A DNA stretch of 64,000 nt from a virus. The position numbers and the translations under genes are program-made. Below the pieces are notes generated by a model. That model worked only from the letters and a program-made list of their open reading frames with translations. It was not told where the DNA came from and ran no database searches. Below are positions 1 to 64,000 of this stretch, piece after piece (position 1 is the first letter of the stretch; each line of letters opens with the position of its first letter). Where the stretch lies: the IMG/VR virus record IMGVR_UViG_3300023174_006137, positions 62,001 to 126,000 of that record, one strand, 5' to 3'.

Positions 1-234
1 GCAGAATTTAATGTTATTAAAGGTGGATTAGAAACTATAAAAAAGTGCAAATATGTAATAATAGAATGTCATTTCCAATCTGATTGGCATAAAATATATG
101 ATTTATTAAAAGAAAATAATTTAAATTTCAAAAATTTAACAGATGATGTTCCAATTTTTTTCGGAACAACAGAAGTATTGCCAGGTATAGCATATAATGG
201 CATGCCATATCAAATATATTTAAAAAATGAATAA
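1..234 (+). CDS. FkbM-family methyltransferase, C-terminal end (5' truncated by window)
   Basis: The reading frame is open from base 1 to the TAA at 232-234, giving 77 residues without a start, so the gene begins outside the window. The segment AEFNVIKGGLETIKKCKYVI followed by IEC matches the usual C-terminal part of FkbM SAM-dependent methyltransferases, where a 'vlkGa...l.....iivE' strand-helix-strand ends the Rossmann fold. FkbM enzymes O-methylate sugars or other small molecules and are common in glycan clusters, which fits the downstream genes. The SAM-binding motif is not visible because it lies upstream. The last codons overlap the next ORF. Assignment is by pattern only. Confidence 0.6.
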   Translation, partial: AEFNVIKGGLETIKKCKYVIIECHFQSDWHKIYDLLKENNLNFKNLTDDVPIFFGTTEVLPGIAYNGMPYQIYLKNE

Positions 235-421
235 AAATAGCAAATCACAAGTCTCACAGGCAGGATATCATTTTAGTAAAAAAGATGGTGTATTTACACA
301 AGTTGTCGCTATTGGTGGTAATGATGATATTAATATAAATCCAATTTATGATTTAAAAATACCTTACTTTAAAAGAGAATTAGTGTATGATGCTAGTAAA
401 TTATTTACTAAAAACAAGTAA
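227..421 (+). CDS. small hypothetical protein in glycan operon
   Basis: 64 codons, starting at an ATG that overlaps the end of the upstream FkbM gene by 8 bases and ending in a TAATG overlap with the next glycosyltransferase. This translational coupling on both sides is the main evidence that it is real. I recognise no domain. The protein is hydrophilic, with a central AIGGNDDININP segment and no membrane segment or signal peptide. It could be a small partner of a neighbouring sugar enzyme, but nothing in the sequence shows a function. Confidence 0.55.
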   Translation: MNKNSKSQVSQAGYHFSKKDGVFTQVVAIGGNDDININPIYDLKIPYFKRELVYDASKLFTKNK

Positions 422-1095
422 TGAAAAATTTAATAACTTATAGTTTATGGGGAGATGCGCCTATGTATTGGGTAGGCGCATTAAAAAATATAGAATTGTG
501 TAAAAAATATTTCCCAGGATGGATATGTAGATTTTACATAGATGATACTTGTGATAAAAATTTAATAAAAACTTTAGAAAGCGATAATGTGGAGATAGTT
601 CTCGTAAATTCAAAAGATTCTTTTCATGGTATGTTTTGGAGATTTTATGCAGCAAGTGACCCAGAGGTTGACATTATGTTATCCAGAGATTGTGATTCTA
701 GATTATCTGATAGAGAGTATTATGCAATACAAGATTGGTTAAAAACAGATAAAGATTTTCATATAATGAGAGATCATCCGTATCATACGGTACCTATTCT
801 TGGTGGTATGTGGGGTTGTAGAAATGGCATATTAAAAAATATAAAAACAGATATTGAAAACTGGACTTTTTTTTCCGAAAAAGGTTGCGATCAAGACTTT
901 TTGGGCAAAGTAATTTACCCAAAAATAATAAATAATGCAGTAGAACATATTGGATTTAATATAAATTTTGGAGGTAATATAAAATCATTTCCTACTGAAA
1001 GAAAAAAATTTGAATATGTAGGCGATATATTTGACGAAAATGATAATAGACATCCAGAATATTGGAAAATATTACAACTTTATATTAATGATTAA
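421..1095 (+). CDS. GT-A-like glycosyltransferase
   Basis: 224 residues. The N-terminus (ITYSLWGDAPMYWVGALKN) is a beta-alpha opening typical of small GT-A glycosyltransferases acting on nucleotide sugars. Around residue 89 the segment MLSRDCDSRLSDRE has a D-C-D motif that resembles the metal-binding DxD of this fold. A downstream GGMWGCRNG segment resembles the acceptor-side loop seen in such enzymes. It is slightly shorter than many family members but not obviously truncated. It overlaps the preceding gene as TAATG and lies in a same-strand run of glycosyltransferases, so transfer of a sugar in building a surface or virion glycan is the likely role. Donor and acceptor cannot be read from the sequence. 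Confidence 0.6.
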   Translation: MKNLITYSLWGDAPMYWVGALKNIELCKKYFPGWICRFYIDDTCDKNLIKTLESDNVEIVLVNSKDSFHGMFWRFYAASDPEVDIMLSRDCDSRLSDREYYAIQDWLKTDKDFHIMRDHPYHTVPILGGMWGCRNGILKNIKTDIENWTFFSEKGCDQDFLGKVIYPKIINNAVEHIGFNINFGGNIKSFPTERKKFEYVGDIFDENDNRHPEYWKILQLYIND

Positions 1096-1115
1096 TATAA
1101 AAAAAAAAAAGATTA

Positions 1116-2171
1116 ATGAAATTTTTTAATTTAGACTGTCATATTTCAGTAATTGCTGATTTGAAAAAAATATTTGAAGATATTGGACATGAAGTAACTT
1201 CTTGGTCTGTTTCTGGACATAATTGGGTATTCAATCGTCCACCAACAGAGGTTGAGATAGTAAATGCTGATACTTGGAGAGAATTAGACGATAAAATGAT
1301 AGAAGATTTTTACAAAAAGTATAAAGACGAATTATCAATATATGATGCTTTTATATGCACTTATCCTTTAACATTTTCTCTTTTATATGAGAAATTTAAT
1401 AAGCCAATAATATTACATATACCAATAAGATATGAAGTTCCTTTTCAATCAAGACCAGAAATGTGGAATAAATTTAATACTTATTTACAAAAGGGAATAG
1501 ATGAGGGTAAAATAATACCAGTAGCTAATTCATTATATGATAAAAAATACTTTGAATTTTTCGTTAAAAGAGAATGCATTTTGATACAAAATTTATGTGA
1601 ATATACGAATACTATTTGGAGTCCAAAATATAATTCTTTTTTATATTCAAGTCGTTTAAGTGTTAACTTTAACACACCACAAATTATAGAAAAACATAAG
1701 TTAGGTAAATATGATTGGTCAGATTTAAGTAATTTTTTAGGTATTATAGTAATACCATATACATCTTCTTTAATGTCAATATTTGAACACTATATGGCAT
1801 GTATACCTTTATTTTTTCCTTCTAAAAATTTTATTATGGAATTATATAAAAAATATGGTGAAGTTGTGTTATCCGAAATAACTTGGAATAGAATTTATGG
1901 ATTAAAATCCGGCTCAGTAATAGATTGTGACAGGAGTAATGATCCTAATGACTTTGAAAATCTTGATATAATGTCTAAATGGATTGATTATTCAGATTTT
2001 TATAACTTAGAAAACATGCCACATATAACATACTTTGATTCTTTTGAAGATTTATTTGTGAAATTAAGCAACACTAATTTAAATGAGGTTCATATTAAGA
2101 TGAAAGAAAATAATATTGAAAGAAAGAAGTTAGTTTATAATTCTTGGAAAAATATTTTAAATAAACTATGA
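1116..2171 (+). CDS. GT-B-like glycosyltransferase
   Basis: 351 residues. The first half has alternating strands and helices with a 'DAFICTYPLTFSLLYEKFNKP' type Rossmann half and a 'PVANSLYDKKYFE' hinge typical of GT-B enzymes. The second half includes SSLMSIFEHYMACIPLFFP, which corresponds to the nucleotide-sugar-binding loop (S-x-x-E-x-x-x-x-G/C-x-P) of GT1/GT4-like proteins. The start is the first ATG after a short A-rich spacer, and the end overlaps the next gene by 4 bases (ATGA). The family could not be named more precisely. Confidence 0.55.
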   Translation: MKFFNLDCHISVIADLKKIFEDIGHEVTSWSVSGHNWVFNRPPTEVEIVNADTWRELDDKMIEDFYKKYKDELSIYDAFICTYPLTFSLLYEKFNKPIILHIPIRYEVPFQSRPEMWNKFNTYLQKGIDEGKIIPVANSLYDKKYFEFFVKRECILIQNLCEYTNTIWSPKYNSFLYSSRLSVNFNTPQIIEKHKLGKYDWSDLSNFLGIIVIPYTSSLMSIFEHYMACIPLFFPSKNFIMELYKKYGEVVLSEITWNRIYGLKSGSVIDCDRSNDPNDFENLDIMSKWIDYSDFYNLENMPHITYFDSFEDLFVKLSNTNLNEVHIKMKENNIERKKLVYNSWKNILNKL

Positions 2172-2959
2172 ATATAGTAGTAGGAGATACTTCACAACTG
2201 GCATACTTTTTTCCTGATAATTTTATAAAAATATCTTCAAGAAATATTAATATAGGTAATCAAAATTTTGATACAGTTTATCTAACATTTGCCGAACAAA
2301 GAACATTTAATAAAAATTTGTCTGAAAGTGATTTTATAGAAATAAATGTGAACTACACTACCAAAGTTATAAATGAATTATTAGATAAATCAAAAAAAAT
2401 AATAATTTATGGCACTGCTGAATTATGGAATAACCATGATGGAGCAATTGATATAAATTCAAAAATAGATTATAAATATTCATTTTATGTAAAATCTAAA
2501 GAATTACTATATGAAAAATTATTGGAAAATAGACAAAAAAGTCTTTGGCATAATGTATTTATAATACATCCGTTTAATTTTAATTCTCTTAAAAGAAAAG
2601 AAGGTTTTTTATTTCATAAAATTTATGATTCGCTTATTAATAATAAAATTAATAATGTTGGTTATTTAGATATAAATCGTGATATTATACACACTAGTTT
2701 TTTAGCTAAACAATCATTAATTTGTAACGAAGATTGTTTAGTTGGCTCAGGTAAATTAACTAATATAAAAAATTTTATAACTAATTTATTTGGAAAATTT
2801 AATAAACATTATGAAGATTTTCTAATAGAAGATAAAAACGCTTTCTCATTTCACAAAGGAAATGAGTTTTACTTAAAAAGTAATATCATTTATAATAATC
2901 TATTAAATGATACAATTTATGAAATAAATCAGTTACATGAAGCATATAAAATTAGTTAA
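2168..2959 (+). CDS. SDR-type NAD(P)-dependent sugar epimerase/reductase-like protein
   Basis: 263 residues. The segment KKIIIYGTAELWN about a third of the way in resembles the strand-4 region of extended short-chain dehydrogenases, and YSFYVKSKELLYEKLL contains a Y-x-x-x-K catalytic pair (YVKSK). The next part, NVFIIHPFNFNS, matches the position where sugar epimerases read 'R..nvyGp'. The N-terminal glycine-rich dinucleotide motif is weak (VVGDTSQLA), so the protein is divergent. It overlaps the ColD-like gene by 23 bases. In known colitose synthesis, ColD is followed by the SDR ColC, so this gene is a candidate for that reduction/epimerisation step; that role is inference. Confidence 0.5.
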   Translation: MNIVVGDTSQLAYFFPDNFIKISSRNINIGNQNFDTVYLTFAEQRTFNKNLSESDFIEINVNYTTKVINELLDKSKKIIIYGTAELWNNHDGAIDINSKIDYKYSFYVKSKELLYEKLLENRQKSLWHNVFIIHPFNFNSLKRKEGFLFHKIYDSLINNKINNVGYLDINRDIIHTSFLAKQSLICNEDCLVGSGKLTNIKNFITNLFGKFNKHYEDFLIEDKNAFSFHKGNEFYLKSNIIYNNLLNDTIYEINQLHEAYKIS

Positions 2960-4103
2960 TGATACAATAAACTCAGAAGATATTTCTGAATTGATAGAAT
3001 GGTTAAAAACAAATCCTAAACTTACAAAGGGTAATCTTACTGTTCGGTTTGAAGATGAGTGGTCAAAATGGTTAAACAGAAAATATTCTGTTTTCTTAAA
3101 TTCAGGTTCTTCTGCCAATTTAGCTATGATTTACAGTCTTTTAATCTCAAAAAAATTAAAAAATAATAAAATAATTTTACCTACTGTATCTTGGGTTACT
3201 ACTGTAACTCCTGCCATGCATTTTGGAATGGAGCCAATACTTTGTGAATGTGATAAAGATACACTAGGTGTAGATATAGAATATTTGGAAGATTTGTTTA
3301 AAAAACACAATCCGTCAATACTAATGATAGTACATGTGTTAGCATTTCCTAATAAAATGGCAGAAATTATTAATTTGTGTAATCAATATGATGTTATCTT
3401 GCTAGAAGATTCTTGTGAATCAATCGGTTCAACATACAATGATGTTAAAACAGGCAATTTTGGATTAATGAGTTCTTTCTCTTTTTACTACGGTCATCAT
3501 ATGTCAACTATTGAAGGTGGTATGGTTTCCACGGATAATGAAGAATTATATAATATATTATTATCAATAAGAGCGCATGGGTGGGATAGAGATTTTAATA
3601 AAGAATTACAAAATGATTTTAGAACAAAAAATAATGTAACAGATTTTAAAGCATTATATACATTTTATTATCCTGGATTTAATTTAAGATCTACTGATTT
3701 GCAAGCATTTATTGGATTAAATCAAATAAAAAAAATTGATAATTTTTCTAAAATTAGAAATAAAAATTATCAAATATATAATTCAAAAATTAAAAATAAT
3801 TTTTGGAAAATTAAAAAATTAGATAATTGTTTTTATTCTAATTTTGCATATCCAATAATAACACCAAATATTGAAAATCTTTCACAAGAACTTATTAAAA
3901 ATAATGTCGAGTGTCGTCCTTTGGTTTGTGGTTCAATAGGATTACAACCATTTTGGAAAAATTATTATGGACAACAAAATTTTAATTTTGGTGATATAGT
4001 CCATAATTATGGACTGTATTTGCCTAATAATCAAGATATAAAAGAACAAGAAATTGATTTTATATGCGATATTGTTAATAAATATACTAATTATGAAATT
4101 TAA
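2937..4103 (+). CDS. colD: ColD-like PLP-dependent 3-dehydratase (DegT/DnrJ/EryC1/StrS fold)
   Basis: 388 residues, full length for the DegT/StrS sugar aminotransferase family. PLP-site motifs are in order: NSGSSANL (55-62), ILPTVSWVTTV (80-90), the LLEDSCESIGS aspartate (about 157) and SFSFYYGHHMSTIEGG (180-195). The catalytic lysine expected after SFS is histidine (H187-H188). That substitution is the hallmark of GDP-4-keto-6-deoxymannose 3-dehydratase ColD and of the E1/RfbH enzymes, which remove the C3 hydroxyl instead of transaminating. With GDP-mannose 4,6-dehydratase in the same operon, the product would be a GDP-3,6-dideoxy-4-keto sugar, a precursor of colitose-type sugars. The substrate is inferred from the neighbour gene. 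Confidence 0.85.
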   Translation: MKHIKLVNDTINSEDISELIEWLKTNPKLTKGNLTVRFEDEWSKWLNRKYSVFLNSGSSANLAMIYSLLISKKLKNNKIILPTVSWVTTVTPAMHFGMEPILCECDKDTLGVDIEYLEDLFKKHNPSILMIVHVLAFPNKMAEIINLCNQYDVILLEDSCESIGSTYNDVKTGNFGLMSSFSFYYGHHMSTIEGGMVSTDNEELYNILLSIRAHGWDRDFNKELQNDFRTKNNVTDFKALYTFYYPGFNLRSTDLQAFIGLNQIKKIDNFSKIRNKNYQIYNSKIKNNFWKIKKLDNCFYSNFAYPIITPNIENLSQELIKNNVECRPLVCGSIGLQPFWKNYYGQQNFNFGDIVHNYGLYLPNNQDIKEQEIDFICDIVNKYTNYEI

Positions 4104-4884
4104 TGAATTTAACTTTACTGATAAAGATATAATAACAACAGATGGTTATTTAGATTTTTGTCTGAGTAATAATATATGTTATGTCAAAACTGATTTTTTT
4201 TATTTAAATCAACAATTTAATTGGAGAGGAGAAGTACATCCAAAATTTTTAAATAAAAATATAGTAATAGGACACTCAGATTATCCTATTGTAGATGAAA
4301 TATCGTTACGTTTTGATAAAGTATTATGTATAAATAAAGTTTCTAAAAATAAAAATACATTAGGAATGCCACTTGGTATTTGTAACGATACAGATGAATC
4401 AGAGTTACATAGAATATTTGGTAATAAAAATTGCTTAATAGAAACTAAAGATAAAAATATAGAAAAGAAAAATATAGTTTATCTAAATTTTAATATAGGT
4501 AATTTCACAAGTGAAAGAAAATTAGTTTTTGATTTATTTAACAATAAAGATTTTGTATTAAAAACAGAAATTGAACATAGTTTTGAGGGTAGAAAAAAAT
4601 ACTTAGAAGAAATAAAATCTTCAAAATTTGTATTGTGTCCCAGAGGAAACGGAATAGACACCCACAGAATATGGGAAACTTTATATATGGGTAGTATACC
4701 AATTGTTAAATATGAAGATGCTCACGAATTATTTACTGATTTGCCAATTTTATTTATAAAAGAATGGTCTTTTTTAAATAAAAATTTTTTAGAAGATAAA
4801 TACACAGAAATTATAAATAGTGATTGGAATTTAGATAAATTAAAGCAAAGTTATTGGAATAATTTCATAATAAATAATATGTAA
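4093..4884 (+). CDS. exostosin-like (GT47-type) glycosyltransferase
   Basis: I chose ATG 4093 rather than the upstream in-frame 4054 because it overlaps the previous stop by only 11 bases. That leaves 263 residues. The diagnostic part is near the C-terminus: KFVLCPRGNGIDTHRIWE, then LYMGSIPIVKYED, which matches the exostosin pattern 'cPrG.g.dt.RlwEal..GciPVi' that binds the nucleotide sugar. The N-terminal half is AT-rich and divergent. It probably adds a sugar to the glycan made by this island. Specificity is unknown. Confidence 0.7.
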   Translation: MKFNEFNFTDKDIITTDGYLDFCLSNNICYVKTDFFYLNQQFNWRGEVHPKFLNKNIVIGHSDYPIVDEISLRFDKVLCINKVSKNKNTLGMPLGICNDTDESELHRIFGNKNCLIETKDKNIEKKNIVYLNFNIGNFTSERKLVFDLFNNKDFVLKTEIEHSFEGRKKYLEEIKSSKFVLCPRGNGIDTHRIWETLYMGSIPIVKYEDAHELFTDLPILFIKEWSFLNKNFLEDKYTEIINSDWNLDKLKQSYWNNFIINNM

Positions 4885-4887
4885 CAT

Positions 4888-5643
4888 ATGAATGATAATA
4901 TCGGAATAGGAATTATGACTTCTATAAATTTAAAGGAAAGATTTACAGCCTGTAAAAATACTTGGCTTAGAGATTTTAGTAATGTTTATTTATTTGGAGG
5001 AAATATACCATGTGATGGATTGATTTCTATAAAAGAAGCTGGAGAAGATTGGTCTAGTGCGTTATTGAAACAACAATTAGGATTAAAATATATGTATGAA
5101 GATAATCCTAATTATGATTGGTATAGTATATCTGGATGTGATAATATCCTTTTTAAAAATAGAGTTATTAATGAGTTAAATAAATTTAATCCTAACACAG
5201 ATTTATTAATATCACAACCTTGTGGATTATGGAATGATTATCCACAAATACATGAAATAAATTCATCAAAAAATGATGGTATAAATTTTAGAGCAATCGC
5301 TGGTGGTGCTAGTTTTTTCATAAGTAACTCGTTGATGAAAAAATGTTATTATATAATTGATCAATTTAATAAAAAATGGAATAATATATCTGGTAGTAAT
5401 TATGGTTGCTCTGATGTAGCACTATCTTATATGTTAAAATTGTACTTTGATATAGAAGTAACCCATTCTCCATATATGCTAAGCCAGAATATTGAACATT
5501 ATCAGGGTGCAATTATGGGCGATGAAAACTCGAAATGGTACTTAGATTTTCCAATTTCGTTGTCAGAAGCTATAAAAAGCCCAATTAGTCTACATTATAT
5601 AAAACCAGAAAAAATGGAAGAAATTTATAAAAAATATATTTAA
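4888..5643 (+). CDS. GT31/Fringe-like glycosyltransferase
   Basis: 251 residues. Motifs resemble beta-1,3-glycosyltransferases of the GT31/Fringe group. An N-terminal R-x-x-A-C-x-x-T-W segment (RFTACKNTW) occurs near residue 19. YDWYSISGCDNILF stands where the metal-binding DDD normally sits (here C-D-N, degenerate). GGASFFISNSLMKK and a downstream GCSDVALSYMLKLYF correspond to the 'GgaG.vls...c' and 'pDvtlg.c...lgi' motifs. The metal-binding acidic triplet is weakened, so activity is uncertain. Spacing to both neighbours is 3-4 bases. Confidence 0.6.
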   Translation: MNDNIGIGIMTSINLKERFTACKNTWLRDFSNVYLFGGNIPCDGLISIKEAGEDWSSALLKQQLGLKYMYEDNPNYDWYSISGCDNILFKNRVINELNKFNPNTDLLISQPCGLWNDYPQIHEINSSKNDGINFRAIAGGASFFISNSLMKKCYYIIDQFNKKWNNISGSNYGCSDVALSYMLKLYFDIEVTHSPYMLSQNIEHYQGAIMGDENSKWYLDFPISLSEAIKSPISLHYIKPEKMEEIYKKYI

Positions 5644-5646
5644 AAC

Positions 5647-6342
5647 ATGATTGTAATAGCTACAAATAATAGTTGCGTTGAGAGAATATGTAGGGGCGAA
5701 AATATACCTAGAAAAAATTTTTTAGATTCGGTGTTAAAATCAATTAATAACATTGATTATAATGGTAAAGTGTTAGTTGTTGACACAGGTTCAACAGATG
5801 CGGAAAGTATAGATTTTTTAGAATTGTTAAAAGAAAAGGAATTTAATTTTAATTTGAAAATAGATAGGATTACACAATCTTTTCCAATGAATGCATATAT
5901 GTATGCATTTGAAAATTATGATTGTGATGAATATATTTTCATACAAGATTCAATAGAAATAAAAAATAAAGAATTTATTGAGGTAATCAATAATTCATTA
6001 AATGAAAATAATTTAATATGTTGGGTAGTGTGTTCAACTTGTGGATTTGATACCGAAGAACAAAAACAATTTGTTGTTAATGCAACTGGTGGTAGTGTTT
6101 ATGATAAATTAATTTTTGGTCCAATGTTTTTTGGTAAAAAAAATATTATAAAAAAATTATTTAACCAAATAAAAATAAAACCTTCTATTAAAAGCGAAGA
6201 AAGTGGTATGGAAAGAGGACTTGGTGTATTATGCAAAATGAATAATATTGATATAATACCAATAGATGGTGAATATAATTTTTATGCAATGGTAAATAAT
6301 TCATATAAATATATAACAAAATATCACGCAGATAGAAAATGA
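5647..6342 (+). CDS. GT2-like glycosyltransferase
   Basis: 231 residues. The N-terminal half follows the GT2 pattern: MIVIATNNSC start, a helix, then KVLVVDTGSTD (about residues 40-50) equivalent to 'iiVDDgStD', and EYIFIQDSIEI near 100 at the DxD position, where only one acidic residue remains. The C-terminal half is unassigned. The stop overlaps the next ATG (ATGA). It belongs to the continuous series of sugar-transfer genes. Loss of one DxD acid could change metal use. Confidence 0.6.
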   Translation: MIVIATNNSCVERICRGENIPRKNFLDSVLKSINNIDYNGKVLVVDTGSTDAESIDFLELLKEKEFNFNLKIDRITQSFPMNAYMYAFENYDCDEYIFIQDSIEIKNKEFIEVINNSLNENNLICWVVCSTCGFDTEEQKQFVVNATGGSVYDKLIFGPMFFGKKNIIKKLFNQIKIKPSIKSEESGMERGLGVLCKMNNIDIIPIDGEYNFYAMVNNSYKYITKYHADRK

Positions 6343-7034
6343 AAATATGTATTCTATATACTGGACAAATTAGAATAAATGAAATAGAAAAAAATATTAA
6401 TTTTTTAATGGATGATGAAAATGAATATTTTATTCTTTTAAATACTTGGAATGATCAAGATGTGAGCGAATTTAAAAATATTTTTAGTAATTCAATAATT
6501 AAATTTAATGAACGTCCTACGGATGATTTGGTTAATAAAATCTCAGAAAATGCTAATATTGTTTACCCTAATTGTTATATAAATCCATTTTATAATTATA
6601 CTTGTAGTTTATACATAAAATATAAATCTATCGAATTTTTAGAAGAAATTAATATTGCTTTTGATGTTATAGTTATATTGAGGACAGATACTAAATTATG
6701 GAAAAATATTTCTTATTTATATAAAAATATAGAAGATAATAGTATATATACGCCGATTGGTCCAACATTTGATATATCAGGTGATGTTCTTTACGGTCAA
6801 AATTCTTGTTCCGATGTAATATTTTTTGGAAAACCAGAAACTATAAAATTAGCTTTAAACCAAATAAATAATATCGATGTAACTAAATATAATGGCAATT
6901 ATATTCATCCAGAAACAAGTTTATGTAACTACTTTAAATATTTAAATTTAAATATAGTAAGATGTCAATTTGATGCTTTTTTAGTACCAAGAGATGGAAA
7001 TCATGAATTAATAGGTTATAATTTTATATTATGA
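6339..7034 (+). CDS. WavE-like putative glycosyltransferase
   Basis: 231 residues. It opens with MKICILYTGQIR and carries FDVIVILRTDTKLW in the middle, the R-x-D signature seen in WavE-type lipopolysaccharide-synthesis proteins. The same organisation (SGYIRTF opening, IIIKYRPDLNI core) recurs in the N-terminal half of the protein encoded at 8976-10409, so the two are probably paralogues within this island. ATGA overlaps occur at both ends. The family is thought to act in surface polysaccharide assembly; donor and acceptor are unknown. Confidence 0.5.
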   Translation: MKICILYTGQIRINEIEKNINFLMDDENEYFILLNTWNDQDVSEFKNIFSNSIIKFNERPTDDLVNKISENANIVYPNCYINPFYNYTCSLYIKYKSIEFLEEINIAFDVIVILRTDTKLWKNISYLYKNIEDNSIYTPIGPTFDISGDVLYGQNSCSDVIFFGKPETIKLALNQINNIDVTKYNGNYIHPETSLCNYFKYLNLNIVRCQFDAFLVPRDGNHELIGYNFIL

Positions 7035-8236
7035 TAGTAGATTTAAAAGAAAGACTAATAAAAAACTATTTACCTGCGGATGAGAATGGCAGAGAAATTA
7101 ATTTATATAAACTAAAAAATGTATCACCATATGGTGATACATTTTATCCAAATTGTCTATTTAATGATGAACAAGGCAATATATTTAATCCGTCAAGTGA
7201 GAAAGTAATGTCATTGAATGGTATTACTTTTATAAATAAAAATCAAAAAAATGAAATTATAAACAAAGAAGAAACACCATTATTTTTCTTTATTTATAAC
7301 ACTGATAATTATTATCATTTTGTTTATGATTCTTTGCCTTATTTAATCACTTTTTTAGATTTAAAAGAAAAAGTGTCAAATATTAAATTATTAATGAATT
7401 ATCCAAATTTTACTAAAACAGAATTTTATAAATTCATTATCGAGTTTTTAAATTTATTGAATATAAGTATGGATGATATATTGATAATAGATAAAAACAC
7501 AATTTATAGCGAAATTTATATATCTTCATCATATACTCATGATATAGATTCAAATTTACCACCAAGAAAAGAAATATATGATTTTTACCAATCAATAGTT
7601 AAAAACATAAAACAAAATTATACAAATACTAAAGATTTGCCAAAAAAGATATATATATCCAGAAGAACATGGATACATGGTGACACTTCAAATATAGGAA
7701 CAAATTATACTACTCGTAGAAAATTAATAAATGAGGATGATTTAGTTGATACATTGAAAAAATATGGATTTAAAGAAATTTTTACTGAAAATTTAGGCAC
7801 TATAGAAAAAATATTATTATTTAATAATGCAGATATAGTAATTGGTCCAATAGGTGGTGGATTATGTAATGTTTTATTTTCTAAAAAAGATTGTAGATTG
7901 ATATCAATAAACTCTCCGACATTTATGGATATAAATAAAAGATTTAAATATTGTTTTTCTAATATTAATACAGACTACTTTGATGAAACGGAGCACATAG
8001 AAAAAAATATTTGGAAAAAATGGATGCGTGTAAAATCTGGTAATATAGTTGGAGAAATAGAAAATGTAGAAGAGGAATATATAGACGTGATGTATACTGA
8101 CGAATCAATTGCTGGATGGAATAATGGTATCAATTATAAAAAAATTAAATTAAAAAAACAAGATTCTACGCCATTAGATAATGGGTTAAACTCAAATTGG
8201 ATTGTAGATATAAAAAAATTGATTTCTTATATATGA
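7031..8236 (+). CDS. GT61 (DUF563) family glycosyltransferase
   Basis: 401 residues. The C-terminal part has the GT61 signature: YISRRTWIHGD followed by TTRRKLINEDDLVDTLKKYG, then ENLGTIEKILLFNNADIVIG and PIGGGLCNVLF. In the family this appears as 'isR....RrilNe.el...l...gf..v..e.lsf.eQi.lf..a.viig.hGagl.n.lf'. The final 90 residues, with a TDESIAGWNNG stretch, form an extension after the usual domain end. Genes up- and downstream overlap by 4 bases. Confidence 0.8.
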   Translation: MIVDLKERLIKNYLPADENGREINLYKLKNVSPYGDTFYPNCLFNDEQGNIFNPSSEKVMSLNGITFINKNQKNEIINKEETPLFFFIYNTDNYYHFVYDSLPYLITFLDLKEKVSNIKLLMNYPNFTKTEFYKFIIEFLNLLNISMDDILIIDKNTIYSEIYISSSYTHDIDSNLPPRKEIYDFYQSIVKNIKQNYTNTKDLPKKIYISRRTWIHGDTSNIGTNYTTRRKLINEDDLVDTLKKYGFKEIFTENLGTIEKILLFNNADIVIGPIGGGLCNVLFSKKDCRLISINSPTFMDINKRFKYCFSNINTDYFDETEHIEKNIWKKWMRVKSGNIVGEIENVEEEYIDVMYTDESIAGWNNGINYKKIKLKKQDSTPLDNGLNSNWIVDIKKLISYI

Positions 8237-8976
8237 AATTTATATTTTTTACACATACAGAATATTCACATTTATGGAATATTATGTTACATTTTATTGA
8301 AATTAATAAAATAGATGCAATACTGGCAATTAATGAACCATCTGATTTTTTTATGGATAAAAAAATACAAACTATAATTTATCCACAAGATACTTACGCA
8401 AATAAAGTAAAATTCATAATATCAAAAATTGATGATGATTATTTCGTGTGGAATCATGATATATTTTTAATGATTAGTATAAATATGAATTTATTAGAAA
8501 CTTTAAAAAATATTATGATACAAAAAAATATTGATAAAATATCGATGCATGGTTATGATAATTACACCTATGATATCATTACTGTCAATGAACAAATAGA
8601 TATAGTTAGAAATAAAGATTTTTTTCTATATTCAGTAGGACCAGCTATTTGGAAAAAATCTACTTTAATAGACGTGATGAGTACATTTTCTAATAGGACA
8701 TATAGAGATATTGAAAATAATGATGTTCAAGATTATATGAATAAAAATTATATAATTTACCAAATATGTGCTAACAAAGAAGATGATATTTATCATTGGC
8801 ATCACTATTTTAATAAAAATTTCCAAATATGCCAAATATTTAATGGCGGAAAACTTGTTAATTTTGATTTAGGTAATAATAAAAATTATATATCAGATTA
8901 TAAAAGTTTAATATTTGATTATTTAGATAAAAATAAAATAGAAATTAATCAAACAAAAAGTTTTGAAAGAAGTTAA
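8233..8976 (+). CDS. hypothetical glycan-island protein
   Basis: The upstream in-frame ATG at 8197 lies inside the GT61 gene. I prefer ATG 8233, which gives an ATGA overlap and a 247-residue product opening with MKFIFFTHTEYSHLWN. A segment DDDYFVWNHDIFLMI looks like a GT-A strand with acidic residues, and SVGPAIWKKSTLIDVMS resembles an acceptor-side loop. I do not recognise the family. Position between glycosyltransferases suggests sugar transfer. It overlaps the next ATG by one base. Confidence 0.5.
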   Translation: MKFIFFTHTEYSHLWNIMLHFIEINKIDAILAINEPSDFFMDKKIQTIIYPQDTYANKVKFIISKIDDDYFVWNHDIFLMISINMNLLETLKNIMIQKNIDKISMHGYDNYTYDIITVNEQIDIVRNKDFFLYSVGPAIWKKSTLIDVMSTFSNRTYRDIENNDVQDYMNKNYIIYQICANKEDDIYHWHHYFNKNFQICQIFNGGKLVNFDLGNNKNYISDYKSLIFDYLDKNKIEINQTKSFERS

Positions 8977-10409
8977 TGAAAGCAGCATTATTAATATCAG
9001 GATATATAAGAACATTTAAAGATAATTTACCAAATTTAAAAAAACAAATTTTAGATAAATTTGATGATTTAGATATTTATATACATGTTACAAAAAATAG
9101 CAATAAAGATGACAAATATTTAAATATTGGTAGTGATATTGAAGAAATTGATAAAATTCTTAATCCTGTTTGTTTATTACATGAAGATAATATTGAATTA
9201 TCAGAGGATAAATTAATTAATAATACGCTTAATTTATGGTTTAAATATTATAAGCTTAATAACATAAGAAAAAATAACGAATTAATAAAAGGTGAATATG
9301 ATATAATAATAAAATATCGCCCAGATTTAAATATTATATCAGATGGTGTATTTACTACTGATATATCAAAAAATATAATTTATATGCCAGAAGATTCAAA
9401 AATAGATAAATCTAAATTGGTAAATAAAGATGATAAATACTTATGTGATGTATTTGCTTTTGGAAATTCGTCAGTTATGAACACATACCTAAATATTTAT
9501 GAAAAATTAGAACAACTTATAGCCAAATATAAAACACATGTTTCCGAAACATTATTATATAATTATATTAATGAAAATAATTTAAAATATGAATTATTAC
9601 CAATCGATTACAATTTATTATTATCGAGATGTAATATATTTGCTATTGCTGGCGATTCTGGTAGTGGTAAAACAACTCTTGGTACTATACTACAAAAGTA
9701 CTTTACTAATTCATTTATATTAGAATGTGATAGATATCATAAGTGGGAAAGAAAAGATAATAATTGGAGCAAATATACACATTTAAATCCAGAAGCTAAT
9801 TATCTATGTAAAATGAATAAAGATATATATGATTTAAAAATTGGTAAAACAATATATCAAGTTGACTATGATCATTCAAGTGGAAAATTTACACAACCAG
9901 AAAAAATAAATAGTTCAGACAATATAATTGTAAGTGGATTACATTCTTTATATAATAATGATGACAATATTTATAATTTAAAAATATTTATAGACACTGA
10001 TTTAACTTTAAAATATACTTGGAAAATAAAAAGAGATATTGTTAAAAGGGGATATTCAAAAGAGAAAATTATAGAACAGATAGAAAATAGGAAAGAGGAT
10101 TATCTAAAATATATTTTACCACAAAAAGAAAACTCTGATATAATAATAAATTTCTTTACAGATAAACCTTTTGATATAGATAATTTAGAAGATAATTTAG
10201 ATATTAAATTAAAAATTTTAATTAATAAAAAATTTGATATCAAATCAATATTAAATAATTTTCTCGATGTTGGTATAAATTTTAAATTAAGCAGAAATGA
10301 TAATTTTAACGAGGTTGTATTCACACAATATCAATATAAAATATTGGATTTGAAATTAAATAATAATAATTATTATGACTATATTTTATATTTCATATTA
10401 AACTTATAA
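8976..10409 (+). CDS. fusion: WavE-like glycosyltransferase domain + uridine-kinase/PRK-like P-loop kinase
   Basis: 477 residues in two unrelated parts. Residues 1 to about 215 resemble the upstream WavE-like protein (ALLISGYIRTF start, IIIKYRPDLNI). From about residue 222, FAIAGDSGSGKTTLGTIL is a Walker A motif, followed by ILECDRYHKWER and IIVSGLHSLY, the organisation of the uridine kinase/phosphoribulokinase family, and a RDIVKRGYS lid-like segment. The kinase half would phosphorylate a sugar or nucleoside. No frame break separates the two halves. I know of no standard protein with this domain pair. Confidence 0.65.
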   Translation: MKAALLISGYIRTFKDNLPNLKKQILDKFDDLDIYIHVTKNSNKDDKYLNIGSDIEEIDKILNPVCLLHEDNIELSEDKLINNTLNLWFKYYKLNNIRKNNELIKGEYDIIIKYRPDLNIISDGVFTTDISKNIIYMPEDSKIDKSKLVNKDDKYLCDVFAFGNSSVMNTYLNIYEKLEQLIAKYKTHVSETLLYNYINENNLKYELLPIDYNLLLSRCNIFAIAGDSGSGKTTLGTILQKYFTNSFILECDRYHKWERKDNNWSKYTHLNPEANYLCKMNKDIYDLKIGKTIYQVDYDHSSGKFTQPEKINSSDNIIVSGLHSLYNNDDNIYNLKIFIDTDLTLKYTWKIKRDIVKRGYSKEKIIEQIENRKEDYLKYILPQKENSDIIINFFTDKPFDIDNLEDNLDIKLKILINKKFDIKSILNNFLDVGINFKLSRNDNFNEVVFTQYQYKILDLKLNNNNYYDYILYFILNL

Positions 10410-10430
10410 TATCTTTATAATATAAACATT

Positions 10431-11108
10431 ATGTTTAATAAATGTGAGACAGATTTGATAAAATTATCTGAAAATGTAGCCAAATATTGTGTTGGCATGG
10501 AAGGTAATATATCAGGTAAAGTTGGTAATGGGCTTTTGATAAAAGCTAGCGGAGCAAAATTAAACTGTTTATCTAAAAAAGATTTAGTTTTGTTTGATTT
10601 TAAAGGATTACAATTATCAAATTTTGATAATAAAGGTAGTATGGAATTAGAATTCCATATACATTTAATGGAGTTTGAGGATATTAATTACATATCGCAT
10701 ACTCATCCAACAAATACAATAAAAATTCTATGTAGTACAGAATATAGTAAACTTTTTTCTGAAAAAAGATTATTTCCTGATCAAGTTATTTTTAATGGGA
10801 AAAAATCTTGTTTTATACCATACGCTAAACCAGGAAGCGATTTAAATGTTGTTATTAAAAAATGTATTACTTCATTCATAGAAATAGAAAAATTTTTTCC
10901 TAAATTAATTTTATTAGAAAATCATGGAATAATTGCTTGTGGTAAAACTGTTGATGAGTGTGTAATTATAACTGAAATTTGTGAAAAAGCAGCTGAAATT
11001 TTCATAGGTGCAAAAATGTTAGGTGATATTAAATTTTTAACGGATAAAGAGATAAATGACTTAACTAATGATAAAAAAGAAAAATATAGACAAAATTTAT
11101 TAAAATGA
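10431..11108 (+). CDS. class II aldolase/adducin family protein (fuculose-phosphate-aldolase-like)
   Basis: 225 residues, the usual length for the family. GMEGNISGKVGNGLLIKASGAKL matches the phosphate-binding N-terminus. HIHLMEFED with YISHTHPTN gives the zinc-ligand histidines, and LILLENHGIIACGKTVDE supplies the third ligand region. These enzymes cleave or isomerise sugar phosphates such as fuculose-1-P and also act as sugar-phosphate dehydratases. The gene overlaps a HAD phosphatase by 4 bases, so the pair may process one sugar-phosphate intermediate. It follows the only sizeable gap (21 bases) in this part of the operon. Confidence 0.8.
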   Translation: MFNKCETDLIKLSENVAKYCVGMEGNISGKVGNGLLIKASGAKLNCLSKKDLVLFDFKGLQLSNFDNKGSMELEFHIHLMEFEDINYISHTHPTNTIKILCSTEYSKLFSEKRLFPDQVIFNGKKSCFIPYAKPGSDLNVVIKKCITSFIEIEKFFPKLILLENHGIIACGKTVDECVIITEICEKAAEIFIGAKMLGDIKFLTDKEINDLTNDKKEKYRQNLLK

Positions 11109-11398
11109 AAGTAATATACGTTGATATAGATGAAACAATATGTGAGACACCTCAGCCACGAAATTATTTTAATGCTAAACCTATTAAAAAGAACATTGAA
11201 AAAATAAATAAATTGTATGATGAAGGTCATACAATTGTATATTGGACAGCAAGAGGAAGTAGAACACAAATTGATTGGTATAAATTAACCAAAACACAAT
11301 TAGACGAATGGGGAGCTAAATATCATGAATTAAATTGTAAAAAACCTTACTATGATGTATTCATAGATGATAAAACATTACGCATTGAAGAAATATGA
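11105..11398 (+). CDS. HAD-superfamily phosphatase-like protein (capsule biosynthesis type)
   Basis: 97 residues, at the short end for HAD enzymes without a cap domain. VDIDETICET gives the nucleophile motif DxDET, IVYWTARGS is motif II (T/S), and YYDVFIDDKTL is the acidic motif IV. This arrangement is that of small phosphatases in polysaccharide clusters that act on sugar phosphates or sugar-nucleotide intermediates. It overlaps both neighbours by 4 bases and is probably co-translated with the aldolase-like protein. Confidence 0.75.
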   Translation: MKVIYVDIDETICETPQPRNYFNAKPIKKNIEKINKLYDEGHTIVYWTARGSRTQIDWYKLTKTQLDEWGAKYHELNCKKPYYDVFIDDKTLRIEEI

Positions 11399-11865
11399 AA
11401 TTAATATCACATAGAGGAAATATGATAGGCCCAAATATAGATCGTGAAAATTCGCCATCTTATATAGATACAGCAATATCAGCTGGATATGATGTTGAAA
11501 TTGATATTCGTTATATCAATAATAAGTTTTATTTAGGACATGACACACCAGATTATGAGGTTACAGAAAATTGGTTACATAAAAGAAAAGATAAATTATG
11601 GATTCATTGTAAAAATTTAGAAGCTGCGAATATTTTATCAGAAATGAATATGATATTTTTTTGTCATACACAAGATTCTTATGTTTTAACAAGTAATAAT
11701 TATATATGGGTACATGATTTAAAACTTAAAATTGGTATTAAAACAATAATACCATTATTGAGCGATAAAGATATTATAAATTATAACGGTGATATTGTAT
11801 ACGCTATATGTACCGATTTTATAAATTTTGCAAAATTTAATTTAAAAGAAAAAGGATTATATTAA
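11395..11865 (+). CDS. GDPD-like phosphodiesterase domain protein
   Basis: 156 residues. LISHRGNMIGPNIDRENSPS with AGYDVEIDIRYINNKFYLGHD matches the opening of glycerophosphodiester phosphodiesterases (HRG, E.D, GHD), a TIM barrel. The chain is shorter than the usual 230-250 residues, and the second half does not show the normal catalytic E/K strands. It may therefore be a minimal or degenerate form. It could act on phosphodiester linkages in the glycan; this is inference from context. Confidence 0.55.
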   Translation: MKLISHRGNMIGPNIDRENSPSYIDTAISAGYDVEIDIRYINNKFYLGHDTPDYEVTENWLHKRKDKLWIHCKNLEAANILSEMNMIFFCHTQDSYVLTSNNYIWVHDLKLKIGIKTIIPLLSDKDIINYNGDIVYAICTDFINFAKFNLKEKGLY

Positions 11866-11866
11866 T

Positions 11867-12994
11867 ATGTACGAAAAAAATTATACAATAAGAAAAAAAT
11901 GCATTTTTTGTAAAAATGATTTAAATAAAGATTACTTTAAAAGTGATCTAAAAAACTATGTTGGACATTATGCTGTTGAATTAGAAGAAACAAATTTTAC
12001 AGAAATACCTTTTAATGTTTGCATATGCGAAAAATGTAATACTCCACAAATTAAATATTTAGCAGATATAAATGAAGTTTATAAAATAAATCATGCTGAT
12101 AGTACAGGAACTACAATGGTAAATTTACATAAACTAAATTTAGAATTTATTCTTAAATATCATTCATATATCAAAAATGTGATTGAAATAGGTAGTTCAA
12201 AGGGTGTTTTAGCAGATATGATTTTAGAAAATTTAAAATTAAATTACTATATAATAGAGCCAAATTTTTTCGGTGACAGAAATAATAAAATTATTATAAA
12301 TGATTTTTACGAAAATGTAAATGATGAGGAAATAGATGCTGATACCTTAATTATTTCACATGTTTTTGAACATTTTTATGAACCATTGCAAATTTTAAAT
12401 AAAATTCATAAAAATAAAAAGATTAAAAATTTCTTTTTAGTTTTTCCTGATTTGGAATATTATATTAACAATAATGTTTTACACTTATTAAATACTGAAC
12501 ATACTTATTATATAGATAATAATTTTTTAATTAATTTGTTAAAAAGTTATGGTTTCAATTTAGTTGAAAAAATTGATTATATAAATCATTCAGTTTTATT
12601 TTATTTTAGAAGAGAAACAGTTAAACAAATCCAAGATTTGGATTTTAAAAATAAAAATTATAATATTGATTTATATTTTAATCGGATTAATAAAACTGTT
12701 GAATTATTTAATTCTGTATTGGAATTAAATAATACTGTTTATTTGTGGCCTGCCTCGATACACAGTCAATATTTATTTATATTTGGATTAAATTATCAAA
12801 AATTAAAAGGGTTATTAGATAATAGCAAATTGAAAATAAATAAAAAAATATATGGTTCAAATTTAAATGTATATTCATTTTCTGATACTATTAAAAATAA
12901 TGATATTATATTTTTAATAAATGGTGGCGTTTTCTATAAAGAAATAGAAAATACTTTAAAACAAAATAATATCAAATATTATACAAATGAATAA
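11867..12994 (+). CDS. sugar C-methyltransferase (NDP-hexose 3-C-methyltransferase-like)
   Basis: 375 residues. An N-terminal zinc-ribbon (CIFCKND, later CICEKCNTPQ) precedes a SAM domain with KNVIEIGSSKGVLADMI (motif I) and LIISHVFEHFYEP at the position of the 'hvlEHi.dp' motif. The C-terminal part after residue 250 fits the C-methyltransferase C-terminal domain. This three-part layout is that of TylCIII/NovU-type enzymes that add a methyl group to carbon 3 of a 4-keto deoxysugar nucleotide. It fits with the GDP-mannose 4,6-dehydratase downstream. It overlaps the nucleotidyltransferase by 8 bases. Confidence 0.75.
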   Translation: MYEKNYTIRKKCIFCKNDLNKDYFKSDLKNYVGHYAVELEETNFTEIPFNVCICEKCNTPQIKYLADINEVYKINHADSTGTTMVNLHKLNLEFILKYHSYIKNVIEIGSSKGVLADMILENLKLNYYIIEPNFFGDRNNKIIINDFYENVNDEEIDADTLIISHVFEHFYEPLQILNKIHKNKKIKNFFLVFPDLEYYINNNVLHLLNTEHTYYIDNNFLINLLKSYGFNLVEKIDYINHSVLFYFRRETVKQIQDLDFKNKNYNIDLYFNRINKTVELFNSVLELNNTVYLWPASIHSQYLFIFGLNYQKLKGLLDNSKLKINKKIYGSNLNVYSFSDTIKNNDIIFLINGGVFYKEIENTLKQNNIKYYTNE

Positions 12995-14552
12995 TATACA
13001 ACTTATTATACCAATGTCTGGTATAGGTAAAAGATTTTTAGAAGCAGGTTATACTAATCCAAAGCCATTAATTGAAATTGAGGGGAAGCCAATGATTCAA
13101 CATGTAGTTGAGTTATTTACTGGTGTTAAGGATGTTTCGTTTATTTGTAATGAGATTCATTTAAAGGAAACAAATATGAGGCAAATATTGGAAAAAATTG
13201 TTCCAAATTGTAAAATTTATTCTGTTTCAAATGAAAATAGAAAAGGACCAGTTGATGCAGTTTTACAAATTAAAAATTATATTAACGATGATAAAGAAGT
13301 TATTGTTAGTTATTGTGACTATGGAACCGTATGGGATTTTAAAAATTTTTTAAATGAAACAAGAAAAGCTAAATCAGATGGTGCTATACCATGTTATATA
13401 GGTTTTCATCCACATATGTTAGGTTCCGATAATTATGCTTTCTGTAAAACAGAAAGAAAATTTTTATTACAAATAAAAGAAAAAGAATCTTTTACTGATA
13501 ATAAAATGAACGAATATGCTTCTAATGGAACTTATTATTTCAAATCTGGCTCAATACTTAAAAAATATTTTCAAAAATTAATTGATTTAGATATCAATCT
13601 AAAAGGAGAATATTATGTTAGTTTAGTTTATAATTTATTAGTAAATGATGGTTTGAAAGTCAATATTTTTGAAATTGAGAAAATGCTACAATGGGGAACT
13701 CCTTATGATTTAGAAATTTATAAAGGATGGTCAAATTATTTCAACAATATTAAAACAGAACAACCAAAAATTAAACACAATGATGACGTAACTTTAATTC
13801 TTCCAATGGCTGGAAAAGGTAGTCGTTTCTCAGAACAAGGTTATAAAAATCCAAAACCATTAATTGACGTTGATGGAAAACCTATGATTATAAAAGCAGT
13901 TGATTGCTTACCACAAACTAATAAGAAAATATTTATTTGTTTAAAAGAACATGTGGAACAATATAAAATTGATAATATCTTAAAAGAATACTATAAAAAT
14001 ACAGAAGTTTTAAGTATAGATACAACTACGGAGGGTCAAGCATGCACATGTGAATTAGGAATTAATGAATTTAATATAGATTTAGAAAAACCTATTTTAA
14101 TTTCTGCTTGCGATAATGGTGTATATTATGATACTCAAAAATATATAGATTTAGTTAATGATGAAAATAATGATATAATTGTTTGGAGTTTTAGAAATAA
14201 TCAAACAAGTAAAGTAAATCCAAATATGTATGCTTGGTTAAAAGTTGATGATAATAATTTCATAGAAAATGTATCTTGTAAAAAATTCATATATGACGAT
14301 CCATTAAAAACCCATGCTATAATAGGAACTATGTTTTTTAGAAAAGCAAAATATTTTATTGACGGTTTAAACAAAAATTATATTAATAATATAAGAACTA
14401 ATAATGAGTTTTATGTTGATGATGTATTAAACCAGAACATTAAAGATGGTTTAAAATTAAAAGTTTTTGAAGTAAAAAACTATATTTGCTGGGGCACACC
14501 AGACGATTATAAAACATATAATTATTGGAAAGATTTTTTCAAAACATTTTAA
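12987..14552 (+). CDS. tandem sugar-phosphate nucleotidyltransferase (two NTP-transferase domains)
   Basis: 521 residues with two complete copies of the nucleotidyltransferase N-terminus. [12 protein letters not shown] followed by [17 protein letters not shown] lies near residue 5, and [12 protein letters not shown] followed by [17 protein letters not shown] lies near 267. Each copy has the G-x-G-x-R nucleotide loop and the PKPL(I/V) motif. The two C-terminal ends also match each other ([13 protein letters not shown] and [13 protein letters not shown]). The usual enzyme is a single domain of about 240 residues, so this is an internal duplication and fusion. It would make an NDP-sugar from a sugar-1-phosphate; one or two substrates are possible. 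Confidence 0.8.
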
Positions 14553-14568
14553 AATTAATGTAAGCTAC

Positions 14569-15657
14569 ATGAATAAAAAAGCATTTATCACAGGAATCAC
14601 AGGACAGGACGGCTCTTATCTAGTCGAACTTTTAATATCAAAAGGATACACAGTACATGGTTTAAAAAGACGTTCTTCTTCTTTTAATACTTCAAGAATT
14701 GATCACTTGTATCAAGATCCACATGAAGAAAACAAAAAATTAATTCTTCATTATGGTGATATGACAGATTCTTCTGGATTAATTAGATTAATTCAACAAA
14801 TTCAACCAGACGAAATTTATAATTTGGCAGCACAATCACATGTCAAAGTTTCATTTGAAACACCAGAATATACAGCTAATGCTGACGGATTAGGTACACT
14901 TCGTATATTAGAAGCAATTAGAATTTTAGGCTTGGAAAAGAAAACTAAATTTTACCAAGCATCAACTTCTGAAATGTTTGGTAGAGTTCAAGAAATTCCA
15001 CAAACTGAAAAAACACCTTTTTATCCAGTATCGCCGTATGGTTCAGCTAAATTATACGCACACTGGATAACAAAAAATTATCGTGAATCTTATAATATGT
15101 TTGCTTGTTCTGGCATTCTTTTCAATCATGAAAGTCCGGTTCGTGGTGAAACATTCGTAACGAGAAAAATTACAAGAGCTGTTGCCGCTATTTATCATGG
15201 TTTAAATAACGTGCTTTATATTGGAAATCTCGATGCTGAAAGAGATTGGGGACACGCAAAAGATTATGTTGAGGGAATGTGGCTTATGTTACAACAAGAA
15301 ACACCGGATGACTATATTTTAGCAACTAATCGCAAAATGTCAGTTAGAAGATTTATTGAATTATCATTTGCAGAAATAGGTAAAAAAATAAAATGGTCTG
15401 GCGAAGGTGTTGATGAAATAGGATTTGATGTTAATACTGGTGATGTTTTAGTTAAAATTGATCCTAAGTATTTTAGACCAAATGAAGTTGATTTACTTTT
15501 AGGTGATTATACAAAAGCAAAAACAGAATTAGGTTGGGAACCTAAATATACAGTAGAAGAAATAATTAAAGAAATGATAGAATCGGATATTAAATTATTT
15601 GAAAAAGATAAATATTTACAAAACGGTGGATTTGAGATTTTTAATCATTACGAATAA
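14569..15657 (+). CDS. gmd: GDP-mannose 4,6-dehydratase
   Basis: 362 residues, full length. [16 protein letters not shown] is the NAD-binding glycine motif, [18 protein letters not shown] is the family-specific loop, the catalytic triad is in STSEMFG and [15 protein letters not shown] (Y-x-x-x-K), and [16 protein letters not shown] is typical of GMD. It converts GDP-D-mannose to GDP-4-keto-6-deoxy-D-mannose, the substrate of ColD-like enzymes. It is the best-conserved gene of the island and has richer codon use than its neighbours, which suggests a more recent acquisition. A strong terminator follows. Confidence 0.95.
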
Positions 15658-15680
15658 TTTAATATGTGAAATTTTTAACA

Positions 15681-15716
15681 AAAAAGCAAATATTTTAACA
15701 AAATATTTGCTTTTTT
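15681..15716 (+). terminator. intrinsic terminator of the glycan operon
   Basis: AAAGCAAATATTTT and its exact inverted copy AAAATATTTGCTTT are separated by AAC and followed by T6. The hairpin closes the operon after gmd and precedes the nuclease-helicase gene. It falls within a longer ORF that runs on from inside gmd, which supports the later start at 15761 for that gene. Confidence 0.85.
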
Positions 15717-15760
15717 CGTTTATTTATACTATTTTCGTAAAAAATTATCTTAAAAGAAGT

Positions 15761-18067
15761 ATGAATAAAATCACACACGGAGGTATCTATAAAATACATA
15801 GAGCCAAATTATTTGAAAATGTTAATAGTTACACAGATTTAGTAAAAACTATCAAAAAATGGGGTAAAAATAACCCAAATGAAAATGACACAGGTTACAA
15901 TAAATTAGTAGGTATGGCTTATGAAATTTTCTTCCATTTTTGGGGATTAACTTGTGGTCATAATGTGGGTGTTAGTATAAAAGATTTGCAAGATACGAGT
16001 TATGATGAACATAATCGTGGTGATGACTTTTTATACACCAGTTTATTTGATGAACCTGGTGGAATACAGGTTAAATTTCGTTCTTCTGGTATTTATCAGT
16101 TTCATAATGGAGCATTAGATGGTTTTTTACAAAAAACACGTGCCGTGAATCACATGTGTCGTCCTAATAATACAATATTATTTATAAGTATAGACGATCA
16201 TCCAAAATTATTTCATTATGCTTATGATGCGGCGATAAGGAGAGAAATAAGAATAATTGATAGAAAAGTACAAGAATATTATATAAACCTTGAACCAGAC
16301 TTTTGGAATAGATTTAGAGAATGTATAAAAGAATCAGCAAAAAAAGAATTCCTTGATGACCCTGAACTAAGAGATGTGCAAAAAACTATCTTATATGGTA
16401 ATCAATTTTATAAAGGTACACAACAAGTTATTAATAGGCTAACAGAAAAAGGAAGAGTTGAAGCTTCAACCGCTACCGGTAAAACACTATGTATTAAAAA
16501 AGATATTGAAAATGCGTTTAATACTAAAAGAAAAATTGTTGTATTAACAATACCATGGCGAGCATTGATAGGGCAAACTTTTACAGATTATTATACACAT
16601 AAATTATTTGGTTGGCAAGACAAACAAGGTGTGATTCATAATCAAGATAAACCATCTTGCGTGGTTGTTATGTCAGGCGAAAATTTGTGTTATGATGATG
16701 AAATAGCTGATGTGCATCAATGTTTAACTTCTGAACTTTTGGAAGGAAAAATTACTTCAAATTTAGTTAAAGATAAAAAAACTCTTATTATTATAACTAA
16801 GGATTCTTATGATAAATGGTATGATAAAGAAAAAAATAATGGTGTTTTCACAAGCTTAATTGAAAAAAAATTAATCAATAAAGATGATGTTTTTGAAATA
16901 TTTGACGAATATCATAACATGATTCCAATTACTGGTGATAGAGATAAACATCTTTTAACTGCTAATTTTTTACAAACTTTATCTGAAAGAAATTCAGGAA
17001 CAATTTTTTATAGCGCAAGTAATAAAAATGGTGAATTAGTTAGTTCTTTTAACGAAAAACAATTTGGAACACTTTTAGCTAAAATAACAAGAAATGATCT
17101 AAGAGTCAGAGGTTATGTTTGTCCTGGTTTAGAATTTCGTTTTATATCAATAAAAAATATTTATGCCTCGGCTGAGGATAGACGAAGAATGGAAAATAAA
17201 GGAGTTGATTTAAATTTAGCACAAATAGAAGCAGCTGGTATAGTTACGGCATATGAAGATATTGTCCGCAATTACTATAAACAGCCTAATATGATGACAT
17301 TTGGTAGTCATGTTCCGGGTTGCGCATTTATAAATGCTGATGAAGGAATAAAAGATAAATTACAAGATGTTAATTTACATCTTATGTATTGCGACACGCC
17401 AAATACAGATAGAGCAAAAATTATTGACATTATTAAAAAAACAGGAAATAATATTTTAAATCAACATTCTGTAGCTGGCGAAGGTGTTAATATTCCCAAT
17501 TTACATTCTATTATTATACATCGTGGAATGAGTTTTAAAAGTTTGCAACAAGCAATTGGTAGAAGTGATAGAGCATTACTTGAAGATACTATAAACTTTC
17601 AAAAAGGTCTTATAACATTAGATAATCCAATTGGATGGAAAAAATATTGGAATATAGTTTATGTAATCATTGATGATGATGATGATAAAAATACACAACG
17701 CTTAATTATAGAGTTAGCTAAATATCTTTTAAATAATGGTATTCCGGAAAATAAATGGGCTTTTTCTGCAGTTGAATATGAGCAAAAAGTTGGTGTAGAT
17801 AATAAAATGCAAAAAGGAGCTTATCGTGATTTTGAGACAAATTTTGATAGGAATAAATTGGATAATATGGTCAATAAAGCTATTATTAAAGCAAAAGAAG
17901 AAGTTGAAAATGAATTAGCATCGCTTGATGACATTTATTTTAAAGAAATTGATTTTGAAAAAGAAATGGCTAATTTCGAAGTTGAAAAATGGTATAACAA
18001 TTTAAGTACTGAAGAATTATACCAATATGCAAAAAATATTTGTGAAGATAAAAATGACAATAGATAG
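15761..18067 (+). CDS. SF2 helicase with N-terminal Mrr-type PD-(D/E)xK nuclease
   Basis: The reading frame is open from 15599, but that stretch overlaps gmd and the terminator; ATG 15761 gives 768 residues. Residues 50-105 read LVGMAYEIFF (E55), NRGDDFL (D88/D89) and GIQVKFRS (Q103-V-K105), the E...D...QxK catalytic set of Mrr-type nucleases. The helicase has TATGKT (238-242), VLTIPWRALIGQT (Ia), DEYH (382-385), YSAS (III), SVAGEGVNIP (V) and QAIGRSDR (597-604), as in restriction-type translocases. It overlaps the methyltransferase-like gene by 14 bases, so the two resemble the cutting and recognition parts of a restriction-like system. Whether it acts on host, rival or self DNA is unknown. 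Confidence 0.8.
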   Translation: MNKITHGGIYKIHRAKLFENVNSYTDLVKTIKKWGKNNPNENDTGYNKLVGMAYEIFFHFWGLTCGHNVGVSIKDLQDTSYDEHNRGDDFLYTSLFDEPGGIQVKFRSSGIYQFHNGALDGFLQKTRAVNHMCRPNNTILFISIDDHPKLFHYAYDAAIRREIRIIDRKVQEYYINLEPDFWNRFRECIKESAKKEFLDDPELRDVQKTILYGNQFYKGTQQVINRLTEKGRVEASTATGKTLCIKKDIENAFNTKRKIVVLTIPWRALIGQTFTDYYTHKLFGWQDKQGVIHNQDKPSCVVVMSGENLCYDDEIADVHQCLTSELLEGKITSNLVKDKKTLIIITKDSYDKWYDKEKNNGVFTSLIEKKLINKDDVFEIFDEYHNMIPITGDRDKHLLTANFLQTLSERNSGTIFYSASNKNGELVSSFNEKQFGTLLAKITRNDLRVRGYVCPGLEFRFISIKNIYASAEDRRRMENKGVDLNLAQIEAAGIVTAYEDIVRNYYKQPNMMTFGSHVPGCAFINADEGIKDKLQDVNLHLMYCDTPNTDRAKIIDIIKKTGNNILNQHSVAGEGVNIPNLHSIIIHRGMSFKSLQQAIGRSDRALLEDTINFQKGLITLDNPIGWKKYWNIVYVIIDDDDDKNTQRLIIELAKYLLNNGIPENKWAFSAVEYEQKVGVDNKMQKGAYRDFETNFDRNKLDNMVNKAIIKAKEEVENELASLDDIYFKEIDFEKEMANFEVEKWYNNLSTEELYQYAKNICEDKNDNR

Positions 18068-19547
18068 AGAAATAATTTATAATATAAATTTCCAAAAATG
18101 TAAATTAAATCCTTATTTTAATTTTTTTGAAATAACAAATTTGGAAAATCCAGAGAATATTAAAAAAGCATATTTTCTGTTAAATAATGATAAAAAATAT
18201 GCTTTGAATATTTTAGAAATTATTAAAAAGAAAATTTCTAATCAAATTTCTTGGTATGATTATTTTGAAGAGATAATAGATATATATCAAAAATTTAATT
18301 CAAAAACATCAGATTTTATACCACTTTATATGGTTGATAAAATATTAAGTAATTATACATCAAAAGATTTTTCAAATACATTATTAAAATGGTTTAATCC
18401 ATCTAACGCAGAGGGTATCTTTATATTTCGCTTAATTCAAAAATTATTAGAAAATTTAAAAGATATAAAATGGCTCGAAAATGAAAATATTCGTTATAAA
18501 TGGATAATTGAAAAAATGATATATGTTTGTGAAAATGATTCATTGTCAATGTTTAATTATATGTTATTAATTGATCCTGATTGTAAATTTAAATTAAATG
18601 CATACTATGGTTCTTATATAACAAAATCTTTTGATAAAGTAAAAGAAAATGATTGGAAATTAGGTACTGATACTCGTATTTTTGGAATTCCTCCATCTAA
18701 AAATACTTTGAGTAGAAGTTGTGTTAAATTTATTAATAAATCTTTAACCATTTCTAATTATATTAACTTTATAACACCTCATTCTATAGCATGGTCAATT
18801 AGTAAAACTATTACGGAATTGAGAAAAAAAATGCAAACAACCGAAAATTATATAGATAATAGAGTTGAAAGCAAAGATGCATTTACAAAAGGAAAAATTA
18901 TAGTAACAACTATTAAATCAGAAAAATTAAACACTAAAATACTAAACAAAGACGGTGTAATAGAAATAGATAACAAAGATATACACAAAAGACTTCCAAT
19001 TAAAAATAAAGTAGTAACTTCTATAATAAATAAAATAGATTCTAAGCCAAATAAACTAGAATATGTGTATGATTTTAAAAATCATACTAATAAAACAACC
19101 TCTAAAGAGTTATTAAAATATGGGTTAGCTTCGGAAACACAGGATGATATTTTTAAATATCCAATGCATCATTCTTCTTCTAAAATTCTCTATGTTAGAG
19201 AAGAATTCAAAACTTGGAAAAAATTAAAAGTAGCTTTTAATTATAGTGGAAATTTTATAGGCAAAAATAGAAAAGGCGGAGAACATATGTTTTCAACAAC
19301 AAATCTTATAGGAAAACAAATGGTGGGAGTATTAGTTAATTCACAAGAAGAAGCTAATATAATTATTCATAATTATTCTAATAAAATTTTTGAATTTTAT
19401 ATAAAAAATGAAAAATCAAGTGGATTTAATACTGGACTTCATTATCTACCTAAATTGCCTCTTGTGAAACTTTCGGATAAAGATCTGTATACTTATTTTG
19501 ATTTTACACAAGAAGAAATTAATTTAATTGAAAAAATTAAGATATAA
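18054..19547 (+). CDS. degenerate Eco57I-type adenine methyltransferase-like (target recognition) protein
   Basis: ATG 18054 is preferred over 18027 because it reduces overlap; 497 residues. The layout follows Eco57I-type methyltransferases. FIPLYMVDKIL (88-98) matches 'fTP..vvdkml'. FNPSNAEGIFIF (114-125) sits where motif I DPxxGxGxF belongs. RIFGIPPSKN (209-217) sits where the catalytic NPPY belongs, and NFITPHSIAW (238-247) matches the following 'fItP' strand. The C-terminus has the recognition-domain ending (LPKLPLVKLSDKDLYTYFD then FTQEEINLIEKI). Motif I has lost Asp and Gly, and NPPY has become IPPS, so I infer no methylation. It may keep DNA recognition for the upstream nuclease-helicase. 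Confidence 0.6.
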   Translation: MTIDREIIYNINFQKCKLNPYFNFFEITNLENPENIKKAYFLLNNDKKYALNILEIIKKKISNQISWYDYFEEIIDIYQKFNSKTSDFIPLYMVDKILSNYTSKDFSNTLLKWFNPSNAEGIFIFRLIQKLLENLKDIKWLENENIRYKWIIEKMIYVCENDSLSMFNYMLLIDPDCKFKLNAYYGSYITKSFDKVKENDWKLGTDTRIFGIPPSKNTLSRSCVKFINKSLTISNYINFITPHSIAWSISKTITELRKKMQTTENYIDNRVESKDAFTKGKIIVTTIKSEKLNTKILNKDGVIEIDNKDIHKRLPIKNKVVTSIINKIDSKPNKLEYVYDFKNHTNKTTSKELLKYGLASETQDDIFKYPMHHSSSKILYVREEFKTWKKLKVAFNYSGNFIGKNRKGGEHMFSTTNLIGKQMVGVLVNSQEEANIIIHNYSNKIFEFYIKNEKSSGFNTGLHYLPKLPLVKLSDKDLYTYFDFTQEEINLIEKIKI

Positions 19548-20180
19548 TTAAGTATTATTTAAAATAATTGGCACAATATTAGGGTTACTATTACCAAGTA
19601 CAGCTGGATTTCCGACATCAACAATTTTGGTTTTATTTAATAAGAAATCTAATTCAATAAAATTAAAATTAAAGGTAATCGTAAATTCAGCTGGATTTAT
19701 CTTTTGAACCGAATAATCAAAAAGACAATCAGATAAATTCATAGCAATTAATTGATAAAACCTTATTTGATATACAGAATTTCTCCACATATCAAGTGTT
19801 GTTATAGTAAATGGTTCGATAAATAAATTTTGAGTATCTAAATAATGTTTTTGAAAAATATCATACATTAACATATAATTAGCATGTCCATCTACATCAC
19901 GAAAAGTAACCGTAATTTCATGTGATGCAACTATATCTTGAACTGGAGTAGCTGGTTTATAAGAAATTTTCTTACCTCTCATAATTGTTTGCGAAGGTGG
20001 TGTAATAGCTAGTCCTGGAAAACTTACAGATTTAATTGTTGAGTTTAAATAATCAATAATATTTTCATATGGCATTTTATATTTTTCCAAAAATCCACGG
20101 TAATCATTTATTACCGTTGGTGGTAAAAAATCTGATGGAAATTGAAATATAAATGAACTACTTAATGTAGAAAGTCTCAT
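19548..20180 (-). CDS. putative tail tube / baseplate tube-type protein
   Basis: 210 residues starting with MRLS, the same four residues as the neighbouring structural protein. The segment SVSFPGLAITPP, then GKKISYKP, then HEITVTFRDVDGHANYMLMYDIFQ resembles the T4 gp19/gp54 tube fold: an FxxPGL loop, a G..i.y strand, then 'itvtfrd.dg..n'. The central EPFTITTLDMWRNSVYQIRF looks like the continuation of that barrel. The promoter region has TATATAATA words before the start. This is a structural guess from pattern; a tail or baseplate protein is likely and the exact role is not certain. Confidence 0.45.
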   Translation of the reverse strand: MRLSTLSSSFIFQFPSDFLPPTVINDYRGFLEKYKMPYENIIDYLNSTIKSVSFPGLAITPPSQTIMRGKKISYKPATPVQDIVASHEITVTFRDVDGHANYMLMYDIFQKHYLDTQNLFIEPFTITTLDMWRNSVYQIRFYQLIAMNLSDCLFDYSVQKINPAEFTITFNFNFIELDFLLNKTKIVDVGNPAVLGNSNPNIVPIILNNT

Positions 20181-20217
20181 AAAAAAAAGATGTTTTTATT
20201 ATATATTTAATTATATT

Positions 20218-22590
20218 TTATCTTGTCCCAGTTCCCCTAACGGCCTGATTAGCATTTTTATTATTACTGACACCACCGCCACCACCAGCTCCGCCAGGAT
20301 TATAAATTCCTGATGGCAATGTTATGTAGTGTAATAATCCGTAAGCATATATTGAACCGTCTTTATTTGTAGAATCAAATAACATTTGACCATTATTTAT
20401 ATTACCATCAGGTGATAATAACCATTTACTATCACTTGTTCTTAAATACATTACTATCTTGCTTCCAACTATTTTACCTGTTCCGCCTTCTTTATTATAG
20501 GCATCAGTAACTTCTTGTAATGTATAAGATTTAACTATTTTAGAAGATACATTTTGTATGGTAAGTGTAGTATCTGTATACCATAAATTGTATGTACCAC
20601 CGGCATAATTAAACGAACTAATAGTTGGTACATTACTTGGTGTTGTTGCTGGTGCTGTTGCTGTGATATTATTTCTTGTTTTTTGATCTTGTGAAGAAAT
20701 TGTATTATTTCTTGTTTTTTGATCTTGTGAAGAAATTGTATTATTTCTCGTTTTCTGGTCTTCAATAGAATTGGTTATTGTGTTATTTAATACATAAGAA
20801 TTTTGCAACATTTCTTTATCTATTGTTGCTACTTTTGCTGGTACAGAAACGAACATTTCATTTTTATCTTTCAAGTCTCTAACATTTAGTTGTACTGGTG
20901 TTGAAGCAGCCGCTATTTGATTAATCGCTGATTGTAACAAATTATTTATATTTGTAACAGAATCATACATATCAAATAACCCAGAATAAATAACAGAAGT
21001 TGAATTTTGTTGTGTGCTGGTTATATAAAATACATTAGTTCCTGAATTCGCTATAGTTCTTAAATTAGAAACAGAAGATGCTGGAATTAAAAATGTTACA
21101 ATTCCTTTTGATATGTCTAAATCTGAATTATTCGTATAAAGCGGAAAATCATATTGTGATTGCGCATTTTTAAAACTAATTTTAATAGTTCCATAAGATG
21201 TTAAATCATATGGTGCCAAATCAGCAGCACTTGCAGATGCTCCACTTGCTCTTGAATTATATAAATTTATTTTAACATATGTGTCAAAAGGTTTAAGGAT
21301 AATCAATAATTTACCTTCTCCATAATATAGTTTTGATCCAGCCACTACATTATCTGATTGTGCAACTACATTTGCAGACTCAACTAATACAGAATATGGA
21401 ATACTCACTGTTTGAACACTTGTTACAGGTGAAACTTGATAATTACTATTACCATTATTATTTCTTGTATTATATATTTTTGGCTTAGTAGCGTTTGATA
21501 AATTAATTTTACTTAAATATCTACTAAATTTAGAAACTTGATTTGGTAACATACCATAAGATGCCTTTCTAACAATTGTAGAATTATCCACAGCATCAAT
21601 TATATTCATTTCAACTTGTATTATAGCTGTTGTGCTTGAATATTTAATTATAGGACGAAATTCAATTGGTGTATTAAAATTATCTGTAACGGTTATTTTT
21701 AAAGAATTTCCCCTTATATTTTGCTCATACATAGTAATTGTGTAAACAACATAATAGCGATTTCCTAAATAAATAGAATTATTAATCCATTCATTAAATC
21801 CAGCAATCGTACCGTCAAATATGCCATAAATTTCAAAGAAATCGCCGTCATCTGCAGGTTGAATTACAACACCTACTTGTTGAAATTCTGGTAATTGTGG
21901 TATATTTGTAAGTAAAGGACCACCTAATTTGTAAGTTTTAATACCATTAATTGTTTGTGAAGTATTAATAAAACTAAATTCAATAAAAATTGGTGTTTGT
22001 TGATTTAAACCTATTCCTTGTGTTAAATTAAAATTAACACTATTTTCTGTTGTTATATTACTTGTTCTTTGATTAGATAAAGCATATACAGAAGGAATAG
22101 AAATAGTTAATTCTTTGCCCCATAAAGTTTCATTATAGATAAAAGGAGGATTTGTGTAGTTTATATAACTTTTGGTATTTACATTAGTTACATCATAAAA
22201 GAAATTACATAAATCATATTGTTTTAAATTATTGAAATCAAATGCATAAACTCTTAAATAAAAGCCTATATTATTTCCAAATGTATAACTAATAGGTAAA
22301 TGTATAATGATAGTATCGTATCTTAAAGGAAATCCAGTTGAATAATTATTAACTTGTAAAAACGAATAATTTGACACATCAGTAATACCATACGTTCTTG
22401 TTATAGAATCTATTGGAAATAAATTATTAGATATAGTATTTAAAGAACCAGAAGTAGTAGATAAAAAAGAATTTTTTGAATCTTTTGTATTAACCAAAAT
22501 TTCATATGGTTCGCTTATCAAATTGGAATCATCGTAAATGTATTCCATTAAGATATTTGCATCAAGATTAACATATTTAGAAAGTCTCAT
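20218..22590 (-). CDS. large virion structural protein with internal tandem repeat
   Basis: 790 residues rich in N, T, S, Y and beta strands, with no catalytic motif. It starts MRLSKYVNLDANILMEYIYD and ends in a glycine-rich GGAGGGGGVSNNKN tail. Around residue 610 the 13-residue unit DQKTRNNTISSQ occurs three times in tandem. A final domain (STKDG.. YAYGLLHYITLPSGIY) follows. Composition and the adjacent tail-tube-like gene suggest a baseplate, neck or fibre component. A TATATAATG word lies just upstream of the start on the minus strand. I do not recognise the family. Confidence 0.5.
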   Translation of the reverse strand: MRLSKYVNLDANILMEYIYDDSNLISEPYEILVNTKDSKNSFLSTTSGSLNTISNNLFPIDSITRTYGITDVSNYSFLQVNNYSTGFPLRYDTIIIHLPISYTFGNNIGFYLRVYAFDFNNLKQYDLCNFFYDVTNVNTKSYINYTNPPFIYNETLWGKELTISIPSVYALSNQRTSNITTENSVNFNLTQGIGLNQQTPIFIEFSFINTSQTINGIKTYKLGGPLLTNIPQLPEFQQVGVVIQPADDGDFFEIYGIFDGTIAGFNEWINNSIYLGNRYYVVYTITMYEQNIRGNSLKITVTDNFNTPIEFRPIIKYSSTTAIIQVEMNIIDAVDNSTIVRKASYGMLPNQVSKFSRYLSKINLSNATKPKIYNTRNNNGNSNYQVSPVTSVQTVSIPYSVLVESANVVAQSDNVVAGSKLYYGEGKLLIILKPFDTYVKINLYNSRASGASASAADLAPYDLTSYGTIKISFKNAQSQYDFPLYTNNSDLDISKGIVTFLIPASSVSNLRTIANSGTNVFYITSTQQNSTSVIYSGLFDMYDSVTNINNLLQSAINQIAAASTPVQLNVRDLKDKNEMFVSVPAKVATIDKEMLQNSYVLNNTITNSIEDQKTRNNTISSQDQKTRNNTISSQDQKTRNNITATAPATTPSNVPTISSFNYAGGTYNLWYTDTTLTIQNVSSKIVKSYTLQEVTDAYNKEGGTGKIVGSKIVMYLRTSDSKWLLSPDGNINNGQMLFDSTNKDGSIYAYGLLHYITLPSGIYNPGGAGGGGGVSNNKNANQAVRGTGTR
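20655..20765 (-). repeat. intragenic tandem repeat, about 39 bp unit, three copies
   Basis: Within the structural gene, the words TATTATTTCTTGTTTTTTGA and TCTTGTGAAGAAATTG recur at 39-base spacing with a third, slightly diverged copy (TATTATTTCTCGTTTTCTGG). They encode copies of D-Q-K-T-R-N-N-T-I-S-S-Q. Two copies are almost identical at the DNA level, which points to recent slippage and possible length variation between phages. Confidence 0.85.
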
Positions 22591-22599
22591 ACATTATAT

Positions 22600-22632
22600 A
22601 TAAAAAAATAACCTTTATAAAGGTTATTTTAT
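22600..22632 (-). terminator. intrinsic terminator
   Basis: On the minus strand AAAATAACCTTTATAAAGGT followed by TATTTTTTTA forms a 9-10 bp hairpin with a T-run. It lies between the stop of the coiled-coil gene and the start of the large structural gene, separating the two transcription units. Confidence 0.75.
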
Positions 22633-23006
22633 AGTTGTGAATGTAATTCTTTTTTTAATTGCTCATCTGTTTTGCTAGGATATTTTTCCTTTAATGCTTT
22701 ATATAAAATATTTTCTTCTTCACGCAATTTATCTATTTTATCATTTATAGGCTTTACCAAATTAGAGATTTTTTTCTCTTCTAAATCTATTTCTTCTAAT
22801 TTTTTTATTAAATTTTGTGACATTTCAGTTAAATCCGATTTACTTGTAATTTTTACAGATGTTAAACCTTCTAATTCTTTAACCGTATCTTTTAAATATT
22901 TTGATAAATTTTCTAAATCAATTTTATATACCTCTAATTTTTTATTTAGAGATAAAAATTCAGATCTTATATTTCTGGCACTTTCTATAAATTGTTTATC
23001 AATCAT
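22629..23006 (-). CDS. coiled-coil protein
   Basis: 125 residues, almost entirely helical with heptad hydrophobics from about residue 15 to 105 (LNKKLEVYKIDLENLSKYLK; LIKKLEEIDLEEKKISNLV). It has no recognisable enzyme motif. The start overlaps the stop of the upstream gene (ATGA), so the two are co-translated and may form a complex. Position among structural genes suggests a virion assembly or scaffold-like role, which is inference. Confidence 0.55.
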   Translation of the reverse strand: MIDKQFIESARNIRSEFLSLNKKLEVYKIDLENLSKYLKDTVKELEGLTSVKITSKSDLTEMSQNLIKKLEEIDLEEKKISNLVKPINDKIDKLREEENILYKALKEKYPSKTDEQLKKELHSQL

Positions 23007-23956
23007 ATTGTTTCAGTATTTTTATCTTCAGTATTTTCTGTTTCAGGTTTTTGTTTCTTTTCTTCTTTCTTTTCCTCTTTGGAATTTTTATTTATTTTTT
23101 TATCTAACATACTTCTTAATTCGTCAGCAATTTTTGTTTTTATTGCATTAGGATTGGAAAGAATTTGTTCCGTAAATTCTTGTGCTAAATAATCAATAAT
23201 TGAAGTTTCATATGAATCTTCCATCATTTCAATGAAATCTATACGAGGAATTTTATTATCAATATCAACGCTTATTTTAAAATTAGTCGTTCTTTTTGCT
23301 TTTTGAAACATAGATATTATTGGATCAACATAATTGGCAGATGGTTGATTGTATTTATTTTCCATTACTGGATCAACTTGTCTTATTTGTGGTTGATAAT
23401 CATAATTATCTCTTGGTTGAATCACTGGTTGTGTCTGTTGCACTTGTGGTTGATAATTCATTTCTTCGGAAATCATTTTGCCTAATTTTGGATCATTTAA
23501 TAATCTATTCATTTGCGCATTTGCTTCTTCAATTGCATTACTTGAAACAGAAGTAGATGTGGAATTAATACCATATTTTCGTTCAAGTTCCCTTCTTTCC
23601 ATTTCTGGATCTTCCGGAATAACAGCAAAAGAATTATTAGAAGGATAAAAATTATCTCTTTGCGATGAAAAATCATCAGTTGGCAATTTATCTAATAAAT
23701 CAGTAGAAATAGATCTTATTTGTTCTAAAATAGGATTTCTTTGATTATTAAAAGCATTTGGATCAATTCTATCCATTTGATTGAAATTATTTACATTTGA
23801 TTGTTGTATTGGTAATTCAACAAAATATTTTTTATCTAATAAATATTTTGTTTCAACTCTGGTATTATCTTCAAATGTCGTCACACCTTCATGTATATCT
23901 TTAACTGTGCAAATTTTACCAGATTTATTTTTAAATCTTTTCCCAATTAGATTCAT
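23003..23956 (-). CDS. hypothetical structural-region protein with Q/N-rich linker
   Basis: 317 residues. The first 50 residues (GKRFKNKSGKICTVKDIHEG, FEDNTRVETKYLL) look like a small SH3-like beta domain. A disordered N/Q/P-rich central part follows, with a repeated YQPQ(V/I)(Q/R)Q pattern around 165-195. The C-terminal part is a helical block, and the end is K/E-rich (KEEKKEEKKQ). No known family. TATATAA words precede the ATG. A virion or assembly protein is plausible. Confidence 0.5.
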   Translation of the reverse strand: MNLIGKRFKNKSGKICTVKDIHEGVTTFEDNTRVETKYLLDKKYFVELPIQQSNVNNFNQMDRIDPNAFNNQRNPILEQIRSISTDLLDKLPTDDFSSQRDNFYPSNNSFAVIPEDPEMERRELERKYGINSTSTSVSSNAIEEANAQMNRLLNDPKLGKMISEEMNYQPQVQQTQPVIQPRDNYDYQPQIRQVDPVMENKYNQPSANYVDPIISMFQKAKRTTNFKISVDIDNKIPRIDFIEMMEDSYETSIIDYLAQEFTEQILSNPNAIKTKIADELRSMLDKKINKNSKEEKKEEKKQKPETENTEDKNTETI

Positions 23957-24009
23957 ATATAATTATTAGAATTTAAATTATATATAACAAAATGACCTAT
24001 TTGTTGTTT

Positions 24010-24468
24010 TTATTCTGTTAAATCATCTATTATATAATATATAAAATCATTTAATTCATTTTCAAGACCCAAACAAAATTCCCAAATATCGTAAGTTGTA
24101 TTATTCCATTTTTTTTCAAAATTCAATTCATATAAACCATCTCTAACTTCAATTTCACCTTCTAAAATACCTTCAATTTTTTGACCATTTTCAAATTCAA
24201 TTGATGGTACATACATAGTTCCTTTATAAATTTGATAATCACCAAAATCTTCCATATCAATAAATTTAAAACTAAATAAATTATTTGACGAAATATATTC
24301 CTTTGTACCCATTTCTCTTTCGATTTTACTCATTTCTTTTTCTTTATCTTCTGCATGAGCTTTTAACCAATTTTTTTCCAATTCTGTCAAAGAATTATAA
24401 CCAGAATCATTTATTTTATCTAATAAGCTATCGAGGTAATTATTTTCAAATGTTTTCAAATATTTCAT
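24010..24468 (-). CDS. hypothetical protein with capsid-targeting-like N-terminus
   Basis: 152 residues beginning MKYLKTFENNYLDSLL, one of several proteins in this window with a short M-K-x-x-(K/Y)-x-F-E-x-F/Y leader. The rest is an acidic alpha/beta protein (GILEGEIEVRDGLYELNF in the middle) without a recognised domain. The upstream AATATATAAT word matches the late-promoter set. The start overlaps the 3' end of the HNH pseudogene frame. The shared leader suggests packaging into the head, as for T4 internal proteins; this is not proven. Confidence 0.5.
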   Translation of the reverse strand: MKYLKTFENNYLDSLLDKINDSGYNSLTELEKNWLKAHAEDKEKEMSKIEREMGTKEYISSNNLFSFKFIDMEDFGDYQIYKGTMYVPSIEFENGQKIEGILEGEIEVRDGLYELNFEKKWNNTTYDIWEFCLGLENELNDFIYYIIDDLTE

Positions 24469-25196
24469 AATATTATATATTCTAAATTATTTCTTTTAAT
24501 ATCTCTATTAATTTTTGAGCAAAGCGGTTGTAAATTTGAATAATGATTTAATCTTAAAATATCTTCTTCGGTTTTAGCTGTATCTAAAGGTATAATATGA
24601 TCAATGTCTCATCCATAGTTAAATTCACCATTATATAACCCCTTATTTTTCCAATTCATCCAAATTTCAAATTTATTTTCCAAGTATAATTTGAAATCTT
24701 CATATGAACAACCTAAAATTTCATATGTTCTTGATTTTTTTGAAAATCCCTTATTTTTAAAACAAGAATAAATTATGTTTGTAATAGAACACTTTAATTT
24801 AAAAACAGGATCATTTATTTTTCTTAAAGAGGTTAATTTATTTCTCCTATTTTTATAAGTTTTTGCATATTCTTTTTTATATGTTTTTATAATTTCTTTA
24901 TTATCGTGTGCATATTTTTTTTGATAAGCAATTTTTTCCTCTGAATTATTTTCATAATAAATTTTACTTTTATTCTTTATATACTCTTTATTATTTTCAT
25001 AATAAATCGAACTTTTTTCTTTTATAGAATCCAAATTTTTTACATGATAATCCTTTTTATATTCTCTTATTTTATCTTTATTAGAGTTAGCAAATTCTTT
25101 TTGATATTCTATTTTACAAGATTTACATTTGGCATTTCCTTTATAGAACTCTTTAATATCTTTTTCTATTCCGCATTTATTACATAATTTAGTCAT
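24465..25196 (-). pseudogene. HNH homing endonuclease interrupted by an in-frame TGA
   Basis: From ATG 25196 (MTKLCNKCGIEKDIKEFYKG) the frame runs through CxxC pairs, KYA/KEY repeats and a DNA-binding helix region to NYG. It then meets TGA at 24609-24611 and continues in the same frame for 47 codons: DIDHIIPLDTAKTEED, then NLQPLCSKINRDIK, the HNH catalytic core. Homologous proteins normally have Trp before xIDHIIPL, so TGA most likely arose from TGG. The rest of the frame is intact and ends exactly on the next gene's ATG. Either this is a fresh nonsense mutation that removes the active site, or the UGA is read through. Confidence 0.8.
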
Positions 25197-25207
25197 ATAA
25201 TGTATAT

Positions 25208-25245
25208 TAAAAATCCACAAAGAAGTTTTTTCTTTGTGGATTTTT
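25208..25245 (-). terminator. intrinsic terminator after the SSB gene
   Basis: AATCCACAAAGAA and TTCTTTGTGGATT are exact inverted copies flanking a short T-rich loop, with a T-run on the minus-strand 3' side. It lies 20 bases after the stop of the gp32-like gene. Confidence 0.85.
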
Positions 25246-25264
25246 AAAAATTGTTTTTTGAAGA

Positions 25265-26239
25265 CTAGAAATCTGCGAAGAAATCTTCTGAATCGTCTAC
25301 AACAGTAGCTTTAGGTGCCGGTGATGTTGGTTCTTCAAAATCAAAATCATTTGCTGCAACCGTATTTGCTTTTGCGAAAGAATTAGAAGCTTTACCTGTT
25401 AAGAAATTAGAAATTTCTGTAATTTTAGATTGTTGTTCTTCTGTTAAACGCTTTGGTGAAAAGTCTTCCAAATTATGTTCTCTATTCATTAAAAATTCTT
25501 TTACTGTATTTCTAAATTTAGGATCGATATTACCTTCATTTAAAGGAACATTTTTGAATTTACCAGTTTCAGGGTTGAATAATGGTAATGAAGATGGATT
25601 TGGTTTAAATGCTGAAGAATTATATTCAGGGAAAATTTCTCCATTTGGTCCGCTTACTTCTTTAACTATTAAAGTTAAATCTTTACCTGCGTTCAAATCA
25701 AATACATTACAACTTTCGCCAGTAATATCACCATTTAATTCTGCTTTAATTTTTTCAGAAATTTGTTTTCCATATTGGAAAATCATGATTTTGCCAACTA
25801 ATTCTGGTTGTTGTTCATCTTCAATTACTAAACAATAAGAATAATACTTTTTTGAATACTTCAAACACTTTGCTTTTTCAATAAGCACTGCATTTTTAGA
25901 ATTAACCATTTGATAATAAAGGTCTGTTAAAGGACATTTTTCGCCAGGGAAATTTTTTGCGCTATCAAACCAACCTGATAAATCTTTGTTGTTTTTGATA
26001 TCAACATAATGTGTAATTTTTTCAATTGCTGATTGACCTACACTGCCTTCTTTTGTTAAGTTAGGAAGTAATCTAATTACTGATCTCCAACCTTTCTTTT
26101 TGTCTTTTACTTTTTCAAGGTCTATGCGATAAATACCATCGCTGTTTTTTTCTGCTTTCTCATTAAGAAAGTCAACTTTGTTGTTAATGCCGCCTGCATT
26201 AAATAATGAATCCAATTCGTGTGATGCTTGTGATGCCAT
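25265..26239 (-). CDS. gp32-like single-stranded DNA-binding protein
   Basis: The frame opens at 26266, but ATG 26239 (MASQASHELDSLFNAGG) is the more natural start, giving 324 residues, close to T4 gp32 (301). It has the order of gp32: a short N-terminal arm, GWRSVIRLLPN at the 'qavIRflP' strand, ITHYVDIK plus GEKCPLTDLYYQ in the zinc-region position (only one of the expected pair of C-terminal cysteines is visible), VGKIMIFQYGKQISEKI at 'eGkvfkyrfGkkiwdkI', and a helical part. An acidic tail ends DDSEDFFADF. It coats ssDNA in replication and recombination, and the acidic tail should recruit partners. Confidence 0.88.
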   Translation of the reverse strand: MASQASHELDSLFNAGGINNKVDFLNEKAEKNSDGIYRIDLEKVKDKKKGWRSVIRLLPNLTKEGSVGQSAIEKITHYVDIKNNKDLSGWFDSAKNFPGEKCPLTDLYYQMVNSKNAVLIEKAKCLKYSKKYYSYCLVIEDEQQPELVGKIMIFQYGKQISEKIKAELNGDITGESCNVFDLNAGKDLTLIVKEVSGPNGEIFPEYNSSAFKPNPSSLPLFNPETGKFKNVPLNEGNIDPKFRNTVKEFLMNREHNLEDFSPKRLTEEQQSKITEISNFLTGKASNSFAKANTVAANDFDFEEPTSPAPKATVVDDSEDFFADF

Positions 26240-26353
26240 TTTTTGCCGTTTATTTTTTATTATCAAACATTTTTGTTTGCTTGATTAAGTATTATATGTG
26301 AAAAATTTGTTAAAGTTTAATTTTTAGAAAAAAATTATTTATTCCTTCAAAAA

Positions 26354-26389
26354 AGAAAAAAGCGGATTAATTATCCGCTTTTTTCTTTT
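26354..26389 (-). terminator. intrinsic terminator
   Basis: AAAAAAGCGGATAATTAATC on the minus strand continues into CGCTTTTTTC, a GCGGATAA/TTATCCGC-type inverted repeat flanked by A6 and T6. It overlaps the end of the 26367-26735 gene and can work in both directions. Confidence 0.8.
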
Positions 26390-26735
26390 TCTTATTTTTA
26401 TGATGTAAATGTTTTGGTTCATGTGGATAACCATTTTTAGGTTTTACACCAATATATTCTCGAGGTGTTTTTTCTTGATTTTTAAGTGGATTTTTACTAT
26501 CAAAATCAGCATGAAACACTTTATCTGTATCTTTTTCAAAATCTTCATAAGATTCTATTCCAGTATCTATTGGATTTTGAACATAATGTATATTGGCACT
26601 TTTTTTACTCATATCAGCAATTCTGTCACCAATATCAATTCCTTTTGTTAATTTTCTCAATTTTTTTAACTGATCCACCGAACTTTTTCTTGGTAAAGAT
26701 TCAGTAATAAATTCTTCATAATTATAAATTTTCAT
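26367..26735 (-). CDS. putative internal head protein with capsid-targeting-like leader
   Basis: 122 residues. The N-terminus MKIYNYEEFITESLPRKSS closely resembles the T4 capsid-targeting sequence (MKTYQEFI.EA), with the L/I-x-E cleavage pattern at FITE. The rest is hydrophilic, and the C-terminus is very basic (HLHHKNKKKKKADN), suited to binding packaged DNA. No catalytic motif. The protein is a good candidate for an injected internal protein. Downstream is a strong bidirectional terminator; the 220-base gap upstream shows no gene. Confidence 0.6.
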   Translation of the reverse strand: MKIYNYEEFITESLPRKSSVDQLKKLRKLTKGIDIGDRIADMSKKSANIHYVQNPIDTGIESYEDFEKDTDKVFHADFDSKNPLKNQEKTPREYIGVKPKNGYPHEPKHLHHKNKKKKKADN

Positions 26736-26924
26736 ATAATTTCTTTTTGTTTTATTGAATTACAGACGTTTTACGCTACTTTTGAAGCAAATGCTTAGAG
26801 AGTTATTAGATTAGTAATTCAAGCTAAATTCAAGCAAATTAAACATAATTACAAACGATTTCAAAAGTAATTTCAAAGCTGTCAAGAATATATATTATTT
26901 TTATAAATCAATTTAAAAGCAAAT

Positions 26925-26956
26925 AAAAAAAACCACTCAATTGAGTGGTTTTTTTT
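26925..26956 (-). terminator. intrinsic terminator of the clp-like gene
   Basis: AAACCACTCAATTGAGTGGT followed by T-runs forms a perfect hairpin with A8 on one side and T8 on the other, immediately after the stop of the ClpC-like gene. Confidence 0.88.
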
Positions 26957-26958
26957 AT

Positions 26959-29157
26959 TTATTCTTCAGATTTTTTCTTTCTGGTTTTCTTTGGCTTTTC
27001 AACTTCAATTTCCATTTCAGAGCCATTTAATTGTGTATCTTCAGCTTTTACTTCTGATTCTGGTTTTGGTTCTGGATTTATTGCTGATATACCAGTTATT
27101 TCATTATCAGAATCATAAGTTAAATCTAATTGGGTTCCTTCAATTGGACTATTCTCCAAAATATAATCTGTTAAATAATCATCTACCCATCTTTGAATTG
27201 CTCTTTTCATCGGACGTGCACCATATTGAGGGTCATAACCAACAACCGAAAGATGTTCTTTCAATTTTTCGTCAATAGTTATTTTATAACCAATTTCGCC
27301 TGCTCTTTTTACACTTTTTACTAATTCAAGATCAATAATAGAATAAATATCTTCTTTACTTAAATCTTTAAAGTAGATAATATCATCAATACGGTTGATA
27401 AATTCTGGTGGAAATTTCTTTTTAAGTTCTTTCTCTAATTTATCTTTGATATTATCAGATTTTTTAGCTTCTTTAGCTTTTGTTGAAAATCCAACACCTG
27501 TTCCAAATTCTTTAACTTCTTTTGTTCCAACATTGGATGTCATTAGAATTACCGTGTTTTTGAAACTTACTTTTCTACCGTGTGAATCAGTCATATAACC
27601 GTCATCAAAAACTTGTAAGAAAAGATTATAAATATCTGGATGTGCTTTTTCTATTTCATCTAAAAGAATTACAGAATATGGTTTAGTTCTAACTTTATTT
27701 AGAAGTTCTGAACCTTCATCATAACCAACATAACCAGGAGCGGCACCACTAATACGAGAAGCAGCAATTTTTTCCATATATTCACTCATATCTAATCTAA
27801 TTAAAGAATCTTCTGAATCAAACATATATTTTGCTAACTGCTTAGCCATTTCTGTTTTACCAACACCAGAATTACCAATTAACATACCAACAAAAATAGG
27901 TTTATTTGGGTCGGCAAGTCCGATTCGGCTACGTTGAATTGAACGAACTACTTTATTTACTGCATCGTCTTGACCAATAACTTTTCCCTTAAGTTCAGGT
28001 GACATCTTTGACAACTTAGAATTTTCGTTTGTAGTTATTTTTTGTAATGGAATGCCTGTCATCATAGACACAACTTGTGCTACATTTTCTTCTGTAACCA
28101 TTTGTCTATGTTTTTTCTGCTCATTTTCCCAACTAATTCTTGCTTTTTCTAAAGCATCATTCAATTGTCTTTCTTTATCACGAAGTTTAGCTGCATCTTC
28201 ATATCGTTGACTTTTAACAACCGATTGTTTTTCTTCTTTAACTTTCGCAATTTCATTCTCTACATCAATAATTTCTTTTGGAACATTAATATTAGAAATA
28301 TGAACATGAGAACCAGCTTCATCTAAAGCATCAATTGCTTTATCGGGAAGAAATCTATCTTGGACATAACGAGCCGTTAGTGTAACACATGCTTTTAATG
28401 CTTCTGGGGTAAATCTAACCGAATGGTGATTCTCATAATTTTCTTTAATATTATTAAGAATTTGTAAAGTTTCTTCTTCGGTTGCAGGTTCAACTAGAAC
28501 TTTTTGAAATCTTCTTTCTAAAGCACCATCTTTTTCAATATGCTTACGATATTCATCCAAAGTTGTAGCACCTATAATTTGCAATTCACCTCTTGATAAA
28601 GCTGGTTTGAACATATTTGAAGCGTCCAAAGAACCTGAAGCTCCACCTGCACCTATCATTGTATGTATTTCATCAATAAATAGAATGATATTAGGTTCTT
28701 TCTCCAATTCAGCCATAAGTGCTTTAATTCTTTCTTCAAATTGTCCACGATATTTTGTACCAGCAACCATAGAAGCTAAATCAAGTGTTACGATTCTTTT
28801 ATTAAAAAGAACACGACTAACTTTCCTTTGAATAATTCGTAATGCTAAACCTTCGGCAATAGAAGATTTACCAACACCTGGTTCGCCAATTAAAATTGGA
28901 TTATTTTTCTTTCTTCTAGATAGAATTTGAGATACACGCAAAATTTCTTTTTCACGACCTACAATTGGGTCGATCTTTCCTTCTTCAGCCATTTTAGTAA
29001 GGTCTTTACTAAAAGAGTCTAAAACAGGTGTTTTTGATGTTTTGTCACCCTTTTTGTTTGGTCTTGAAAATTTACTATCTTCGTCATCATCATAGTCATC
29101 CAAAGCAGCCACAATTTTCACCTCTTTAATCGATTCAATGTTGTGTTTTTTATTCAT
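26959..29157 (-). CDS. ClpC/ClpA-type AAA+ unfoldase without N-domain
   Basis: 732 residues with two AAA+ modules. D1 has GEPGVGKSSIAEGLALRI, LFIDEIHTMIGAGGA and GELQIIGATTLDEYR. A coiled middle domain with an EKQSVVKSQRYEDAAKLRDK stretch (UVR-like) follows, then VAQVVSMMTGIPLQK. D2 has GNSGVGKTEMAKQLAKY, VILLDEIEKAHPDIYN and FPPEFINRIDD. The first 50 residues are acidic and replace the usual Clp N-domain. The D2 loop reads GTGVGFSTKAKE; its V-G-F corresponds to the (I/L/V)GF tripeptide by which ClpC/ClpX dock on ClpP, so it could steal host ClpP. The end is K-rich (KKTRKKKSEE). Host-take-over proteolysis or remodelling is inference. Confidence 0.9.
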   Translation of the reverse strand: MNKKHNIESIKEVKIVAALDDYDDDEDSKFSRPNKKGDKTSKTPVLDSFSKDLTKMAEEGKIDPIVGREKEILRVSQILSRRKKNNPILIGEPGVGKSSIAEGLALRIIQRKVSRVLFNKRIVTLDLASMVAGTKYRGQFEERIKALMAELEKEPNIILFIDEIHTMIGAGGASGSLDASNMFKPALSRGELQIIGATTLDEYRKHIEKDGALERRFQKVLVEPATEEETLQILNNIKENYENHHSVRFTPEALKACVTLTARYVQDRFLPDKAIDALDEAGSHVHISNINVPKEIIDVENEIAKVKEEKQSVVKSQRYEDAAKLRDKERQLNDALEKARISWENEQKKHRQMVTEENVAQVVSMMTGIPLQKITTNENSKLSKMSPELKGKVIGQDDAVNKVVRSIQRSRIGLADPNKPIFVGMLIGNSGVGKTEMAKQLAKYMFDSEDSLIRLDMSEYMEKIAASRISGAAPGYVGYDEGSELLNKVRTKPYSVILLDEIEKAHPDIYNLFLQVFDDGYMTDSHGRKVSFKNTVILMTSNVGTKEVKEFGTGVGFSTKAKEAKKSDNIKDKLEKELKKKFPPEFINRIDDIIYFKDLSKEDIYSIIDLELVKSVKRAGEIGYKITIDEKLKEHLSVVGYDPQYGARPMKRAIQRWVDDYLTDYILENSPIEGTQLDLTYDSDNEITGISAINPEPKPESEVKAEDTQLNGSEMEIEVEKPKKTRKKKSEE

Positions 29158-29169
29158 ATGTATTATTGT

Positions 29170-29694
29170 TTAAAATTTTAAAAAGTTTGCTAAATTACGA
29201 TTTGATAATTCTTTAATATCCGTAATTTCTAAAATAATTTCTTTTTGTATAAATTCAGGTATTTCTATGTTATATGTTATATCTGGTATTTCAATTTCAG
29301 CTATAATTAAACTAAAATTAAAAACATCAATTTCCCATTTTATATTTTTAAAATCATTATCTCCGAAATCTGCATTAGTTCTGGTGTGGTAAATATATCG
29401 TGTTTTATCTAAAAATTTAGCTTCATACATTCCAGAATGTATATTATTCATTAGTAACTTATATTCATCAAAAGAAAAATCTTTTTCTTCTTCATATGTT
29501 ATACCATCGCTATAAGTTTTAATTGTATGTAAATAAGTTATTCCAAATATTGAAGATTCTATTTTTCTAATTCTATTCCAAATTCCATCTACTAAATAAT
29601 AGTATTGTTGTATATGCTGCACTTCTGGCATATCTTCAACGGTATTAATAGGAAGATTCTTTAATAAAAATCGTTTTTCAATCTCTTTTTTCAT
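29170..29694 (-). CDS. CYTH-like domain protein
   Basis: 174 residues. KKEIEKRFLLKNLP gives the ExExxR/K opening of CYTH proteins (adenylate cyclase CyaB/thiamine triphosphatase/inorganic triphosphatase fold). Alternating charged strands follow, with TYEEEKDFSFDEYKLL, KTRYIYH and IKWEIDVFNFSLIIAEIEI, the last matching the 'evDvF.g.l.glaE.E' signature. Such tunnel enzymes hydrolyse triphosphates using divalent metals. A TTG-N19-TATATTTG promoter lies directly upstream, with the start codon only 5 bases after the -7 element, so the mRNA may be leaderless. Confidence 0.75.
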   Translation of the reverse strand: MKKEIEKRFLLKNLPINTVEDMPEVQHIQQYYYLVDGIWNRIRKIESSIFGITYLHTIKTYSDGITYEEEKDFSFDEYKLLMNNIHSGMYEAKFLDKTRYIYHTRTNADFGDNDFKNIKWEIDVFNFSLIIAEIEIPDITYNIEIPEFIQKEIILEITDIKELSNRNLANFLKF

Positions 29695-29699
29695 ATTTA

Positions 29700-29729
29700 C
29701 AAATATACAACTAATTTTTGAAATAACAA
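29700..29729 (-). promoter_or_regulatory. Bacteroidota-type promoter of the CYTH gene
   Basis: On the minus strand TTG (29729-29727), a 19-base spacer and TATATTTG (29707-29700) match the known Bacteroidota consensus TTG-N19/20-TAnnTTTG. The ATG follows after 5 bases. Confidence 0.65.
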
Positions 29730-29771
29730 AATTAAATATTAAATATTTAAAAAAAAAAATTATATTAAAAA

Positions 29772-29797
29772 AAAAGACTTACTTTTCAGTAAGTCTT
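29772..29797 (-). terminator. intrinsic terminator of the HU gene
   Basis: AAGACTTACTGAAAAGTAAG followed by TCTTTTTTTT on the minus strand forms a hairpin with a long T-run 25 bases after the HU stop. Confidence 0.8.
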
Positions 29798-29822
29798 AAA
29801 AGATTTTTACAAATGAAAATGA

Positions 29823-30113
29823 TTAAGCATTTTCAGTTTCACCATTTACAGATGCTTGTAAAGAACTACCTGGTTTAAATTTAGCTACTTTTTTAGCTGG
29901 GATAAGAATTTCAGCACCATTTTTAGGATTACGTCCTTTTCTTTCAGCTCTTTGTGCAGTTTGGAATGTACCAAAACCTACTAAAGTTACTTTATCACCT
30001 GCGTTTAAAGCTTCTTTTACTGCTTCTACTACTGCATCAATAACTTCTGATGTCTTTGTTTTTGTTAAATCCACTTTTGTGGAAACTACGTTGATTAAAT
30101 CTGCTTTGTTCAT
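29823..30113 (-). CDS. HU-family DNA-binding protein
   Basis: 96 residues, standard HU length. MNKADLINVVSTK, then VIDAVVEAVKEALNAGDKVT, then LVGFGTFQTAQRAERKGRNP is the family signature with the DNA-bending arm. The conserved P of the arm tip is in RKGRNPKNG, and KKVAKFKPGSSL closes the fold. It binds and bends DNA, and could compact or remodel the phage or host genome. It is expressed separately: a terminator follows and a structured RNA lies upstream. Its G+C content is higher than its neighbours, consistent with a host-derived gene. Confidence 0.95.
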   Translation of the reverse strand: MNKADLINVVSTKVDLTKTKTSEVIDAVVEAVKEALNAGDKVTLVGFGTFQTAQRAERKGRNPKNGAEILIPAKKVAKFKPGSSLQASVNGETENA

Positions 30114-30289
30114 ACGATTTATTTTTTTTTAATTTATATTCAACTAAATTGAAAGGTTTTAAATTTTTTAATTTTTTTTCTGTTTAATTCTTTGTCTTTA
30201 AACCACTTTCGTATTTATTTGATACATATTGTAATCGATTTTGTTATAAAAGTTTAAATTTTTGTAAAAAATTTTATGAAAATTCATGA

Positions 30290-30660
30290 TTAAAAAGGTT
30301 TTTAGCTATAAGCCGCTATTGATGCTAATTTAGACAATAGCGGCTTTTAACACATAACTCGTGGCGAAATAAGGATTTATACTTAAATTCGCCATTCACG
30401 CCTTCCTGGTCAAAGCATTAGATTTTATATGTTTTTTCCTCTCTTCAAAAAACATCGTCTGTCTTACCAGACAAAAAATATCACAAGGAGCTGAACTGTC
30501 GACTAAAATTGTTCATCCCATACCAATTAACCTTGTGGGAGCCGTAACTAAGCTAATAACGGCATCATAGCTTGATGTTTCCAGGACATCTAGATTGCAG
30601 AACTTGTTCTTTAATAACCTTTAAGTTAAGAAACTACGACTTCTACAATCGTTTCAATTT
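30290..30660 (-). ncRNA. unclassified structured RNA, about 360 nt
   Basis: The 589-base gap between HU and DHFR has no credible ORF but holds at least eight perfect inverted repeats in tandem. These include GATGT/ACATC (30574-30590), GCCGT/ACGGC (30541-30563), an 8-bp closing pair TCACAAGG/CCTTGTGG (30481-30488 with 30531-30538) enclosing TGAAC/GTTCA, GTCTG/CAGAC (30457-30472), ATGTTTTTT/AAAAAACAT (30429-30455), CGTGGCGAA/TTCGCxxxxCACG (30360-30400) and a 10-bp GCCGCTATTG/CAATAGCGGC (30312-30344). A perfect host-type promoter points into it from 30695. It lacks the conserved cores of RNase P RNA, tmRNA and group I introns as far as I can see. G+C is clearly above the surroundings. Function unknown. 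Confidence 0.7.
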
Positions 30661-30665
30661 CGTTA

Positions 30666-30695
30666 CAAATGTATGAAAGTTTTGTTAAAAAACAA
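30666..30695 (-). promoter_or_regulatory. Bacteroidota-type promoter driving the structured RNA
   Basis: Minus strand TTG (30695-30693), 19-base spacer, TACATTTG (30673-30666). The predicted transcription start is near 30660, exactly where the run of hairpins begins. The spacer coincides with the terminator hairpin of the upstream DHFR gene. Confidence 0.7.
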
Positions 30696-30701
30696 AACTT
30701 T
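30676..30701 (-). terminator. intrinsic terminator after DHFR
   Basis: AAAGTTTTGTT and AACAAAACTTT are exact inverted copies around a 4-base loop, directly after the DHFR stop, so transcription of the RNA downstream needs its own promoter. Confidence 0.7.
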
Positions 30702-30702
30702 T

Positions 30703-31173
30703 TCATAATTTTTTAAATGTTATATACGAATAATCAAATTCAGGACATGATAAATCAACTTTATTTTCAATATTAAAGTATTCATCAGGTATTTCCGGAA
30801 AATATGCGTCACCTTCAAAATCTTTATCAATTAAAGTTAATTCAATTGCATCAGCATATCCAAGAGTTTGCTTATAAATTTCTGCACCACCTATTACAAA
30901 TAAATCGGTTGTGCGATATATTTCAAGTGCTTCTTCTAAAGAATTATAAACAAAACAACCTTCTTGATGAAAGTTTCTATCTCTGGTTATAATTATATTT
31001 CGTCTATTTGGAAGTGGTTTTCCAATTGATTCAAAAGTTTTTCTACCCATCAAAACATTATGTCCAGATGTTAATTCTTTAAATCTTTTTAAGTCGCCTG
31101 GTACATGCCAGATTAGTTGATTGTCTTTTCCAATAACACGATTATTGGAACAAGCTGCTATTAATGTTATCAT
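30703..31173 (-). CDS. folA: dihydrofolate reductase
   Basis: 156 residues. ITLIAACSNNRVIGKDNQLIWHVPGDLKRFKELT contains the substrate/NADPH opening (the W-x-x-P-x-D-L-x-x-F motif), VLMGRKTFESIGKPLPNR is the nucleotide loop, and LFVIGGAEIYKQTL is the GG motif. It reduces dihydrofolate to tetrahydrofolate for thymidylate synthesis, as in T4. It is the last gene before a terminator in a minus-strand block of small proteins. Confidence 0.95.
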   Translation of the reverse strand: MITLIAACSNNRVIGKDNQLIWHVPGDLKRFKELTSGHNVLMGRKTFESIGKPLPNRRNIIITRDRNFHQEGCFVYNSLEEALEIYRTTDLFVIGGAEIYKQTLGYADAIELTLIDKDFEGDAYFPEIPDEYFNIENKVDLSCPEFDYSYITFKKL

Positions 31174-31197
31174 ATTGGTAAATTAACTTTATTTTTA

Positions 31198-31467
31198 TTA
31201 TAAATGACCATAGTAATCTATATCATTTTCCATTAGTTTATTTAACTCAACCAAAAAATCATCATTTGTTAAATTTTTATCTGAAACAATATACCAAGTA
31301 CATTCACCATCTTCATCATAGTATGAATTTAATATTTTTGACTGTAATTCCTTTTCAGATAGAAAATTATGTATAATAATTGAATGGGGTTTTAGTTCTT
31401 TATTGTTTATAACAAAACCGCAATAAATTTTACCAACATCAGATTCTAATTTTTTAATTTCTATCAT
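31198..31467 (-). CDS. small hypothetical protein
   Basis: 89 residues (MIEIKKLESDVGKIYCGFVI start), acidic and alpha/beta, with no recognised domain. Its start overlaps the stop of the next upstream gene (ATGA), and it lies 25 bases before folA on the same strand, so it is probably co-transcribed with it. Nothing in the sequence shows a function. Confidence 0.5.
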   Translation of the reverse strand: MIEIKKLESDVGKIYCGFVINNKELKPHSIIIHNFLSEKELQSKILNSYYDEDGECTWYIVSDKNLTNDDFLVELNKLMENDIDYYGHL

Positions 31468-31739
31468 TCTATATTTTGTTGTAATTTGAAAAATTGTCGA
31501 ACAAATTGTTCCATTTCATCAAGTTCATCCCAATAACCACTTCCACCATCTTGTGAACCAATAGTTTGTTTACCGTATTCTATCTTAGCCAAGATAAGTT
31601 TTATTTTATCTTTATCAAAATCATCTTGTATTTGCCAATTATTATACTCATCAATAATTTTGTTAAGTTCGATACGACTGGTTTTCCACCAACTAATGTC
31701 GGTATTTTCATCCCATTTTTTTTTGAATTTGTATTTCAT
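31464..31739 (-). CDS. small hypothetical protein
   Basis: 91 residues, charged and helical (KKWDENTDISWWKTSRIELN; DELDEMEQFVRQFFKLQQ). It is coupled to the downstream gene by an ATGA overlap and lies 11 bases from the upstream gene. No domain recognised. Confidence 0.5.
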   Translation of the reverse strand: MKYKFKKKWDENTDISWWKTSRIELNKIIDEYNNWQIQDDFDKDKIKLILAKIEYGKQTIGSQDGGSGYWDELDEMEQFVRQFFKLQQNIE

Positions 31740-31750
31740 AAATTATAAAA

Positions 31751-32047
31751 TTACCATTCGTCATCTTCATCCTCATCATACTCGTCATTTTCAACTTCTT
31801 CGTTTGATAATGAACAATAACCAAATTCTAAATCAGTTAATCCAAATTTTTTCAATACTTTAATTTCTTCATCTGTAATCTCGATAGCATCTGATTTATC
31901 AAATTCATAACTATCACCGTCAATATTACCAAATCCAGTATGTATTGATTTTGTTTCATCTAATTGTTTCTGAGTTATAACTTTAATTAATCCAACATCG
32001 CCTTCGTCAGCAACATCCATAGATAATACTACTAAATACTTTTTCAT
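31751..32047 (-). CDS. small acidic hypothetical protein
   Basis: 98 residues, with a very acidic C-terminal tail (EEVENDEYDEDEDDEW). A strand-rich start (KKYLVVLSMDVADEGDVG) precedes EITDEEIKVLKKFGLTD. The acidic tail could mimic DNA or serve as a contact for a basic partner; that is speculation. Same-strand neighbours are 11 and 22 bases away. Confidence 0.5.
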   Translation of the reverse strand: MKKYLVVLSMDVADEGDVGLIKVITQKQLDETKSIHTGFGNIDGDSYEFDKSDAIEITDEEIKVLKKFGLTDLEFGYCSLSNEEVENDEYDEDEDDEW

Positions 32048-32069
32048 AATTTTTATTTTTGTTTAAATT

Positions 32070-32576
32070 TTACAAATTAATGATTTTATTAAATCCTTCG
32101 GAATCTTTAATGCCAGAAAAAGAGTTCATCATGTTTGATATCACATGTTCAGGAATATACTTATTTTCTTCTATTTTCCTTTTTTCATTTCTTTTTCTAT
32201 ATTCTTCCCAATCTAAAAATGGAAATATAACCGCAACTTTATAATAATCATCTTCAAAAAATGATAAATTATAAGTTCTTCTTTTAGAAGTTAAATGTGT
32301 CATGTCAATTATAACATTTTCTCTATTATAATTAGCTTCTTCCATTTTTGATATAAGTATTTTGTCAACTTGTTTTTGATTAACAGAATTGAATGCCGCA
32401 GAATAATCATTTGAACCATATTGTTCCAATACGATTTCATCACGAGAAATTATAGTAACTTCTCCATTATATTTTTCTAACCATGATTTTATAGCAGTGG
32501 ATTTCCCAACTAATGGTGGTCCAACCATTATGATAACAAATGGTGATTTAAGTGTATTTAAAAACAAAGTTTTCAT
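32070..32576 (-). CDS. polynucleotide-kinase-like P-loop kinase
   Basis: 168 residues. VIIMVGPPLVGKSTAIKSWL is a Walker A motif, TIISRDEIVLEQYG matches the 'isrDdiR' of T4 Pnkp-type 5' kinases, NVIIDMTHLTSKRR matches 'vviDntn....R', and YRKRNEKRKIEENKYIPEHV supplies the lid arginines. No phosphatase domain is present, so it is a kinase-only form. It would phosphorylate 5'-OH ends of RNA or DNA, which is useful after anticodon-nuclease cleavage of tRNAs. It has its own host-type promoter 4 bases before the ATG (leaderless arrangement). Confidence 0.75.
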   Translation of the reverse strand: MKTLFLNTLKSPFVIIMVGPPLVGKSTAIKSWLEKYNGEVTIISRDEIVLEQYGSNDYSAAFNSVNQKQVDKILISKMEEANYNRENVIIDMTHLTSKRRTYNLSFFEDDYYKVAVIFPFLDWEEYRKRNEKRKIEENKYIPEHVISNMMNSFSGIKDSEGFNKIINL

Positions 32577-32580
32577 TTTA

Positions 32581-32610
32581 CAAAGATAAGAAAAAAATTC
32601 TTAAAAACAA
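32581..32610 (-). promoter_or_regulatory. Bacteroidota-type promoter of the PNK-like gene
   Basis: Minus strand TTG (32610-32608), 19-base spacer, TATCTTTG (32588-32581); the ATG starts 5 bases further on. Confidence 0.65.
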
Positions 32611-32619
32611 AAAGAAATG

Positions 32620-33063
32620 TTAATGAGTTTCATAATTGTCTTTAAGAAATTTTCTATCAACTGGACGCAGTGAATTTATACCTTTTGATGAAATTATATC
32701 TAAAACTGTATCTAAATCAAGTTTTGAATATATCCACCTATCTAAATCATCCATAAATATATCATAAATTATTGAATTTTCTTCATCAATATAATTGGTT
32801 AGATATGAGAAATCATATTCATTTTTAATTATTTGATTTGTGATGTCATTAAATTCATAATTAATTAAATTTTTATCCAGGATTTTTAAATACTTTTTTA
32901 TTTCAATTTTAGATGTCAAAACAAAAAAATAAAAAAAATCATCTTCTTTATAATCGAAGGATGATTCTATATCTAGATTAGCAATTTTTTCCAAGTCAGA
33001 ATTAGATATGATTTGATAGGTATTTTTAAAAGAAATTTTATAAACACATAATGTATTAACCAT
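32620..33063 (-). CDS. hypothetical protein
   Basis: 147 residues. Aromatic-rich strands (DDFFYFFVLTSKIEIKKYL) and a C-terminal segment DLDTVLDIISSKGINSLRPVDRKFLKD that resembles the 'gi.sLt..Er.fL' helix found in many small phage proteins. TTAATATATAAAT lies just upstream of the start, a late-type promoter word. Divergent from the small gene at 33123. Function not recognised. Confidence 0.5.
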   Translation of the reverse strand: MVNTLCVYKISFKNTYQIISNSDLEKIANLDIESSFDYKEDDFFYFFVLTSKIEIKKYLKILDKNLINYEFNDITNQIIKNEYDFSYLTNYIDEENSIIYDIFMDDLDRWIYSKLDLDTVLDIISSKGINSLRPVDRKFLKDNYETH

Positions 33064-33102
33064 GATTTATATATTAAAAAAATAATTATTAAGATTTTAA
33101 TA

Positions 33103-33110
33103 TATAAATA
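33103..33110 (+). promoter_or_regulatory. T4-late-type promoter element
   Basis: TATAAATA, identical to the T4 late promoter core, in the context TTTTAATATATAAATA, 12 bases before the ATG of a 40-residue gene. The same word recurs at 33258. Confidence 0.6.
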
Positions 33111-33122
33111 AAAAGTAATTTT

Positions 33123-33245
33123 ATGGCAGGTATATATGTTTTAAAAGTTAATGGACGACCAGTTTTGCACACACCAAATGTTAATTTGGTTAATACAACC
33201 AATACAGTTAAAAATAATAACAAAGGTAAAGTTGAAAAAAGATAA
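33123..33245 (+). CDS. 40-residue small protein
   Basis: Too short for most ORF callers. ATG GCA GGT ATA TAT encodes MAGIYVLKVNGRPVLHTPNV, then a T/N-rich part and a basic end (NNNKGKVEKR). Support is a TATAAATA late promoter 12 bases upstream and a second identical promoter directly after the stop. A small virion accessory (decoration or head-completion) is possible. No family recognised. Confidence 0.55.
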   Translation: MAGIYVLKVNGRPVLHTPNVNLVNTTNTVKNNNKGKVEKR

Positions 33246-33257
33246 TAAAATTTAATA

Positions 33258-33265
33258 TATAAATA
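33258..33265 (+). promoter_or_regulatory. T4-late-type promoter element
   Basis: TATAAATA in TTTAATATATAAATAAAC, 13 bases upstream of the ATG at 33279. Confidence 0.6.
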
Positions 33266-33278
33266 AACACTTAAATAT

Positions 33279-33815
33279 ATGAATATAAACTTAGAACAAG
33301 ATTGGCTTAGATTTGATAGTGCTTCATCTTTAACAGCATCATATTATGGTTATAATACAAATGTTGGAGCAGCTGATTCTTCAAATACCTGGTCAATAAG
33401 ACAAGTTGTTGGAACTAATTCAATGACTGTTACATGGAACAATAATATTCCACTTGCTTATGAAGCATCTTGGACTAACCGTGCTTATTATTTTGCTACA
33501 CCTTCAAATATATCTATTACTGGAACAGCAACAACATATGGTTCTGCTTATAATGTAACTTTTACATGGACAACTTCAACTGGTTCTTCAAGATATTATG
33601 TGAATTTTACAAGAAATAATACCACAATTTACAATACATTAGATGCGGGTGGCGATCAATTTAATCCATATCAAAATTCTCCGACTAAAGTTTATATAAA
33701 TACTAATTCAGCAACATTAGTAAATTGCCCACCTGGGTATACTTATTCGGCAAGTATTTATGCTGCTAATGGTGTAGGTGTTAGTTCAACTACTAGTTCT
33801 TCTGTTAGATTATAA
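33279..33815 (+). CDS. virion protein with Ig/FN3-like domain
   Basis: 178 residues, rich in T, S, Y and N. The second half (TPSNISITGTATTYGSAYNV then TFTWTTSTGSSRYYVNFTRN, ending with YTYSASIYAANGVGVSSTTS) follows the fibronectin type III pattern 'p..v.v.....g....i.W......Y.v.......a.N..G.s' typical of phage decoration domains. It is driven by a late-type promoter and followed by a strong terminator, so it is a monocistronic late gene. Likely displayed on the virion surface. Confidence 0.6.
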   Translation: MNINLEQDWLRFDSASSLTASYYGYNTNVGAADSSNTWSIRQVVGTNSMTVTWNNNIPLAYEASWTNRAYYFATPSNISITGTATTYGSAYNVTFTWTTSTGSSRYYVNFTRNNTTIYNTLDAGGDQFNPYQNSPTKVYINTNSATLVNCPPGYTYSASIYAANGVGVSSTTSSSVRL

Positions 33816-33856
33816 AAAATTTAAAAGCCGCTAAATTTAGCGGCTTTTAAATTTTT
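33815..33856. terminator. bidirectional intrinsic terminator
   Basis: AAAATTTAAAAGCCGCTAAA and its inverted copy TTTAGCGGCTTTTAAATTTT form an almost perfect palindrome between convergent genes; A and T runs flank both sides. Confidence 0.85.
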
Positions 33857-34400
33857 TATAAGATATAACTTGTTCCTTTTTTATATACCATAATGTAGCT
33901 TGTATTGTATTTTCAAAAGAATTTTTATTTAAAATAATATTATTCCAATCAAAAACTATATTATCATCTTCTATTTCAAATCCTTCTCCAATCATATTAG
34001 CAATATCATCTTCATTAAATTCGTCTAAAGCAAAAATCGTTTTATTATTTTTCAAATCTTCTATACTATGATTTAAAACTAAATGCCATTTGTCAAAACA
34101 AGATAAAAGCACTTTATCATCATCTATTTCAAACTTAATTAAATAACCAATTTCTCCTTTAGTGATTTGTCCTCTTAATGTTGGCTTAGATTTATTATTA
34201 TATCTATACCAAGCCCATATCGGATGTTTACAAGGAATATCTGATTTAGGAAGTAATTCATGCATTTTAGATTCTATCCATGTATAACTATCTATAAAAT
34301 TATTATTTGAAAAACAAATTATATCTTCATGTGCTTTAAGAATACCAGTATCTTGCAACTCTTGCCATTTAAATTCAGATTGAATAGTATATAAAATCAT
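33837..34400 (-). CDS. DUF3841 family protein
   Basis: 187 residues. LYTIQSEFKWQELQDTGILK, then YTWIESKMHELLP, PIWAWYRYN, LRGQITKGEIGYLIKFEIDD and VLLSCFDKWHLVLN follow the DUF3841 pattern almost throughout. The family is of unknown function and is found in bacteria and phages. The end overlaps the terminator. A TAAATTTG -7-like element lies upstream, but the -33 TTG is not clear. Confidence 0.8.
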   Translation of the reverse strand: MILYTIQSEFKWQELQDTGILKAHEDIICFSNNNFIDSYTWIESKMHELLPKSDIPCKHPIWAWYRYNNKSKPTLRGQITKGEIGYLIKFEIDDDKVLLSCFDKWHLVLNHSIEDLKNNKTIFALDEFNEDDIANMIGEGFEIEDDNIVFDWNNIILNKNSFENTIQATLWYIKKEQVISYKKFKSR

Positions 34401-34437
34401 TTTGCAAATTTATGAAAAATATTTATTAAAACGAAAA

Positions 34438-35274
34438 TTAAAAATTTAAATATAAAGATTCTGAAACAATACTATTATTTGAATTTCCAACAACTCGTCT
34501 AAAACTTGAATTACCACTTATTAGATATTCATGTCTTTTAAAACTTGGTGGTATATGATCAACTTCACTATCATTTACTTTACCATCATAACTCAATAAC
34601 CATTTACAATTTAGATTATTTAACCAATTAATGAATTTGTTATTATCAAAATTATTAAAATACATTCCTTTTGTTTGTTGATATGGCGGATCGCAATATA
34701 TAATATCATCATGTTCAAAATAACTATTTAAATTACCAATACTAATAAACTCATAACTTACGTTATAAAACGTAATTTTTTTACCTGACATTAACTCTGA
34801 ATAATATAGAACAACTTTTTCTACTTCATCTGGATGCATACCAGGTCTTGAAAAATGACAAGAATTATTGAACTCTCCTAATTTATTATAACGAGGCATA
34901 CCATTTGTGGTTGTTCTCATTATCCAATAAAAATCTTCTGGTTTTTTATTCAAATTGAAATCAGTTCTTACTTTTTGAAAATAATCTTTTCTTTGTTGTA
35001 TATCACCTTTATTAAAATTATTATAATGTTGTTTGTATGTCCATATAAGAAAATATGGATTATTTTGAATCATTTGCCATACATCAATTAATTCTTTATT
35101 AACATCAGATAAAACAAAAGTGTCAACTTCTATATCTGATTCTAATAATTCTAAAAAAATTGAACCACCACCTAAAAAAGGTTCAAAATAATAATTTATT
35201 TTTTTGGGCAAAAAAGAAATTATTTGTTTTGCCTGGCTATTTTTTGAGCCGCTCCATTTCAACAAATTACTCAT
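34438..35274 (-). CDS. dam: DNA adenine methyltransferase (Dam type)
   Basis: 278 residues, the length of T4 Dam/E. coli Dam. LLKWSGSKNSQAKQIISFLP (the 'lkw.GgK..l...i...iP' opening), YFEPFLGGGSIFLELL (motif I, SAM), FVLSDVNKELIDVWQ (motif II) and DDIIYCDPPYQQTKG (catalytic DPPY) are all intact. It methylates N6 of adenine, probably in a short palindrome such as GATC, and may protect phage DNA. Its start overlaps the next upstream gene by 8 bases. Confidence 0.92.
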   Translation of the reverse strand: MSNLLKWSGSKNSQAKQIISFLPKKINYYFEPFLGGGSIFLELLESDIEVDTFVLSDVNKELIDVWQMIQNNPYFLIWTYKQHYNNFNKGDIQQRKDYFQKVRTDFNLNKKPEDFYWIMRTTTNGMPRYNKLGEFNNSCHFSRPGMHPDEVEKVVLYYSELMSGKKITFYNVSYEFISIGNLNSYFEHDDIIYCDPPYQQTKGMYFNNFDNNKFINWLNNLNCKWLLSYDGKVNDSEVDHIPPSFKRHEYLISGNSSFRRVVGNSNNSIVSESLYLNF

Positions 35275-35545
35275 CTTCTAATATTTCATCAATTCTATTT
35301 TTCCTAATAGTTGCGGCATGCACTAAAATACGATTGTATATTAATGTATTGATGATATGTTCCACCATATCATCATTTTTTCTTAATTTTGAATCTCCAA
35401 AAAGAACATCTAAATATTCTTTAATTAATTTCCTACTTACAGCAAAATGATATGTTCCATTATATCCTTCGTCTGAATCACTTTTTGTAGATGACAGTTC
35501 GTTAACTCTATCAAAGTCAATTATAAAATCGCTTATTTTCATCAT
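35267..35545 (-). CDS. small protein with C-terminal RIDEIL motif
   Basis: 92 residues, helical (KISDFIIDFDRVNEL; RKLIKEYLDVLFGDSK; VEHIINTLIYNRILVHAATI). It ends RKNRIDEILEDE. The same kind of C-terminal peptide, R-I-N/D-D/E-I/L-L followed by acids, ends four other small proteins in this window. The start overlaps the stop of the upstream gene, which also carries the motif. It may start at the second Met. Function unknown. Confidence 0.5.
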   Translation of the reverse strand: MMKISDFIIDFDRVNELSSTKSDSDEGYNGTYHFAVSRKLIKEYLDVLFGDSKLRKNDDMVEHIINTLIYNRILVHAATIRKNRIDEILEDE

Positions 35546-35778
35546 TCTAAAATTTGGTTTATTCTCGATTCTCTAAAATCTGCTATTGATTGAAAATATT
35601 TTCCAAATTCTAAATCACTTACAGGTTCTATACTAAAGTAGAAATTATCTACTTGCACTAAAGTATGTTTTTTATAAATTTCTATATCCCTAACAATATA
35701 ATATCTATCTTTTAAGAATATCAATTTATCTTCATTATAAAAATTATTAATACAAATTATTTTATCTCCTATTTTCAT
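35542..35778 (-). CDS. small SH3-like protein with C-terminal RINQIL motif
   Basis: 78 residues. KIGDKIICINNFYNED, then IFLKDRYYIVRDIEIY and LVQVDNFYFSIEP, look like a small beta-barrel (KOW/SH3-like 'G..y.v.di'). The C-terminus ADFRESRINQILE matches the RINDIL tail family. ATGA overlap with the next gene. A TTTAATATATTAT promoter-like word precedes the start. Confidence 0.55.
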   Translation of the reverse strand: MKIGDKIICINNFYNEDKLIFLKDRYYIVRDIEIYKKHTLVQVDNFYFSIEPVSDLEFGKYFQSIADFRESRINQILE

Positions 35779-35795
35779 AAAATAATATATTAAAT

Positions 35796-36902
35796 CTAAA
35801 TTATTTCCTTCATGAATTTTACAAATAAATCATGATTTACTGATACACATATTCTACTATAGGACGACCAATTATCTTTATTATAATATACAAACTTATC
35901 TAAGCCAACTGCTCCAATACGATGTTGAAATAAGTAATCTTCTGATTTATTTATTATAGCAAATATACCCATAGGATTATTACCATTATAGATTTCATCT
36001 ACTAATAAATTATTATCTCTTAACCATTGAATATTTAATTCAATATGTTTTTTAGTTTCTTTTTGAAACTCTATTATTGATTGTTTTCCCTCATCAGTAG
36101 ATAAAATAGTATTTACCAAAATTTGAGATGGAGAAGATATACCATTAAATTCATATAATAAACGAATATTTAATTCTTCGTTAAATTCTCTATTTAATGA
36201 GCATATGAAACCAAGTCTTGCTCCTGGTAAGCCAATCCATTTTGAAAATGATTCGGCTATTATAACATTTGGATGTAATAATTTTTCAAAGAAAGTATCA
36301 TCATAAAATAATTTACGATATGGAGAATCAAATACCACAATTGCACCAGTATCAGCAATTTCCATTATTTTAGAGTATAAATAATTATCATCTAATTTTA
36401 CTCCTGTTGGATTATTTGGATCGCAAATAAATATACATGAAGTTTCGTTTAGGTGTGAAATATCAAAATAATCTAATGAATCATAAAAAGAAAATGGTTT
36501 ATTTCTAATAGTTGCCATTTTAGAATATGAGCCCCAATAAAATTTAGGAAAATAAATATTTTCAATATTTAATGTTTGAATAATAATATCAAGTGCTGGC
36601 ATACCACCAGGTGTTATAGATATATTTGATTCCATTTCTGGAATATGTTGATATTTTGGAAAATATTCTTTAATAATTGATTTTCGTAAAGAATCTATAC
36701 CTAAATTAGGAGCATATAATTGAAATTCTTTAGAATTAAAATCAATTAATTTTTGGATTTTTTCTAAATTTATTTGAACTACTGAATTTACACCACGGTT
36801 AAGTTCTAAATATTCGTTACCAGTTTCTTTTGCCGCTTTTTTAACTTTTTGACCGATGCCAACGATTGAAGAAAATGTTGCTTTGCTTAAATTTATTCTC
36901 AT
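35796..36902 (-). CDS. class I/II aminotransferase-like PLP enzyme
   Basis: 368 residues. YAPNLGIDSLRKSIIKEYFP and ITPGGMPALDIIIQTL are the substrate/PLP N-terminal part. CIFICDPNNPTGVKLDD gives the conserved N-P-x-x-P-T-G, IVVFDSPYRKLFYDD the D/Y pair, and ESFSKWIGLPGARLGFIC holds the Schiff-base lysine (SFSK) and the phosphate-binding Arg. Complete and apparently active. The reaction is probably transamination or a related step on an amino acid. It is unusual in phage genomes, and no partner genes nearby reveal the substrate. Confidence 0.85.
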   Translation of the reverse strand: MRINLSKATFSSIVGIGQKVKKAAKETGNEYLELNRGVNSVVQINLEKIQKLIDFNSKEFQLYAPNLGIDSLRKSIIKEYFPKYQHIPEMESNISITPGGMPALDIIIQTLNIENIYFPKFYWGSYSKMATIRNKPFSFYDSLDYFDISHLNETSCIFICDPNNPTGVKLDDNYLYSKIMEIADTGAIVVFDSPYRKLFYDDTFFEKLLHPNVIIAESFSKWIGLPGARLGFICSLNREFNEELNIRLLYEFNGISSPSQILVNTILSTDEGKQSIIEFQKETKKHIELNIQWLRDNNLLVDEIYNGNNPMGIFAIINKSEDYLFQHRIGAVGLDKFVYYNKDNWSSYSRICVSVNHDLFVKFMKEII

Positions 36903-36976
36903 AAGTGTTTTAGTATCAAAATTAAAAATGTTTTAACAAATTAATATATACATAATAATTAAACACATAATTTTAA

Positions 36977-36985
36977 TATATAATA
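36977..36985 (+). promoter_or_regulatory. late-type promoter element
   Basis: TATATAATA within TTTTAATATATAATAAAA, 15 bases upstream of the ATG at 37001. Confidence 0.45.
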
Positions 36986-37000
36986 AAAAAGAAAAATTAG

Positions 37001-38800
37001 ATGAAACAATTTAAATTTTTGCTTAAATATAACCAAGTTTTCGAAGCAACACAAAAAGAAAAAGATGAAAAAAAAGCTTATATAAATGCAATCTATGATG
37101 AACTTTTGGAAAGCCCAGCTATGAATGATATTGTAGCATTAAAAACTGATTTTTCGGAAATGACAGGTGGAGTTCCATTCAATGAAAAAAATTCAAGAAT
37201 ACATCCGACCAGATCTTATTATGTACTTGTAGATGAAGGAAAATTTAAAATAAATTTCAAAAGAAATTTCACATCAAATACAGCAACAATAATTGTTAAA
37301 TTTGAAGATGGACGTCCTGTAGAATATATATTCGAAACTCATGAAAGGACAGCCTCTTTTGCCGGCAGTGATGAAGAACAAAGAGAAGCTGCTGAAAGTT
37401 TTTTCAGAAAAATGAACATCGAAGAGTCAAAAAATAAATATCCTTCATTAAGAATTCCAACTGATTCGACTACAGGTCAACAAATAGAAAAATTAAACGA
37501 TTTAATTAAACTTGCTGAAAAATGGAATCAAATATATAATGCAAATATTGATACTAAAGTAGGCGATCCAATTGAATTGAAAAAAAGGTTATATGATTTT
37601 ATGGAAAAATATAACGAAGACATGGAAAAAGTGAGAGCTGAAAAATTTGCAGAGGGTGAGAAAAAAATGGTATCATATGGAAAAGATTTTCCAGTCAAAA
37701 TGATATTTGATGATTTAGAAAAATGTTTAAGATGGGTTTGGGCTTATTTTGTTGCGAGAAAAACACCTAGAACATTAGATCCAGCCAAAACTTTTGATTA
37801 TTTAATGAAAAATGAATATCTATGGAAACAAAAATTACCTTTAGGTTATCGTTATGGCTCTAAGATTGATATAGAAGATTTCTTAAATGGTGAATTAAAT
37901 AAAAAAGAAATTATTGAAGAATTAAAATTTCGTGGTGGTGGTATAAAAAGTCTTGTTGCTTCGGAATTAAAAGATATAAAAAGAACAACACAATTTTTAA
38001 AACAAGTATTTAAAGTATTGGGTTTGGAATTTATAAGTGAAACTGAAGGTTCTTTTTCTAGCAAAGTTGTTTCTAGAGGAGCTGCGCCATTGTCTGAGAT
38101 ACCAAAAAGAGAACTAACAAGCGGCACAACTAAAGAAGAAATAGGATCTAATTGGATAATAGGGTTTGAAATATCTAAAGTTTTATCTTCAAAAAATACA
38201 ATTTTAGGATTAGCAGCTAAAAATATGACAAAAAACCAAATTAATTTTACAAATCGTGATTTAGTTTTTCAATTATCACAAAGACCAGAATTTACTAAAG
38301 TTGGTAAAGAAAAAATACATACAGAAATAAGTGGTGATAAAGTAATTATATTTTTTGAAGCAAGAACAGAACAAGAAGCATTATTACAATTATTGACAGG
38401 TTATTCATTTAAAACACAAAGTGGTGAAAAAATTACATACGGACCATGGTTATTAAAAGCATTTACGGAAACAAATAATGTAACTATAAATGGAGAAGAA
38501 GTTGAGGCGGATACATTTTTAGATATAATAAGAAATTTCATAACGCTTTTAGGTAAAAATTTAACTAATTTTATTCCAAATAGTAAAAATAATCCATATT
38601 TTTTACTTACAAATATACCAACTGATATATCAGAAACAGATCCAAGAATTTTAAAACTTATATCACAAGTTATAAATAATAATTTAACTTTAAAGAAAAA
38701 ATTACAACAAAAAAATAACGAACTTTATAACTTATTAACACAAAACGGATTAACACCAGTAGATATATCCACAAAAGTAAAAGGGAAAAGAGCAATATAA
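37001..38800 (+). CDS. large putative internal virion protein
   Basis: 599 residues. The N-terminus MKQFKFLLKYNQVFEATQKE fits the capsid-targeting-like leader family (basic-aromatic start, then F-E-A). No enzymatic motif is recognised. The body is charged, alpha/beta, with a long helical stretch (KRLYDFMEKYNEDMEKVRAE) and a middle domain that is repeated in style but not sequence. Preceded by a late-type promoter and followed by a bidirectional terminator. Packaging into the head with later injection is a hypothesis based on the leader. Confidence 0.5.
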   Translation: MKQFKFLLKYNQVFEATQKEKDEKKAYINAIYDELLESPAMNDIVALKTDFSEMTGGVPFNEKNSRIHPTRSYYVLVDEGKFKINFKRNFTSNTATIIVKFEDGRPVEYIFETHERTASFAGSDEEQREAAESFFRKMNIEESKNKYPSLRIPTDSTTGQQIEKLNDLIKLAEKWNQIYNANIDTKVGDPIELKKRLYDFMEKYNEDMEKVRAEKFAEGEKKMVSYGKDFPVKMIFDDLEKCLRWVWAYFVARKTPRTLDPAKTFDYLMKNEYLWKQKLPLGYRYGSKIDIEDFLNGELNKKEIIEELKFRGGGIKSLVASELKDIKRTTQFLKQVFKVLGLEFISETEGSFSSKVVSRGAAPLSEIPKRELTSGTTKEEIGSNWIIGFEISKVLSSKNTILGLAAKNMTKNQINFTNRDLVFQLSQRPEFTKVGKEKIHTEISGDKVIIFFEARTEQEALLQLLTGYSFKTQSGEKITYGPWLLKAFTETNNVTINGEEVEADTFLDIIRNFITLLGKNLTNFIPNSKNNPYFLLTNIPTDISETDPRILKLISQVINNNLTLKKKLQQKNNELYNLLTQNGLTPVDISTKVKGKRAI

Positions 38801-38803
38801 AAA

Positions 38804-38835
38804 TAAAAAAAGTGAGTTAAACTCACTTTTTTTAT
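38804..38835. terminator. bidirectional intrinsic terminator
   Basis: AAAAAAGTGAGTTAAACTCA followed by CTTTTTTT between convergent genes: perfect hairpin with A and T runs. Confidence 0.85.
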
Positions 38836-38836
38836 T

Positions 38837-41482
38837 TTAATAATCCCATTCATCTAATTTCTGATTTAAATAAACTTTAAACTTCTCTGGCAAAATACTT
38901 TTACCATTTTTAGTTGTTTGTTCTAAAAACCCATCAACAAAATCATCTTCGTTTTCATCTAATCTTCTTTTTGATATATCAATAATCATTTTAAAATAAT
39001 TAAAATTATTTGTTTTAACACTCCAAAGTAATCCTTTTAAAAATATATCATATGCACTAACATTAAATTCAGTTTTAGCAGATTTAGAAGGTATTTTTTC
39101 CAAAATTTCTTTACTAATCTTAACAAAATCATCTGAAACTATATTATTAGGAAATAAAAATTTAGAAATTTTATCAAAATAGAGATTGTTAATTTTACAA
39201 CCATTTTTTATCAAATATAAAATTTGCTCTATGTTTTCAGTAAATCCAATTAATTTACCTTCTGGATCGTAATAATCATAATTATTTTTAATCTTATTTA
39301 AAACATATTCTAATTCTAAATTTTTATTATGTTTTAAATAAAATTGAAGTCGCATTACAGGATTGTTCCCCAAATCTGTCAATACTCCATTTATATTTTC
39401 TTTCCTTATTTTTAATAATTCATCTACAATTAAATTTCTTTCATTATTTTTATGTTTAAAATATTCTTGAACCGCTACATTAAGTATATTTGATGGTTCA
39501 TTAAAATTAGCATTTTTTTGTGCTAATAATTTAACCTTTTTTAAACTTCCTTCACCTGTAACAGGGTCTATAACCGAATTTAGTAAAATTCTACCACCAG
39601 CAAGATTTGGATCAGCATATTCTAAACATTCTTCAAATTCTTCAAATGTCATGCCACCTTCAAGTAATTTTTTCTCAGCTTGCTTTTTCTTAATTCTTAA
39701 AGCACGTTCTTCACTAGTTAATCCTTGAAATACTTGTTCATAATCAATACCCCAATCATCTAATAGATTTACAACTTCAGTACTTATACCAGTATCATCT
39801 TTTCTATGAGCAGAAGTTATATCACCATTTTCATCAATAATTAAGCCAAAAGGAAAATAATTATCAGTGACATCTAATCCAAAATTATATACATAATATA
39901 ATTTATATGATTTATCTTTAATATATGATTTCCATCTATTATCATCAATAGGCCAAGCGATACAATGTTGTGTCGGTGTTAATTTACCTGAATCCCATTC
40001 AGTTTTTAATTTTCCTGTTTCCGGATCTTTTACTTGTATCATTGCTCTCTTTTTATTATTATGTAAATACCAATTAGCAGACGGACTTTTAACTTGGAAA
40101 ATAATCACAGGTTTAGATGAAGATTTATCATTTACAAAAATAACTTCTGCTCCATTTTCTTTTCCAAATTTTTCATTAACTTCATCAATCATTTCGTATA
40201 ATTTTTCAACACCAACATTTCCTAAACCTTGTATTCTACTCTGAACTCTTTGTATAAATCCATCTAAACTTTTATCTTCTTGTGGATCATCTCTAGTTCC
40301 TTTACGCATTTTAAAAATTTTTTCAACTTCGGGAAAAAGTTTAACCATAACTGGTTTTCCACTTTTATCTAAAATTTCTTTACCATTTATATCTTTTAAA
40401 GTTTCTTTTTTTGCTTCAAATTTAATACCATTATCCATTAAAATTTGAACTAATTTTTTTAATTCATTTTTAACTTTTATCTTCAAAGGATCATCATTTT
40501 TTAGTTCACGATATTCTGATAATAAATCTGGAGCAATTTGATTTCCTTCTTTATCTTTTATACCAATAGGAAGTCTTTCTAACAATGCATCAGTATAATA
40601 ATCAATTCGCATATCTCTAATGTCATTTGACAACATATCCACACCAGGAACACGCAAATCTTTTGATTTTTTCAATTCCTCATCTTGCATTTTTTTATAC
40701 TTATCAAAATTATCTAATACTTTATTTTGCAATTTATCCTCTAACTCTTCAAAATGATTTAAAACAGAACCAAATAAACCATAATTATTATCTGTATTCC
40801 ATATTATTTCATCATCAGTTGGTAAATAAGTAAAAGGTCCTAATAAATCTCTAACTTCATCATAATTATTACCATCATGTGCTGAATCCAAATCAATTTT
40901 AAACTTATTAAAATCTCTATAAAATAATCTAATAAAATAATCAATTAAATAAGTATATTCCGAATTTTCTAATAATTCTTTTAATCTCAAATAAAAAGGA
41001 TCTTCTAAAGCTTTTTTTTCAACTTCTTCTAATTCTTCCTGTGTTAATTTTCCTTCTGAATTAATTATATCATTTATATTATTTACATTTAAATAAATAG
41101 AATCTTTAAATATTTTTTCTAATTTATCTTTTTTCTCATTTTGCAATTCGCTAATTTCAGAATTATACTTCTCTATTGTTTTATCAGAAAAATTACTATC
41201 AACTTTTAATTTAGTTAAATAATCTTTTTTTTGCTTTTCAATTATTTGAATAGACATATCTATCTGACTTTTGATATCAGATATTTCTTTAGTAATATCT
41301 TTCCATTGCTGTTCAGTAATGTTTTGTTTTTTTAATTCTCTATTAGCAACTGACATTTTTTTCTTAGCAACTTCTTTATTTTTATAAATTCCAATAAGAA
41401 ATTGTTTAGCCGCTGTTTCGGATTGTTCGGCAGATAATGCTTCTTTAATATATTCTAAAAAACTGAAATAATTTGTAATCAT
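38837..41482 (-). CDS. very large putative internal virion protein (881 aa)
   Basis: The N-terminus MITNYFSFLEYIKEALSAEQ matches the capsid-targeting-like leader with I-K-E|A at the predicted cleavage site. Residues 15-130 are coiled coil (ELKKQNITEQQWKDITKEIS). A middle alpha/beta part has LTPTQHCIAWPIDDNRWKSY and YYVYNFGLDVTDNYFPFGLI. The C-terminal 200 residues hold helical pairs that look like degenerate ankyrin repeats (EYVLNKIKNNYDYYDPEGK; ILYLIKNGCKINN; FNYFKMIIDISKRR). No catalytic signature. The large size and leader suggest an injected multi-domain effector, comparable in position to T4 Alt; that is inference. Confidence 0.5.
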   Translation of the reverse strand: MITNYFSFLEYIKEALSAEQSETAAKQFLIGIYKNKEVAKKKMSVANRELKKQNITEQQWKDITKEISDIKSQIDMSIQIIEKQKKDYLTKLKVDSNFSDKTIEKYNSEISELQNEKKDKLEKIFKDSIYLNVNNINDIINSEGKLTQEELEEVEKKALEDPFYLRLKELLENSEYTYLIDYFIRLFYRDFNKFKIDLDSAHDGNNYDEVRDLLGPFTYLPTDDEIIWNTDNNYGLFGSVLNHFEELEDKLQNKVLDNFDKYKKMQDEELKKSKDLRVPGVDMLSNDIRDMRIDYYTDALLERLPIGIKDKEGNQIAPDLLSEYRELKNDDPLKIKVKNELKKLVQILMDNGIKFEAKKETLKDINGKEILDKSGKPVMVKLFPEVEKIFKMRKGTRDDPQEDKSLDGFIQRVQSRIQGLGNVGVEKLYEMIDEVNEKFGKENGAEVIFVNDKSSSKPVIIFQVKSPSANWYLHNNKKRAMIQVKDPETGKLKTEWDSGKLTPTQHCIAWPIDDNRWKSYIKDKSYKLYYVYNFGLDVTDNYFPFGLIIDENGDITSAHRKDDTGISTEVVNLLDDWGIDYEQVFQGLTSEERALRIKKKQAEKKLLEGGMTFEEFEECLEYADPNLAGGRILLNSVIDPVTGEGSLKKVKLLAQKNANFNEPSNILNVAVQEYFKHKNNERNLIVDELLKIRKENINGVLTDLGNNPVMRLQFYLKHNKNLELEYVLNKIKNNYDYYDPEGKLIGFTENIEQILYLIKNGCKINNLYFDKISKFLFPNNIVSDDFVKISKEILEKIPSKSAKTEFNVSAYDIFLKGLLWSVKTNNFNYFKMIIDISKRRLDENEDDFVDGFLEQTTKNGKSILPEKFKVYLNQKLDEWDY

Positions 41483-41508
41483 AAACTATATATTAATTAT
41501 CTAATTCA

Positions 41509-41772
41509 TTAATCATCTCGCAATATATCATTTATCCGATTATTGCGCTCTTTTATTTTTTCATAATCATCAGCCGGTAATACATCATTTTCTGTTATTA
41601 TTTCATAATGTAATTTATTATGTTCATCATAATAATAAACAATAAATTCATCCGAATACTTTGGGTGAATTTTTTCTACAACCGCTAATCTAAAATTCTT
41701 TTTTAAAAGAACTCTCATACCAACTCTTAACTTACTCGAATCTAATCCTGGTATGTTTCTTTTTTTAGCCAT
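41509..41772 (-). CDS. small SH3-like protein with C-terminal RINDIL motif
   Basis: An upstream in-frame ATG at 41820 would overlap the divergent gene; ATG 41772 (MAKKRNIPGLDSSKLRVGMR) is preferred, giving 87 residues. KLRVGMRVLLKKNFRLAVVE and FIVYYYDEHNKLHYEII look like a small beta-barrel. The end ERNNRINDILRDD is the clearest copy of the RINDIL tail. It shares a 32-base divergent promoter region with the gene at 41805. Confidence 0.6.
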   Translation of the reverse strand: MAKKRNIPGLDSSKLRVGMRVLLKKNFRLAVVEKIHPKYSDEFIVYYYDEHNKLHYEIITENDVLPADDYEKIKERNNRINDILRDD

Positions 41773-41804
41773 ATAATATATATTACAAATATAATATATA
41801 ATTA
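41773..41804. promoter_or_regulatory. compact divergent late-type promoter region
   Basis: The 32 bases between two divergent start codons consist of ATAATATATATTACAAATAT and AATATATAATTA: a TATATTAT-type word on one strand and an AATATATAAT word on the other. Both neighbours therefore have the same promoter-to-ATG distance seen elsewhere in the window. Confidence 0.45.
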
Positions 41805-42563
41805 ATGAAGTACATAACAATATCTATAAAAGAATTTTACAAGCTAAATGAATCTCTTATAAATATACAGAATGATATTGATAAAATTTATGATAATTAT
41901 TTCCGAGATGGTATTGAATATATTCAAAATTCAGACAAAATAGATTTATCTAAATTTAAAGTTGGCGAAATTAGTTCAGCGGATTTAACCGACGAATTAT
42001 GTAAAAAAGCACATAAAATAAATCCAATAACAATTTACATAAACAACGATAAAAATTTATATAATAATCATTACAATCCACTTAAAAAATTAATAAATTT
42101 AAGACCAAATAGAAATGCTATAGATTATAGTTTAGGTTTTAATACTATTTCTGAAGCTACTGAATCATTAGATTATGAACAGAAAGAAACTTTTATAAGG
42201 GAATTTAAAGAATCAACAATAAAAGGATCTATACATCACGAATTAGTTCATTGGATTGATGATAGTTTAAATAATAAGCATATAGAAAAAATAATAAAAA
42301 AACAGTTAGATAACAAAAAATATATTAAAGATGCAAATTATAGAAACTTTGAAATACAATCACAAATTCACAATATAATTCAATTAAAAAAACAAAATCA
42401 AGATATTTGGAATTATTTAAGTTTTGCAGAAATGATAAAATTATCACCTTCTTTAAGTACCGTTTTTAAAAATATGACTAATATTGATGGTAGAAATAAA
42501 TGGCTTCGACAACTGAAAAGTAGATTATATAGAGAAGGATTACTAGGTAAAAATATGATATAA
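41805..42563 (+). CDS. HEXXH zincin-like protein
   Basis: 252 residues. Leader-type start MKYITISIKEFYKLNESLIN. STIKGSIHHELVHWIDDSLN contains HELVH, the zinc-metalloprotease signature, with acid-flanked helix. About 45 residues later NFEIQSQIHNII offers a glutamate in the position of a third ligand, as in gluzincin-like enzymes. Two other proteins in the window (50223 and 56576) share this layout. Probably a protease carried in the virion; the substrate is unknown. Confidence 0.65.
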   Translation: MKYITISIKEFYKLNESLINIQNDIDKIYDNYFRDGIEYIQNSDKIDLSKFKVGEISSADLTDELCKKAHKINPITIYINNDKNLYNNHYNPLKKLINLRPNRNAIDYSLGFNTISEATESLDYEQKETFIREFKESTIKGSIHHELVHWIDDSLNNKHIEKIIKKQLDNKKYIKDANYRNFEIQSQIHNIIQLKKQNQDIWNYLSFAEMIKLSPSLSTVFKNMTNIDGRNKWLRQLKSRLYREGLLGKNMI

Positions 42564-42580
42564 TTTTTTAACCAATAATA

Positions 42581-42590
42581 TTAATATATA
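42581..42590 (+). promoter_or_regulatory. late-type promoter element
   Basis: TTAATATATA, 4 bases before ATTA-ATG at 42595; same word as upstream of many genes here. Confidence 0.45.
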
Positions 42591-42594
42591 ATTA

Positions 42595-43035
42595 ATGAAA
42601 TATCTTAAACCATTTAACGAAAATTTTGCAAAACAACCTAATAGAGAAAAAGTAATAATAGGTGGCTATCCAGTATGGGTAGATTTAGAAAGAAGCATTA
42701 TATTCGATAGTGAATATGCAACATATGGTAATCCAATTGATATTTTTTATTTTGATAGTGAATATCCTAAAGTTTCAACTGGTTCCAAACTTACACAAGA
42801 AGAAAAAAATGATTTAATAAATTATATTAAATCTAAAACAAAACTAGGATATAATTACCAAGTTGTAAATAGTTTAGATCCACTTGATATACCTTTAGAT
42901 TCTTCTAGAAGAGAATCTTTCACAGGATTTCCAACAAAAGAAGAGGCATATATGAAAGGGTTAAGTGCTAAAATAGAAAATAGACTATCAGACATATATG
43001 TTATAAAAACGGAACCTAAAAGATATTATATTTAA
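42595..43035 (+). CDS. hypothetical protein with leader-like N-terminus
   Basis: 146 residues, starting MKYLKPFNENFAKQPNREKV, which belongs to the recurrent M-K-x-(L/I)-K-x-F-x-E-x-F set. Body: VIIGGYPVWVDLERSIIFDS and TGFPTKEEAYMKGLSAKIEN, with an alpha/beta look. No domain recognised. Overlaps the convergent downstream gene by 4 bases. Confidence 0.5.
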   Translation: MKYLKPFNENFAKQPNREKVIIGGYPVWVDLERSIIFDSEYATYGNPIDIFYFDSEYPKVSTGSKLTQEEKNDLINYIKSKTKLGYNYQVVNSLDPLDIPLDSSRRESFTGFPTKEEAYMKGLSAKIENRLSDIYVIKTEPKRYYI

Positions 43036-43370
43036 AAATCAAAATTAGCTAATAATCTTTTTATAATATATTCCTTTACATTATCTGCTAAATATATTGC
43101 TTGATCCATACCTTTAATTTCTTTCATATAATAACCAGTTCCTTTACAAGTTTCACATTCATAATCAGGATATTCGGAATCATTAGTATCACAATACCAA
43201 CACATTGATTTCTCTGTTTTTGTCTCAACATAACTACCACCACTTGAATTTGAATAATCGAAATATATATAATCAATATATTCTTTATTTTCTATCATTC
43301 TTATTTTAGTTATAATAACTAAACAGCCTGTATATAATTTATACACATTTCCAATTCTAAATTTGCTCAT
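43032..43370 (-). CDS. small zinc-binding protein
   Basis: 112 residues. A beta-rich start (FRIGNVYKLYTGCLVIITKI) is followed by MCWYCDTNDSEYPDYECETC and KGTGYYM, two C-x-x-C pairs in the style of a DnaJ-type zinc ribbon (CxxC...CxxCxGxG). The C-terminus is helical (DNVKEYIIKRLLANFDF). Likely a protein-binding or nucleic-acid-binding accessory. It lies 8 bases from the GlnRS stop on the same strand, so is probably downstream in that transcript. Confidence 0.6.
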   Translation of the reverse strand: MSKFRIGNVYKLYTGCLVIITKIRMIENKEYIDYIYFDYSNSSGGSYVETKTEKSMCWYCDTNDSEYPDYECETCKGTGYYMKEIKGMDQAIYLADNVKEYIIKRLLANFDF

Positions 43371-43378
43371 AATTTTTT

Positions 43379-44947
43379 TTAATTTTTATAACTATCTTTT
43401 AAAGAAACTGTTTTTATAAAACTTCCATCTAAATCTTTGGTATAATAACCATTTCTTACAAATTGTGCAGCTTTACCAACTTCACAATTATCAATATTTA
43501 ATTCACTATAAATTATAGTTTCATGTATTACATCATTCTTTATTTCACAATTATTATCTAAAAATAAATCTTCATACTCCTTAACCATAATTTCTTTATT
43601 ATATAACGCAGAAACCCAGTGAATTGTTCCTTTTACTTTTCTATCTGACTTGCCAGATTTTGTATCTACATCAATAGTACATCTTATTTCAATTATATTA
43701 CCAATGCTATCTTTGATGATTTCATTTGCTTTTATAATATAAGCACCTTTTAATCTAACTTCGCCACCTAATTTTAAACGATAATATTTCTTATCGGCTT
43801 CTTCTCTAAAATCTTCATTTTCAATATAGATTTCTTTTGTAAAAATAACTTCTCTTTTACCATCATTTGGATTTTCAGGATTATTTTCAATTTCACAAAT
43901 TTCAGAACCTTCATAATTCGTTAAAACAACCTTAATAGGATTGAAAATGCACATATATCGATATGCTATTTTATTTAAATGATTCCTTAAACATTCTTCT
44001 AATAATTTATAATCAATTACAGATTCTCTTTTAGTATAACCAATGATTTCACAGAAATTTTTAATAGATTCTGGAGTATAGCCTCTTCTTTTTAACCCAG
44101 ATAATGTTAATAATCTTGGATCGTTTAATGTATACCCTTCTTCAATCAAAGACTTAAACTTCCTTTTACTCATTAAATGATTAACAACATTCAATCTAGC
44201 AAATTCGGTTTCTTCTGGTAAATTATTTTCTAAATCTAAATTATTTAATATCCAATTATAAAGAGGACGATGTAATTCAAATTCCAAAGTGCATAAAGAA
44301 TCTGTTATTCCTTCTATGTAATCTGAAATAGGATGAGCAAAATCATACATAGGATAAATACACCATTTATTACCAGTATTATGATGTTCTTCTTTAATTA
44401 TTCTATATATGATAGGATCTCTCATGCACATTATCGGACTTGACATATCAATTTTCAATCTCAAAGTGCAATGACTTTCTCCATAGATACCATTTTTCAT
44501 ATTTTCAAATCTATATAAATTATCCTCAATACTTCTATTTCTATAGATAGAATCTATACCTGGTTTCACTAAATCTCCTTTATTATTGGCTATTTCTTCG
44601 GAAGTTGAATCATCAACATAAGCTAACCCTTTATTTATTAATTTAACAGTACAATTATAAATATAATCAAAATAATTGGATGTATATTCTATTTTGGAAG
44701 GGTTAAAGCCTAACCATTTAATATCTGCTAAAATTGCATCAATATATTCGGATTTTTCTGCACAAGGATTTGTGTCATCAAATCTTAAATTACATGAGCC
44801 ATTATATTTTTCCGCTAAACCAAAATTTAAACACATCGATTTTGCATGACCGAGATGTAAAATAAAATTGGGTTCCGGTGGAAAACGCAATACTGGATTG
44901 ATTCCATTATTTACTTTTTCTAATATTTTTTCTTCTATAAAATTCAT
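43379..44947 (-). CDS. glnS: glutaminyl-tRNA synthetase
   Basis: ATG 44947 (MNFIEEKILEKVNNGI) gives 522 residues; the in-frame ATG at 44962 is possible but sits 5 bases from a tRNA gene. RFPPEPNFILHLGHAKS is the HIGH signature, NLRFDDTNPCAEKSEY the GlnRS/GluRS loop, and LMSKRKFKSLI the KMSKS equivalent. DFAHPISDYIEGITDSLCTL and FELHRPLYNWIL are GlnRS-specific, and a C-terminal anticodon-binding beta barrel is present. It lies directly downstream of three tRNA-Gln genes, so phage-encoded enzyme and substrates are neighbours. It would charge these unusual tRNAs, or host tRNA-Gln. Confidence 0.95.
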   Translation of the reverse strand: MNFIEEKILEKVNNGINPVLRFPPEPNFILHLGHAKSMCLNFGLAEKYNGSCNLRFDDTNPCAEKSEYIDAILADIKWLGFNPSKIEYTSNYFDYIYNCTVKLINKGLAYVDDSTSEEIANNKGDLVKPGIDSIYRNRSIEDNLYRFENMKNGIYGESHCTLRLKIDMSSPIMCMRDPIIYRIIKEEHHNTGNKWCIYPMYDFAHPISDYIEGITDSLCTLEFELHRPLYNWILNNLDLENNLPEETEFARLNVVNHLMSKRKFKSLIEEGYTLNDPRLLTLSGLKRRGYTPESIKNFCEIIGYTKRESVIDYKLLEECLRNHLNKIAYRYMCIFNPIKVVLTNYEGSEICEIENNPENPNDGKREVIFTKEIYIENEDFREEADKKYYRLKLGGEVRLKGAYIIKANEIIKDSIGNIIEIRCTIDVDTKSGKSDRKVKGTIHWVSALYNKEIMVKEYEDLFLDNNCEIKNDVIHETIIYSELNIDNCEVGKAAQFVRNGYYTKDLDGSFIKTVSLKDSYKN

Positions 44948-44966
44948 AATTTTTAATACCATTTTG

Positions 44967-45038
44967 TAATCCCATACTGGAACGATCAGTATTCTTCAGG
45001 GTCAAAACCTGACGCATCACCTTAATGCTTTGGGATTA
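44967..45038 (-). tRNA. tRNA-Gln(TTG) with swapped T-loop pair
   Basis: Acceptor TAATCCC/GGGATTA, D-stem GCAT/ATGC with GG in the loop, anticodon stem TCAGG-TTTTGAC-CCTGA (anticodon TTG). The T-loop reads ATCGTTC instead of TTCGANN: A54 and U58 replace U54 and A58. The T arm also has an extra base before the acceptor. No CCA is encoded. Directly upstream of glnS. Confidence 0.75.
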
Positions 45039-45044
45039 TATTTG

Positions 45045-45117
45045 TAGTCGGACTAGGAGTCAAACCCAGTCTACGAAGGCCAAATCTTCGTGTGCGCATC
45101 GGTACACTATCCAACTA
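45045..45117 (-). tRNA. tRNA-Gln(TTG)
   Basis: Acceptor TAGTTGG/CCGACTA, D arm AGTGTACCGATGCGCAC, anticodon arm CGAAG-ATTTGGC-CTTCG (TTG), T arm CTGGG-TTTGACT-CCTAG. U56 replaces the conserved C56, and A32 is uncommon. The body resembles phage tRNA-Gln genes. Confidence 0.8.
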
Positions 45118-45123
45118 TGTAGT

Positions 45124-45205
45124 TGCCAAGACAGGACTCGAACCTGTATTTACTTCTCGTCCTCCGCTTTCAAAGAGCGGGATGCTACCATTACACCACT
45201 TGGCA
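45124..45205 (-). tRNA. tRNA-Gln(TTG) with enlarged variable region
   Basis: Acceptor TGCCAAG/CTTGGCA, anticodon arm CCGCT-CTTTGAA-AGCGG (TTG), T arm ACAGG-TTCGAGT-CCTGT. The variable region is about 16 nt (AGGACGAGAAGTAAAT), much longer than the usual 4-5 nt of tRNA-Gln. 82 nt in all. A terminator hairpin lies 5-40 bases upstream. Confidence 0.85.
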
Positions 45206-45210
45206 ATAAA

Positions 45211-45244
45211 AAAACCGTTCAATCAAATCAGATTGAACGGTTTA
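45211..45244 (-). terminator. intrinsic terminator upstream of the tRNA-Gln trio
   Basis: Minus strand AAACCGTTCAATC / GATTGAACGGTTT, 6-base loop, T7. It lies between the homing endonuclease stop and the tRNA-Gln genes. Its upstream arm (TCAATCTG, 45236-45229) can also pair with CAGATTGA (45272-45265), which spans the endonuclease stop codon. Confidence 0.8.
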
Positions 45245-45264
45245 GACAATAAAATCTCACACCA

Positions 45265-46191
45265 TCAATCTGGTTTAAATAATTGTTGTTGTTGAGAAGT
45301 TAAAGTTTTCATTTTTTTATAATAATTTATAAATTTTTCTATTTCAGTTTTTATATATTCTTTTCCTGCTTCGTTATTTATTGATTGCCATTTTATTCTA
45401 TAAATATTAAAATGTTTTAATAAATTTTTATCTCTTTCATTATCATGTTCAACTCTATATTCATGTTGTTTACCATCTATTTCTAAATCAATATTTCCTT
45501 CTTTAATATAGAAATCTAAAAAATAATTTCCATTTCCTTCTATATTATATTCTTTTTTTATTATAGTTTTATTAGGCTCATATTTTATGCCATTGTTTTC
45601 TAATACCATTTTGAAAAACTTTTCTGGATAACTTTCAATATTTCTTGATTGCCAACCTTTATGTGTTCCATTTTTTATTCTTTCTTTAACTGAATCTCTT
45701 AATTTATTTTTATATTCCTCGCTTGTAAATTGACACTTTTTACTACAATATTTTCGATTAATATTTTTTCCAGTATATGTTTTTTTACAATTGGGACATT
45801 CTTTTATGTATTCCTCTTCATTATATTTTTTATTCCACGGAATATTATTTTTTAATGTATTAGATATTTTTTTACATCTTTCCTCATATTTTTCTTTATC
45901 AAAATTAGTATTATTTTTACCATGTTGATAATAAGAATTTGAACATGACGATGAACATGTTTTCTTACCATTTTCTGTTGTTTCAAATTCGTTAAAACAA
46001 ATAGGACAAATAAGTTTAATTTTTTGGTATTTTCTATTTTTGTTTTTATTTTCAAAAATAGATTTATTAAATCCATTTTGTTCTAAAACTTCTGCTGCCT
46101 TTTTATTGCTTCGTCCATTAGAATAACCATATAATTTTATGGCTAAGTCATTAATGGAAAAACTTTCATTTATAATTTTAATGATATCCAT
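45265..46191 (-). CDS. homing endonuclease inserted in tRNA array 1
   Basis: The frame opens at 46344 inside tRNA genes; ATG 46191 (MDIIKIINESFSINDLAIKL), preceded by a TTTTAATATATATCTT word, gives 308 residues. It holds three C-x-x-C zinc pairs (CPICFNEFE; CPNCKKTYTGKNINRKYCSK) and a C-terminal nuclease, KFFKMVLENNGIKYEPNKTI, then NGNYFLDFYIKEGNIDLEID and GKQHEYR, of the PD-(D/E)xK/Vsr-like type. It sits between tRNA-Pro/Asp and tRNA-Gln genes, splitting the array; the leader peptide of the array still contains Gln codons. A selfish insertion is the likely explanation. Confidence 0.75.
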   Translation of the reverse strand: MDIIKIINESFSINDLAIKLYGYSNGRSNKKAAEVLEQNGFNKSIFENKNKNRKYQKIKLICPICFNEFETTENGKKTCSSSCSNSYYQHGKNNTNFDKEKYEERCKKISNTLKNNIPWNKKYNEEEYIKECPNCKKTYTGKNINRKYCSKKCQFTSEEYKNKLRDSVKERIKNGTHKGWQSRNIESYPEKFFKMVLENNGIKYEPNKTIIKKEYNIEGNGNYFLDFYIKEGNIDLEIDGKQHEYRVEHDNERDKNLLKHFNIYRIKWQSINNEAGKEYIKTEIEKFINYYKKMKTLTSQQQQLFKPD

Positions 46192-46236
46192 AAGATATAT
46201 ATTAAAATTGTCGGAGAAAGTTTTTCCGAACCTGGT

Positions 46237-46311
46237 CGAGAAGGTGAGATTCGAACTCACGAGTTGTCTTGGTCCCAAACCAAGCCGGGTACCTGACTCC
46301 CGAACTTCTCG
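46237..46311 (-). tRNA. tRNA-Pro(TGG)
   Basis: Acceptor CGAGAAG/CTTCTCG, anticodon arm CTTGG-TTTGGGA-CCAAG (TGG), T arm GTGAG-TTCGAAT-CTCAC. Normal class I body. Fourth and last tRNA before the endonuclease insertion. Confidence 0.93.
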
Positions 46312-46318
46312 TTTTTGC

Positions 46319-46391
46319 GGTCTGTACCGGGTACGATCCGGCAACCTTCCCCGTGACAGGGGGATATTGTATCCATTTCTACTAACAGACC
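46319..46391 (-). tRNA. tRNA-Asp(GTC) with swapped T-loop pair
   Basis: Acceptor GGTCTGT/ACAGACC, anticodon arm TCCCC-CTGTCAC-GGGGA (GTC), T arm GCCGG-ATCGTAC-CCGGT: A54/U58 instead of U54/A58. A second Asp gene with a normal T-loop is its neighbour. Confidence 0.88.
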
Positions 46392-46400
46392 ATTTTTTGC

Positions 46401-46477
46401 AGTGACGACGGGACTCGAACCCGCAAACCTCCCGATAGACAGTCGGGCATTCTGACCTAAAATTGAACTACGCCACT
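46401..46477 (-). tRNA. tRNA-Asp(GTC)
   Basis: Acceptor AGTGGCG/CGTCACT, anticodon arm CCCGA-CTGTCTA-TCGGG (GTC), T arm GCGGG-TTCGAGT-CCCGT. Normal T-loop. Confidence 0.92.
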
Positions 46478-46483
46478 ATTTCG

Positions 46484-46569
46484 TCTGGGTGACAGGGCTC
46501 GAACCTGCATAAGATGTTAATCATTCTCCTGTCCAAGAGGAGTCGGCTTCCATTGCCTTCACACCCAGA
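46484..46569 (-). tRNA. tRNA-Pro(TGG) with long variable arm
   Basis: Acceptor TCTGGGT/ACCCAGA, D-stem GGC/GCC, anticodon arm CTCCT-CTTGGAC-AGGAG (TGG), T arm GCAGG-TTCGAGC-CCTGT. Variable region about 17 nt, AATGATTAACATCTTAT, with a GAT/ATC stem. Class-II-like length (86 nt) with a proline anticodon is abnormal. First tRNA after the array 1 terminator. Confidence 0.85.
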
Positions 46570-46573
46570 AATT

Positions 46574-46605
46574 AAAAAAACCTATTAGCTTTTGACTAAC
46601 AGGTT
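46574..46605 (-). terminator. attenuator terminator of tRNA array 1
   Basis: Minus strand AACCTGTTAG-TCAAAAG-CTAATAGGTT followed by T7, 27 bases after the leader ORF stop and directly before tRNA-Pro. Its upstream arm GTTAGTC (46600-46594) can alternatively pair with GACTAAC (46653-46647) in the leader ORF. Confidence 0.8.
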
Positions 46606-46631
46606 TTAAATAATACAATTTAAAAAATCGT

Positions 46632-46721
46632 TTATATAAACACATAGTTAGTCCACTCCTTATCAGGATCCTGATCCGGTTGTTGTTGTGGAACTACTTG
46701 TATGTTTATATTGTTTTTCAT
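46632..46721 (-). CDS. 29-residue leader peptide of tRNA array 1 (Pro/Gln/Asp-rich)
   Basis: 30 codons including stop. Residues 8-20 are QVVPQQQPDQDPD; residues 11-20 are exclusively P, Q and D. The transcription unit that follows encodes tRNA-Pro x2, tRNA-Asp x2 and tRNA-Gln x3. Gln codons are four CAA and one CAG; Asp codons are all GAT. The codons after this run (TGG ACT AAC) hold the segment able to pair with the terminator arm. A host-type promoter is 60 bases upstream. This is the arrangement of an attenuation leader peptide; its role is translation-coupled sensing rather than a protein function. Confidence 0.75.
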   Translation of the reverse strand: MKNNINIQVVPQQQPDQDPDKEWTNYVFI

Positions 46722-46782
46722 TTTATTATAGTATATATTGTTTTTAAAAAATGCTTTTTTGCTATTGTTTAATTTTGTAGTG

Positions 46783-46812
46783 CAAAGATACATAAAAGTT
46801 TGAAATCAGCAA
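46783..46812 (-). promoter_or_regulatory. Bacteroidota-type promoter of tRNA array 1
   Basis: Minus strand TTG (46812-46810), 19-base spacer, TATCTTTG (46790-46783). Nearly identical in sequence to the promoter of array 3 (both read CTTTTxxGTATCTTTGCA around the -7 element). Confidence 0.75.
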
Positions 46813-46867
46813 AAATTTTTTTTTTAATTTTTACATATTAATTTGCATAATATAATATATAGTAAAT

Positions 46868-48751
46868 ATGGATAAAGTAATTCTTGATACTACGAATAAT
46901 GAAACAATTATTAAACCAGTTTATATCTATAAAGTTTTCAAAATAAAAGATATTGAAATACTTGGTAGAGGTGATACTGATAATTTAGATATTTATTATC
47001 GTTTTTCACAAGATTATGGTAGAACAATTTCGGATTTTATTCTTTTCACAAAAGAAAATATTATTTCAGAAAGAATTAATCCAATTCGTTTTTTCCAAAT
47101 TGAGTATTATTTAAGATATACCGGAACTTCTACCGCTACTATCTTTGATATAAATTTAGTTGGCGATTTCCAAAATGTATCATTAGACGGACAAAAAAGT
47201 AATGTATATGGCATAAGAGAAAACTGCAATTGCCTTATTGCTGGTTTAATTTGTGACCCTTCAACTTTACCAGAAGGTATGCCACCAGGTGGAATATCAA
47301 GTATGTTAATGTCTAACTATAATACTGAATCGACTAATTTGCCTGCTTTAAATAGCGAACAAATTGCTAATTTATATAATCCATATCAACAAGCACAAGC
47401 ACTTACTTTATTTAATAAAATGAGTAATGATGTTTCTAATTTATTTGGGCATGATGTTATTTATGTATTAACGGATCCAGATCAAAATGGAACTGATTAT
47501 ACATTCCATGAATATACTATACAAAATTATATTTGTGATGCTAAATTAAAAGTAAATGTTGATAATAACCAATTTCCAGATAATACCGGTGCTTTAAATA
47601 ATTTTGATTTATCTTTATTTGATAGTTTTGAAATTAATATAACAAAAGATGCTTTTAAAGCGGCTTTTGGTATTGAAAAAAGACCAGGTTTAAATGATGT
47701 TATATGGTTTTGTAATATAAATAAATTATATACTATTGAACATGCACAGGCAATAAGAAATTTTAATAATTATTCAATCTACTATAAAGTGATACTTAAA
47801 AAATTCAATCAAAAAGCAAACATTATTGGAGCAACACAAGAAATACAAGATGTGCTGGATAATTTAACAAAAAATACCACATTAGAAGAATTAATGGGGC
47901 TAGAGAATATGCAAGATAAAAAGGCAACCGCAAATAACGAACAATTAAGACCGGCAAATAAAGCACAAGAAACTTTAAGAGTTGATATTTATTCAAATAT
48001 AGAACAAGAAATTATACAAAATGCTTCAGTGACAGTTGCTAAAACTTGTTATGAAATGTCAACGGTTCAATTTAACGAACCAGGTGTTGTATATAGAAAC
48101 TTTAAATTTTTCTATCAAAAATCAGACAATATAGGTTTTAGTTGTTGGTTTAATATAAATAATTTAACTATGAACGATACTTACCATTTCTTTAATTATA
48201 TGGATGTTTCAAATAATGGTTTTAAGTTTTATATGTTAGGAAATAGTATCTTTGTTAATCTTAACGGTGTAGCAAACGAATTTAGTTTAATAGATGAAAA
48301 TTGTAATAATGCTAATTTAGCAAGTAATGTTTTATCAGAAAATGTATGGTATGCTTTGGTAGTTAATATAAATCAAAGATTAAATGGTTTAGAGGTTTAT
48401 TTATATAAGAGAAATGTTGATTACGAAGAAGATGCTGAATCATTATCGTCATCTAAATTAAAATTAGTAAACAAAGTAATTAAGGGTGTTGAACCAAGTA
48501 TTTTAGATATATCACCAGATACTAATGCCAATATATTAGGTTCTGATATGAAAATCACTAATTTAAGATTGTTTAATGATGTTATACCAGAAGCACAACA
48601 TAATAAAATGTTAAACTTATTCTTAATAGGTGCTGATTATAAATATGCCATATTTACAGATAATGCAAACCAAGATGCAAATATGCCATCTAATATAGAT
48701 AGCAGAATAAATTATAATAAAATTAGAAGAGGAACTGGATTAGATAACTAA
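46868..48751 (+). CDS. virion structural protein with LamG/concanavalin-like domain
   Basis: 627 residues. The first 330 residues form a beta-rich N-terminal part. From about residue 400, QFNEPGVVYRNFKFFYQKSD, NIGFSCWFNINNLTMNDTYH, FKFYMLGNSIFVNLNG, NVWYALVVNINQRLNGLEVY and MKITNLRLFNDVI follow the concanavalin-A/LamG jelly-roll pattern ('fsfWfn......hyl......l.v..n......W......n....l.vyl....i.nlrlf'). Such domains bind glycans or make trimers in tail and baseplate proteins. A TAATATATAG late-type word precedes the start. Convergent 4-base overlap with rnpA. Confidence 0.6.
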   Translation: MDKVILDTTNNETIIKPVYIYKVFKIKDIEILGRGDTDNLDIYYRFSQDYGRTISDFILFTKENIISERINPIRFFQIEYYLRYTGTSTATIFDINLVGDFQNVSLDGQKSNVYGIRENCNCLIAGLICDPSTLPEGMPPGGISSMLMSNYNTESTNLPALNSEQIANLYNPYQQAQALTLFNKMSNDVSNLFGHDVIYVLTDPDQNGTDYTFHEYTIQNYICDAKLKVNVDNNQFPDNTGALNNFDLSLFDSFEINITKDAFKAAFGIEKRPGLNDVIWFCNINKLYTIEHAQAIRNFNNYSIYYKVILKKFNQKANIIGATQEIQDVLDNLTKNTTLEELMGLENMQDKKATANNEQLRPANKAQETLRVDIYSNIEQEIIQNASVTVAKTCYEMSTVQFNEPGVVYRNFKFFYQKSDNIGFSCWFNINNLTMNDTYHFFNYMDVSNNGFKFYMLGNSIFVNLNGVANEFSLIDENCNNANLASNVLSENVWYALVVNINQRLNGLEVYLYKRNVDYEEDAESLSSSKLKLVNKVIKGVEPSILDISPDTNANILGSDMKITNLRLFNDVIPEAQHNKMLNLFLIGADYKYAIFTDNANQDANMPSNIDSRINYNKIRRGTGLDN

Positions 48752-49050
48752 ATTTTATCAGTAATTTTAGAAATACTTTTATCAATATCTGCAAAAGATG
48801 GAATAGAATTTCCTATATAAATAAATGCAATATTCTTATTCTTAACTATTGATTTCCTAACAGATTCTTTCATTAATCTTTTGATGTAATTTCTATCAAC
48901 CGCTCTTTTGAACTTTTTAGAAGAAACCGCAAAAAGAAATGAACTATTAGATTCAGATTCTAAAATTTTAACCATTATTACATCACTTGAAATGGTTTTA
49001 CCATTTTTAAACAATTCGTCAATTATTATCTTATTTTTTAAAGTTTTCAT
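48748..49050 (-). CDS. rnpA: RNase P protein component
   Basis: 100 residues. Opening LKNKIIIDELFKNGKTISSD and the signature FAVSSKKFKRAVDRNYIKRL followed by MKESVRKS match RnpA (the RNR motif in the form R-N-Y-I-K-R-L), followed by the final strand NIAFIYIGN. RnpA binds RNase P RNA and the 5' leader of pre-tRNAs. It is slightly shorter than bacterial RnpA at the C-terminus. It shares a transcript with the gene upstream, which has a host-type early promoter. In this genome, with many tRNA genes, it could boost or redirect host RNase P. I see no RNase P RNA gene in the window. Confidence 0.9.
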   Translation of the reverse strand: MKTLKNKIIIDELFKNGKTISSDVIMVKILESESNSSFLFAVSSKKFKRAVDRNYIKRLMKESVRKSIVKNKNIAFIYIGNSIPSFADIDKSISKITDKI

Positions 49051-49054
49051 AAAA

Positions 49055-49426
49055 TTAATTTAATAAATCATTAATTCGGTTATATCGTCTCCATGCTATT
49101 CGTGCTGATTCATATTTTTCAGTTCCTTTTACTGATTGTCCAGTATAAGTTCCAATATATGCTATGTTTCCAGTCATTATTTTTTTATCTAAACATTCAT
49201 CACATATAGCTATGATGAATTCATCCGTATCAAATTTACTACCATATCCGGCACTAATTAGGTCTACTACACCATCTTTCCACATTTGTGAGCCAGCATC
49301 TAATATAATTTCTTCTTCTGGTTCACCATGAAATCCTATCTTTTCTTTATTGAAAACAACATCTTCTTCATTTTTACCTTCTATAAGATATAATGAAATC
49401 TTTTTATCGCAACAAATACACATCAT
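49055..49426 (-). CDS. small zinc-binding protein with C-terminal RINDLL motif
   Basis: 123 residues (or 122 from the second Met). CICCDKKISLY and FIIAICDECLDKK provide two C-x-x-C pairs for one zinc. The end SARIAWRRYNRINDLLN carries the RINDIL-type tail. Host-type promoter 5 bases upstream of the ATG; rnpA follows 4 bases after the stop, so the two are co-expressed early. No family recognised. Confidence 0.6.
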   Translation of the reverse strand: MMCICCDKKISLYLIEGKNEEDVVFNKEKIGFHGEPEEEIILDAGSQMWKDGVVDLISAGYGSKFDTDEFIIAICDECLDKKIMTGNIAYIGTYTGQSVKGTEKYESARIAWRRYNRINDLLN

Positions 49427-49431
49427 AAATG

Positions 49432-49462
49432 CAAATATACAAAGAAAAAACTAATTAAACAA
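49432..49462 (-). promoter_or_regulatory. Bacteroidota-type promoter of the rnpA operon
   Basis: Minus strand TTG (49462-49460), 20-base spacer, TATATTTG (49439-49432); ATG 5 bases further. Confidence 0.6.
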
Positions 49463-49490
49463 AAAATATTTAAAGTAATATATAAATTAA

Positions 49491-50099
49491 ATGAAAAAAA
49501 GGCAACATATAGTAAAGACATTTGAAGGGTTTACAAAAGATAATTTAGATTATTTAGTGACATATAAAAAAACATATGTTAGACAACAATTTAGAGACAG
49601 GGGAATTGATTTGAATAAAATACAAAAAATAGTTAAAGAATATGATATAAGCAACTTTCGTCTTGACGATAAAGGTTATGGCATTTTTATCTATCCAGAC
49701 ACAAACTTTATTGAATTATTAAAACAATTAGACCCAAGAGTCGATGATAATATGAGATTTTATTTAACCTTAACAGGTGATATGAACCAAATAGATTTTA
49801 GCGATGGATTACCACCTTATTTAAGAGGTCTTGGCGTAGCGTACAAATTATATAAAATGACTATAGAAAAAAATAAGTATATAACTTCTGATAGATTCTC
49901 ATCATTGCATGCTTGGAACTTATGGTATAATTTATTACAAGATAACGATTTATATTGTTTTACTTCTAATATAAGGAGTGGTTTAATAAGCAAAAAAGTA
50001 AATGAAGAGGAATTAAAAGAAATAATTAATAAATTAAGTGTAGGAGTTGAAAATATAGAATACGATGACGACTTAAAAGAAAAATTAGGTATCTGTTAA
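49491..50099 (+). CDS. GNAT-like protein with capsid-targeting-like leader
   Basis: 202 residues. The start MKKRQHIVKTFEGFTKDNLD belongs to the F-E-x-F leader group. DFSDGLPPYLRGLGVAYKLY followed by KMTIEKNKYITSD resembles motif A of GNAT acetyltransferases (R-G-x-G-x-A acetyl-CoA loop followed by a helix). The domain is otherwise divergent. TATATAAAT lies 4 bases before the ATG. If packaged, it could acetylate a host target after injection, analogous to modifying enzymes in T4 heads; inference. Confidence 0.5.
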   Translation: MKKRQHIVKTFEGFTKDNLDYLVTYKKTYVRQQFRDRGIDLNKIQKIVKEYDISNFRLDDKGYGIFIYPDTNFIELLKQLDPRVDDNMRFYLTLTGDMNQIDFSDGLPPYLRGLGVAYKLYKMTIEKNKYITSDRFSSLHAWNLWYNLLQDNDLYCFTSNIRSGLISKKVNEEELKEIINKLSVGVENIEYDDDLKEKLGIC

Positions 50100-50222
50100 A
50101 ATTATATCATAATTATATAATGACATTTTTGTAAATTATTTTTTATGTAGGTTTAACTACTAACTATTATATGTATTTTTTATCAAAAATTTGGTTAGGC
50201 AACTATTTTAATATATAGGTTT

Positions 50223-51164
50223 ATGTGTTTCAATAGTAAAAAACATTTTATTAAAAACTTTAAGCAGTTTGAGAATAATTTACTAGATATAAAAGAAGAA
50301 TTAGTTAATTTTCCTTTAAAAAAATTAATTTATATAATAAAGCAAAAAATTGAAGGAACTATTAAAGAAGGTGAAAATAAATATAATTTTGATTTCTCAC
50401 AAGAAAAATTTTTACCTATAAAGTTTAACCTTATTATTAATTATATAATCGAAGAAGATATTGATTATGGTGGCTATATCGATTACAACGAAATAAAAAG
50501 AGTTAAGTTTAATAATTTAAATTTACATATTGATATACAAGATAAAGAAATAGACTATACTTCTGTTTATTCAACAATAGGGCATGGATTAAAACATGTG
50601 TTTGATATATACCACAACGACCCTTACCAAGAAGTAAATAAAATGAAAATTATTTGGAAACTTCATGGTGATAATCAAAATAAGTATTTAAGAGAAATAC
50701 TTTATTTGACATATTTAGCATTAGGTTATGAGTTAGAGGCAAGAAATAATGAACTATATAATAAGTTAAGATGGCTAAAAAGTTTTGATAGTTCTATGAT
50801 TATGGACGAGTTTAAAAAAACATATGTATATAAATCTTTAATGGAATTAAAAAATTTTAATATTGATGAAATATTAAATAATGTAGATAATAATGAATTA
50901 ACTGAATTTCTAACAGAATACGCTAATAAAATCTATGATAGAGATATAGATACCCCTAAAAACTTTTTAGAAAGAATAAAAGGTTTCTTTAATGCCGTTG
51001 GCGATGCTTATTTAAGCAAAGCAAAAGACATTTTAGATGAATTAATAATAGACAATAGACCTTATATGGAAACTAAAAAACACACATTTTTTTATGAATA
51101 TCTTTATTTACTTAATTTAGAAAAAGAAATGGAAGAAATTATTGAAAAAATTAATTTAAATTAA
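50223..51164 (+). CDS. degenerate zincin-like protein (paralogue of 56576 gene)
   Basis: 313 residues. Leader-type start (HFIKNFKQFENNLLDIKEEL). VYSTIGHGLKHVFDIYHND aligns with SALSHELFHLYELFQ of the 312-residue protein at 56576, but the HEXXH glutamate is replaced: H-G-L-K-H. Later YELEARNNELYNKLRW aligns with HEINARIASMHFYLL, the third-ligand region. Loss of the catalytic Glu suggests an inactive homologue, perhaps a binding or decoy form. TTTTAATATATAGG precedes the start. Confidence 0.55.
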   Translation: MCFNSKKHFIKNFKQFENNLLDIKEELVNFPLKKLIYIIKQKIEGTIKEGENKYNFDFSQEKFLPIKFNLIINYIIEEDIDYGGYIDYNEIKRVKFNNLNLHIDIQDKEIDYTSVYSTIGHGLKHVFDIYHNDPYQEVNKMKIIWKLHGDNQNKYLREILYLTYLALGYELEARNNELYNKLRWLKSFDSSMIMDEFKKTYVYKSLMELKNFNIDEILNNVDNNELTEFLTEYANKIYDRDIDTPKNFLERIKGFFNAVGDAYLSKAKDILDELIIDNRPYMETKKHTFFYEYLYLLNLEKEMEEIIEKINLN

Positions 51165-51184
51165 ATTAATAAAAGGATAAAATA

Positions 51185-51215
51185 AAAAACAAAGCAAAAA
51201 TGCTTTGTTTTTTAT
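51185..51215. terminator. bidirectional intrinsic terminator
   Basis: AAACAAAGCAAAAATGCTTT followed by GTTTTTT between convergent genes, with flanking A and T runs. Confidence 0.8.
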
Positions 51216-51216
51216 T

Positions 51217-51462
51217 TTAAATTGTTGGATATACAATCAAATCACCAGACTTAATCGCTTTGTTAACATACCTCAACAAGGTTATTGCCTTATATTCTGC
51301 TTCAAATTTTGTTGTACCAACATCATCCGTGTCTGATAAATCTACAGGAAATAAATATGTTTTACTATTGGTAATAACTTTATACCATAAACATTGACAA
51401 CATGCATAAGCAAATTTTGCTTTAGTGTCTTTAACGACATCTAATACTTTAATCTTTTCCAT
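51217..51462 (-). CDS. small hypothetical protein
   Basis: 81 residues. KIKVLDVVKDTKAKFAYACC, then LWYKVITNSKTYLFPVDLSD, then TTKFEAEYKAITLLRYVNKA. The YK(x)3(S/D)xxTYxFPVD pattern suggests a small alpha/beta protein with a substrate-like loop, but I do not recognise it. It lies directly downstream of tRNA array 2 on the same strand, so may share its transcript, and ends at a terminator. Confidence 0.5.
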   Translation of the reverse strand: MEKIKVLDVVKDTKAKFAYACCQCLWYKVITNSKTYLFPVDLSDTDDVGTTKFEAEYKAITLLRYVNKAIKSGDLIVYPTI

Positions 51463-51519
51463 TTTAAATAATTTATTTTTGTGATCATACTAAAGATATT
51501 TCACTCTAATATGTCTGTA

Positions 51520-51589
51520 GTTCCAACGAGATTCGAACTCGTATCATAATTTTAGGAGAATTATACCTTATCCTGTTAGGCTATGGAAC
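51520..51589 (-). tRNA. tRNA-Arg(CCT)
   Basis: Acceptor GTTCCAT/xTTGGAAC type (GTTCCA/TGGAAC), anticodon arm TAATT-CTCCTAA-AATTA (CCT, reads AGG), T arm ACGAG-TTCGAAT-CTCGT. Last tRNA of array 2, whose leader peptide contains an AGG arginine codon. Confidence 0.9.
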
Positions 51590-51598
51590 CATTTTGTA

Positions 51599-51681
51599 CC
51601 GCTAGCAGGACTCGAACCTGCACTATCTTTACAGAAAACGGATTATGAGTCCGTCACAATTACCACATCTGCTCATAGCGG
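51599..51681 (-). tRNA. tRNA with CAT anticodon (Met or Ile2) and long variable region
   Basis: Acceptor CCGCTAT/CTAGCGG-type, anticodon arm ACGGA-CTCATAA-TCCGT (CAT), T arm GCAGG-TTCGAGT-CCTGC. The variable region is about 16 nt with TCT/AGA able to pair. CAT may mean Met, fMet or lysidine-modified Ile2; the leader peptide of the array contains four Met codons and one ATT, which favours Met. Confidence 0.85.
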
Positions 51682-51688
51682 CATATTT

Positions 51689-51967
51689 TTATACTCTTTT
51701 ACTTCTCCATTTAATAAACTTTTTCACATCAGGATGTTCTAAAAGTTTTTCCTTTGTATTATATGTTAAGCCCATTTCTTTTTCAGTTATGAACCGATGT
51801 ATTTGCCCATGACAATAAAATTTACATATCCAAATACCATGATTTTTCAAATAATCTTTATCATAATTCTTTTTGAAGAACTTATTTGAATGCAAAGTCC
51901 TTGGAATTAAATGATGAAAATTTAAATAATCATTTGTTGAGCCACACAATTCACATTTATCTATCAT
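51689..51967 (-). CDS. small HNH endonuclease in tRNA array 2
   Basis: 92 residues. CELCGSTNDYLNFHHLIPRT has the C-x-x-C plus HH-(L/I)-P core, and GIWICKFYCHGQIHRFITEK completes the HNH and second zinc pair. YNTKEKLLEHPDVKKFIKW is a C-terminal helix typical of 5-methylcytosine-type HNH proteins. It interrupts the tRNA array between the CAT and Leu genes. Probably a mobile nicking endonuclease. Confidence 0.8.
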   Translation of the reverse strand: MIDKCELCGSTNDYLNFHHLIPRTLHSNKFFKKNYDKDYLKNHGIWICKFYCHGQIHRFITEKEMGLTYNTKEKLLEHPDVKKFIKWRSKRV

Positions 51968-52107
51968 AATATATCATAATAATACCAAGTATTATCATAT
52001 TTTTCATTAACAATTTTTGTTATTTCATCTTTTTCCAATTCTTCATTAATAAAAAATGATTCATTTTTCAAATATTCTAAATCAAAATAAACTACTATTT
52101 CAATCAT
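51964..52107 (-). CDS. 47-residue hypothetical protein
   Basis: Too short for most callers. Starts MIEIVVYFDLEYLKNESFFI, then an acidic helix and NTWYYYDIL; the TGA overlaps the ATG of the HNH gene (ATGA), which supports translation. It lies inside tRNA array 2 next to a tRNA remnant, so it may have arrived with the HNH gene. Confidence 0.5.
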   Translation of the reverse strand: MIEIVVYFDLEYLKNESFFINEELEKDEITKIVNEKYDNTWYYYDIL

Positions 52108-52140
52108 AATTTTTTTTTTATTTTAATCAATATCTATACC

Positions 52141-52190
52141 TTTTTGAATTACTAACTCCTGCGTATACCAATTCCGCCATATGATAATCG
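52141..52190 (-). pseudogene. 5' tRNA remnant
   Basis: Minus strand ATATGGCGGAATTGGTATAC then GCAGGAGTTAGTAATTC: a good D-arm (GGCGGAATTGGTATACGC) as found in tRNA genes, but no T arm with TTCGA and no matching acceptor strand follow. It lies between tRNA-Leu(CAA) and the 47-residue gene. I read it as the 5' half of a tRNA broken by the insertion that brought the HNH gene. The leader peptide of this array has five Asn codons without a matching intact tRNA, so the lost tRNA may have been Asn. Confidence 0.5.
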
Positions 52191-52191
52191 T

Positions 52192-52263
52192 AGCTCTGAT
52201 GGGAGTCGAACCCACACATTTCCGAGTTTGAATCGGTTGCCTCGCCAGTTGGGCTACAGAGCC
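52192..52263 (-). tRNA. tRNA-Leu(CAA), short variable region
   Basis: Acceptor GGCTCTG/CAGAGCT (one G-U), anticodon arm CCGA-TTCAAAC-TCGG (CAA, reads TTG), T arm GTGGG-TTCGACT-CCCAT. The variable region is only a few bases, whereas Leu tRNAs are normally class II. Two TTG codons occur in the leader peptide of this array. Confidence 0.85.
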
Positions 52264-52269
52264 ATTTTG

Positions 52270-52351
52270 TGCAGAAGAAGGGAGTCGAACCCTCACACCT
52301 TTCGGCACAGCAACCTCAATGCTGCGTGTTTACCAATTACACCACTTCTGC
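52270..52351 (-). tRNA. tRNA-Leu(GAG)
   Basis: Acceptor GCAGAAG/CTTCTGC, anticodon arm CAGCA-TTGAGGT-TGCTG (GAG, reads CTT/CTC), variable arm CC-GAAA-GG, T arm GAGGG-TTCGACT-CCCTT. Two CTT codons occur in the leader peptide. Confidence 0.88.
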
Positions 52352-52358
52352 AATTTGT

Positions 52359-52433
52359 AGCACTCCTGGGATTTGAACCCAGAACTCTCAGGTTCTAAAG
52401 CTGAGTCCTCTGCTCTTGTTGGGATAGAGTGCC
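52359..52433 (-). tRNA. tRNA-Leu(TAG), short variable region
   Basis: Acceptor GGCACTC/GAGTGCT, anticodon arm TCAGC-TTTAGAA-CCTGA with a C31-C39 mismatch (TAG, reads CTA), T arm CTGGG-TTCAAAT-CCCAG, short variable region. Two CTA codons occur in the leader peptide. First tRNA after the array 2 terminator. Confidence 0.85.
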
Positions 52434-52436
52434 ATA

Positions 52437-52468
52437 ATAAAAAAATCCCGTCAAATTGACGGGATTTT
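52437..52468 (-). terminator. attenuator terminator of tRNA array 2
   Basis: Minus strand AATCCCGTC-AATTT-GACGGGATT followed by T7, just before tRNA-Leu. The downstream arm GACGGGATT is an exact copy of a 9-mer inside the leader ORF (52508-52500), so the upstream arm can pair with either. Confidence 0.85.
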
Positions 52469-52490
52469 AAATAATCTTAAAAATAAGAAT

Positions 52491-52559
52491 TTACATAAGA
52501 ATCCCGTCCAATGTTTCCATTAGATTAAGCAAATTCATATTTAGATTCCTATTTCTCAT
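52491..52559 (-). CDS. 22-residue leader peptide of tRNA array 2 (Leu/Met/Arg/Asn)
   Basis: Residues 2-14 read RNRNLNMNLLNLM, composed only of R, N, L and M. The array encodes three tRNA-Leu (TAG, GAG, CAA), a CAT tRNA and tRNA-Arg(CCT). The six Leu codons are CTA x2, TTG x2 and CTT x2, exactly the codons read by these three tRNAs; TTA, the commonest Leu codon of this AT-rich genome, is absent. Arg codons are AGA and AGG. Codons 18-20 (GAC GGG ATT) form the antiterminator segment. ATG lies 33 bases after a host-type -7 element. An attenuation leader is the best explanation. Confidence 0.75.
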   Translation of the reverse strand: MRNRNLNMNLLNLMETLDGILM

Positions 52560-52591
52560 ATTATTATATATTAATTTTTTATTTCTTTTTA

Positions 52592-52621
52592 CAAAAGTAA
52601 GAAAAAATTTTTATTTTACAA
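52592..52621 (-). promoter_or_regulatory. Bacteroidota-type promoter of tRNA array 2
   Basis: Minus strand TTG (52621-52619), 19-base spacer, TACTTTTG (52599-52592). A late-type word TTAATATATAATAATATG also precedes the leader ATG. Confidence 0.7.
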
Positions 52622-52651
52622 ATTTTTTTTAAAATTTTTTTCTTGTGGTAA

Positions 52652-52912
52652 TTAACTAAATGTTATTTGATCATAATCATACCAATCATTTTTAGTATAG
52701 TCCCAATGTCTAAAATCATAAAAACTGATATGAAAATATACTAATTTTAATAACTCTATGCGAAATTCAACACCAGCATGATCACATTTAGAACGTGACT
52801 GCAATGAAATTACAAACCAATTGGCTAGGTCATTTAAGGTTAATTGTATTTCTATACCTTTATGTAAAGTTATTTGTTTAAAAAATAAAAAGGTTTTACT
52901 AAATTTTTTCAT
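52652..52912 (-). CDS. small hypothetical protein downstream of tRNA array 3
   Basis: 86 residues, KKFSKTFLFFKQITLHKGIE then a strand-helix pattern with LLKLVYFHISFYDFRHWDYT and an end DWYDYDQITFS rich in aromatic and acidic residues. A TATATAA word 20 bases upstream resembles the late promoters. No domain recognised. It separates arrays 2 and 3. Confidence 0.5.
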   Translation of the reverse strand: MKKFSKTFLFFKQITLHKGIEIQLTLNDLANWFVISLQSRSKCDHAGVEFRIELLKLVYFHISFYDFRHWDYTKNDWYDYDQITFS

Positions 52913-52948
52913 GTAGAATTATTTTTTCTTATATATAAATTTTTTTGA

Positions 52949-53036
52949 GTGCAAAACAGGATTCGAACCTGTGATGTTGGAATTTACCAAGACACTTTTG
53001 CAGAGTGCCGCTTTCGACCACTTAGACTACTTGCAC
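52949..53036 (-). tRNA. tRNA-Cys(GCA) anticodon on a class II body
   Basis: Acceptor GTGCAAG/TTTGCAC, D arm TGGTCGAAAGCGG as in Ser-type tRNAs, anticodon arm GCACT-CTGCAAA-AGTGT (GCA), long variable arm TTGG-TAAATT-CCAA, T arm ACAGG-TTCGAAT-CCTGT. Normal tRNA-Cys is class I; this one has a Ser-like body (88 nt). It is the last gene of array 3, next to an ordinary tRNA-Cys. Confidence 0.88.
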
Positions 53037-53044
53037 AAATTAGA

Positions 53045-53116
53045 GGTGCTGATAAGAATTGAACTTATGTATTAGATTTTGCAGATCTACGCCTCAAACC
53101 GCTCGGCCACAGCACC
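53045..53116 (-). tRNA. tRNA-Cys(GCA)
   Basis: Acceptor GGTGCTG/CAGCACC, anticodon arm TAGAT-CTGCAAA-ATCTA (GCA), T arm ATAAG-TTCAATT-CTTAT. Normal class I body. Confidence 0.92.
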
Positions 53117-53128
53117 ATTAAATTAAGA

Positions 53129-53200
53129 GCTAAAGAACGGATTCGAACCGATATCATCTTTCATACCAAGAAAGTACCTAAACCATTCAGTCACTTCAGC
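53129..53200 (-). tRNA. tRNA-Thr(GGT)
   Basis: Acceptor GCTGAAG/CTTTAGC, anticodon arm CTTTC-TTGGTAT-GAAAG (GGT), T arm ATCGG-TTCGAAT-CCGTT. An ACC codon is present in the array 3 leader peptide. Confidence 0.92.
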
Positions 53201-53207
53201 ATTAAGA

Positions 53208-53280
53208 GCTAAGGAAGGGATTCAAACCCTCATATTCTTCATTACAAGTGAAGCGCCTAATTCAGTTCAGCCACCTTAGC
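53208..53280 (-). tRNA. tRNA-Thr(TGT)
   Basis: Acceptor GCTAAGG/CCTTAGC, anticodon arm CTTCA-CTTGTAA-TGAAG (TGT), T arm GAGGG-TTTGAAT-CCCTT (U56 for C56). An ACG codon is present in the leader peptide. Confidence 0.92.
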
Positions 53281-53287
53281 ATTTTTG

Positions 53288-53361
53288 TTGTCCTGGTGGG
53301 TAACGATCCCACTGCCTCGATCTTATCAGGATCGCCATCTAACCATTGATATACAGGACAA
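53288..53361 (-). tRNA. tRNA-Ile(GAT) with swapped T-loop pair
   Basis: Acceptor TTGTCCT/AGGACAA, anticodon arm CGATC-CTGATAA-GATCG (GAT), T arm GTGGG-ATCGTTA-CCCAC: A54/U58. Confidence 0.88.
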
Positions 53362-53370
53362 TTTTACTTG

Positions 53371-53444
53371 TTGGATTGATCGGTTACGATCCGACTCTCT
53401 ACACGATATCAGCGTGTTGCTTTCCCGATTAAGCTACAATCCAA
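53371..53444 (-). tRNA. tRNA-Ile(GAT) with swapped T-loop pair
   Basis: Acceptor TTGGATT/AATCCAA, anticodon arm ACACG-CTGATAT-CGTGT (GAT), T arm GTCGG-ATCGTAA-CCGAT: A54/U58. Acceptor and anticodon stems differ from the neighbouring Ile(GAT), so this is not a recent tandem duplicate. Confidence 0.88.
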
Positions 53445-53449
53445 ATTGC

Positions 53450-53522
53450 GGGAGTAGTAGGACTCGAACCTACCACCATTCGATTAACAGTCGAATGCTC
53501 TAACCAACTGAGCTATACTCCC
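53450..53522 (-). tRNA. tRNA-Asn(GTT)
   Basis: Acceptor GGGAGTA/TACTCCC, D arm TAGCTCAGTTGGTTAGAGCA, anticodon arm TTCGA-CTGTTAA-TCGAA (GTT), T arm GTAGG-TTCGAGT-CCTAC. Normal. Confidence 0.94.
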
Positions 53523-53529
53523 AATTTGT

Positions 53530-53601
53530 ATTCTTGATCGGTTACGATCCGATTACCTCCACCATGTCACAGTGGCGCTCTCCCAATTGAGCTACAAGAA
53601 C
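53530..53601 (-). tRNA. tRNA-Val(GAC) with swapped T-loop pair
   Basis: Acceptor GTTCTTG/CAAGAAT, anticodon arm CCACT-GTGACAT-GGTGG (GAC), nearly the same arm as bacterial tRNA-Val(GAC). T arm ATCGG-ATCGTAA-CCGAT: A54/U58. Confidence 0.88.
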
Positions 53602-53607
53602 ATTTGC

Positions 53608-53678
53608 TGATGAGGAGAATTACGATATCTCGACTCTCGCCTTAACAGGGCGACACTCTGCCTCTGAGTTACTCACCA
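53608..53678 (-). tRNA. tRNA-Asn(GTT) with swapped T-loop pair
   Basis: Acceptor TGGTGAG/CTCATCA, anticodon arm TCGCC-CTGTTAA-GGCGA (GTT), T arm GAGAT-ATCGTAA-TTCTC with A54/U58 and a U53-U61 mismatch. Second Asn gene of the array. Confidence 0.85.
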
Positions 53679-53685
53679 ATTTTTG

Positions 53686-53773
53686 TGATCCTAACAGGAT
53701 TCGAACCTGTGTTAACATTTACTGCCTCAGGCTTGTAAAACCTGCGCTCTAAACCAACTGAGCTATAGGATCA
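53686..53773 (-). tRNA. tRNA-Val(TAC) with long variable region
   Basis: Acceptor TGATCCT/AGGATCA, anticodon arm CAGGT-TTTACAA-GCCTG (TAC), T arm ACAGG-TTCGAAT-CCTGT. Variable region about 17 nt (AGGCAGTAAATGTTAAC) instead of 5. 88 nt. Confidence 0.88.
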
Positions 53774-53780
53774 GTTTGTA

Positions 53781-53851
53781 GTTCCAGCGGGATTCAAACC
53801 CAGCATGAAGGCTTTAGAAGAGCCTCGTCCTATTCAGTTAAACGATGGAAC
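53781..53851 (-). tRNA. tRNA-Arg(TCT)
   Basis: Acceptor GTTCCAT/CTGGAAC-type, anticodon arm AGGCT-CTTCTAA-AGCCT (TCT, reads AGA), T arm with TTTGAAT (U56 for C56). Two AGA codons occur in the leader peptide of the array. Confidence 0.92.
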
Positions 53852-53858
53852 CATTTGT

Positions 53859-53930
53859 CGGAGCGCCGGGAGTCGAACCCGATTTAAGTGTGTATAAGAC
53901 ACCTGTGCTATACCGTTCTACTACACTCCG
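53859..53930 (-). tRNA. tRNA-Ile(TAT)
   Basis: Acceptor CGGAGTG/CGCTCCG, anticodon arm GGTGT-CTTATAC-ACACT (TAT, reads ATA), T arm ATCGGG-TTCGACT-CCCGGC type. Bacteria normally read ATA with a lysidine-modified CAT tRNA, so TAT is unusual. One ATA codon occurs in the leader peptide. Confidence 0.9.
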
Positions 53931-53936
53931 TTATTG

Positions 53937-54024
53937 TGGCTCAGGTCGGGGTCGAACCGACACGGGCGTTGCGGCCCACGGGATTTTAAGTCCCGCATGT
54001 ATTACCAGTTTCATCACTGAGCCA
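53937..54024 (-). tRNA. tRNA-Leu(TAA)
   Basis: Acceptor TGGCTCA/TGAGCCA, anticodon arm CGGGA-CTTAAAA-TCCCG (TAA, reads TTA), variable arm GGGC-CGCAA-CGCCC type, T arm GTCGG-TTCGACC-CCGAC. Proper class II Leu tRNA. First tRNA of array 3; all three Leu codons of the leader peptide are TTA. Confidence 0.94.
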
Positions 54025-54036
54025 TTTTATTTACTT

Positions 54037-54070
54037 AAAAAAAAAATCTCAAACTTTTGAGTTTGAGATT
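54037..54070 (-). terminator. attenuator terminator of tRNA array 3
   Basis: Minus strand AATCTCAAACT-CAAA-AGTTTGAGATT followed by T10, 23 bases after the leader ORF and directly before tRNA-Leu(TAA). GATTTAATCTC (54075-54065), which includes its upstream arm, can instead pair with GGGATTAAATC (54115-54105) in the leader ORF: 11 bp with one G-U. Confidence 0.88.
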
Positions 54071-54093
54071 AAATCCAAATATAAAATATTTTA

Positions 54094-54195
54094 TTACACC
54101 TGTCGATTTAATCCCATACCAACTCTAATCACACATAACGTATTGTTATTTATGATTAAATTATTATTAATGGTATTTCTACAAATGTTTTTCAT
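54094..54195 (-). CDS. 33-residue leader peptide of tRNA array 3 (Asn/Ile/Cys/Arg/Thr/Leu/Val)
   Basis: Residues 3-25 consist only of N, I, C, R, T, L and V, precisely the seven amino acids of the 13 tRNAs that follow (Leu, Ile, Arg, Val, Asn, Thr, Cys). Totals are nine Asn, five Ile, three each of Arg, Leu and Val, two each of Thr and Cys. Codon matches include TTA (tRNA TAA), ATA (TAT), AGA (TCT), ACC (GGT) and ACG (TGT). Codons 27-31 (ATG GGA TTA AAT CGA) contain the antiterminator segment. A host-type promoter lies about 90 bases upstream. The peptide itself probably has no function beyond ribosome pacing. Confidence 0.8.
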   Translation of the reverse strand: MKNICRNTINNNLIINNNTLCVIRVGMGLNRQV

Positions 54196-54282
54196 ATAGC
54201 TTATATATTTAAATTTAATTTTGTTTTTTTGTCTTATGGACTTTTTATTGTTTTATTTGCTTGTTTGTTTTTAATTATAATG

Positions 54283-54312
54283 CAAAGATACGCAAAAGTT
54301 TTAAAATAGCAA
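54283..54312 (-). promoter_or_regulatory. Bacteroidota-type promoter of tRNA array 3
   Basis: Minus strand TTG (54312-54310), 19-base spacer, TATCTTTG (54290-54283). Confidence 0.75.
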
Positions 54313-54351
54313 ATTTTTTTTCAATTTTTTTATATTTTTCTTTTAATAATA

Positions 54352-54684
54352 TCAATCATTTATTATATCATTTATTTTTTGCTCACGATGTATAGCTAAT
54401 GGTATAAAATTATCAGAAATAATACCACCAAACCAACATTCTGGCATATCAATTATATCTCCAATTTTATATTCTCGTATCTCTTTTATACATATAAAAG
54501 GTATAATTGAATATAATGATGATATTGGAACATTAAATTTAGTTTGCGTATTTAATTTAAATACCAAAGCTCGTTTTTTTCCATCAAAAGAAATTAAGGA
54601 ACACTCACCATTATTCCATGACTGCGATGCAGAATCACTATACAAATAGTAAGTGTTTCCTATAATTAATTTTTTTGCTTCCAT
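54352..54684 (-). CDS. small protein with C-terminal KINDII motif
   Basis: 110 residues. KLIIGNTYYLYSDSASQSWN and GKKRALVFKLNTQTKFNVPI suggest a small beta-barrel, then a REYKIGDIIDMPECWFGGII loop, and the end HREQKINDIIND, a variant of the RINDIL tail. Overlaps the upstream gene by 19 bases. No family recognised. Confidence 0.55.
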   Translation of the reverse strand: MEAKKLIIGNTYYLYSDSASQSWNNGECSLISFDGKKRALVFKLNTQTKFNVPISSLYSIIPFICIKEIREYKIGDIIDMPECWFGGIISDNFIPLAIHREQKINDIIND

Positions 54685-54956
54685 GAAGATTTTTTAGTTA
54701 TATGATTAGCAACTTCTTCAGGTGTGTTAAACATATTATCCTCATTTCTAATAACACTATAAAATTGAGGCATACCACCAACTTCTGTTTCAGTTGCTTT
54801 CCTATCAACTAAACAATTATAAGTTGTTATAACACCAGTTGCTATAACTTTAATATCAATAGAAGAAATAATTGCTTCAACTATTTTTGCTTTTTCGTCC
54901 GAACCAACAACTATAAAAATAGATTGTCCATGTTCATATGTAGTTTTAATTGTCAT
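54666..54956 (-). CDS. small hypothetical protein
   Basis: 96 residues. TYEHGQSIFIVVGSDEKAKI has a strand-rich opening, then VIATGVITTYNCLVDRKATE and a helical end EEVANHITKKSSWKQKN. The pattern of 'G..v.vv.....k..ivea.I..i.i' suggests a small phage protein that folds as a beta-barrel. It sits between the MPE and the KINDII gene on one strand. Function unknown. Confidence 0.5.
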   Translation of the reverse strand: MTIKTTYEHGQSIFIVVGSDEKAKIVEAIISSIDIKVIATGVITTYNCLVDRKATETEVGGMPQFYSVIRNEDNMFNTPEEVANHITKKSSWKQKN

Positions 54957-54960
54957 ATTA

Positions 54961-55701
54961 TTAATTTAATTCTCTAAATTCATTTATATTTAATAAATAA
55001 TGATTACAATAACCATTCATAGTTATTTCCGATGCATGGTAATGTCCATAAACATGATATTTAATCCAATTTCCATTTGATTGTAAAATGTTAAACATTT
55101 CAGTCATATCATCTCTTTCTTTTTTTAAATCAGCATACAATTCTTTATCGGAATAGGCAAAATCATCAACAAATTCACCAAATCCTTTCCGATTATCTGG
55201 ATAACACCATTCAGGTGCGGTATGTGATACAACTACATCAACACCAGTTATATCTTTTAACTTTTCTCTATCTAAAACAAATACTTCATTTTCCCACCAT
55301 GATTTTTGACTTGAACCATTATGTGAATTTAATATATCTCTATTAATCCTATATCGTCTATCAATAGATACGGCACCACCAACAAATAAATGCTTTTTAC
55401 CATCTATTTCCATAGTAGTATAATCAGGAACTAATTTTAGATTAGAATAAATATGATTTCCTAAAAAATAATATGGCGAATCATGGTTCCCTCTGCAAGC
55501 TATTAGAATCAAGTTTTTTGTGGCACAAAATTTATTTAAATCTTCTAAAGTTTGTAAATCATATTTATTATTAAATCCAATTCCAAAATCTCCAACTTGG
55601 ATAATATAAGTAACTTCTTCGTTGTCACCTAATTTATATCTATCAATCAGAGATTTAATTGTTTTCCATGCGCCGTGTATGTCTCCTAAGTAAATAGTCA
55701 T
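54961..55701 (-). CDS. calcineurin-like metallophosphoesterase
   Basis: ATG 55701 (MTIYLGDIHGAWKTIKSLID) is used; the frame opens further upstream but that stretch is hydrophobic and lies beyond the promoter. 246 residues. Motifs in order: YLGDIHG, YIIQVGDFGIG (GD-x-G), LIACRGNHDSPYYF (GNHD), VVVSHTAPEWC and VYGHYHASE. All metal ligands are present. It would hydrolyse phosphomono- or diesters, possibly nucleotide signals or RNA ends. A host-type promoter lies 14 bases upstream. Confidence 0.88.
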   Translation of the reverse strand: MTIYLGDIHGAWKTIKSLIDRYKLGDNEEVTYIIQVGDFGIGFNNKYDLQTLEDLNKFCATKNLILIACRGNHDSPYYFLGNHIYSNLKLVPDYTTMEIDGKKHLFVGGAVSIDRRYRINRDILNSHNGSSQKSWWENEVFVLDREKLKDITGVDVVVSHTAPEWCYPDNRKGFGEFVDDFAYSDKELYADLKKERDDMTEMFNILQSNGNWIKYHVYGHYHASEITMNGYCNHYLLNINEFRELN

Positions 55702-55715
55702 TATAATTATTTTTA

Positions 55716-55745
55716 CAAAAATACGAAAAATAATTGAAGGGACAA
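55716..55745 (-). promoter_or_regulatory. Bacteroidota-type promoter of the metallophosphoesterase
   Basis: Minus strand TTG (55745-55743), 19-base spacer, TATTTTTG (55723-55716). Confidence 0.6.
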
Positions 55746-55775
55746 AACTATTTTTTATATATATTAGAGTAATAT

Positions 55776-56579
55776 ATGACAAACATAGATATAATAGATA
55801 AAATAAAAAAGGAATACCCAAAAAATGGACTACAAAAAACTGCCAATATAATTGGTATTAGTTTATATACTTTAAAGAAAATAATTAAAAAAAATAATAT
55901 TATTTTAGGAGAGAAGGAAAGAAGAGTGGAATTTTCCAATTTTGAAAAAATAAATAAAAAAGAAGTTGCTTATTTTTTAGGTTTCTTTTGGTCTGATGGC
56001 GCAATAAGCAGAGATGAAATTTGTATAGAGATAAAATATGATGATAGTAATTCTATTTTAGATATATTAAATAAATTCGGTAATTGGAGAGTTAACAATA
56101 GAGTTAGAAAACTCAAAGGCAAAGAATATAAACAATCTTGCATAAGAATTAATGATAAGAAAATTAAAAATTTTCTATTAGAAAATGATTATGGCAATAA
56201 ATCAACAACAACTCCAACAAAAATATTATCTCTTATGCCAAATGATTTACAGCCTTATTTTTTCAGGGGGCTTATAGATGGAGATGGTTGTTTTTGTTCT
56301 AAAAACAGAAGTTATTTTTCTATTACAGGAACAATTAATCAAGATTGGCATGAAATAGAAAATTTATTTAATTATTTAAATATTAATTATAAATTAACAT
56401 TAAAAGAACGGAAAACAGGTAATTCAAGTTATGTAGTTATATCTAATAAAAAAGATATAACTACATTGGGAAATTATATTTATGGAGAAAATTATGACAA
56501 TATTGGACTTTATAGAAAATATAAAATATATATGGAGATAAAAAACAAACCAATATCAAAATATTCAAAATATAAATGA
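55776..56579 (+). CDS. LAGLIDADG homing endonuclease with N-terminal HTH
   Basis: 267 residues. Residues 8-40 (IKKEYPKNGLQKTANIIGIS, then LYTLKKIIKKN) form a helix-turn-helix. Two LAGLIDADG motifs follow: VAYFLGFFWSDGAI near residue 66 and YFFRGLIDGDGCF near 165, with the acidic residues intact. A free-standing homing endonuclease gene, not within an intron that I can see. Its stop overlaps the ATG of the zincin gene (ATGA). Confidence 0.85.
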   Translation: MTNIDIIDKIKKEYPKNGLQKTANIIGISLYTLKKIIKKNNIILGEKERRVEFSNFEKINKKEVAYFLGFFWSDGAISRDEICIEIKYDDSNSILDILNKFGNWRVNNRVRKLKGKEYKQSCIRINDKKIKNFLLENDYGNKSTTTPTKILSLMPNDLQPYFFRGLIDGDGCFCSKNRSYFSITGTINQDWHEIENLFNYLNINYKLTLKERKTGNSSYVVISNKKDITTLGNYIYGENYDNIGLYRKYKIYMEIKNKPISKYSKYK

Positions 56580-57514
56580 TTTTAGAAAAAAGAAGCATTC
56601 CTAATATAGTAAAGGAAATAATAGATGAAAATCTAATAGAAATTGAAAATATTATTAAAAAAAATATAAATAAAAGTTTAATATTAAATATCGACAAAAA
56701 CACAATTGTGAACAATAAAAATGTTTATTTGAAATGTAATTTAACTATTAATTTTGAATTTAATGATATTAATAAATATACTGGAGATATAAATTATCAA
56801 TCAATAATAGATAATGATTTTAAAAATTGCATAATAAATATATTTTTACCATTAGACTCTAAAATAAACTTATCTATATCGGCATTATCACATGAGTTAT
56901 TTCATCTTTATGAATTGTTTCAAATTAAAAAAATATTTAAAAAAACAAAATGGCAACACACTACTGACCTAATTGATTTAGAAAAAATGGATTTATATAA
57001 ATACAATTCAATAAAATATTTTAAAAATTTAATATATTTGTCTTTGCCACATGAAATTAACGCAAGAATAGCATCTATGCATTTTTATCTTTTAGGATTT
57101 AAATCCAATGATAAAGAATTTTTGCTCAATAAATTAAAAACTACTAAGGAATATAATTATTTTAATATGCTAAATAATTTTGATGATAATTATTATTTAG
57201 ACTTTTTAATAAAAGAAATAGGATTAGACAGCGCAATAAATATATTTAATTTTTTAAATATAATATTAAAAATTAAATATACGATATCAAATATAAATGA
57301 TTTGAAAAAATATTTTGAAAAAATCAAAAAATATTTTATGGATTTGATGAAATATTATAATAAAAAAATAACAAGAATACTATATGATATATCCAATGAT
57401 GCCTTTGAATACATACATCAGGATAGATATATTTTATCATTTGAAGAAATGATAAAGGAACAAAAAAACACTAAAAAAGATAAAGATATAGATTATAAAT
57501 TATATTTTAATTGA
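56576..57514 (+). CDS. HEXXH zincin-like protein
   Basis: 312 residues. LSISALSHELFHLYELFQ contains the HELFH zinc motif (around residue 105) and SLPHEINARIASMHFYLL about 60 residues later supplies a likely third ligand. It is a paralogue of the protein at 50223, where the Glu is lost, and shares the layout of the protein at 41805. The start lacks the full capsid-targeting-like leader. Putative metalloprotease; substrate unknown. The gene ends at a terminator shared with the Thg1-like gene. Confidence 0.65.
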   Translation: MILEKRSIPNIVKEIIDENLIEIENIIKKNINKSLILNIDKNTIVNNKNVYLKCNLTINFEFNDINKYTGDINYQSIIDNDFKNCIINIFLPLDSKINLSISALSHELFHLYELFQIKKIFKKTKWQHTTDLIDLEKMDLYKYNSIKYFKNLIYLSLPHEINARIASMHFYLLGFKSNDKEFLLNKLKTTKEYNYFNMLNNFDDNYYLDFLIKEIGLDSAINIFNFLNIILKIKYTISNINDLKKYFEKIKKYFMDLMKYYNKKITRILYDISNDAFEYIHQDRYILSFEEMIKEQKNTKKDKDIDYKLYFN

Positions 57515-57541
57515 AAAGTCCAACTAATTAGTTGGACTTTC
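57514..57541. terminator. bidirectional intrinsic terminator
   Basis: AAAGTCCAACTAATTAGTTG followed by GACTTT, a perfect palindrome between the convergent zincin and Thg1-like genes; it overlaps the 3' end of the latter. Confidence 0.8.
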
Positions 57542-58444
57542 TAATAATGGTAAAATGGTTTCACACCATTTTTTAAATTCATCAAAATCATTCTTTTTAT
57601 ATAAATCTATCATTCCTAATAGAGGATTACCATAGTGAGATATAGTATTTGGTTCTGCACCAAAAAGTATTACATCTTCTCTATTTTTTATAGTCATTAA
57701 TGGTGGTAAATCAAGCCTATCAAGTGTCCATCTTTCAATAACCAAATTAGGATTTTGTCTAGCTTGATGTTTTGCTGGAAGTTTTGCCAATTCTTCAGTA
57801 GTAAATGGTTTTAAAACTCTTTTTCTCTGAATATATGTGCCTCTTTTGAAGAAAGCAGGATAATCATTCCAATTTACACCTTTTTGAAAAAGCATTTCTT
57901 GTTTATCTGAACCCGATTTTCCGTGTAATTCGTTATGAGAATAATAATGTTGTGCTGCCATGCTAATAGAATTTTTAGTAGCATCTATTTCACGCCACAA
58001 AAAGGTATTAGCAGCTTCTTGAATTGTTGGAACATTAAATACTCTACAATCTAATCTTGGCATCAAATGTGTTTTTTCAGGTAGATATTTAGGCAATTCT
58101 CTATTAAAAAATACTGAAGCCATACCAGCTAAATCAGATATCATTTTAAATAATCTACCATCAAAATATATTTTTGATTCATATGAATCTGAATACCAAA
58201 CTAAAGTTATTTCATCACTTTGAGTATAACCACAATTTGCATTAGTTTCTTTAACTAAATACTTAGTTGTTTCAACCATTAAATTTGATAACCTCTCATC
58301 ATAGGGCCTTTTTAGTCCTTTTGTAAATTTAGAAAATCCTTTACCATCTAATCTGGCTATTACAGGAATTCTTGGAAGCATACGAATGCCACAAGTAGCA
58401 TCTTCATACATTTTTATTCTATCCCCTAAAGTATCTTTTATCAT
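57524..58444 (-). CDS. Thg1-like 3'-5' RNA polymerase (tRNA-His guanylyltransferase family)
   Basis: ATG 58444 (MIKDTLGDRIKMYEDATCGI) gives 306 residues. IPVIARLDGKGFSKFTKGLK followed by RPYDERLS is the first metal-binding motif, and NANCGYTQSDEITLVWYSDS holds the second carboxylates (S-D-E). ASVFFNRELP and RLDCRVFNVP continue the family pattern. Bacterial and phage Thg1-like proteins add nucleotides in the 3'-5' direction and repair 5'-truncated tRNAs rather than only adding G-1 to tRNA-His. With RnpA, PNK-like kinase and the tRNA arrays, a tRNA-repair role is plausible. Confidence 0.9.
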   Translation of the reverse strand: MIKDTLGDRIKMYEDATCGIRMLPRIPVIARLDGKGFSKFTKGLKRPYDERLSNLMVETTKYLVKETNANCGYTQSDEITLVWYSDSYESKIYFDGRLFKMISDLAGMASVFFNRELPKYLPEKTHLMPRLDCRVFNVPTIQEAANTFLWREIDATKNSISMAAQHYYSHNELHGKSGSDKQEMLFQKGVNWNDYPAFFKRGTYIQRKRVLKPFTTEELAKLPAKHQARQNPNLVIERWTLDRLDLPPLMTIKNREDVILFGAEPNTISHYGNPLLGMIDLYKKNDFDEFKKWCETILPLLESPTN

Positions 58445-58458
58445 GTTATGAATTTTTA

Positions 58459-58489
58459 CAAAAATACGAAAAAAGAATTGAAAAAGCAA
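58459..58489 (-). promoter_or_regulatory. Bacteroidota-type promoter of the Thg1-like gene
   Basis: Minus strand TTG (58489-58487), 20-base spacer, TATTTTTG (58466-58459), 14 bases before the ATG. Confidence 0.6.
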
Positions 58490-58560
58490 AAATTTTTCTG
58501 ACTTTTTCCAATATAGGTATTGGTAAAATTAATATATATTTTATTAAAAACAATACAAAT

Positions 58561-59271
58561 ATGGGTAAAAAATGGACTAATCAAACAAAAATATTACACG
58601 GAAAGAAAAAAGAATTAGGTATAAAAAAATTAACTATTGCAAATTGCAAAAAATATCCAAATAATCCTTACCAACTTATTTTTGATGGCGTACATGTTGC
58701 TTTTTTTCCTGATTGGAACAAAGCTTTTTCAGCGATAGACGAAGTTGTAAAAAATGGTATTGATTTTGTGCGTGAGATAAATAAAAGGGTAATTAAAAAT
58801 CTTGAAATAAATGATGGTCAAATGAGGTGTTATAGATGTAATATGTTTAAACACATAGATTCATTTAAATATGGTCATAAATATTGTTATGATTGTGTTT
58901 TGCAAGAAAAAAAAGAATATTATTATTTGAATAAATATAAAATCTCAAAAAATAGGTATTCTAGTTTTGAAAGCTATTTAAACAGCTTAATAGGTAAACG
59001 AGATAGAAAAGAATTTTTCTCACTCGAAGATTTGATGGATATTCTTAAAAGACAAGACTATAAATGTGCTATAACTAGACAAGAATTTGAGTTGAAAAAA
59101 AATAGTCCAAAATTACCTTCGATTGATAGAATCAATCCTAAATCGAATGGCGGTGACTATAGTTTAGATAATATTCAACTCGTTTGGCATGGTGTTAATT
59201 CATTTAAAAGTAATTGGTCAATGGACTTTCTGATTGAATGCTCTAAACATATAGTTAATAATAATGTTTAA
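58561..59271 (+). CDS. HNH homing endonuclease
   Basis: 236 residues. CYRCNMFKHIDSFKYGHKYC with YDC is a zinc-binding CxxC...CxxC module. The nuclease core is CAITRQEFELKKNSPKLPSI, then DRINPKSNGGDYSLDNIQLV, the H-N-H variant in which SIDRIN-P and DNIQLVW are typical. An N-terminal helical part probably reads DNA (KKWTNQTKILHGKKKELG). Free-standing between Thg1-like and a small basic protein. A TTAATATATATTTT word lies upstream. Confidence 0.85.
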   Translation: MGKKWTNQTKILHGKKKELGIKKLTIANCKKYPNNPYQLIFDGVHVAFFPDWNKAFSAIDEVVKNGIDFVREINKRVIKNLEINDGQMRCYRCNMFKHIDSFKYGHKYCYDCVLQEKKEYYYLNKYKISKNRYSSFESYLNSLIGKRDRKEFFSLEDLMDILKRQDYKCAITRQEFELKKNSPKLPSIDRINPKSNGGDYSLDNIQLVWHGVNSFKSNWSMDFLIECSKHIVNNNV

Positions 59272-59453
59272 GACTCATATTTACCACCTTTTCTTTTTCT
59301 TTTACAAAACTGACGCTGACTAAATCCGGATGGATTAGAACAATTAATAGATTTTTTATATTTAACACTCCAACGAGATTTCATACCATTTCTTGGTTTA
59401 TTATAAGATTCTGATATAAATTCTTCAAAAGTAAAAATTGTTTCCATAAACAT
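59268..59453 (-). CDS. small basic protein with capsid-targeting-like leader
   Basis: 61 residues, or 59 from the second Met: METIFTFEEFISESYNKPRN. The F-E-E-F-I-S-E-S leader matches the T4 capsid-targeting sequence and its I-S-E|S cleavage pattern. The mature part would be about 46 residues, strongly basic (SVKYKKSINCSNPSGFSQRQ; KRKRKGGKYES). A small packaged, possibly injected, DNA-binding protein is a good guess. It shares a palindromic promoter region with the outer-membrane protein gene. Confidence 0.6.
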   Translation of the reverse strand: MFMETIFTFEEFISESYNKPRNGMKSRWSVKYKKSINCSNPSGFSQRQFCKRKRKGGKYES

Positions 59454-59483
59454 ATATATTTTTTATAAAAAATATATATGTTA
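59452..59483. promoter_or_regulatory. 32-bp perfect palindrome between divergent genes
   Basis: ACATATATATTTTTTA followed by TAAAAAATATATATGT is identical on both strands and fills the gap between two divergent ATGs. Each half provides an AATATATAT late-type word at the usual distance from one start codon, so it probably works as a symmetric double promoter; a regulator site is also possible. Confidence 0.6.
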
Positions 59484-59484
59484 T

Positions 59485-60306
59485 ATGAAAAAGTTATTTA
59501 CATTAATTTTTATTTTATTTTCCTTAACAGCAATAGCACAAACAGATTCTATATTATTATCTTTATCTGGTGGTGGCGAATTTAATTCTGGAAATGTTAA
59601 TTCTTCTAAATTAAATTTTATATTAGAGTTATCAGGTTATAAAAATAACCATACTTGGTCTATCACACCTTCCTACAAATATATAGAAAATCAAATATCA
59701 CCATCAAATAAATCTACATCAACACAAAACGAATTTTATTCAGTTCAAAATTATACATTCCAGAATCAAAAACCATTTAAATTAATGTTGTTTTCAGAAT
59801 TAGAACATTCCGAAGTAAAGAAAATTGATTTAAGAGCTAATATTGGTTTTGGTGTTGGACATAAATTATATAATAAAAATGGGGTTGATATATCAATTTC
59901 AGAAGTTATTTTACCTAACTATTATCAAAATATGGTATTCACAACACCAACTTCTAAAATTGGTATAAAAAATCGCAATAATACCAGCATATATGCTTCA
60001 ACAAGATTAAAATGTGTTTATAAAACAGGTATATTTACTTTTACCAGTATTAATATGATACAACCATCTTTATATACAAAGGATTATGACGGAACATTAA
60101 TTAAAACTAATGATAATATTAATTTTAGGAGCAATAATACATTAGATTTTTTAATCAAACATGGTTTTTCATTTGGCGTTGCATATAATTATGATTACCA
60201 ATCTTATTTAAATTATATAAATCGTATTAATAACCTATCTTTATCTAATTCAGATGCACAATTTATATTTTATCTTAAAAAAGGTTTTATAAAAAAGAAA
60301 AATTAA
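59485..60306 (+). CDS. outer-membrane beta-barrel protein (DUF481-like) with signal peptide
   Basis: 273 residues. MKKLFTLIFILFSLTAIAQT is a classic signal peptide with cleavage after AIA. The rest alternates short amphipathic strands with turns (SGGGEFNSGNVNSSKLNFIL; ELSGYKNNHTWSITPSYKYI) and ends on an aromatic-flanked strand with FIFYLKKGFIKKKN. The SGNVN..SKLNF..ELSG pattern is that of DUF481 barrels. It would be exported to the host outer membrane. Possible roles: receptor masking or superinfection exclusion. Its start shares the palindromic promoter. Confidence 0.75.
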   Translation: MKKLFTLIFILFSLTAIAQTDSILLSLSGGGEFNSGNVNSSKLNFILELSGYKNNHTWSITPSYKYIENQISPSNKSTSTQNEFYSVQNYTFQNQKPFKLMLFSELEHSEVKKIDLRANIGFGVGHKLYNKNGVDISISEVILPNYYQNMVFTTPTSKIGIKNRNNTSIYASTRLKCVYKTGIFTFTSINMIQPSLYTKDYDGTLIKTNDNINFRSNNTLDFLIKHGFSFGVAYNYDYQSYLNYINRINNLSLSNSDAQFIFYLKKGFIKKKN

Positions 60307-60776
60307 TTAACACCATTATATACCCTTCTTAATAAAGCTAAAATATAAAAATTAGGTTTTATTATTGGATTTTCATTTAAAAAATCAAAATATTTTTCTT
60401 CTCCATAAACATCATTTATGAATGTTCCAACAGCGCCAGAACGGGACACACCGGCCAAACAATGCACATAAAACTCTTTTACATGACTATTTCTTTCAAC
60501 AAATTCAATAATAGTTTCCGCCTGTTCCCTCGTAAAAAGTTGCATTTCTTGTTGTCCTCGCTTTACTCTTCGTTCATTTTCTTCTTCAGTTGCGTCATCA
60601 AATACCAATCTAAGCACATTAGAATAATTTTGTGGAAAATACGAATGTGGTAAATCTGAATTCATAATGGAAATAAATGCTTTATCTGTATCCTCCTGAA
60701 TTGTTTTATCGGTAGGAATACGCATTCTTTGCATTTTATCATCAAATCTATCTTTAGATAATACTCGAACTATCAT
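60303..60776 (-). CDS. dual-specificity protein phosphatase-like
   Basis: 157 residues. VKEFYVHCLAGVSRSGAVGT contains the phosphatase P-loop H-C-x5-R-S-G, and an upstream acidic residue region (ATEEENERRV) may hold the general acid. The fold is that of short tyrosine/dual-specificity phosphatases found in many large phages. Substrate could be host protein phosphotyrosine or an RNA 5' triphosphate; not decidable. It overlaps the next upstream gene by one base. Confidence 0.85.
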   Translation of the reverse strand: MIVRVLSKDRFDDKMQRMRIPTDKTIQEDTDKAFISIMNSDLPHSYFPQNYSNVLRLVFDDATEEENERRVKRGQQEMQLFTREQAETIIEFVERNSHVKEFYVHCLAGVSRSGAVGTFINDVYGEEKYFDFLNENPIIKPNFYILALLRRVYNGVN

Positions 60777-61075
60777 TAGTTATATTTTTTAGCAATTTTT
60801 TCAATTATTTCTTCTTCTTCTTTTGTTATTCGTAAATAACTTTTCGCCAAATCAGATAAATTTTTATGAAAATCCATTTCAATCGAACTTTTCTTTTCTG
60901 TTACATAATCCAAAATAAAAGCTTTTTTATCAGGATGATTATTTTTTTTCAAAAGTTCTTTTATATCTTTTTCAGATAATTCATTTATTAATTCAAGAAA
61001 TAATTGTTCCTTTTCCCTTGAACTCATAGACCACATGATGTCATCAATATCGACATCGACGCTTATATAACCCAT
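60776..61075 (-). CDS. small helical hypothetical protein
   Basis: 99 residues; VDVDIDDIMWSMSSREKEQL then helices KDIKELLKKNNHPDKKAF and EEEEIIEKIAKKYN. The opening Y-I-x-V-D-V-D-x-D-D motif is common in small phage proteins, but I cannot name the family. The stop shares a base with the phosphatase start (TAATG type), so they are coupled. Confidence 0.5.
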   Translation of the reverse strand: MGYISVDVDIDDIMWSMSSREKEQLFLELINELSEKDIKELLKKNNHPDKKAFILDYVTEKKSSIEMDFHKNLSDLAKSYLRITKEEEEIIEKIAKKYN

Positions 61076-61084
61076 ATTTTGTTT

Positions 61085-61201
61085 TTATTTTTTTCTTCTA
61101 CATCTCAAAGCTGCTGCCGCAACTGATTTAATTTTTTTAGAAGTTGATGTTTTTAATAATTTTGATGCTTTTGAAGCAATTTTTTTAGATGTTCTTGCCA
61201 T
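61085..61201 (-). CDS. 38-residue Lys/Arg-rich protein
   Basis: Not in long-ORF lists. MARTSKKIASKASKLLKTST then SKKIKSVAAAALRCRRKK: 14 of 38 residues are Lys or Arg, with alanine-rich helices similar to a histone tail or small DNA condensing peptide. The ATG lies 3 bases from the stop of the next upstream gene. The size and charge suggest packaging with DNA or binding to RNA; function unknown. Confidence 0.55.
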   Translation of the reverse strand: MARTSKKIASKASKLLKTSTSKKIKSVAAAALRCRRKK

Positions 61202-61203
61202 AA

Positions 61204-61968
61204 TTAATCAATCCAATTTTCAATTTTTTCTTCAATAATTTTAAATAATAACTTTTTTGCCTTTTTATGTTTCATATCAGAAATAGTATGAGCTAAATGA
61301 AATTTATCATTTGAACCAGTTTTTAACTTAGCTTTTTCATAAGAAAGTTTATTTTTAGAAAAATAATCATCAAAATTTTCAAAAATAGTTTTTGTTTTAA
61401 GATTATATGCTTTATCTGATTCTAAATCAAAAATATCTAATTCAATTCCCGATTCTAAATCAATTTCTTCATAATCAGTATCATTTAAAATAGATTCAAT
61501 TTTTTTATCACGATTTATTGCTTTAGCTAAATCTTTATATTTTTCCAAATCTTCAACACAAGGTTGCCAAACATATTCATTTTTATAATACAATGTCCAT
61601 TCTTCAGAATATACATCACCATTTATATCATTCGTCCAAATTTTATCTATTAAACGACAACATAAACGCATCCATTTTATTTGTTCCGGCAAATCAACAG
61701 GATAATATTTACCAACTTTGCATTTTCTTTCAAATTCATTAGCAGTTTTTTCTAATTTAAAACGCCAAATTTTTATTATATCATCATAACCAAAATCAGT
61801 ATCTTTCCAAACAATTTTGGCCCATTTAAATATATTTGAAATGCCTTTTTTAAAATTATAATAAGGAATTTCAAATCTATATGTTTTAGTATAAGACCAC
61901 CAACTCTCTAATCTTTCAATTAGAGTATCTTTTTGTCTTTTCTTTTTATAAATATCTGTTAAATTCAT
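61204..61968 (-). CDS. hypothetical tryptophan-rich phage protein
   Basis: 254 residues. Rich in W, Y and K in the first half (LIERLESWWSYTKTYRFEIP; IFKWAKIVWKDTDFGYDDII; WMRLCCRLIDKIWTND) and acidic in the middle. It ends with HTISDMKHKKAKKLLFKIIE. Similar W-rich proteins occur in T4-like genomes without known function. The start overlaps the TyrRS stop by 4 bases, so it is translated from the same early mRNA. Confidence 0.5.
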   Translation of the reverse strand: MNLTDIYKKKRQKDTLIERLESWWSYTKTYRFEIPYYNFKKGISNIFKWAKIVWKDTDFGYDDIIKIWRFKLEKTANEFERKCKVGKYYPVDLPEQIKWMRLCCRLIDKIWTNDINGDVYSEEWTLYYKNEYVWQPCVEDLEKYKDLAKAINRDKKIESILNDTDYEEIDLESGIELDIFDLESDKAYNLKTKTIFENFDDYFSKNKLSYEKAKLKTGSNDKFHLAHTISDMKHKKAKKLLFKIIEEKIENWID

Positions 61969-63035
61969 ATTATTTTGGCAAAATTACGCTTTCCAACTTT
62001 TATTATATCACCAGTTTTTATTTCAAATTCTTCAGTAACTTTTTCGCCATTTACTTTCACAGCATTAGATTTCAATAATCTTCTAGCATCTGATTTAGAA
62101 CCCTTAATTATTTTACTTACTATTTCAACAAGATTTCCAACTGATAATTCAATCATATCTTCAGGAATTTGCTTACTTTGTATTACTGATTCAAAATGAA
62201 TTTTAGCCATTTCTGCTAATTCTTCATTCCATATTTCAGTTGTTATTTGAAAAGCCAATTCTTTCTTTTGCTCCATTGGATGCTTAATTTCAATTTTATC
62301 AAAGAAAATTGGCAACCATTCATTCATAGTTTCATCAGAAATAGACATACATTTTCCAAAAACATCTTCTGGAGAATCATTTAAATTAATAGTATTGTTA
62401 AATGATTTTGACATTTTTCTACCATCTAATCCATTAATTACAGGTGTCATTATACAAACTTGTGGTTCAATACCATTAATAGTTTGCAACTCACGTCCTT
62501 TAATCATATTAAGTAATTGATCTTGACCACCGATTTCAAAATTAGATTTCAATACTACACTATCTATACCTTGTAATAAGGGATATACTAATTCTTGCAT
62601 TGATATTCCTGAACCATTTTGTATTCGATTTTGAAAAGAATCACGATTTAATAAATCTTGAACCGTAAATTTTGATAAAATAGACATTATATCAACTAAA
62701 GTCATTTTATCAAACCATTCATTATTAAAATGAATAGTTATATCATCGCCTAGTATTCTTTTTATTTGTGGTAAAATGCAACTTGTATTTTCTAATACAA
62801 CTTCTTTTTCCAACATAGGCCTAGTAGAATCTCTACCTGTAGCATCACCAATTGTAGAAGTAAATGTACCTAATACAATATGTATATCACAACCATCATT
62901 CTTCAACAATTTAACAATTCTTAAAGGCAATAAATGACCTAAATGCAGCGAAGTCCCAGAAGGATCAATACCAAATTTAACTATACCTTTCTTTTGAAAA
63001 AGATTTGTATTTTCGGGAAATGTAGAAAATTTCAT
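61965..63035 (-). CDS. tyrS: tyrosyl-tRNA synthetase
   Basis: ATG 63035 (MKFSTFPENTNLFQKKGIVK) is 6 bases after a host-type -7 element; the in-frame ATG at 63044 lies inside that element, so the later start is used (356 residues). KFGIDPSGTSLHLGHLLPLR is the HIGH region, FTSTIGDATGRDSTRP and NFEIGGQDQLLNMIKGREL the tyrosine pocket, GLDGRKMSKSFNNTI the KMSKS loop, and an S4 RNA-binding domain ends the protein (DARRLLKSNAVKVNGEKV). Complete. No tRNA-Tyr is in this window, so it may serve host tRNA-Tyr or one elsewhere in the genome. Confidence 0.95.
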   Translation of the reverse strand: MKFSTFPENTNLFQKKGIVKFGIDPSGTSLHLGHLLPLRIVKLLKNDGCDIHIVLGTFTSTIGDATGRDSTRPMLEKEVVLENTSCILPQIKRILGDDITIHFNNEWFDKMTLVDIMSILSKFTVQDLLNRDSFQNRIQNGSGISMQELVYPLLQGIDSVVLKSNFEIGGQDQLLNMIKGRELQTINGIEPQVCIMTPVINGLDGRKMSKSFNNTINLNDSPEDVFGKCMSISDETMNEWLPIFFDKIEIKHPMEQKKELAFQITTEIWNEELAEMAKIHFESVIQSKQIPEDMIELSVGNLVEIVSKIIKGSKSDARRLLKSNAVKVNGEKVTEEFEIKTGDIIKVGKRNFAKII

Positions 63036-63041
63036 AATAAG

Positions 63042-63072
63042 CAAAGATAAGAAAAAAAATTTAAGAAAACAA
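63042..63072 (-). promoter_or_regulatory. Bacteroidota-type promoter of tyrS
   Basis: Minus strand TTG (63072-63070), 20-base spacer, TATCTTTG (63049-63042). Confidence 0.6.
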
Positions 63073-63081
63073 ATAAAATTT

Positions 63082-63645
63082 TTAACTTATTTTACTTTTA
63101 AGAAAATCATCAAATTTACTAACCAATGATATTGATTTAGCTAAAATATCCTTTTTTTCTTCGTCGAATTTATATTTACCAAAATAACTATTTTGAAAAT
63201 GTAATCTTAATAAATTAACATCATCTAAAATTGAATTATTTGGATATTTTTTATCATATGAATTTTTAATAAAATGATACATCATATTACTTGGCTCAGT
63301 AAAAATACCTTCAATATCACAATTTTTTAATCTATCATATGCTTTTCCATATTCAGTTTTTTTACCAAAAATAGAATTAACTATTGTTTTAAAACTTTCA
63401 TTATATGATTTAATTGTAAAATATTTTTTAAAAGTATTTACACCACAAGTTTGACTATATTCGTCATCATGATATATTTTATAATAATTTTTACCTTTTG
63501 TATCAGTTTTTAATTGATATTTATATTCTTCACCACTATTAAATCCTTCTAAGCCTGAAACGCCAAGTGGTTCATCTTTACAAACACAAATACCTTCTTC
63601 TTTTATTTCATTAGCTTCGTTAAAAGCAATCCAATTTTTAATCAT
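63082..63645 (-). CDS. hypothetical protein with leader-like N-terminus
   Basis: 187 residues. Starts MIKNWIAFNEANEIKEEGIC, a possible variant of the capsid-targeting-like leader (F-N-E-A). VCKDEPLGVSGLEGFNSGEE and YKYQLKTDTKGKNYYKIYHD look like a small beta domain, followed by helices. Overlaps the ART-like gene by 4 bases (ATGA), so the pair may form a two-gene unit. No family recognised. Confidence 0.5.
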   Translation of the reverse strand: MIKNWIAFNEANEIKEEGICVCKDEPLGVSGLEGFNSGEEYKYQLKTDTKGKNYYKIYHDDEYSQTCGVNTFKKYFTIKSYNESFKTIVNSIFGKKTEYGKAYDRLKNCDIEGIFTEPSNMMYHFIKNSYDKKYPNNSILDDVNLLRLHFQNSYFGKYKFDEEKKDILAKSISLVSKFDDFLKSKIS

Positions 63646-64000
63646 AAATTATTTTTAATTATTTTTATGTATGATGGATGTATATTATCATAAGTAAAAT
63701 AACCGCCATAAAAATTAGGATCAGTGTGTAACATTAAATTATCCTCTCGACAATCTATTTCTAATAAAGCGTATAAATCATTATCTATTCTTTTTAAAAG
63801 AGTCAATAAATTATTATAATTATTTTCATCAACAAAAACATAAATTCTTTCAGGATGATCTGATTTTTTATTTTTTGATTTAGGATACAATCCTTTCTTA
63901 AGGATATTAGGCAAAAACTTACTTTTTGTAAGATGATATACATAGTCAGGACAAATTACATTATTAGTATATATACCATCTTCGTATTTTGATTCAAATT
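63642..64000 (-). CDS. ART/KptA-like protein, 5' end beyond window
   Basis: The frame is open to the right edge, so the gene starts outside; 118 codons are visible plus stop. CPDYVYHLTKSKFLPNILKK followed by GLYPKS, then HPERIYVFVDENNYNNLL, YALLEIDCRE and GGYFTYDNIHPSYIKII follow the pattern of ADP-ribosyltransferase-fold proteins such as KptA/Tpt1 and phage ARTs ('vYHvT....l..Il..GL.P......riyvf.....a.......lleid......ft...Ip...i'). It could modify RNA ends or proteins. The catalytic set cannot be verified from the part seen. Confidence 0.55.
   Translation of the reverse strand, partial: FESKYEDGIYTNNVICPDYVYHLTKSKFLPNILKKGLYPKSKNKKSDHPERIYVFVDENNYNNLLTLLKRIDNDLYALLEIDCREDNLMLHTDPNFYGGYFTYDNIHPSYIKIIKNNL

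What the first reader, a model, noticed from the sequence alone, without database searches (positions are those of the whole stretch)
15761..19547. Nuclease-helicase paired with a methyltransferase whose active site is gone
The first protein has an Mrr-type E...D...QxK nuclease and a complete SF2 motor. The second keeps the Eco57I-type layout and C-terminal recognition region but has NPSNAEGIF for DPxxGxGxF and GIPPS for NPPY. A restriction-like cutting module with a recognition subunit that cannot methylate would not protect its own targets. Possible uses: attack on host or competitor DNA that carries a site absent from this phage, or a processing role in replication. A separate, intact Dam methylase in the same window may provide protection. 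The pair sits directly after an acquired glycan island, consistent with a cargo region.
Basis: partly seen in the sequence, partly recalled or inferred. Interest (0 to 1): 0.75.

Follow-up and report, generated by a model that had tools for sequence, protein, structure and literature searches.

The report
Phage restriction module that cannot methylate
This bacterial virus carries a DNA-cutting, DNA-tracking enzyme next to a partner that looks like the methylase of a restriction system but has lost its catalytic residues; related viruses carry the same machine with a working methylase, so this looks like a restriction system with its self-protection step removed.

Summary
P0001 (15761-18067) is an Mrr/PD-(D/E)xK nuclease fused to an SF2 motor. 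P0002 (18027 or 18054-19547) has an adenine-methyltransferase fold with IPPS where the family has NPPY. The new result is the family. Other phage contigs, cultured cyanophages (Bellamy, S-CAM7, ACG-2014f) and one Bacteroidetes MAG contig carry the same parts as separate genes: nuclease, helicase and Eco57I-like methylase, the last often split into a motif-I chain (M1) and an NPPY chain (M2). All 51 distinct M2-type relatives keep N-x-P-[YFW]; P0002 alone has lost it, and the 159-kb record holds no second M1/M2 copy. Degenerate motif I by itself proves little, because many M2 chains lack it. P0001 keeps the nuclease and motor residues. P0002 keeps an open frame, non-catalytic conserved helices and the C-terminal motif, but sits on the longest branch of the tree. 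Two distant relatives of this phage have an empty site where the pair sits. Best reading: a sequence-directed, ATP-dependent DNA cutter, Type ISP-like in parts, that kept its recognition subunit and lost modification. Decay and a non-restriction role are not excluded. Target, substrate and source of self-protection are unknown.

The parts
15761..18067 (+). P0001, 768 aa: N-terminal Mrr/PD-(D/E)xK nuclease fused to an SF2 (DExH) helicase-like motor
   Evidence: TTG-extended ORF 15599-18067, ATG taken at 15761
15761..16360 (+). nuclease domain (about aa 1-200); catalytic E55 (15923-15925), D89 (16025-16027), Q103 (16067-16069), K105 (16073-16075)
   Evidence: HMM of stand-alone relatives hits at E 5e-9; residues invariant in 12 sequences; relatives match Pfam Mrr_cat / Mrr_cat_2; weak structural matches to PD-(D/E)xK enzymes
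16403..17740 (+). SF2 motor: Walker A ASTATGKT (16463-16486), DEYH (16904-16915), QAIGRSDR (17549-17572)
   Evidence: Pfam Helicase_C 2e-6, phrog_16 1.8e-19; cassette-helicase HMM 1.4e-19; conserved residues kept
18027..19547 (+). P0002, 506 aa (497 aa from ATG 18054): Eco57I/TaqI-type N6-adenine methyltransferase fold plus C-terminal recognition-like region, catalytic motif IV lost
   Evidence: M2 HMM 5e-33, M1 HMM 2e-7; AF2 and Foldseek
18396..18422 (+). degenerate motif I: NPSNAEGIF (relatives DPANGTGPF, DPCNGVGTF, DPCNGIGNF)
   Evidence: alignment A8
18687..18698 (+). lost motif IV: IPPS in place of NPPY
   Evidence: alignment A8; all 51 distinct M2-type relatives keep N-x-P-[YFW]
19473..19547 (+). 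conserved C-terminal motif (S)DKDLYTYFDFTQEEINLIEKI, kept in P0002
   Evidence: alignment A8; HMM alignment
18054..18067 (+). overlap of the P0001 end with the likely P0002 start (41 b if P0002 starts at 18027), suggesting translational coupling
   Evidence: sequence read
15680..15716 (+). AT-rich perfect hairpin followed by a T run between gmd and P0001, possible terminator isolating the pair (read by eye; below the G-C threshold of the scan)
   Evidence: sequence; not listed
14569..15657 (+). left neighbour: GDP-mannose 4,6-dehydratase, last gene of the glycan island
   Evidence: Pfam 2e-158
19548..20180 (-). right neighbour: tail tube gene, convergent; adjacent to gmd without the pair in L022/L023
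   Evidence: phrog_45 2.3e-7

Best explanation
The pair is a restriction-like DNA-cutting complex acquired as cargo. Inferred mechanism: P0002, a methyltransferase fold that no longer methylates, still binds a DNA sequence through its C-terminal region and docks P0001. P0001 then uses its SF2 motor to move along DNA and its Mrr nuclease to cut, as in ATP-dependent restriction enzymes of the Type ISP kind. Because no modification is made, the complex would act on any DNA with the site, such as host chromosome, plasmids or rival phages, during a lytic infection that need not preserve the cell. The phage would escape by lacking or masking the site. Shown here by sequence: the domains, the family-wide cassette, the unique loss of the catalytic residues and the insertion. 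Inferred: complex formation, DNA binding, cutting, targets and self-protection.
For: Homologous cassettes with the same parts: L036 and L057 in the order nuclease-helicase-methylase, L157 methylase-nuclease-helicase, and four-gene versions helicase-M2-nuclease-M1 or M1-nuclease-M2-helicase in cyanophages and marine contigs. Nuclease catalytic residues 4/4 kept and motor motifs kept in P0001, while P0002 alone among 52 M2-type proteins lost N and Y of NPPY. P0002 still keeps 39 of 72 columns invariant in three intact sisters, including the RYK..IIE..IYV.E block, and the C-terminal D..LY.YF..T.EEI..IE motif. About 6% of single substitutions in P0002 would create a stop and there is none, so a long neutral drift since the loss is unlikely. 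Insertion with an empty site in two relatives. Published Type ISP enzymes join Mrr nuclease, SF2 motor, gamma-class methylase and TRD, recognise a site, translocate and cut (PMC4872093, PMC4666363).
Against: No second virus with a dead P0002 was found, so conservation of the dead state is untested. P0002 has the longest branch in the tree (2.08 against a median of 0.55), as expected under relaxed constraint. It lost 33 of 72 sister-invariant residues, more than the catalytic ones. No biochemical data, no complex model and no known target. The virus record is a linear fragment, so a rescuing methylase could lie outside it.
Confidence: 0.5

Rival explanations
1. Recent decay: an acquired restriction-modification cassette whose methylase is being lost in this lineage, with the nuclease silent or tolerated, and no present function.
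For: All relatives found keep the motif; single instance; longest branch; the site is empty in two relatives, so the cargo is not needed.
Against: An R-M cassette that loses methylation first should be toxic to its carrier unless it is silent or the genome is immune. The frame is intact over 497-506 codons although about 6% of substitutions would make stops. Non-catalytic conserved blocks and the C-terminal motif are kept, and the nuclease and motor residues are kept.
Confidence: 0.2
2. Working restriction system with protection from elsewhere: another methylase (the Dam protein or one outside the record), or a modified base, shields the phage sites, and P0002 serves only as the recognition subunit.
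For: An intact D12-class Dam lies at 34438-35274 (CDPPY, Pfam 6e-30). The record may be a fragment. Separate chains carrying methylase motifs are normal in the family (M1/M2).
Against: Dam is of a different class from the cassette methylases. No second M1/M2 in the 159 kb. GATC is only one of several depleted palindromes.
Confidence: 0.15
3. Not restriction: a nuclease-helicase used in phage DNA replication, recombination or repair, with P0002 as a loading or DNA-binding factor.
For: The helicase is related at a distance to UvsW-like and solitary cyanophage helicases.
Against: Absent from two relatives at this site, so not an obligatory core gene there. The closest architecture by all parts is a nuclease-helicase-methylase cassette whose methylases are intact.
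Confidence: 0.08
4. DarB-like antirestriction: a methylase-helicase dyad that protects the phage genome from host restriction.
For: Methylase-SF2 dyads are a known antirestriction theme in phages (PMC5512222).
Against: DarB joins a methylase to a SWI2/SNF2 motor with LPD36 and is proposed to methylate; here methylation is lost and an Mrr nuclease with intact catalytic residues is fused to the motor.
Confidence: 0.07

Closest known systems
Type ISP restriction-modification enzymes (LlaGI, LlaBIII)
   Same: Mrr-family nuclease, SF2 motor, gamma-class N6-adenine methylase fold and C-terminal recognition region; the P0002 model matches LlaGI and LlaBIII
   Different: Two polypeptides instead of one; methylase catalytic motif lost; coupler not shown; phage cargo instead of bacterial defence
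Phage Mrr nuclease - SF2 helicase - Eco57I methylase cassettes (L036, L057, L157; Synechococcus phages Bellamy gp85-88, S-CAM7, ACG-2014f)
   Same: All parts homologous: nuclease HMM 5e-9, helicase 1e-19, M2 5e-33
   Different: There the nuclease and helicase are separate genes and the methylase is intact, often split into M1 + M2
GIY-YIG/T5orf172 - helicase - Eco57I systems of plasmids and gut phages (L004, L005, L028, L029)
   Same: Related methylase family and nuclease-motor-methylase logic
   Different: Different nuclease fold, NPPY intact, usually with a second methylase chain; PADLOC matches those of L029 as Type IIG
CglI (R.CglI + H.CglI)
   Same: Restriction complex of nuclease and SF2 motor acting with a recognition module that is not a methylase (PMC5737866)
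   Different: PLD nuclease and B3 DNA-binding domain; a bacterial restriction system
DarB of phage P1
   Same: Phage methylase-SF2 dyad (PMC5512222)
   Different: SWI2/SNF2 motor, no Mrr nuclease, protects phage DNA in cis

Membership tests
Phage Mrr-helicase-methylase cassette | Mrr/PD-(D/E)xK nuclease of this family with E, D, QxK | tested here: met
Phage Mrr-helicase-methylase cassette | SF2 helicase of the cassette family | tested here: met
   HMM 1.4e-19
Phage Mrr-helicase-methylase cassette | Eco57I-like methylase homologue next to them | tested here: met
   M2 HMM 5e-33
Phage Mrr-helicase-methylase cassette | Intact N-x-P-[YFW] motif IV | tested here: not met
   IPPS; 51 of 51 relatives keep it
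Type ISP restriction-modification | Single polypeptide | tested here: not met
   two ORFs
Type ISP restriction-modification | Mrr nuclease and SF2 motor in one chain | tested here: met
Type ISP restriction-modification | Catalytically competent gamma-class methylase | tested here: not met
   fold met, motif IV lost
Type ISP restriction-modification | Helical coupler and sequence-specific TRD | tested here: inconclusive
   C-terminal domain modelled and matched to CamA/LlaGI; no DNA-binding test; coupler not examined
Type ISP restriction-modification | ATP-driven translocation and cleavage | not testable with these tools
   needs biochemistry
DarB-like antirestriction | Methylase fused to a SWI2/SNF2 motor in one chain | tested here: not met
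   nuclease-motor fusion and a separate methylase-fold protein
BREX (PglX) | PglX methylase with PglZ and BrxC | not tested
   only structural similarity of P0002 to BrxX; immediate neighbours are gmd and tail tube

The most novel reading that the evidence does not exclude
A phage-borne restriction enzyme without modification: the methylase subunit has become a pure target reader for a fused nuclease-translocase, used during lytic growth against host, plasmid or rival-phage DNA, with the phage immune because it lacks or masks the site.
Probability: 0.33. Interest if true: 0.8.

Novelty: new variant of a known kind. Interest (0 to 1): 0.6.

Why it matters
Restriction enzymes are normally tied to a methylase that protects the carrier. 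The wider result is also useful: a nuclease-helicase-methylase cassette is present in cultured cyanophages (Bellamy, S-CAM7, ACG-2014f) in which the nuclease and most methylase genes are annotated as hypothetical.

Tried and rejected
Direct searches with P0001 and P0002 in phages, plasmids, IMG/VR and the Pfam, PHROG, NCBIfam, PADLOC and PDB libraries gave no close relative; progress came from weak plasmid hits and stepwise alignments. The C-terminal hits of P0002 in L006 and L007 lie under hypothetical proteins and in a 528-aa ORF without methylase motifs by eye, and were dropped as chance. The cyanophage helicases found first are mostly solitary SF2 helicases and do not define the system. 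Motif I loss as proof of inactivity was rejected, because many M2 chains lack it. L063, which seemed to lack motif IV, has NAPY. The joint nuclease+helicase alignment A7 misaligned the nuclease rows, so the nuclease domain was modelled alone (A9); that model is weak (pLDDT 64) and its fold hits are not significant. A search for P0001 in the records of L022-L024 and L036 found nothing, but it also missed L036, which encodes distant homologues, so it is uninformative. Palindrome depletion gave no specific clue.
Full report
WHAT IS THERE. The window is bases 62001-126000 of a linear 159,491-base IMG/VR virus record, 26% G+C, with a T4-like gp32 (by eye), a tail tube, an intact Dam and 24 tRNA genes. 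P0001 (15761-18067, 768 aa) and P0002 (18027-19547, 506 aa) are complete ORFs that overlap. A second ATG at 18054, preceded by GAAG and overlapping P0001 by 14 bases, is a likely start of P0002. Third-position G+C of both genes (0.15 and 0.12) is that of the phage.

DIRECT SEARCHES WERE NEARLY BLIND. Pfam sees only Helicase_C and, below cut-off, DEAD and ResIII in P0001; PHROGs gives a DNA helicase (1.8e-19); P0002 matches nothing. No phage, plasmid or IMG/VR relative appears at stringent thresholds. The seven plasmid hits of P0002, all weak, are all annotated Eco57I methylases, in long helicase-methylase fusions with a GIY-YIG/T5orf172-like start. Alignments built on these reached a stand-alone intact phage methylase, L024, then 45 viral loci and one Bacteroidetes MAG contig, L157.

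THE FAMILY. L036 (84-kb viral contig) carries nuclease 3169-3771, SF2 helicase 4151-5698 and methylase 5740-7365, the last with LDPANGTGPF and NPPY; it is the best P0002 relative found (8.7e-25; genes). L057 has the same order. L157 has methylase, nuclease and helicase in a row. Marine loci L061 and L069-L076 and the cultured cyanophages Bellamy (gp85-88), S-CAM7 and ACG-2014f have four parts: helicase, M2 (NPPY chain), nuclease and M1 (small motif-I chain); two of the marine contigs are cut before the helicase. Among named phages the nuclease was found only in Synechococcus phages, where it is annotated as hypothetical. Two of the nucleases reach Pfam's Mrr models, L036 above the curated cut-off (Mrr_cat) and L057 below it (Mrr_cat_2).

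P0001 IS THE FUSED NUCLEASE-HELICASE OF THIS CASSETTE. An HMM built from the stand-alone nucleases without P0001 finds it at 32.8 bits (5e-9); 1000 shuffles reach 8.1. The alignment runs from the N-terminal I-x-H to the FWN motif, and E55, D89, Q103 and K105 are invariant and kept. The cassette-helicase HMM finds P0001 at 1.4e-19 and the main motor residues are kept. The AF2 model of the nuclease domain alone is weak (pLDDT 64); EcoO109I, MUS81, MspJI and EcoT38I, all PD-(D/E)xK enzymes, are among its best fold matches, but none is significant.

P0002 IS A METHYLASE-FOLD PROTEIN WITHOUT THE CATALYTIC MOTIF. The M2 HMM gives 110.7 bits (5e-33) against 12.0 for the best shuffle, and the M1 HMM gives 2e-7, so P0002 corresponds to M1 and M2 joined, as in L036, L157 and L024. 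The AF2 model (pLDDT 78, pTM 0.72; core above 90) matches CamA, BpuSI, BrxX, MmeI, LlaGI, LlaBIII and M.TaqI. Aligned columns read NPSNAEGIF against DPxNGxGxF and DTRIFGIPPS against FDxIxGNPPY. All 51 distinct M2-type proteins longer than 250 aa keep N-x-P-[YFW]; the rarest forms are NSPY and NAPY. Here no other M1 or M2 exists in the 159 kb, though the record may be a fragment.

IS IT DECAY? Of 72 columns invariant in three intact sisters P0002 keeps 39. It loses the motif X block GEVxT, D124, G128, F215/D216, N221 and Y224, and keeps P125, G130, the motif II acid E169, both prolines, the RYK..IIE..IYV.E block and the C-terminal D..LY.YF..T.EEI..IE motif. By my count the 15 sister-invariant motif positions lose 10 and the other 57 lose 23; this is suggestive only. 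The frame is open although about 6% of single substitutions in it would make stops. If the ten motif changes had come by neutral drift, many stops would be expected; there are none. Against this, P0002 has the longest branch of the tree, 2.08 against a median of 0.55, and no second dead homologue is known. I read this as a lineage-specific loss of catalysis with retention of fold and probably of binding, not as proof of function.

CARGO. Two viral contigs with related gp32 (64%), tail tube (56%) and gmd (80% in L023) have gmd directly next to the tail tube with about 200 bases between; the pair sits exactly there in this phage. It is therefore best read as an insertion next to the glycan island; loss in the relatives is the other possibility. 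A perfect AT-rich hairpin with a T run separates gmd from P0001 (read by eye).

HOW IT MOST LIKELY WORKS. Type ISP enzymes join an Mrr nuclease, SF2 motor, coupler, gamma-class methylase and TRD, recognise an unmodified site, translocate and cut on collision (PMC4872093, PMC4666363). The pair has these parts apart from a demonstrated coupler, in two chains. With modification lost, P0002 would be a reader only, and the complex would cut any DNA bearing the site. A lytic phage can afford that if its own genome lacks or masks the site. Complex formation, recognition, translocation, cutting, target and protection are all inferred. It works like Type ISP; it is not a member, since the single chain and the competent methylase were tested and not met.

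NOVELTY. No paper found describes this phage cassette or a methylation-dead form (searches; subscription journals are mostly missing). Phage R-M genes, Type ISP, CglI and DarB are known. I therefore rate it a new variant of a known kind.

Noticed in passing
L062 3311-9817; L054/L055/L056 4829-7650: Tandem banks of Eco57I-like methylase genes (five in L062, two in L054) with near-identical first ~140 aa and divergent C-terminal halves behind a helicase gene: looks like a store of alternative specificities in one virus.
   Followed up: partly
L158 1766-5461 (Synechococcus phage Bellamy gp85-88), L159 4501-8242 (S-CAM7), L003 3155-7005 (ACG-2014f): Cultured or isolated T4-like cyanophages carry a four-gene helicase / M2 / Mrr-type nuclease / M1 cassette; the nuclease and M1, and M2 in two of the three phages, are annotated as hypothetical. 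The methylase is split into a motif-I chain and an NPPY chain.
   Followed up: yes
L028 7214-12328, L029 5217-10448, L004 2412-7488, L005 2442-7509, L063 3838-7589: Related systems with a GIY-YIG/T5orf172-like start on an SF2 helicase and two methylase-like chains; M2 often has a degenerate motif I (DPACKTG, DLYTKSG, DPAFANG) beside a separate motif-I chain, so catalysis may be shared between chains.
   Followed up: partly
L033/L034/L035 and L063: Motif IV variants NSPY and NAPY in otherwise intact cassette methylases.
   Followed up: no
L024 7133-7720: A 195-aa ORF just upstream of the intact phage methylase has a D...ELK pattern by eye and may be a different PD-(D/E)xK nuclease partner.
   Followed up: no
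whole 159-kb record: CGCG is absent (about 32 expected), and ACGT, GTAC, CTAG, GGCC and GATC are strongly depleted: general palindrome avoidance.
   Followed up: no
window 44966-54023: 24 tRNA genes with a glutaminyl-tRNA synthetase-like ORF (by eye) next to three tRNA-Gln genes.
   Followed up: no
L157 11826-14807: Next to the cassette in the Bacteroidetes MAG contig lie a large helicase-like ORF and an ORF translating a repeated unit (CILSNSARESQ), which looks like a CRISPR array read as protein; the contig may itself be viral or mobile.
   Followed up: no
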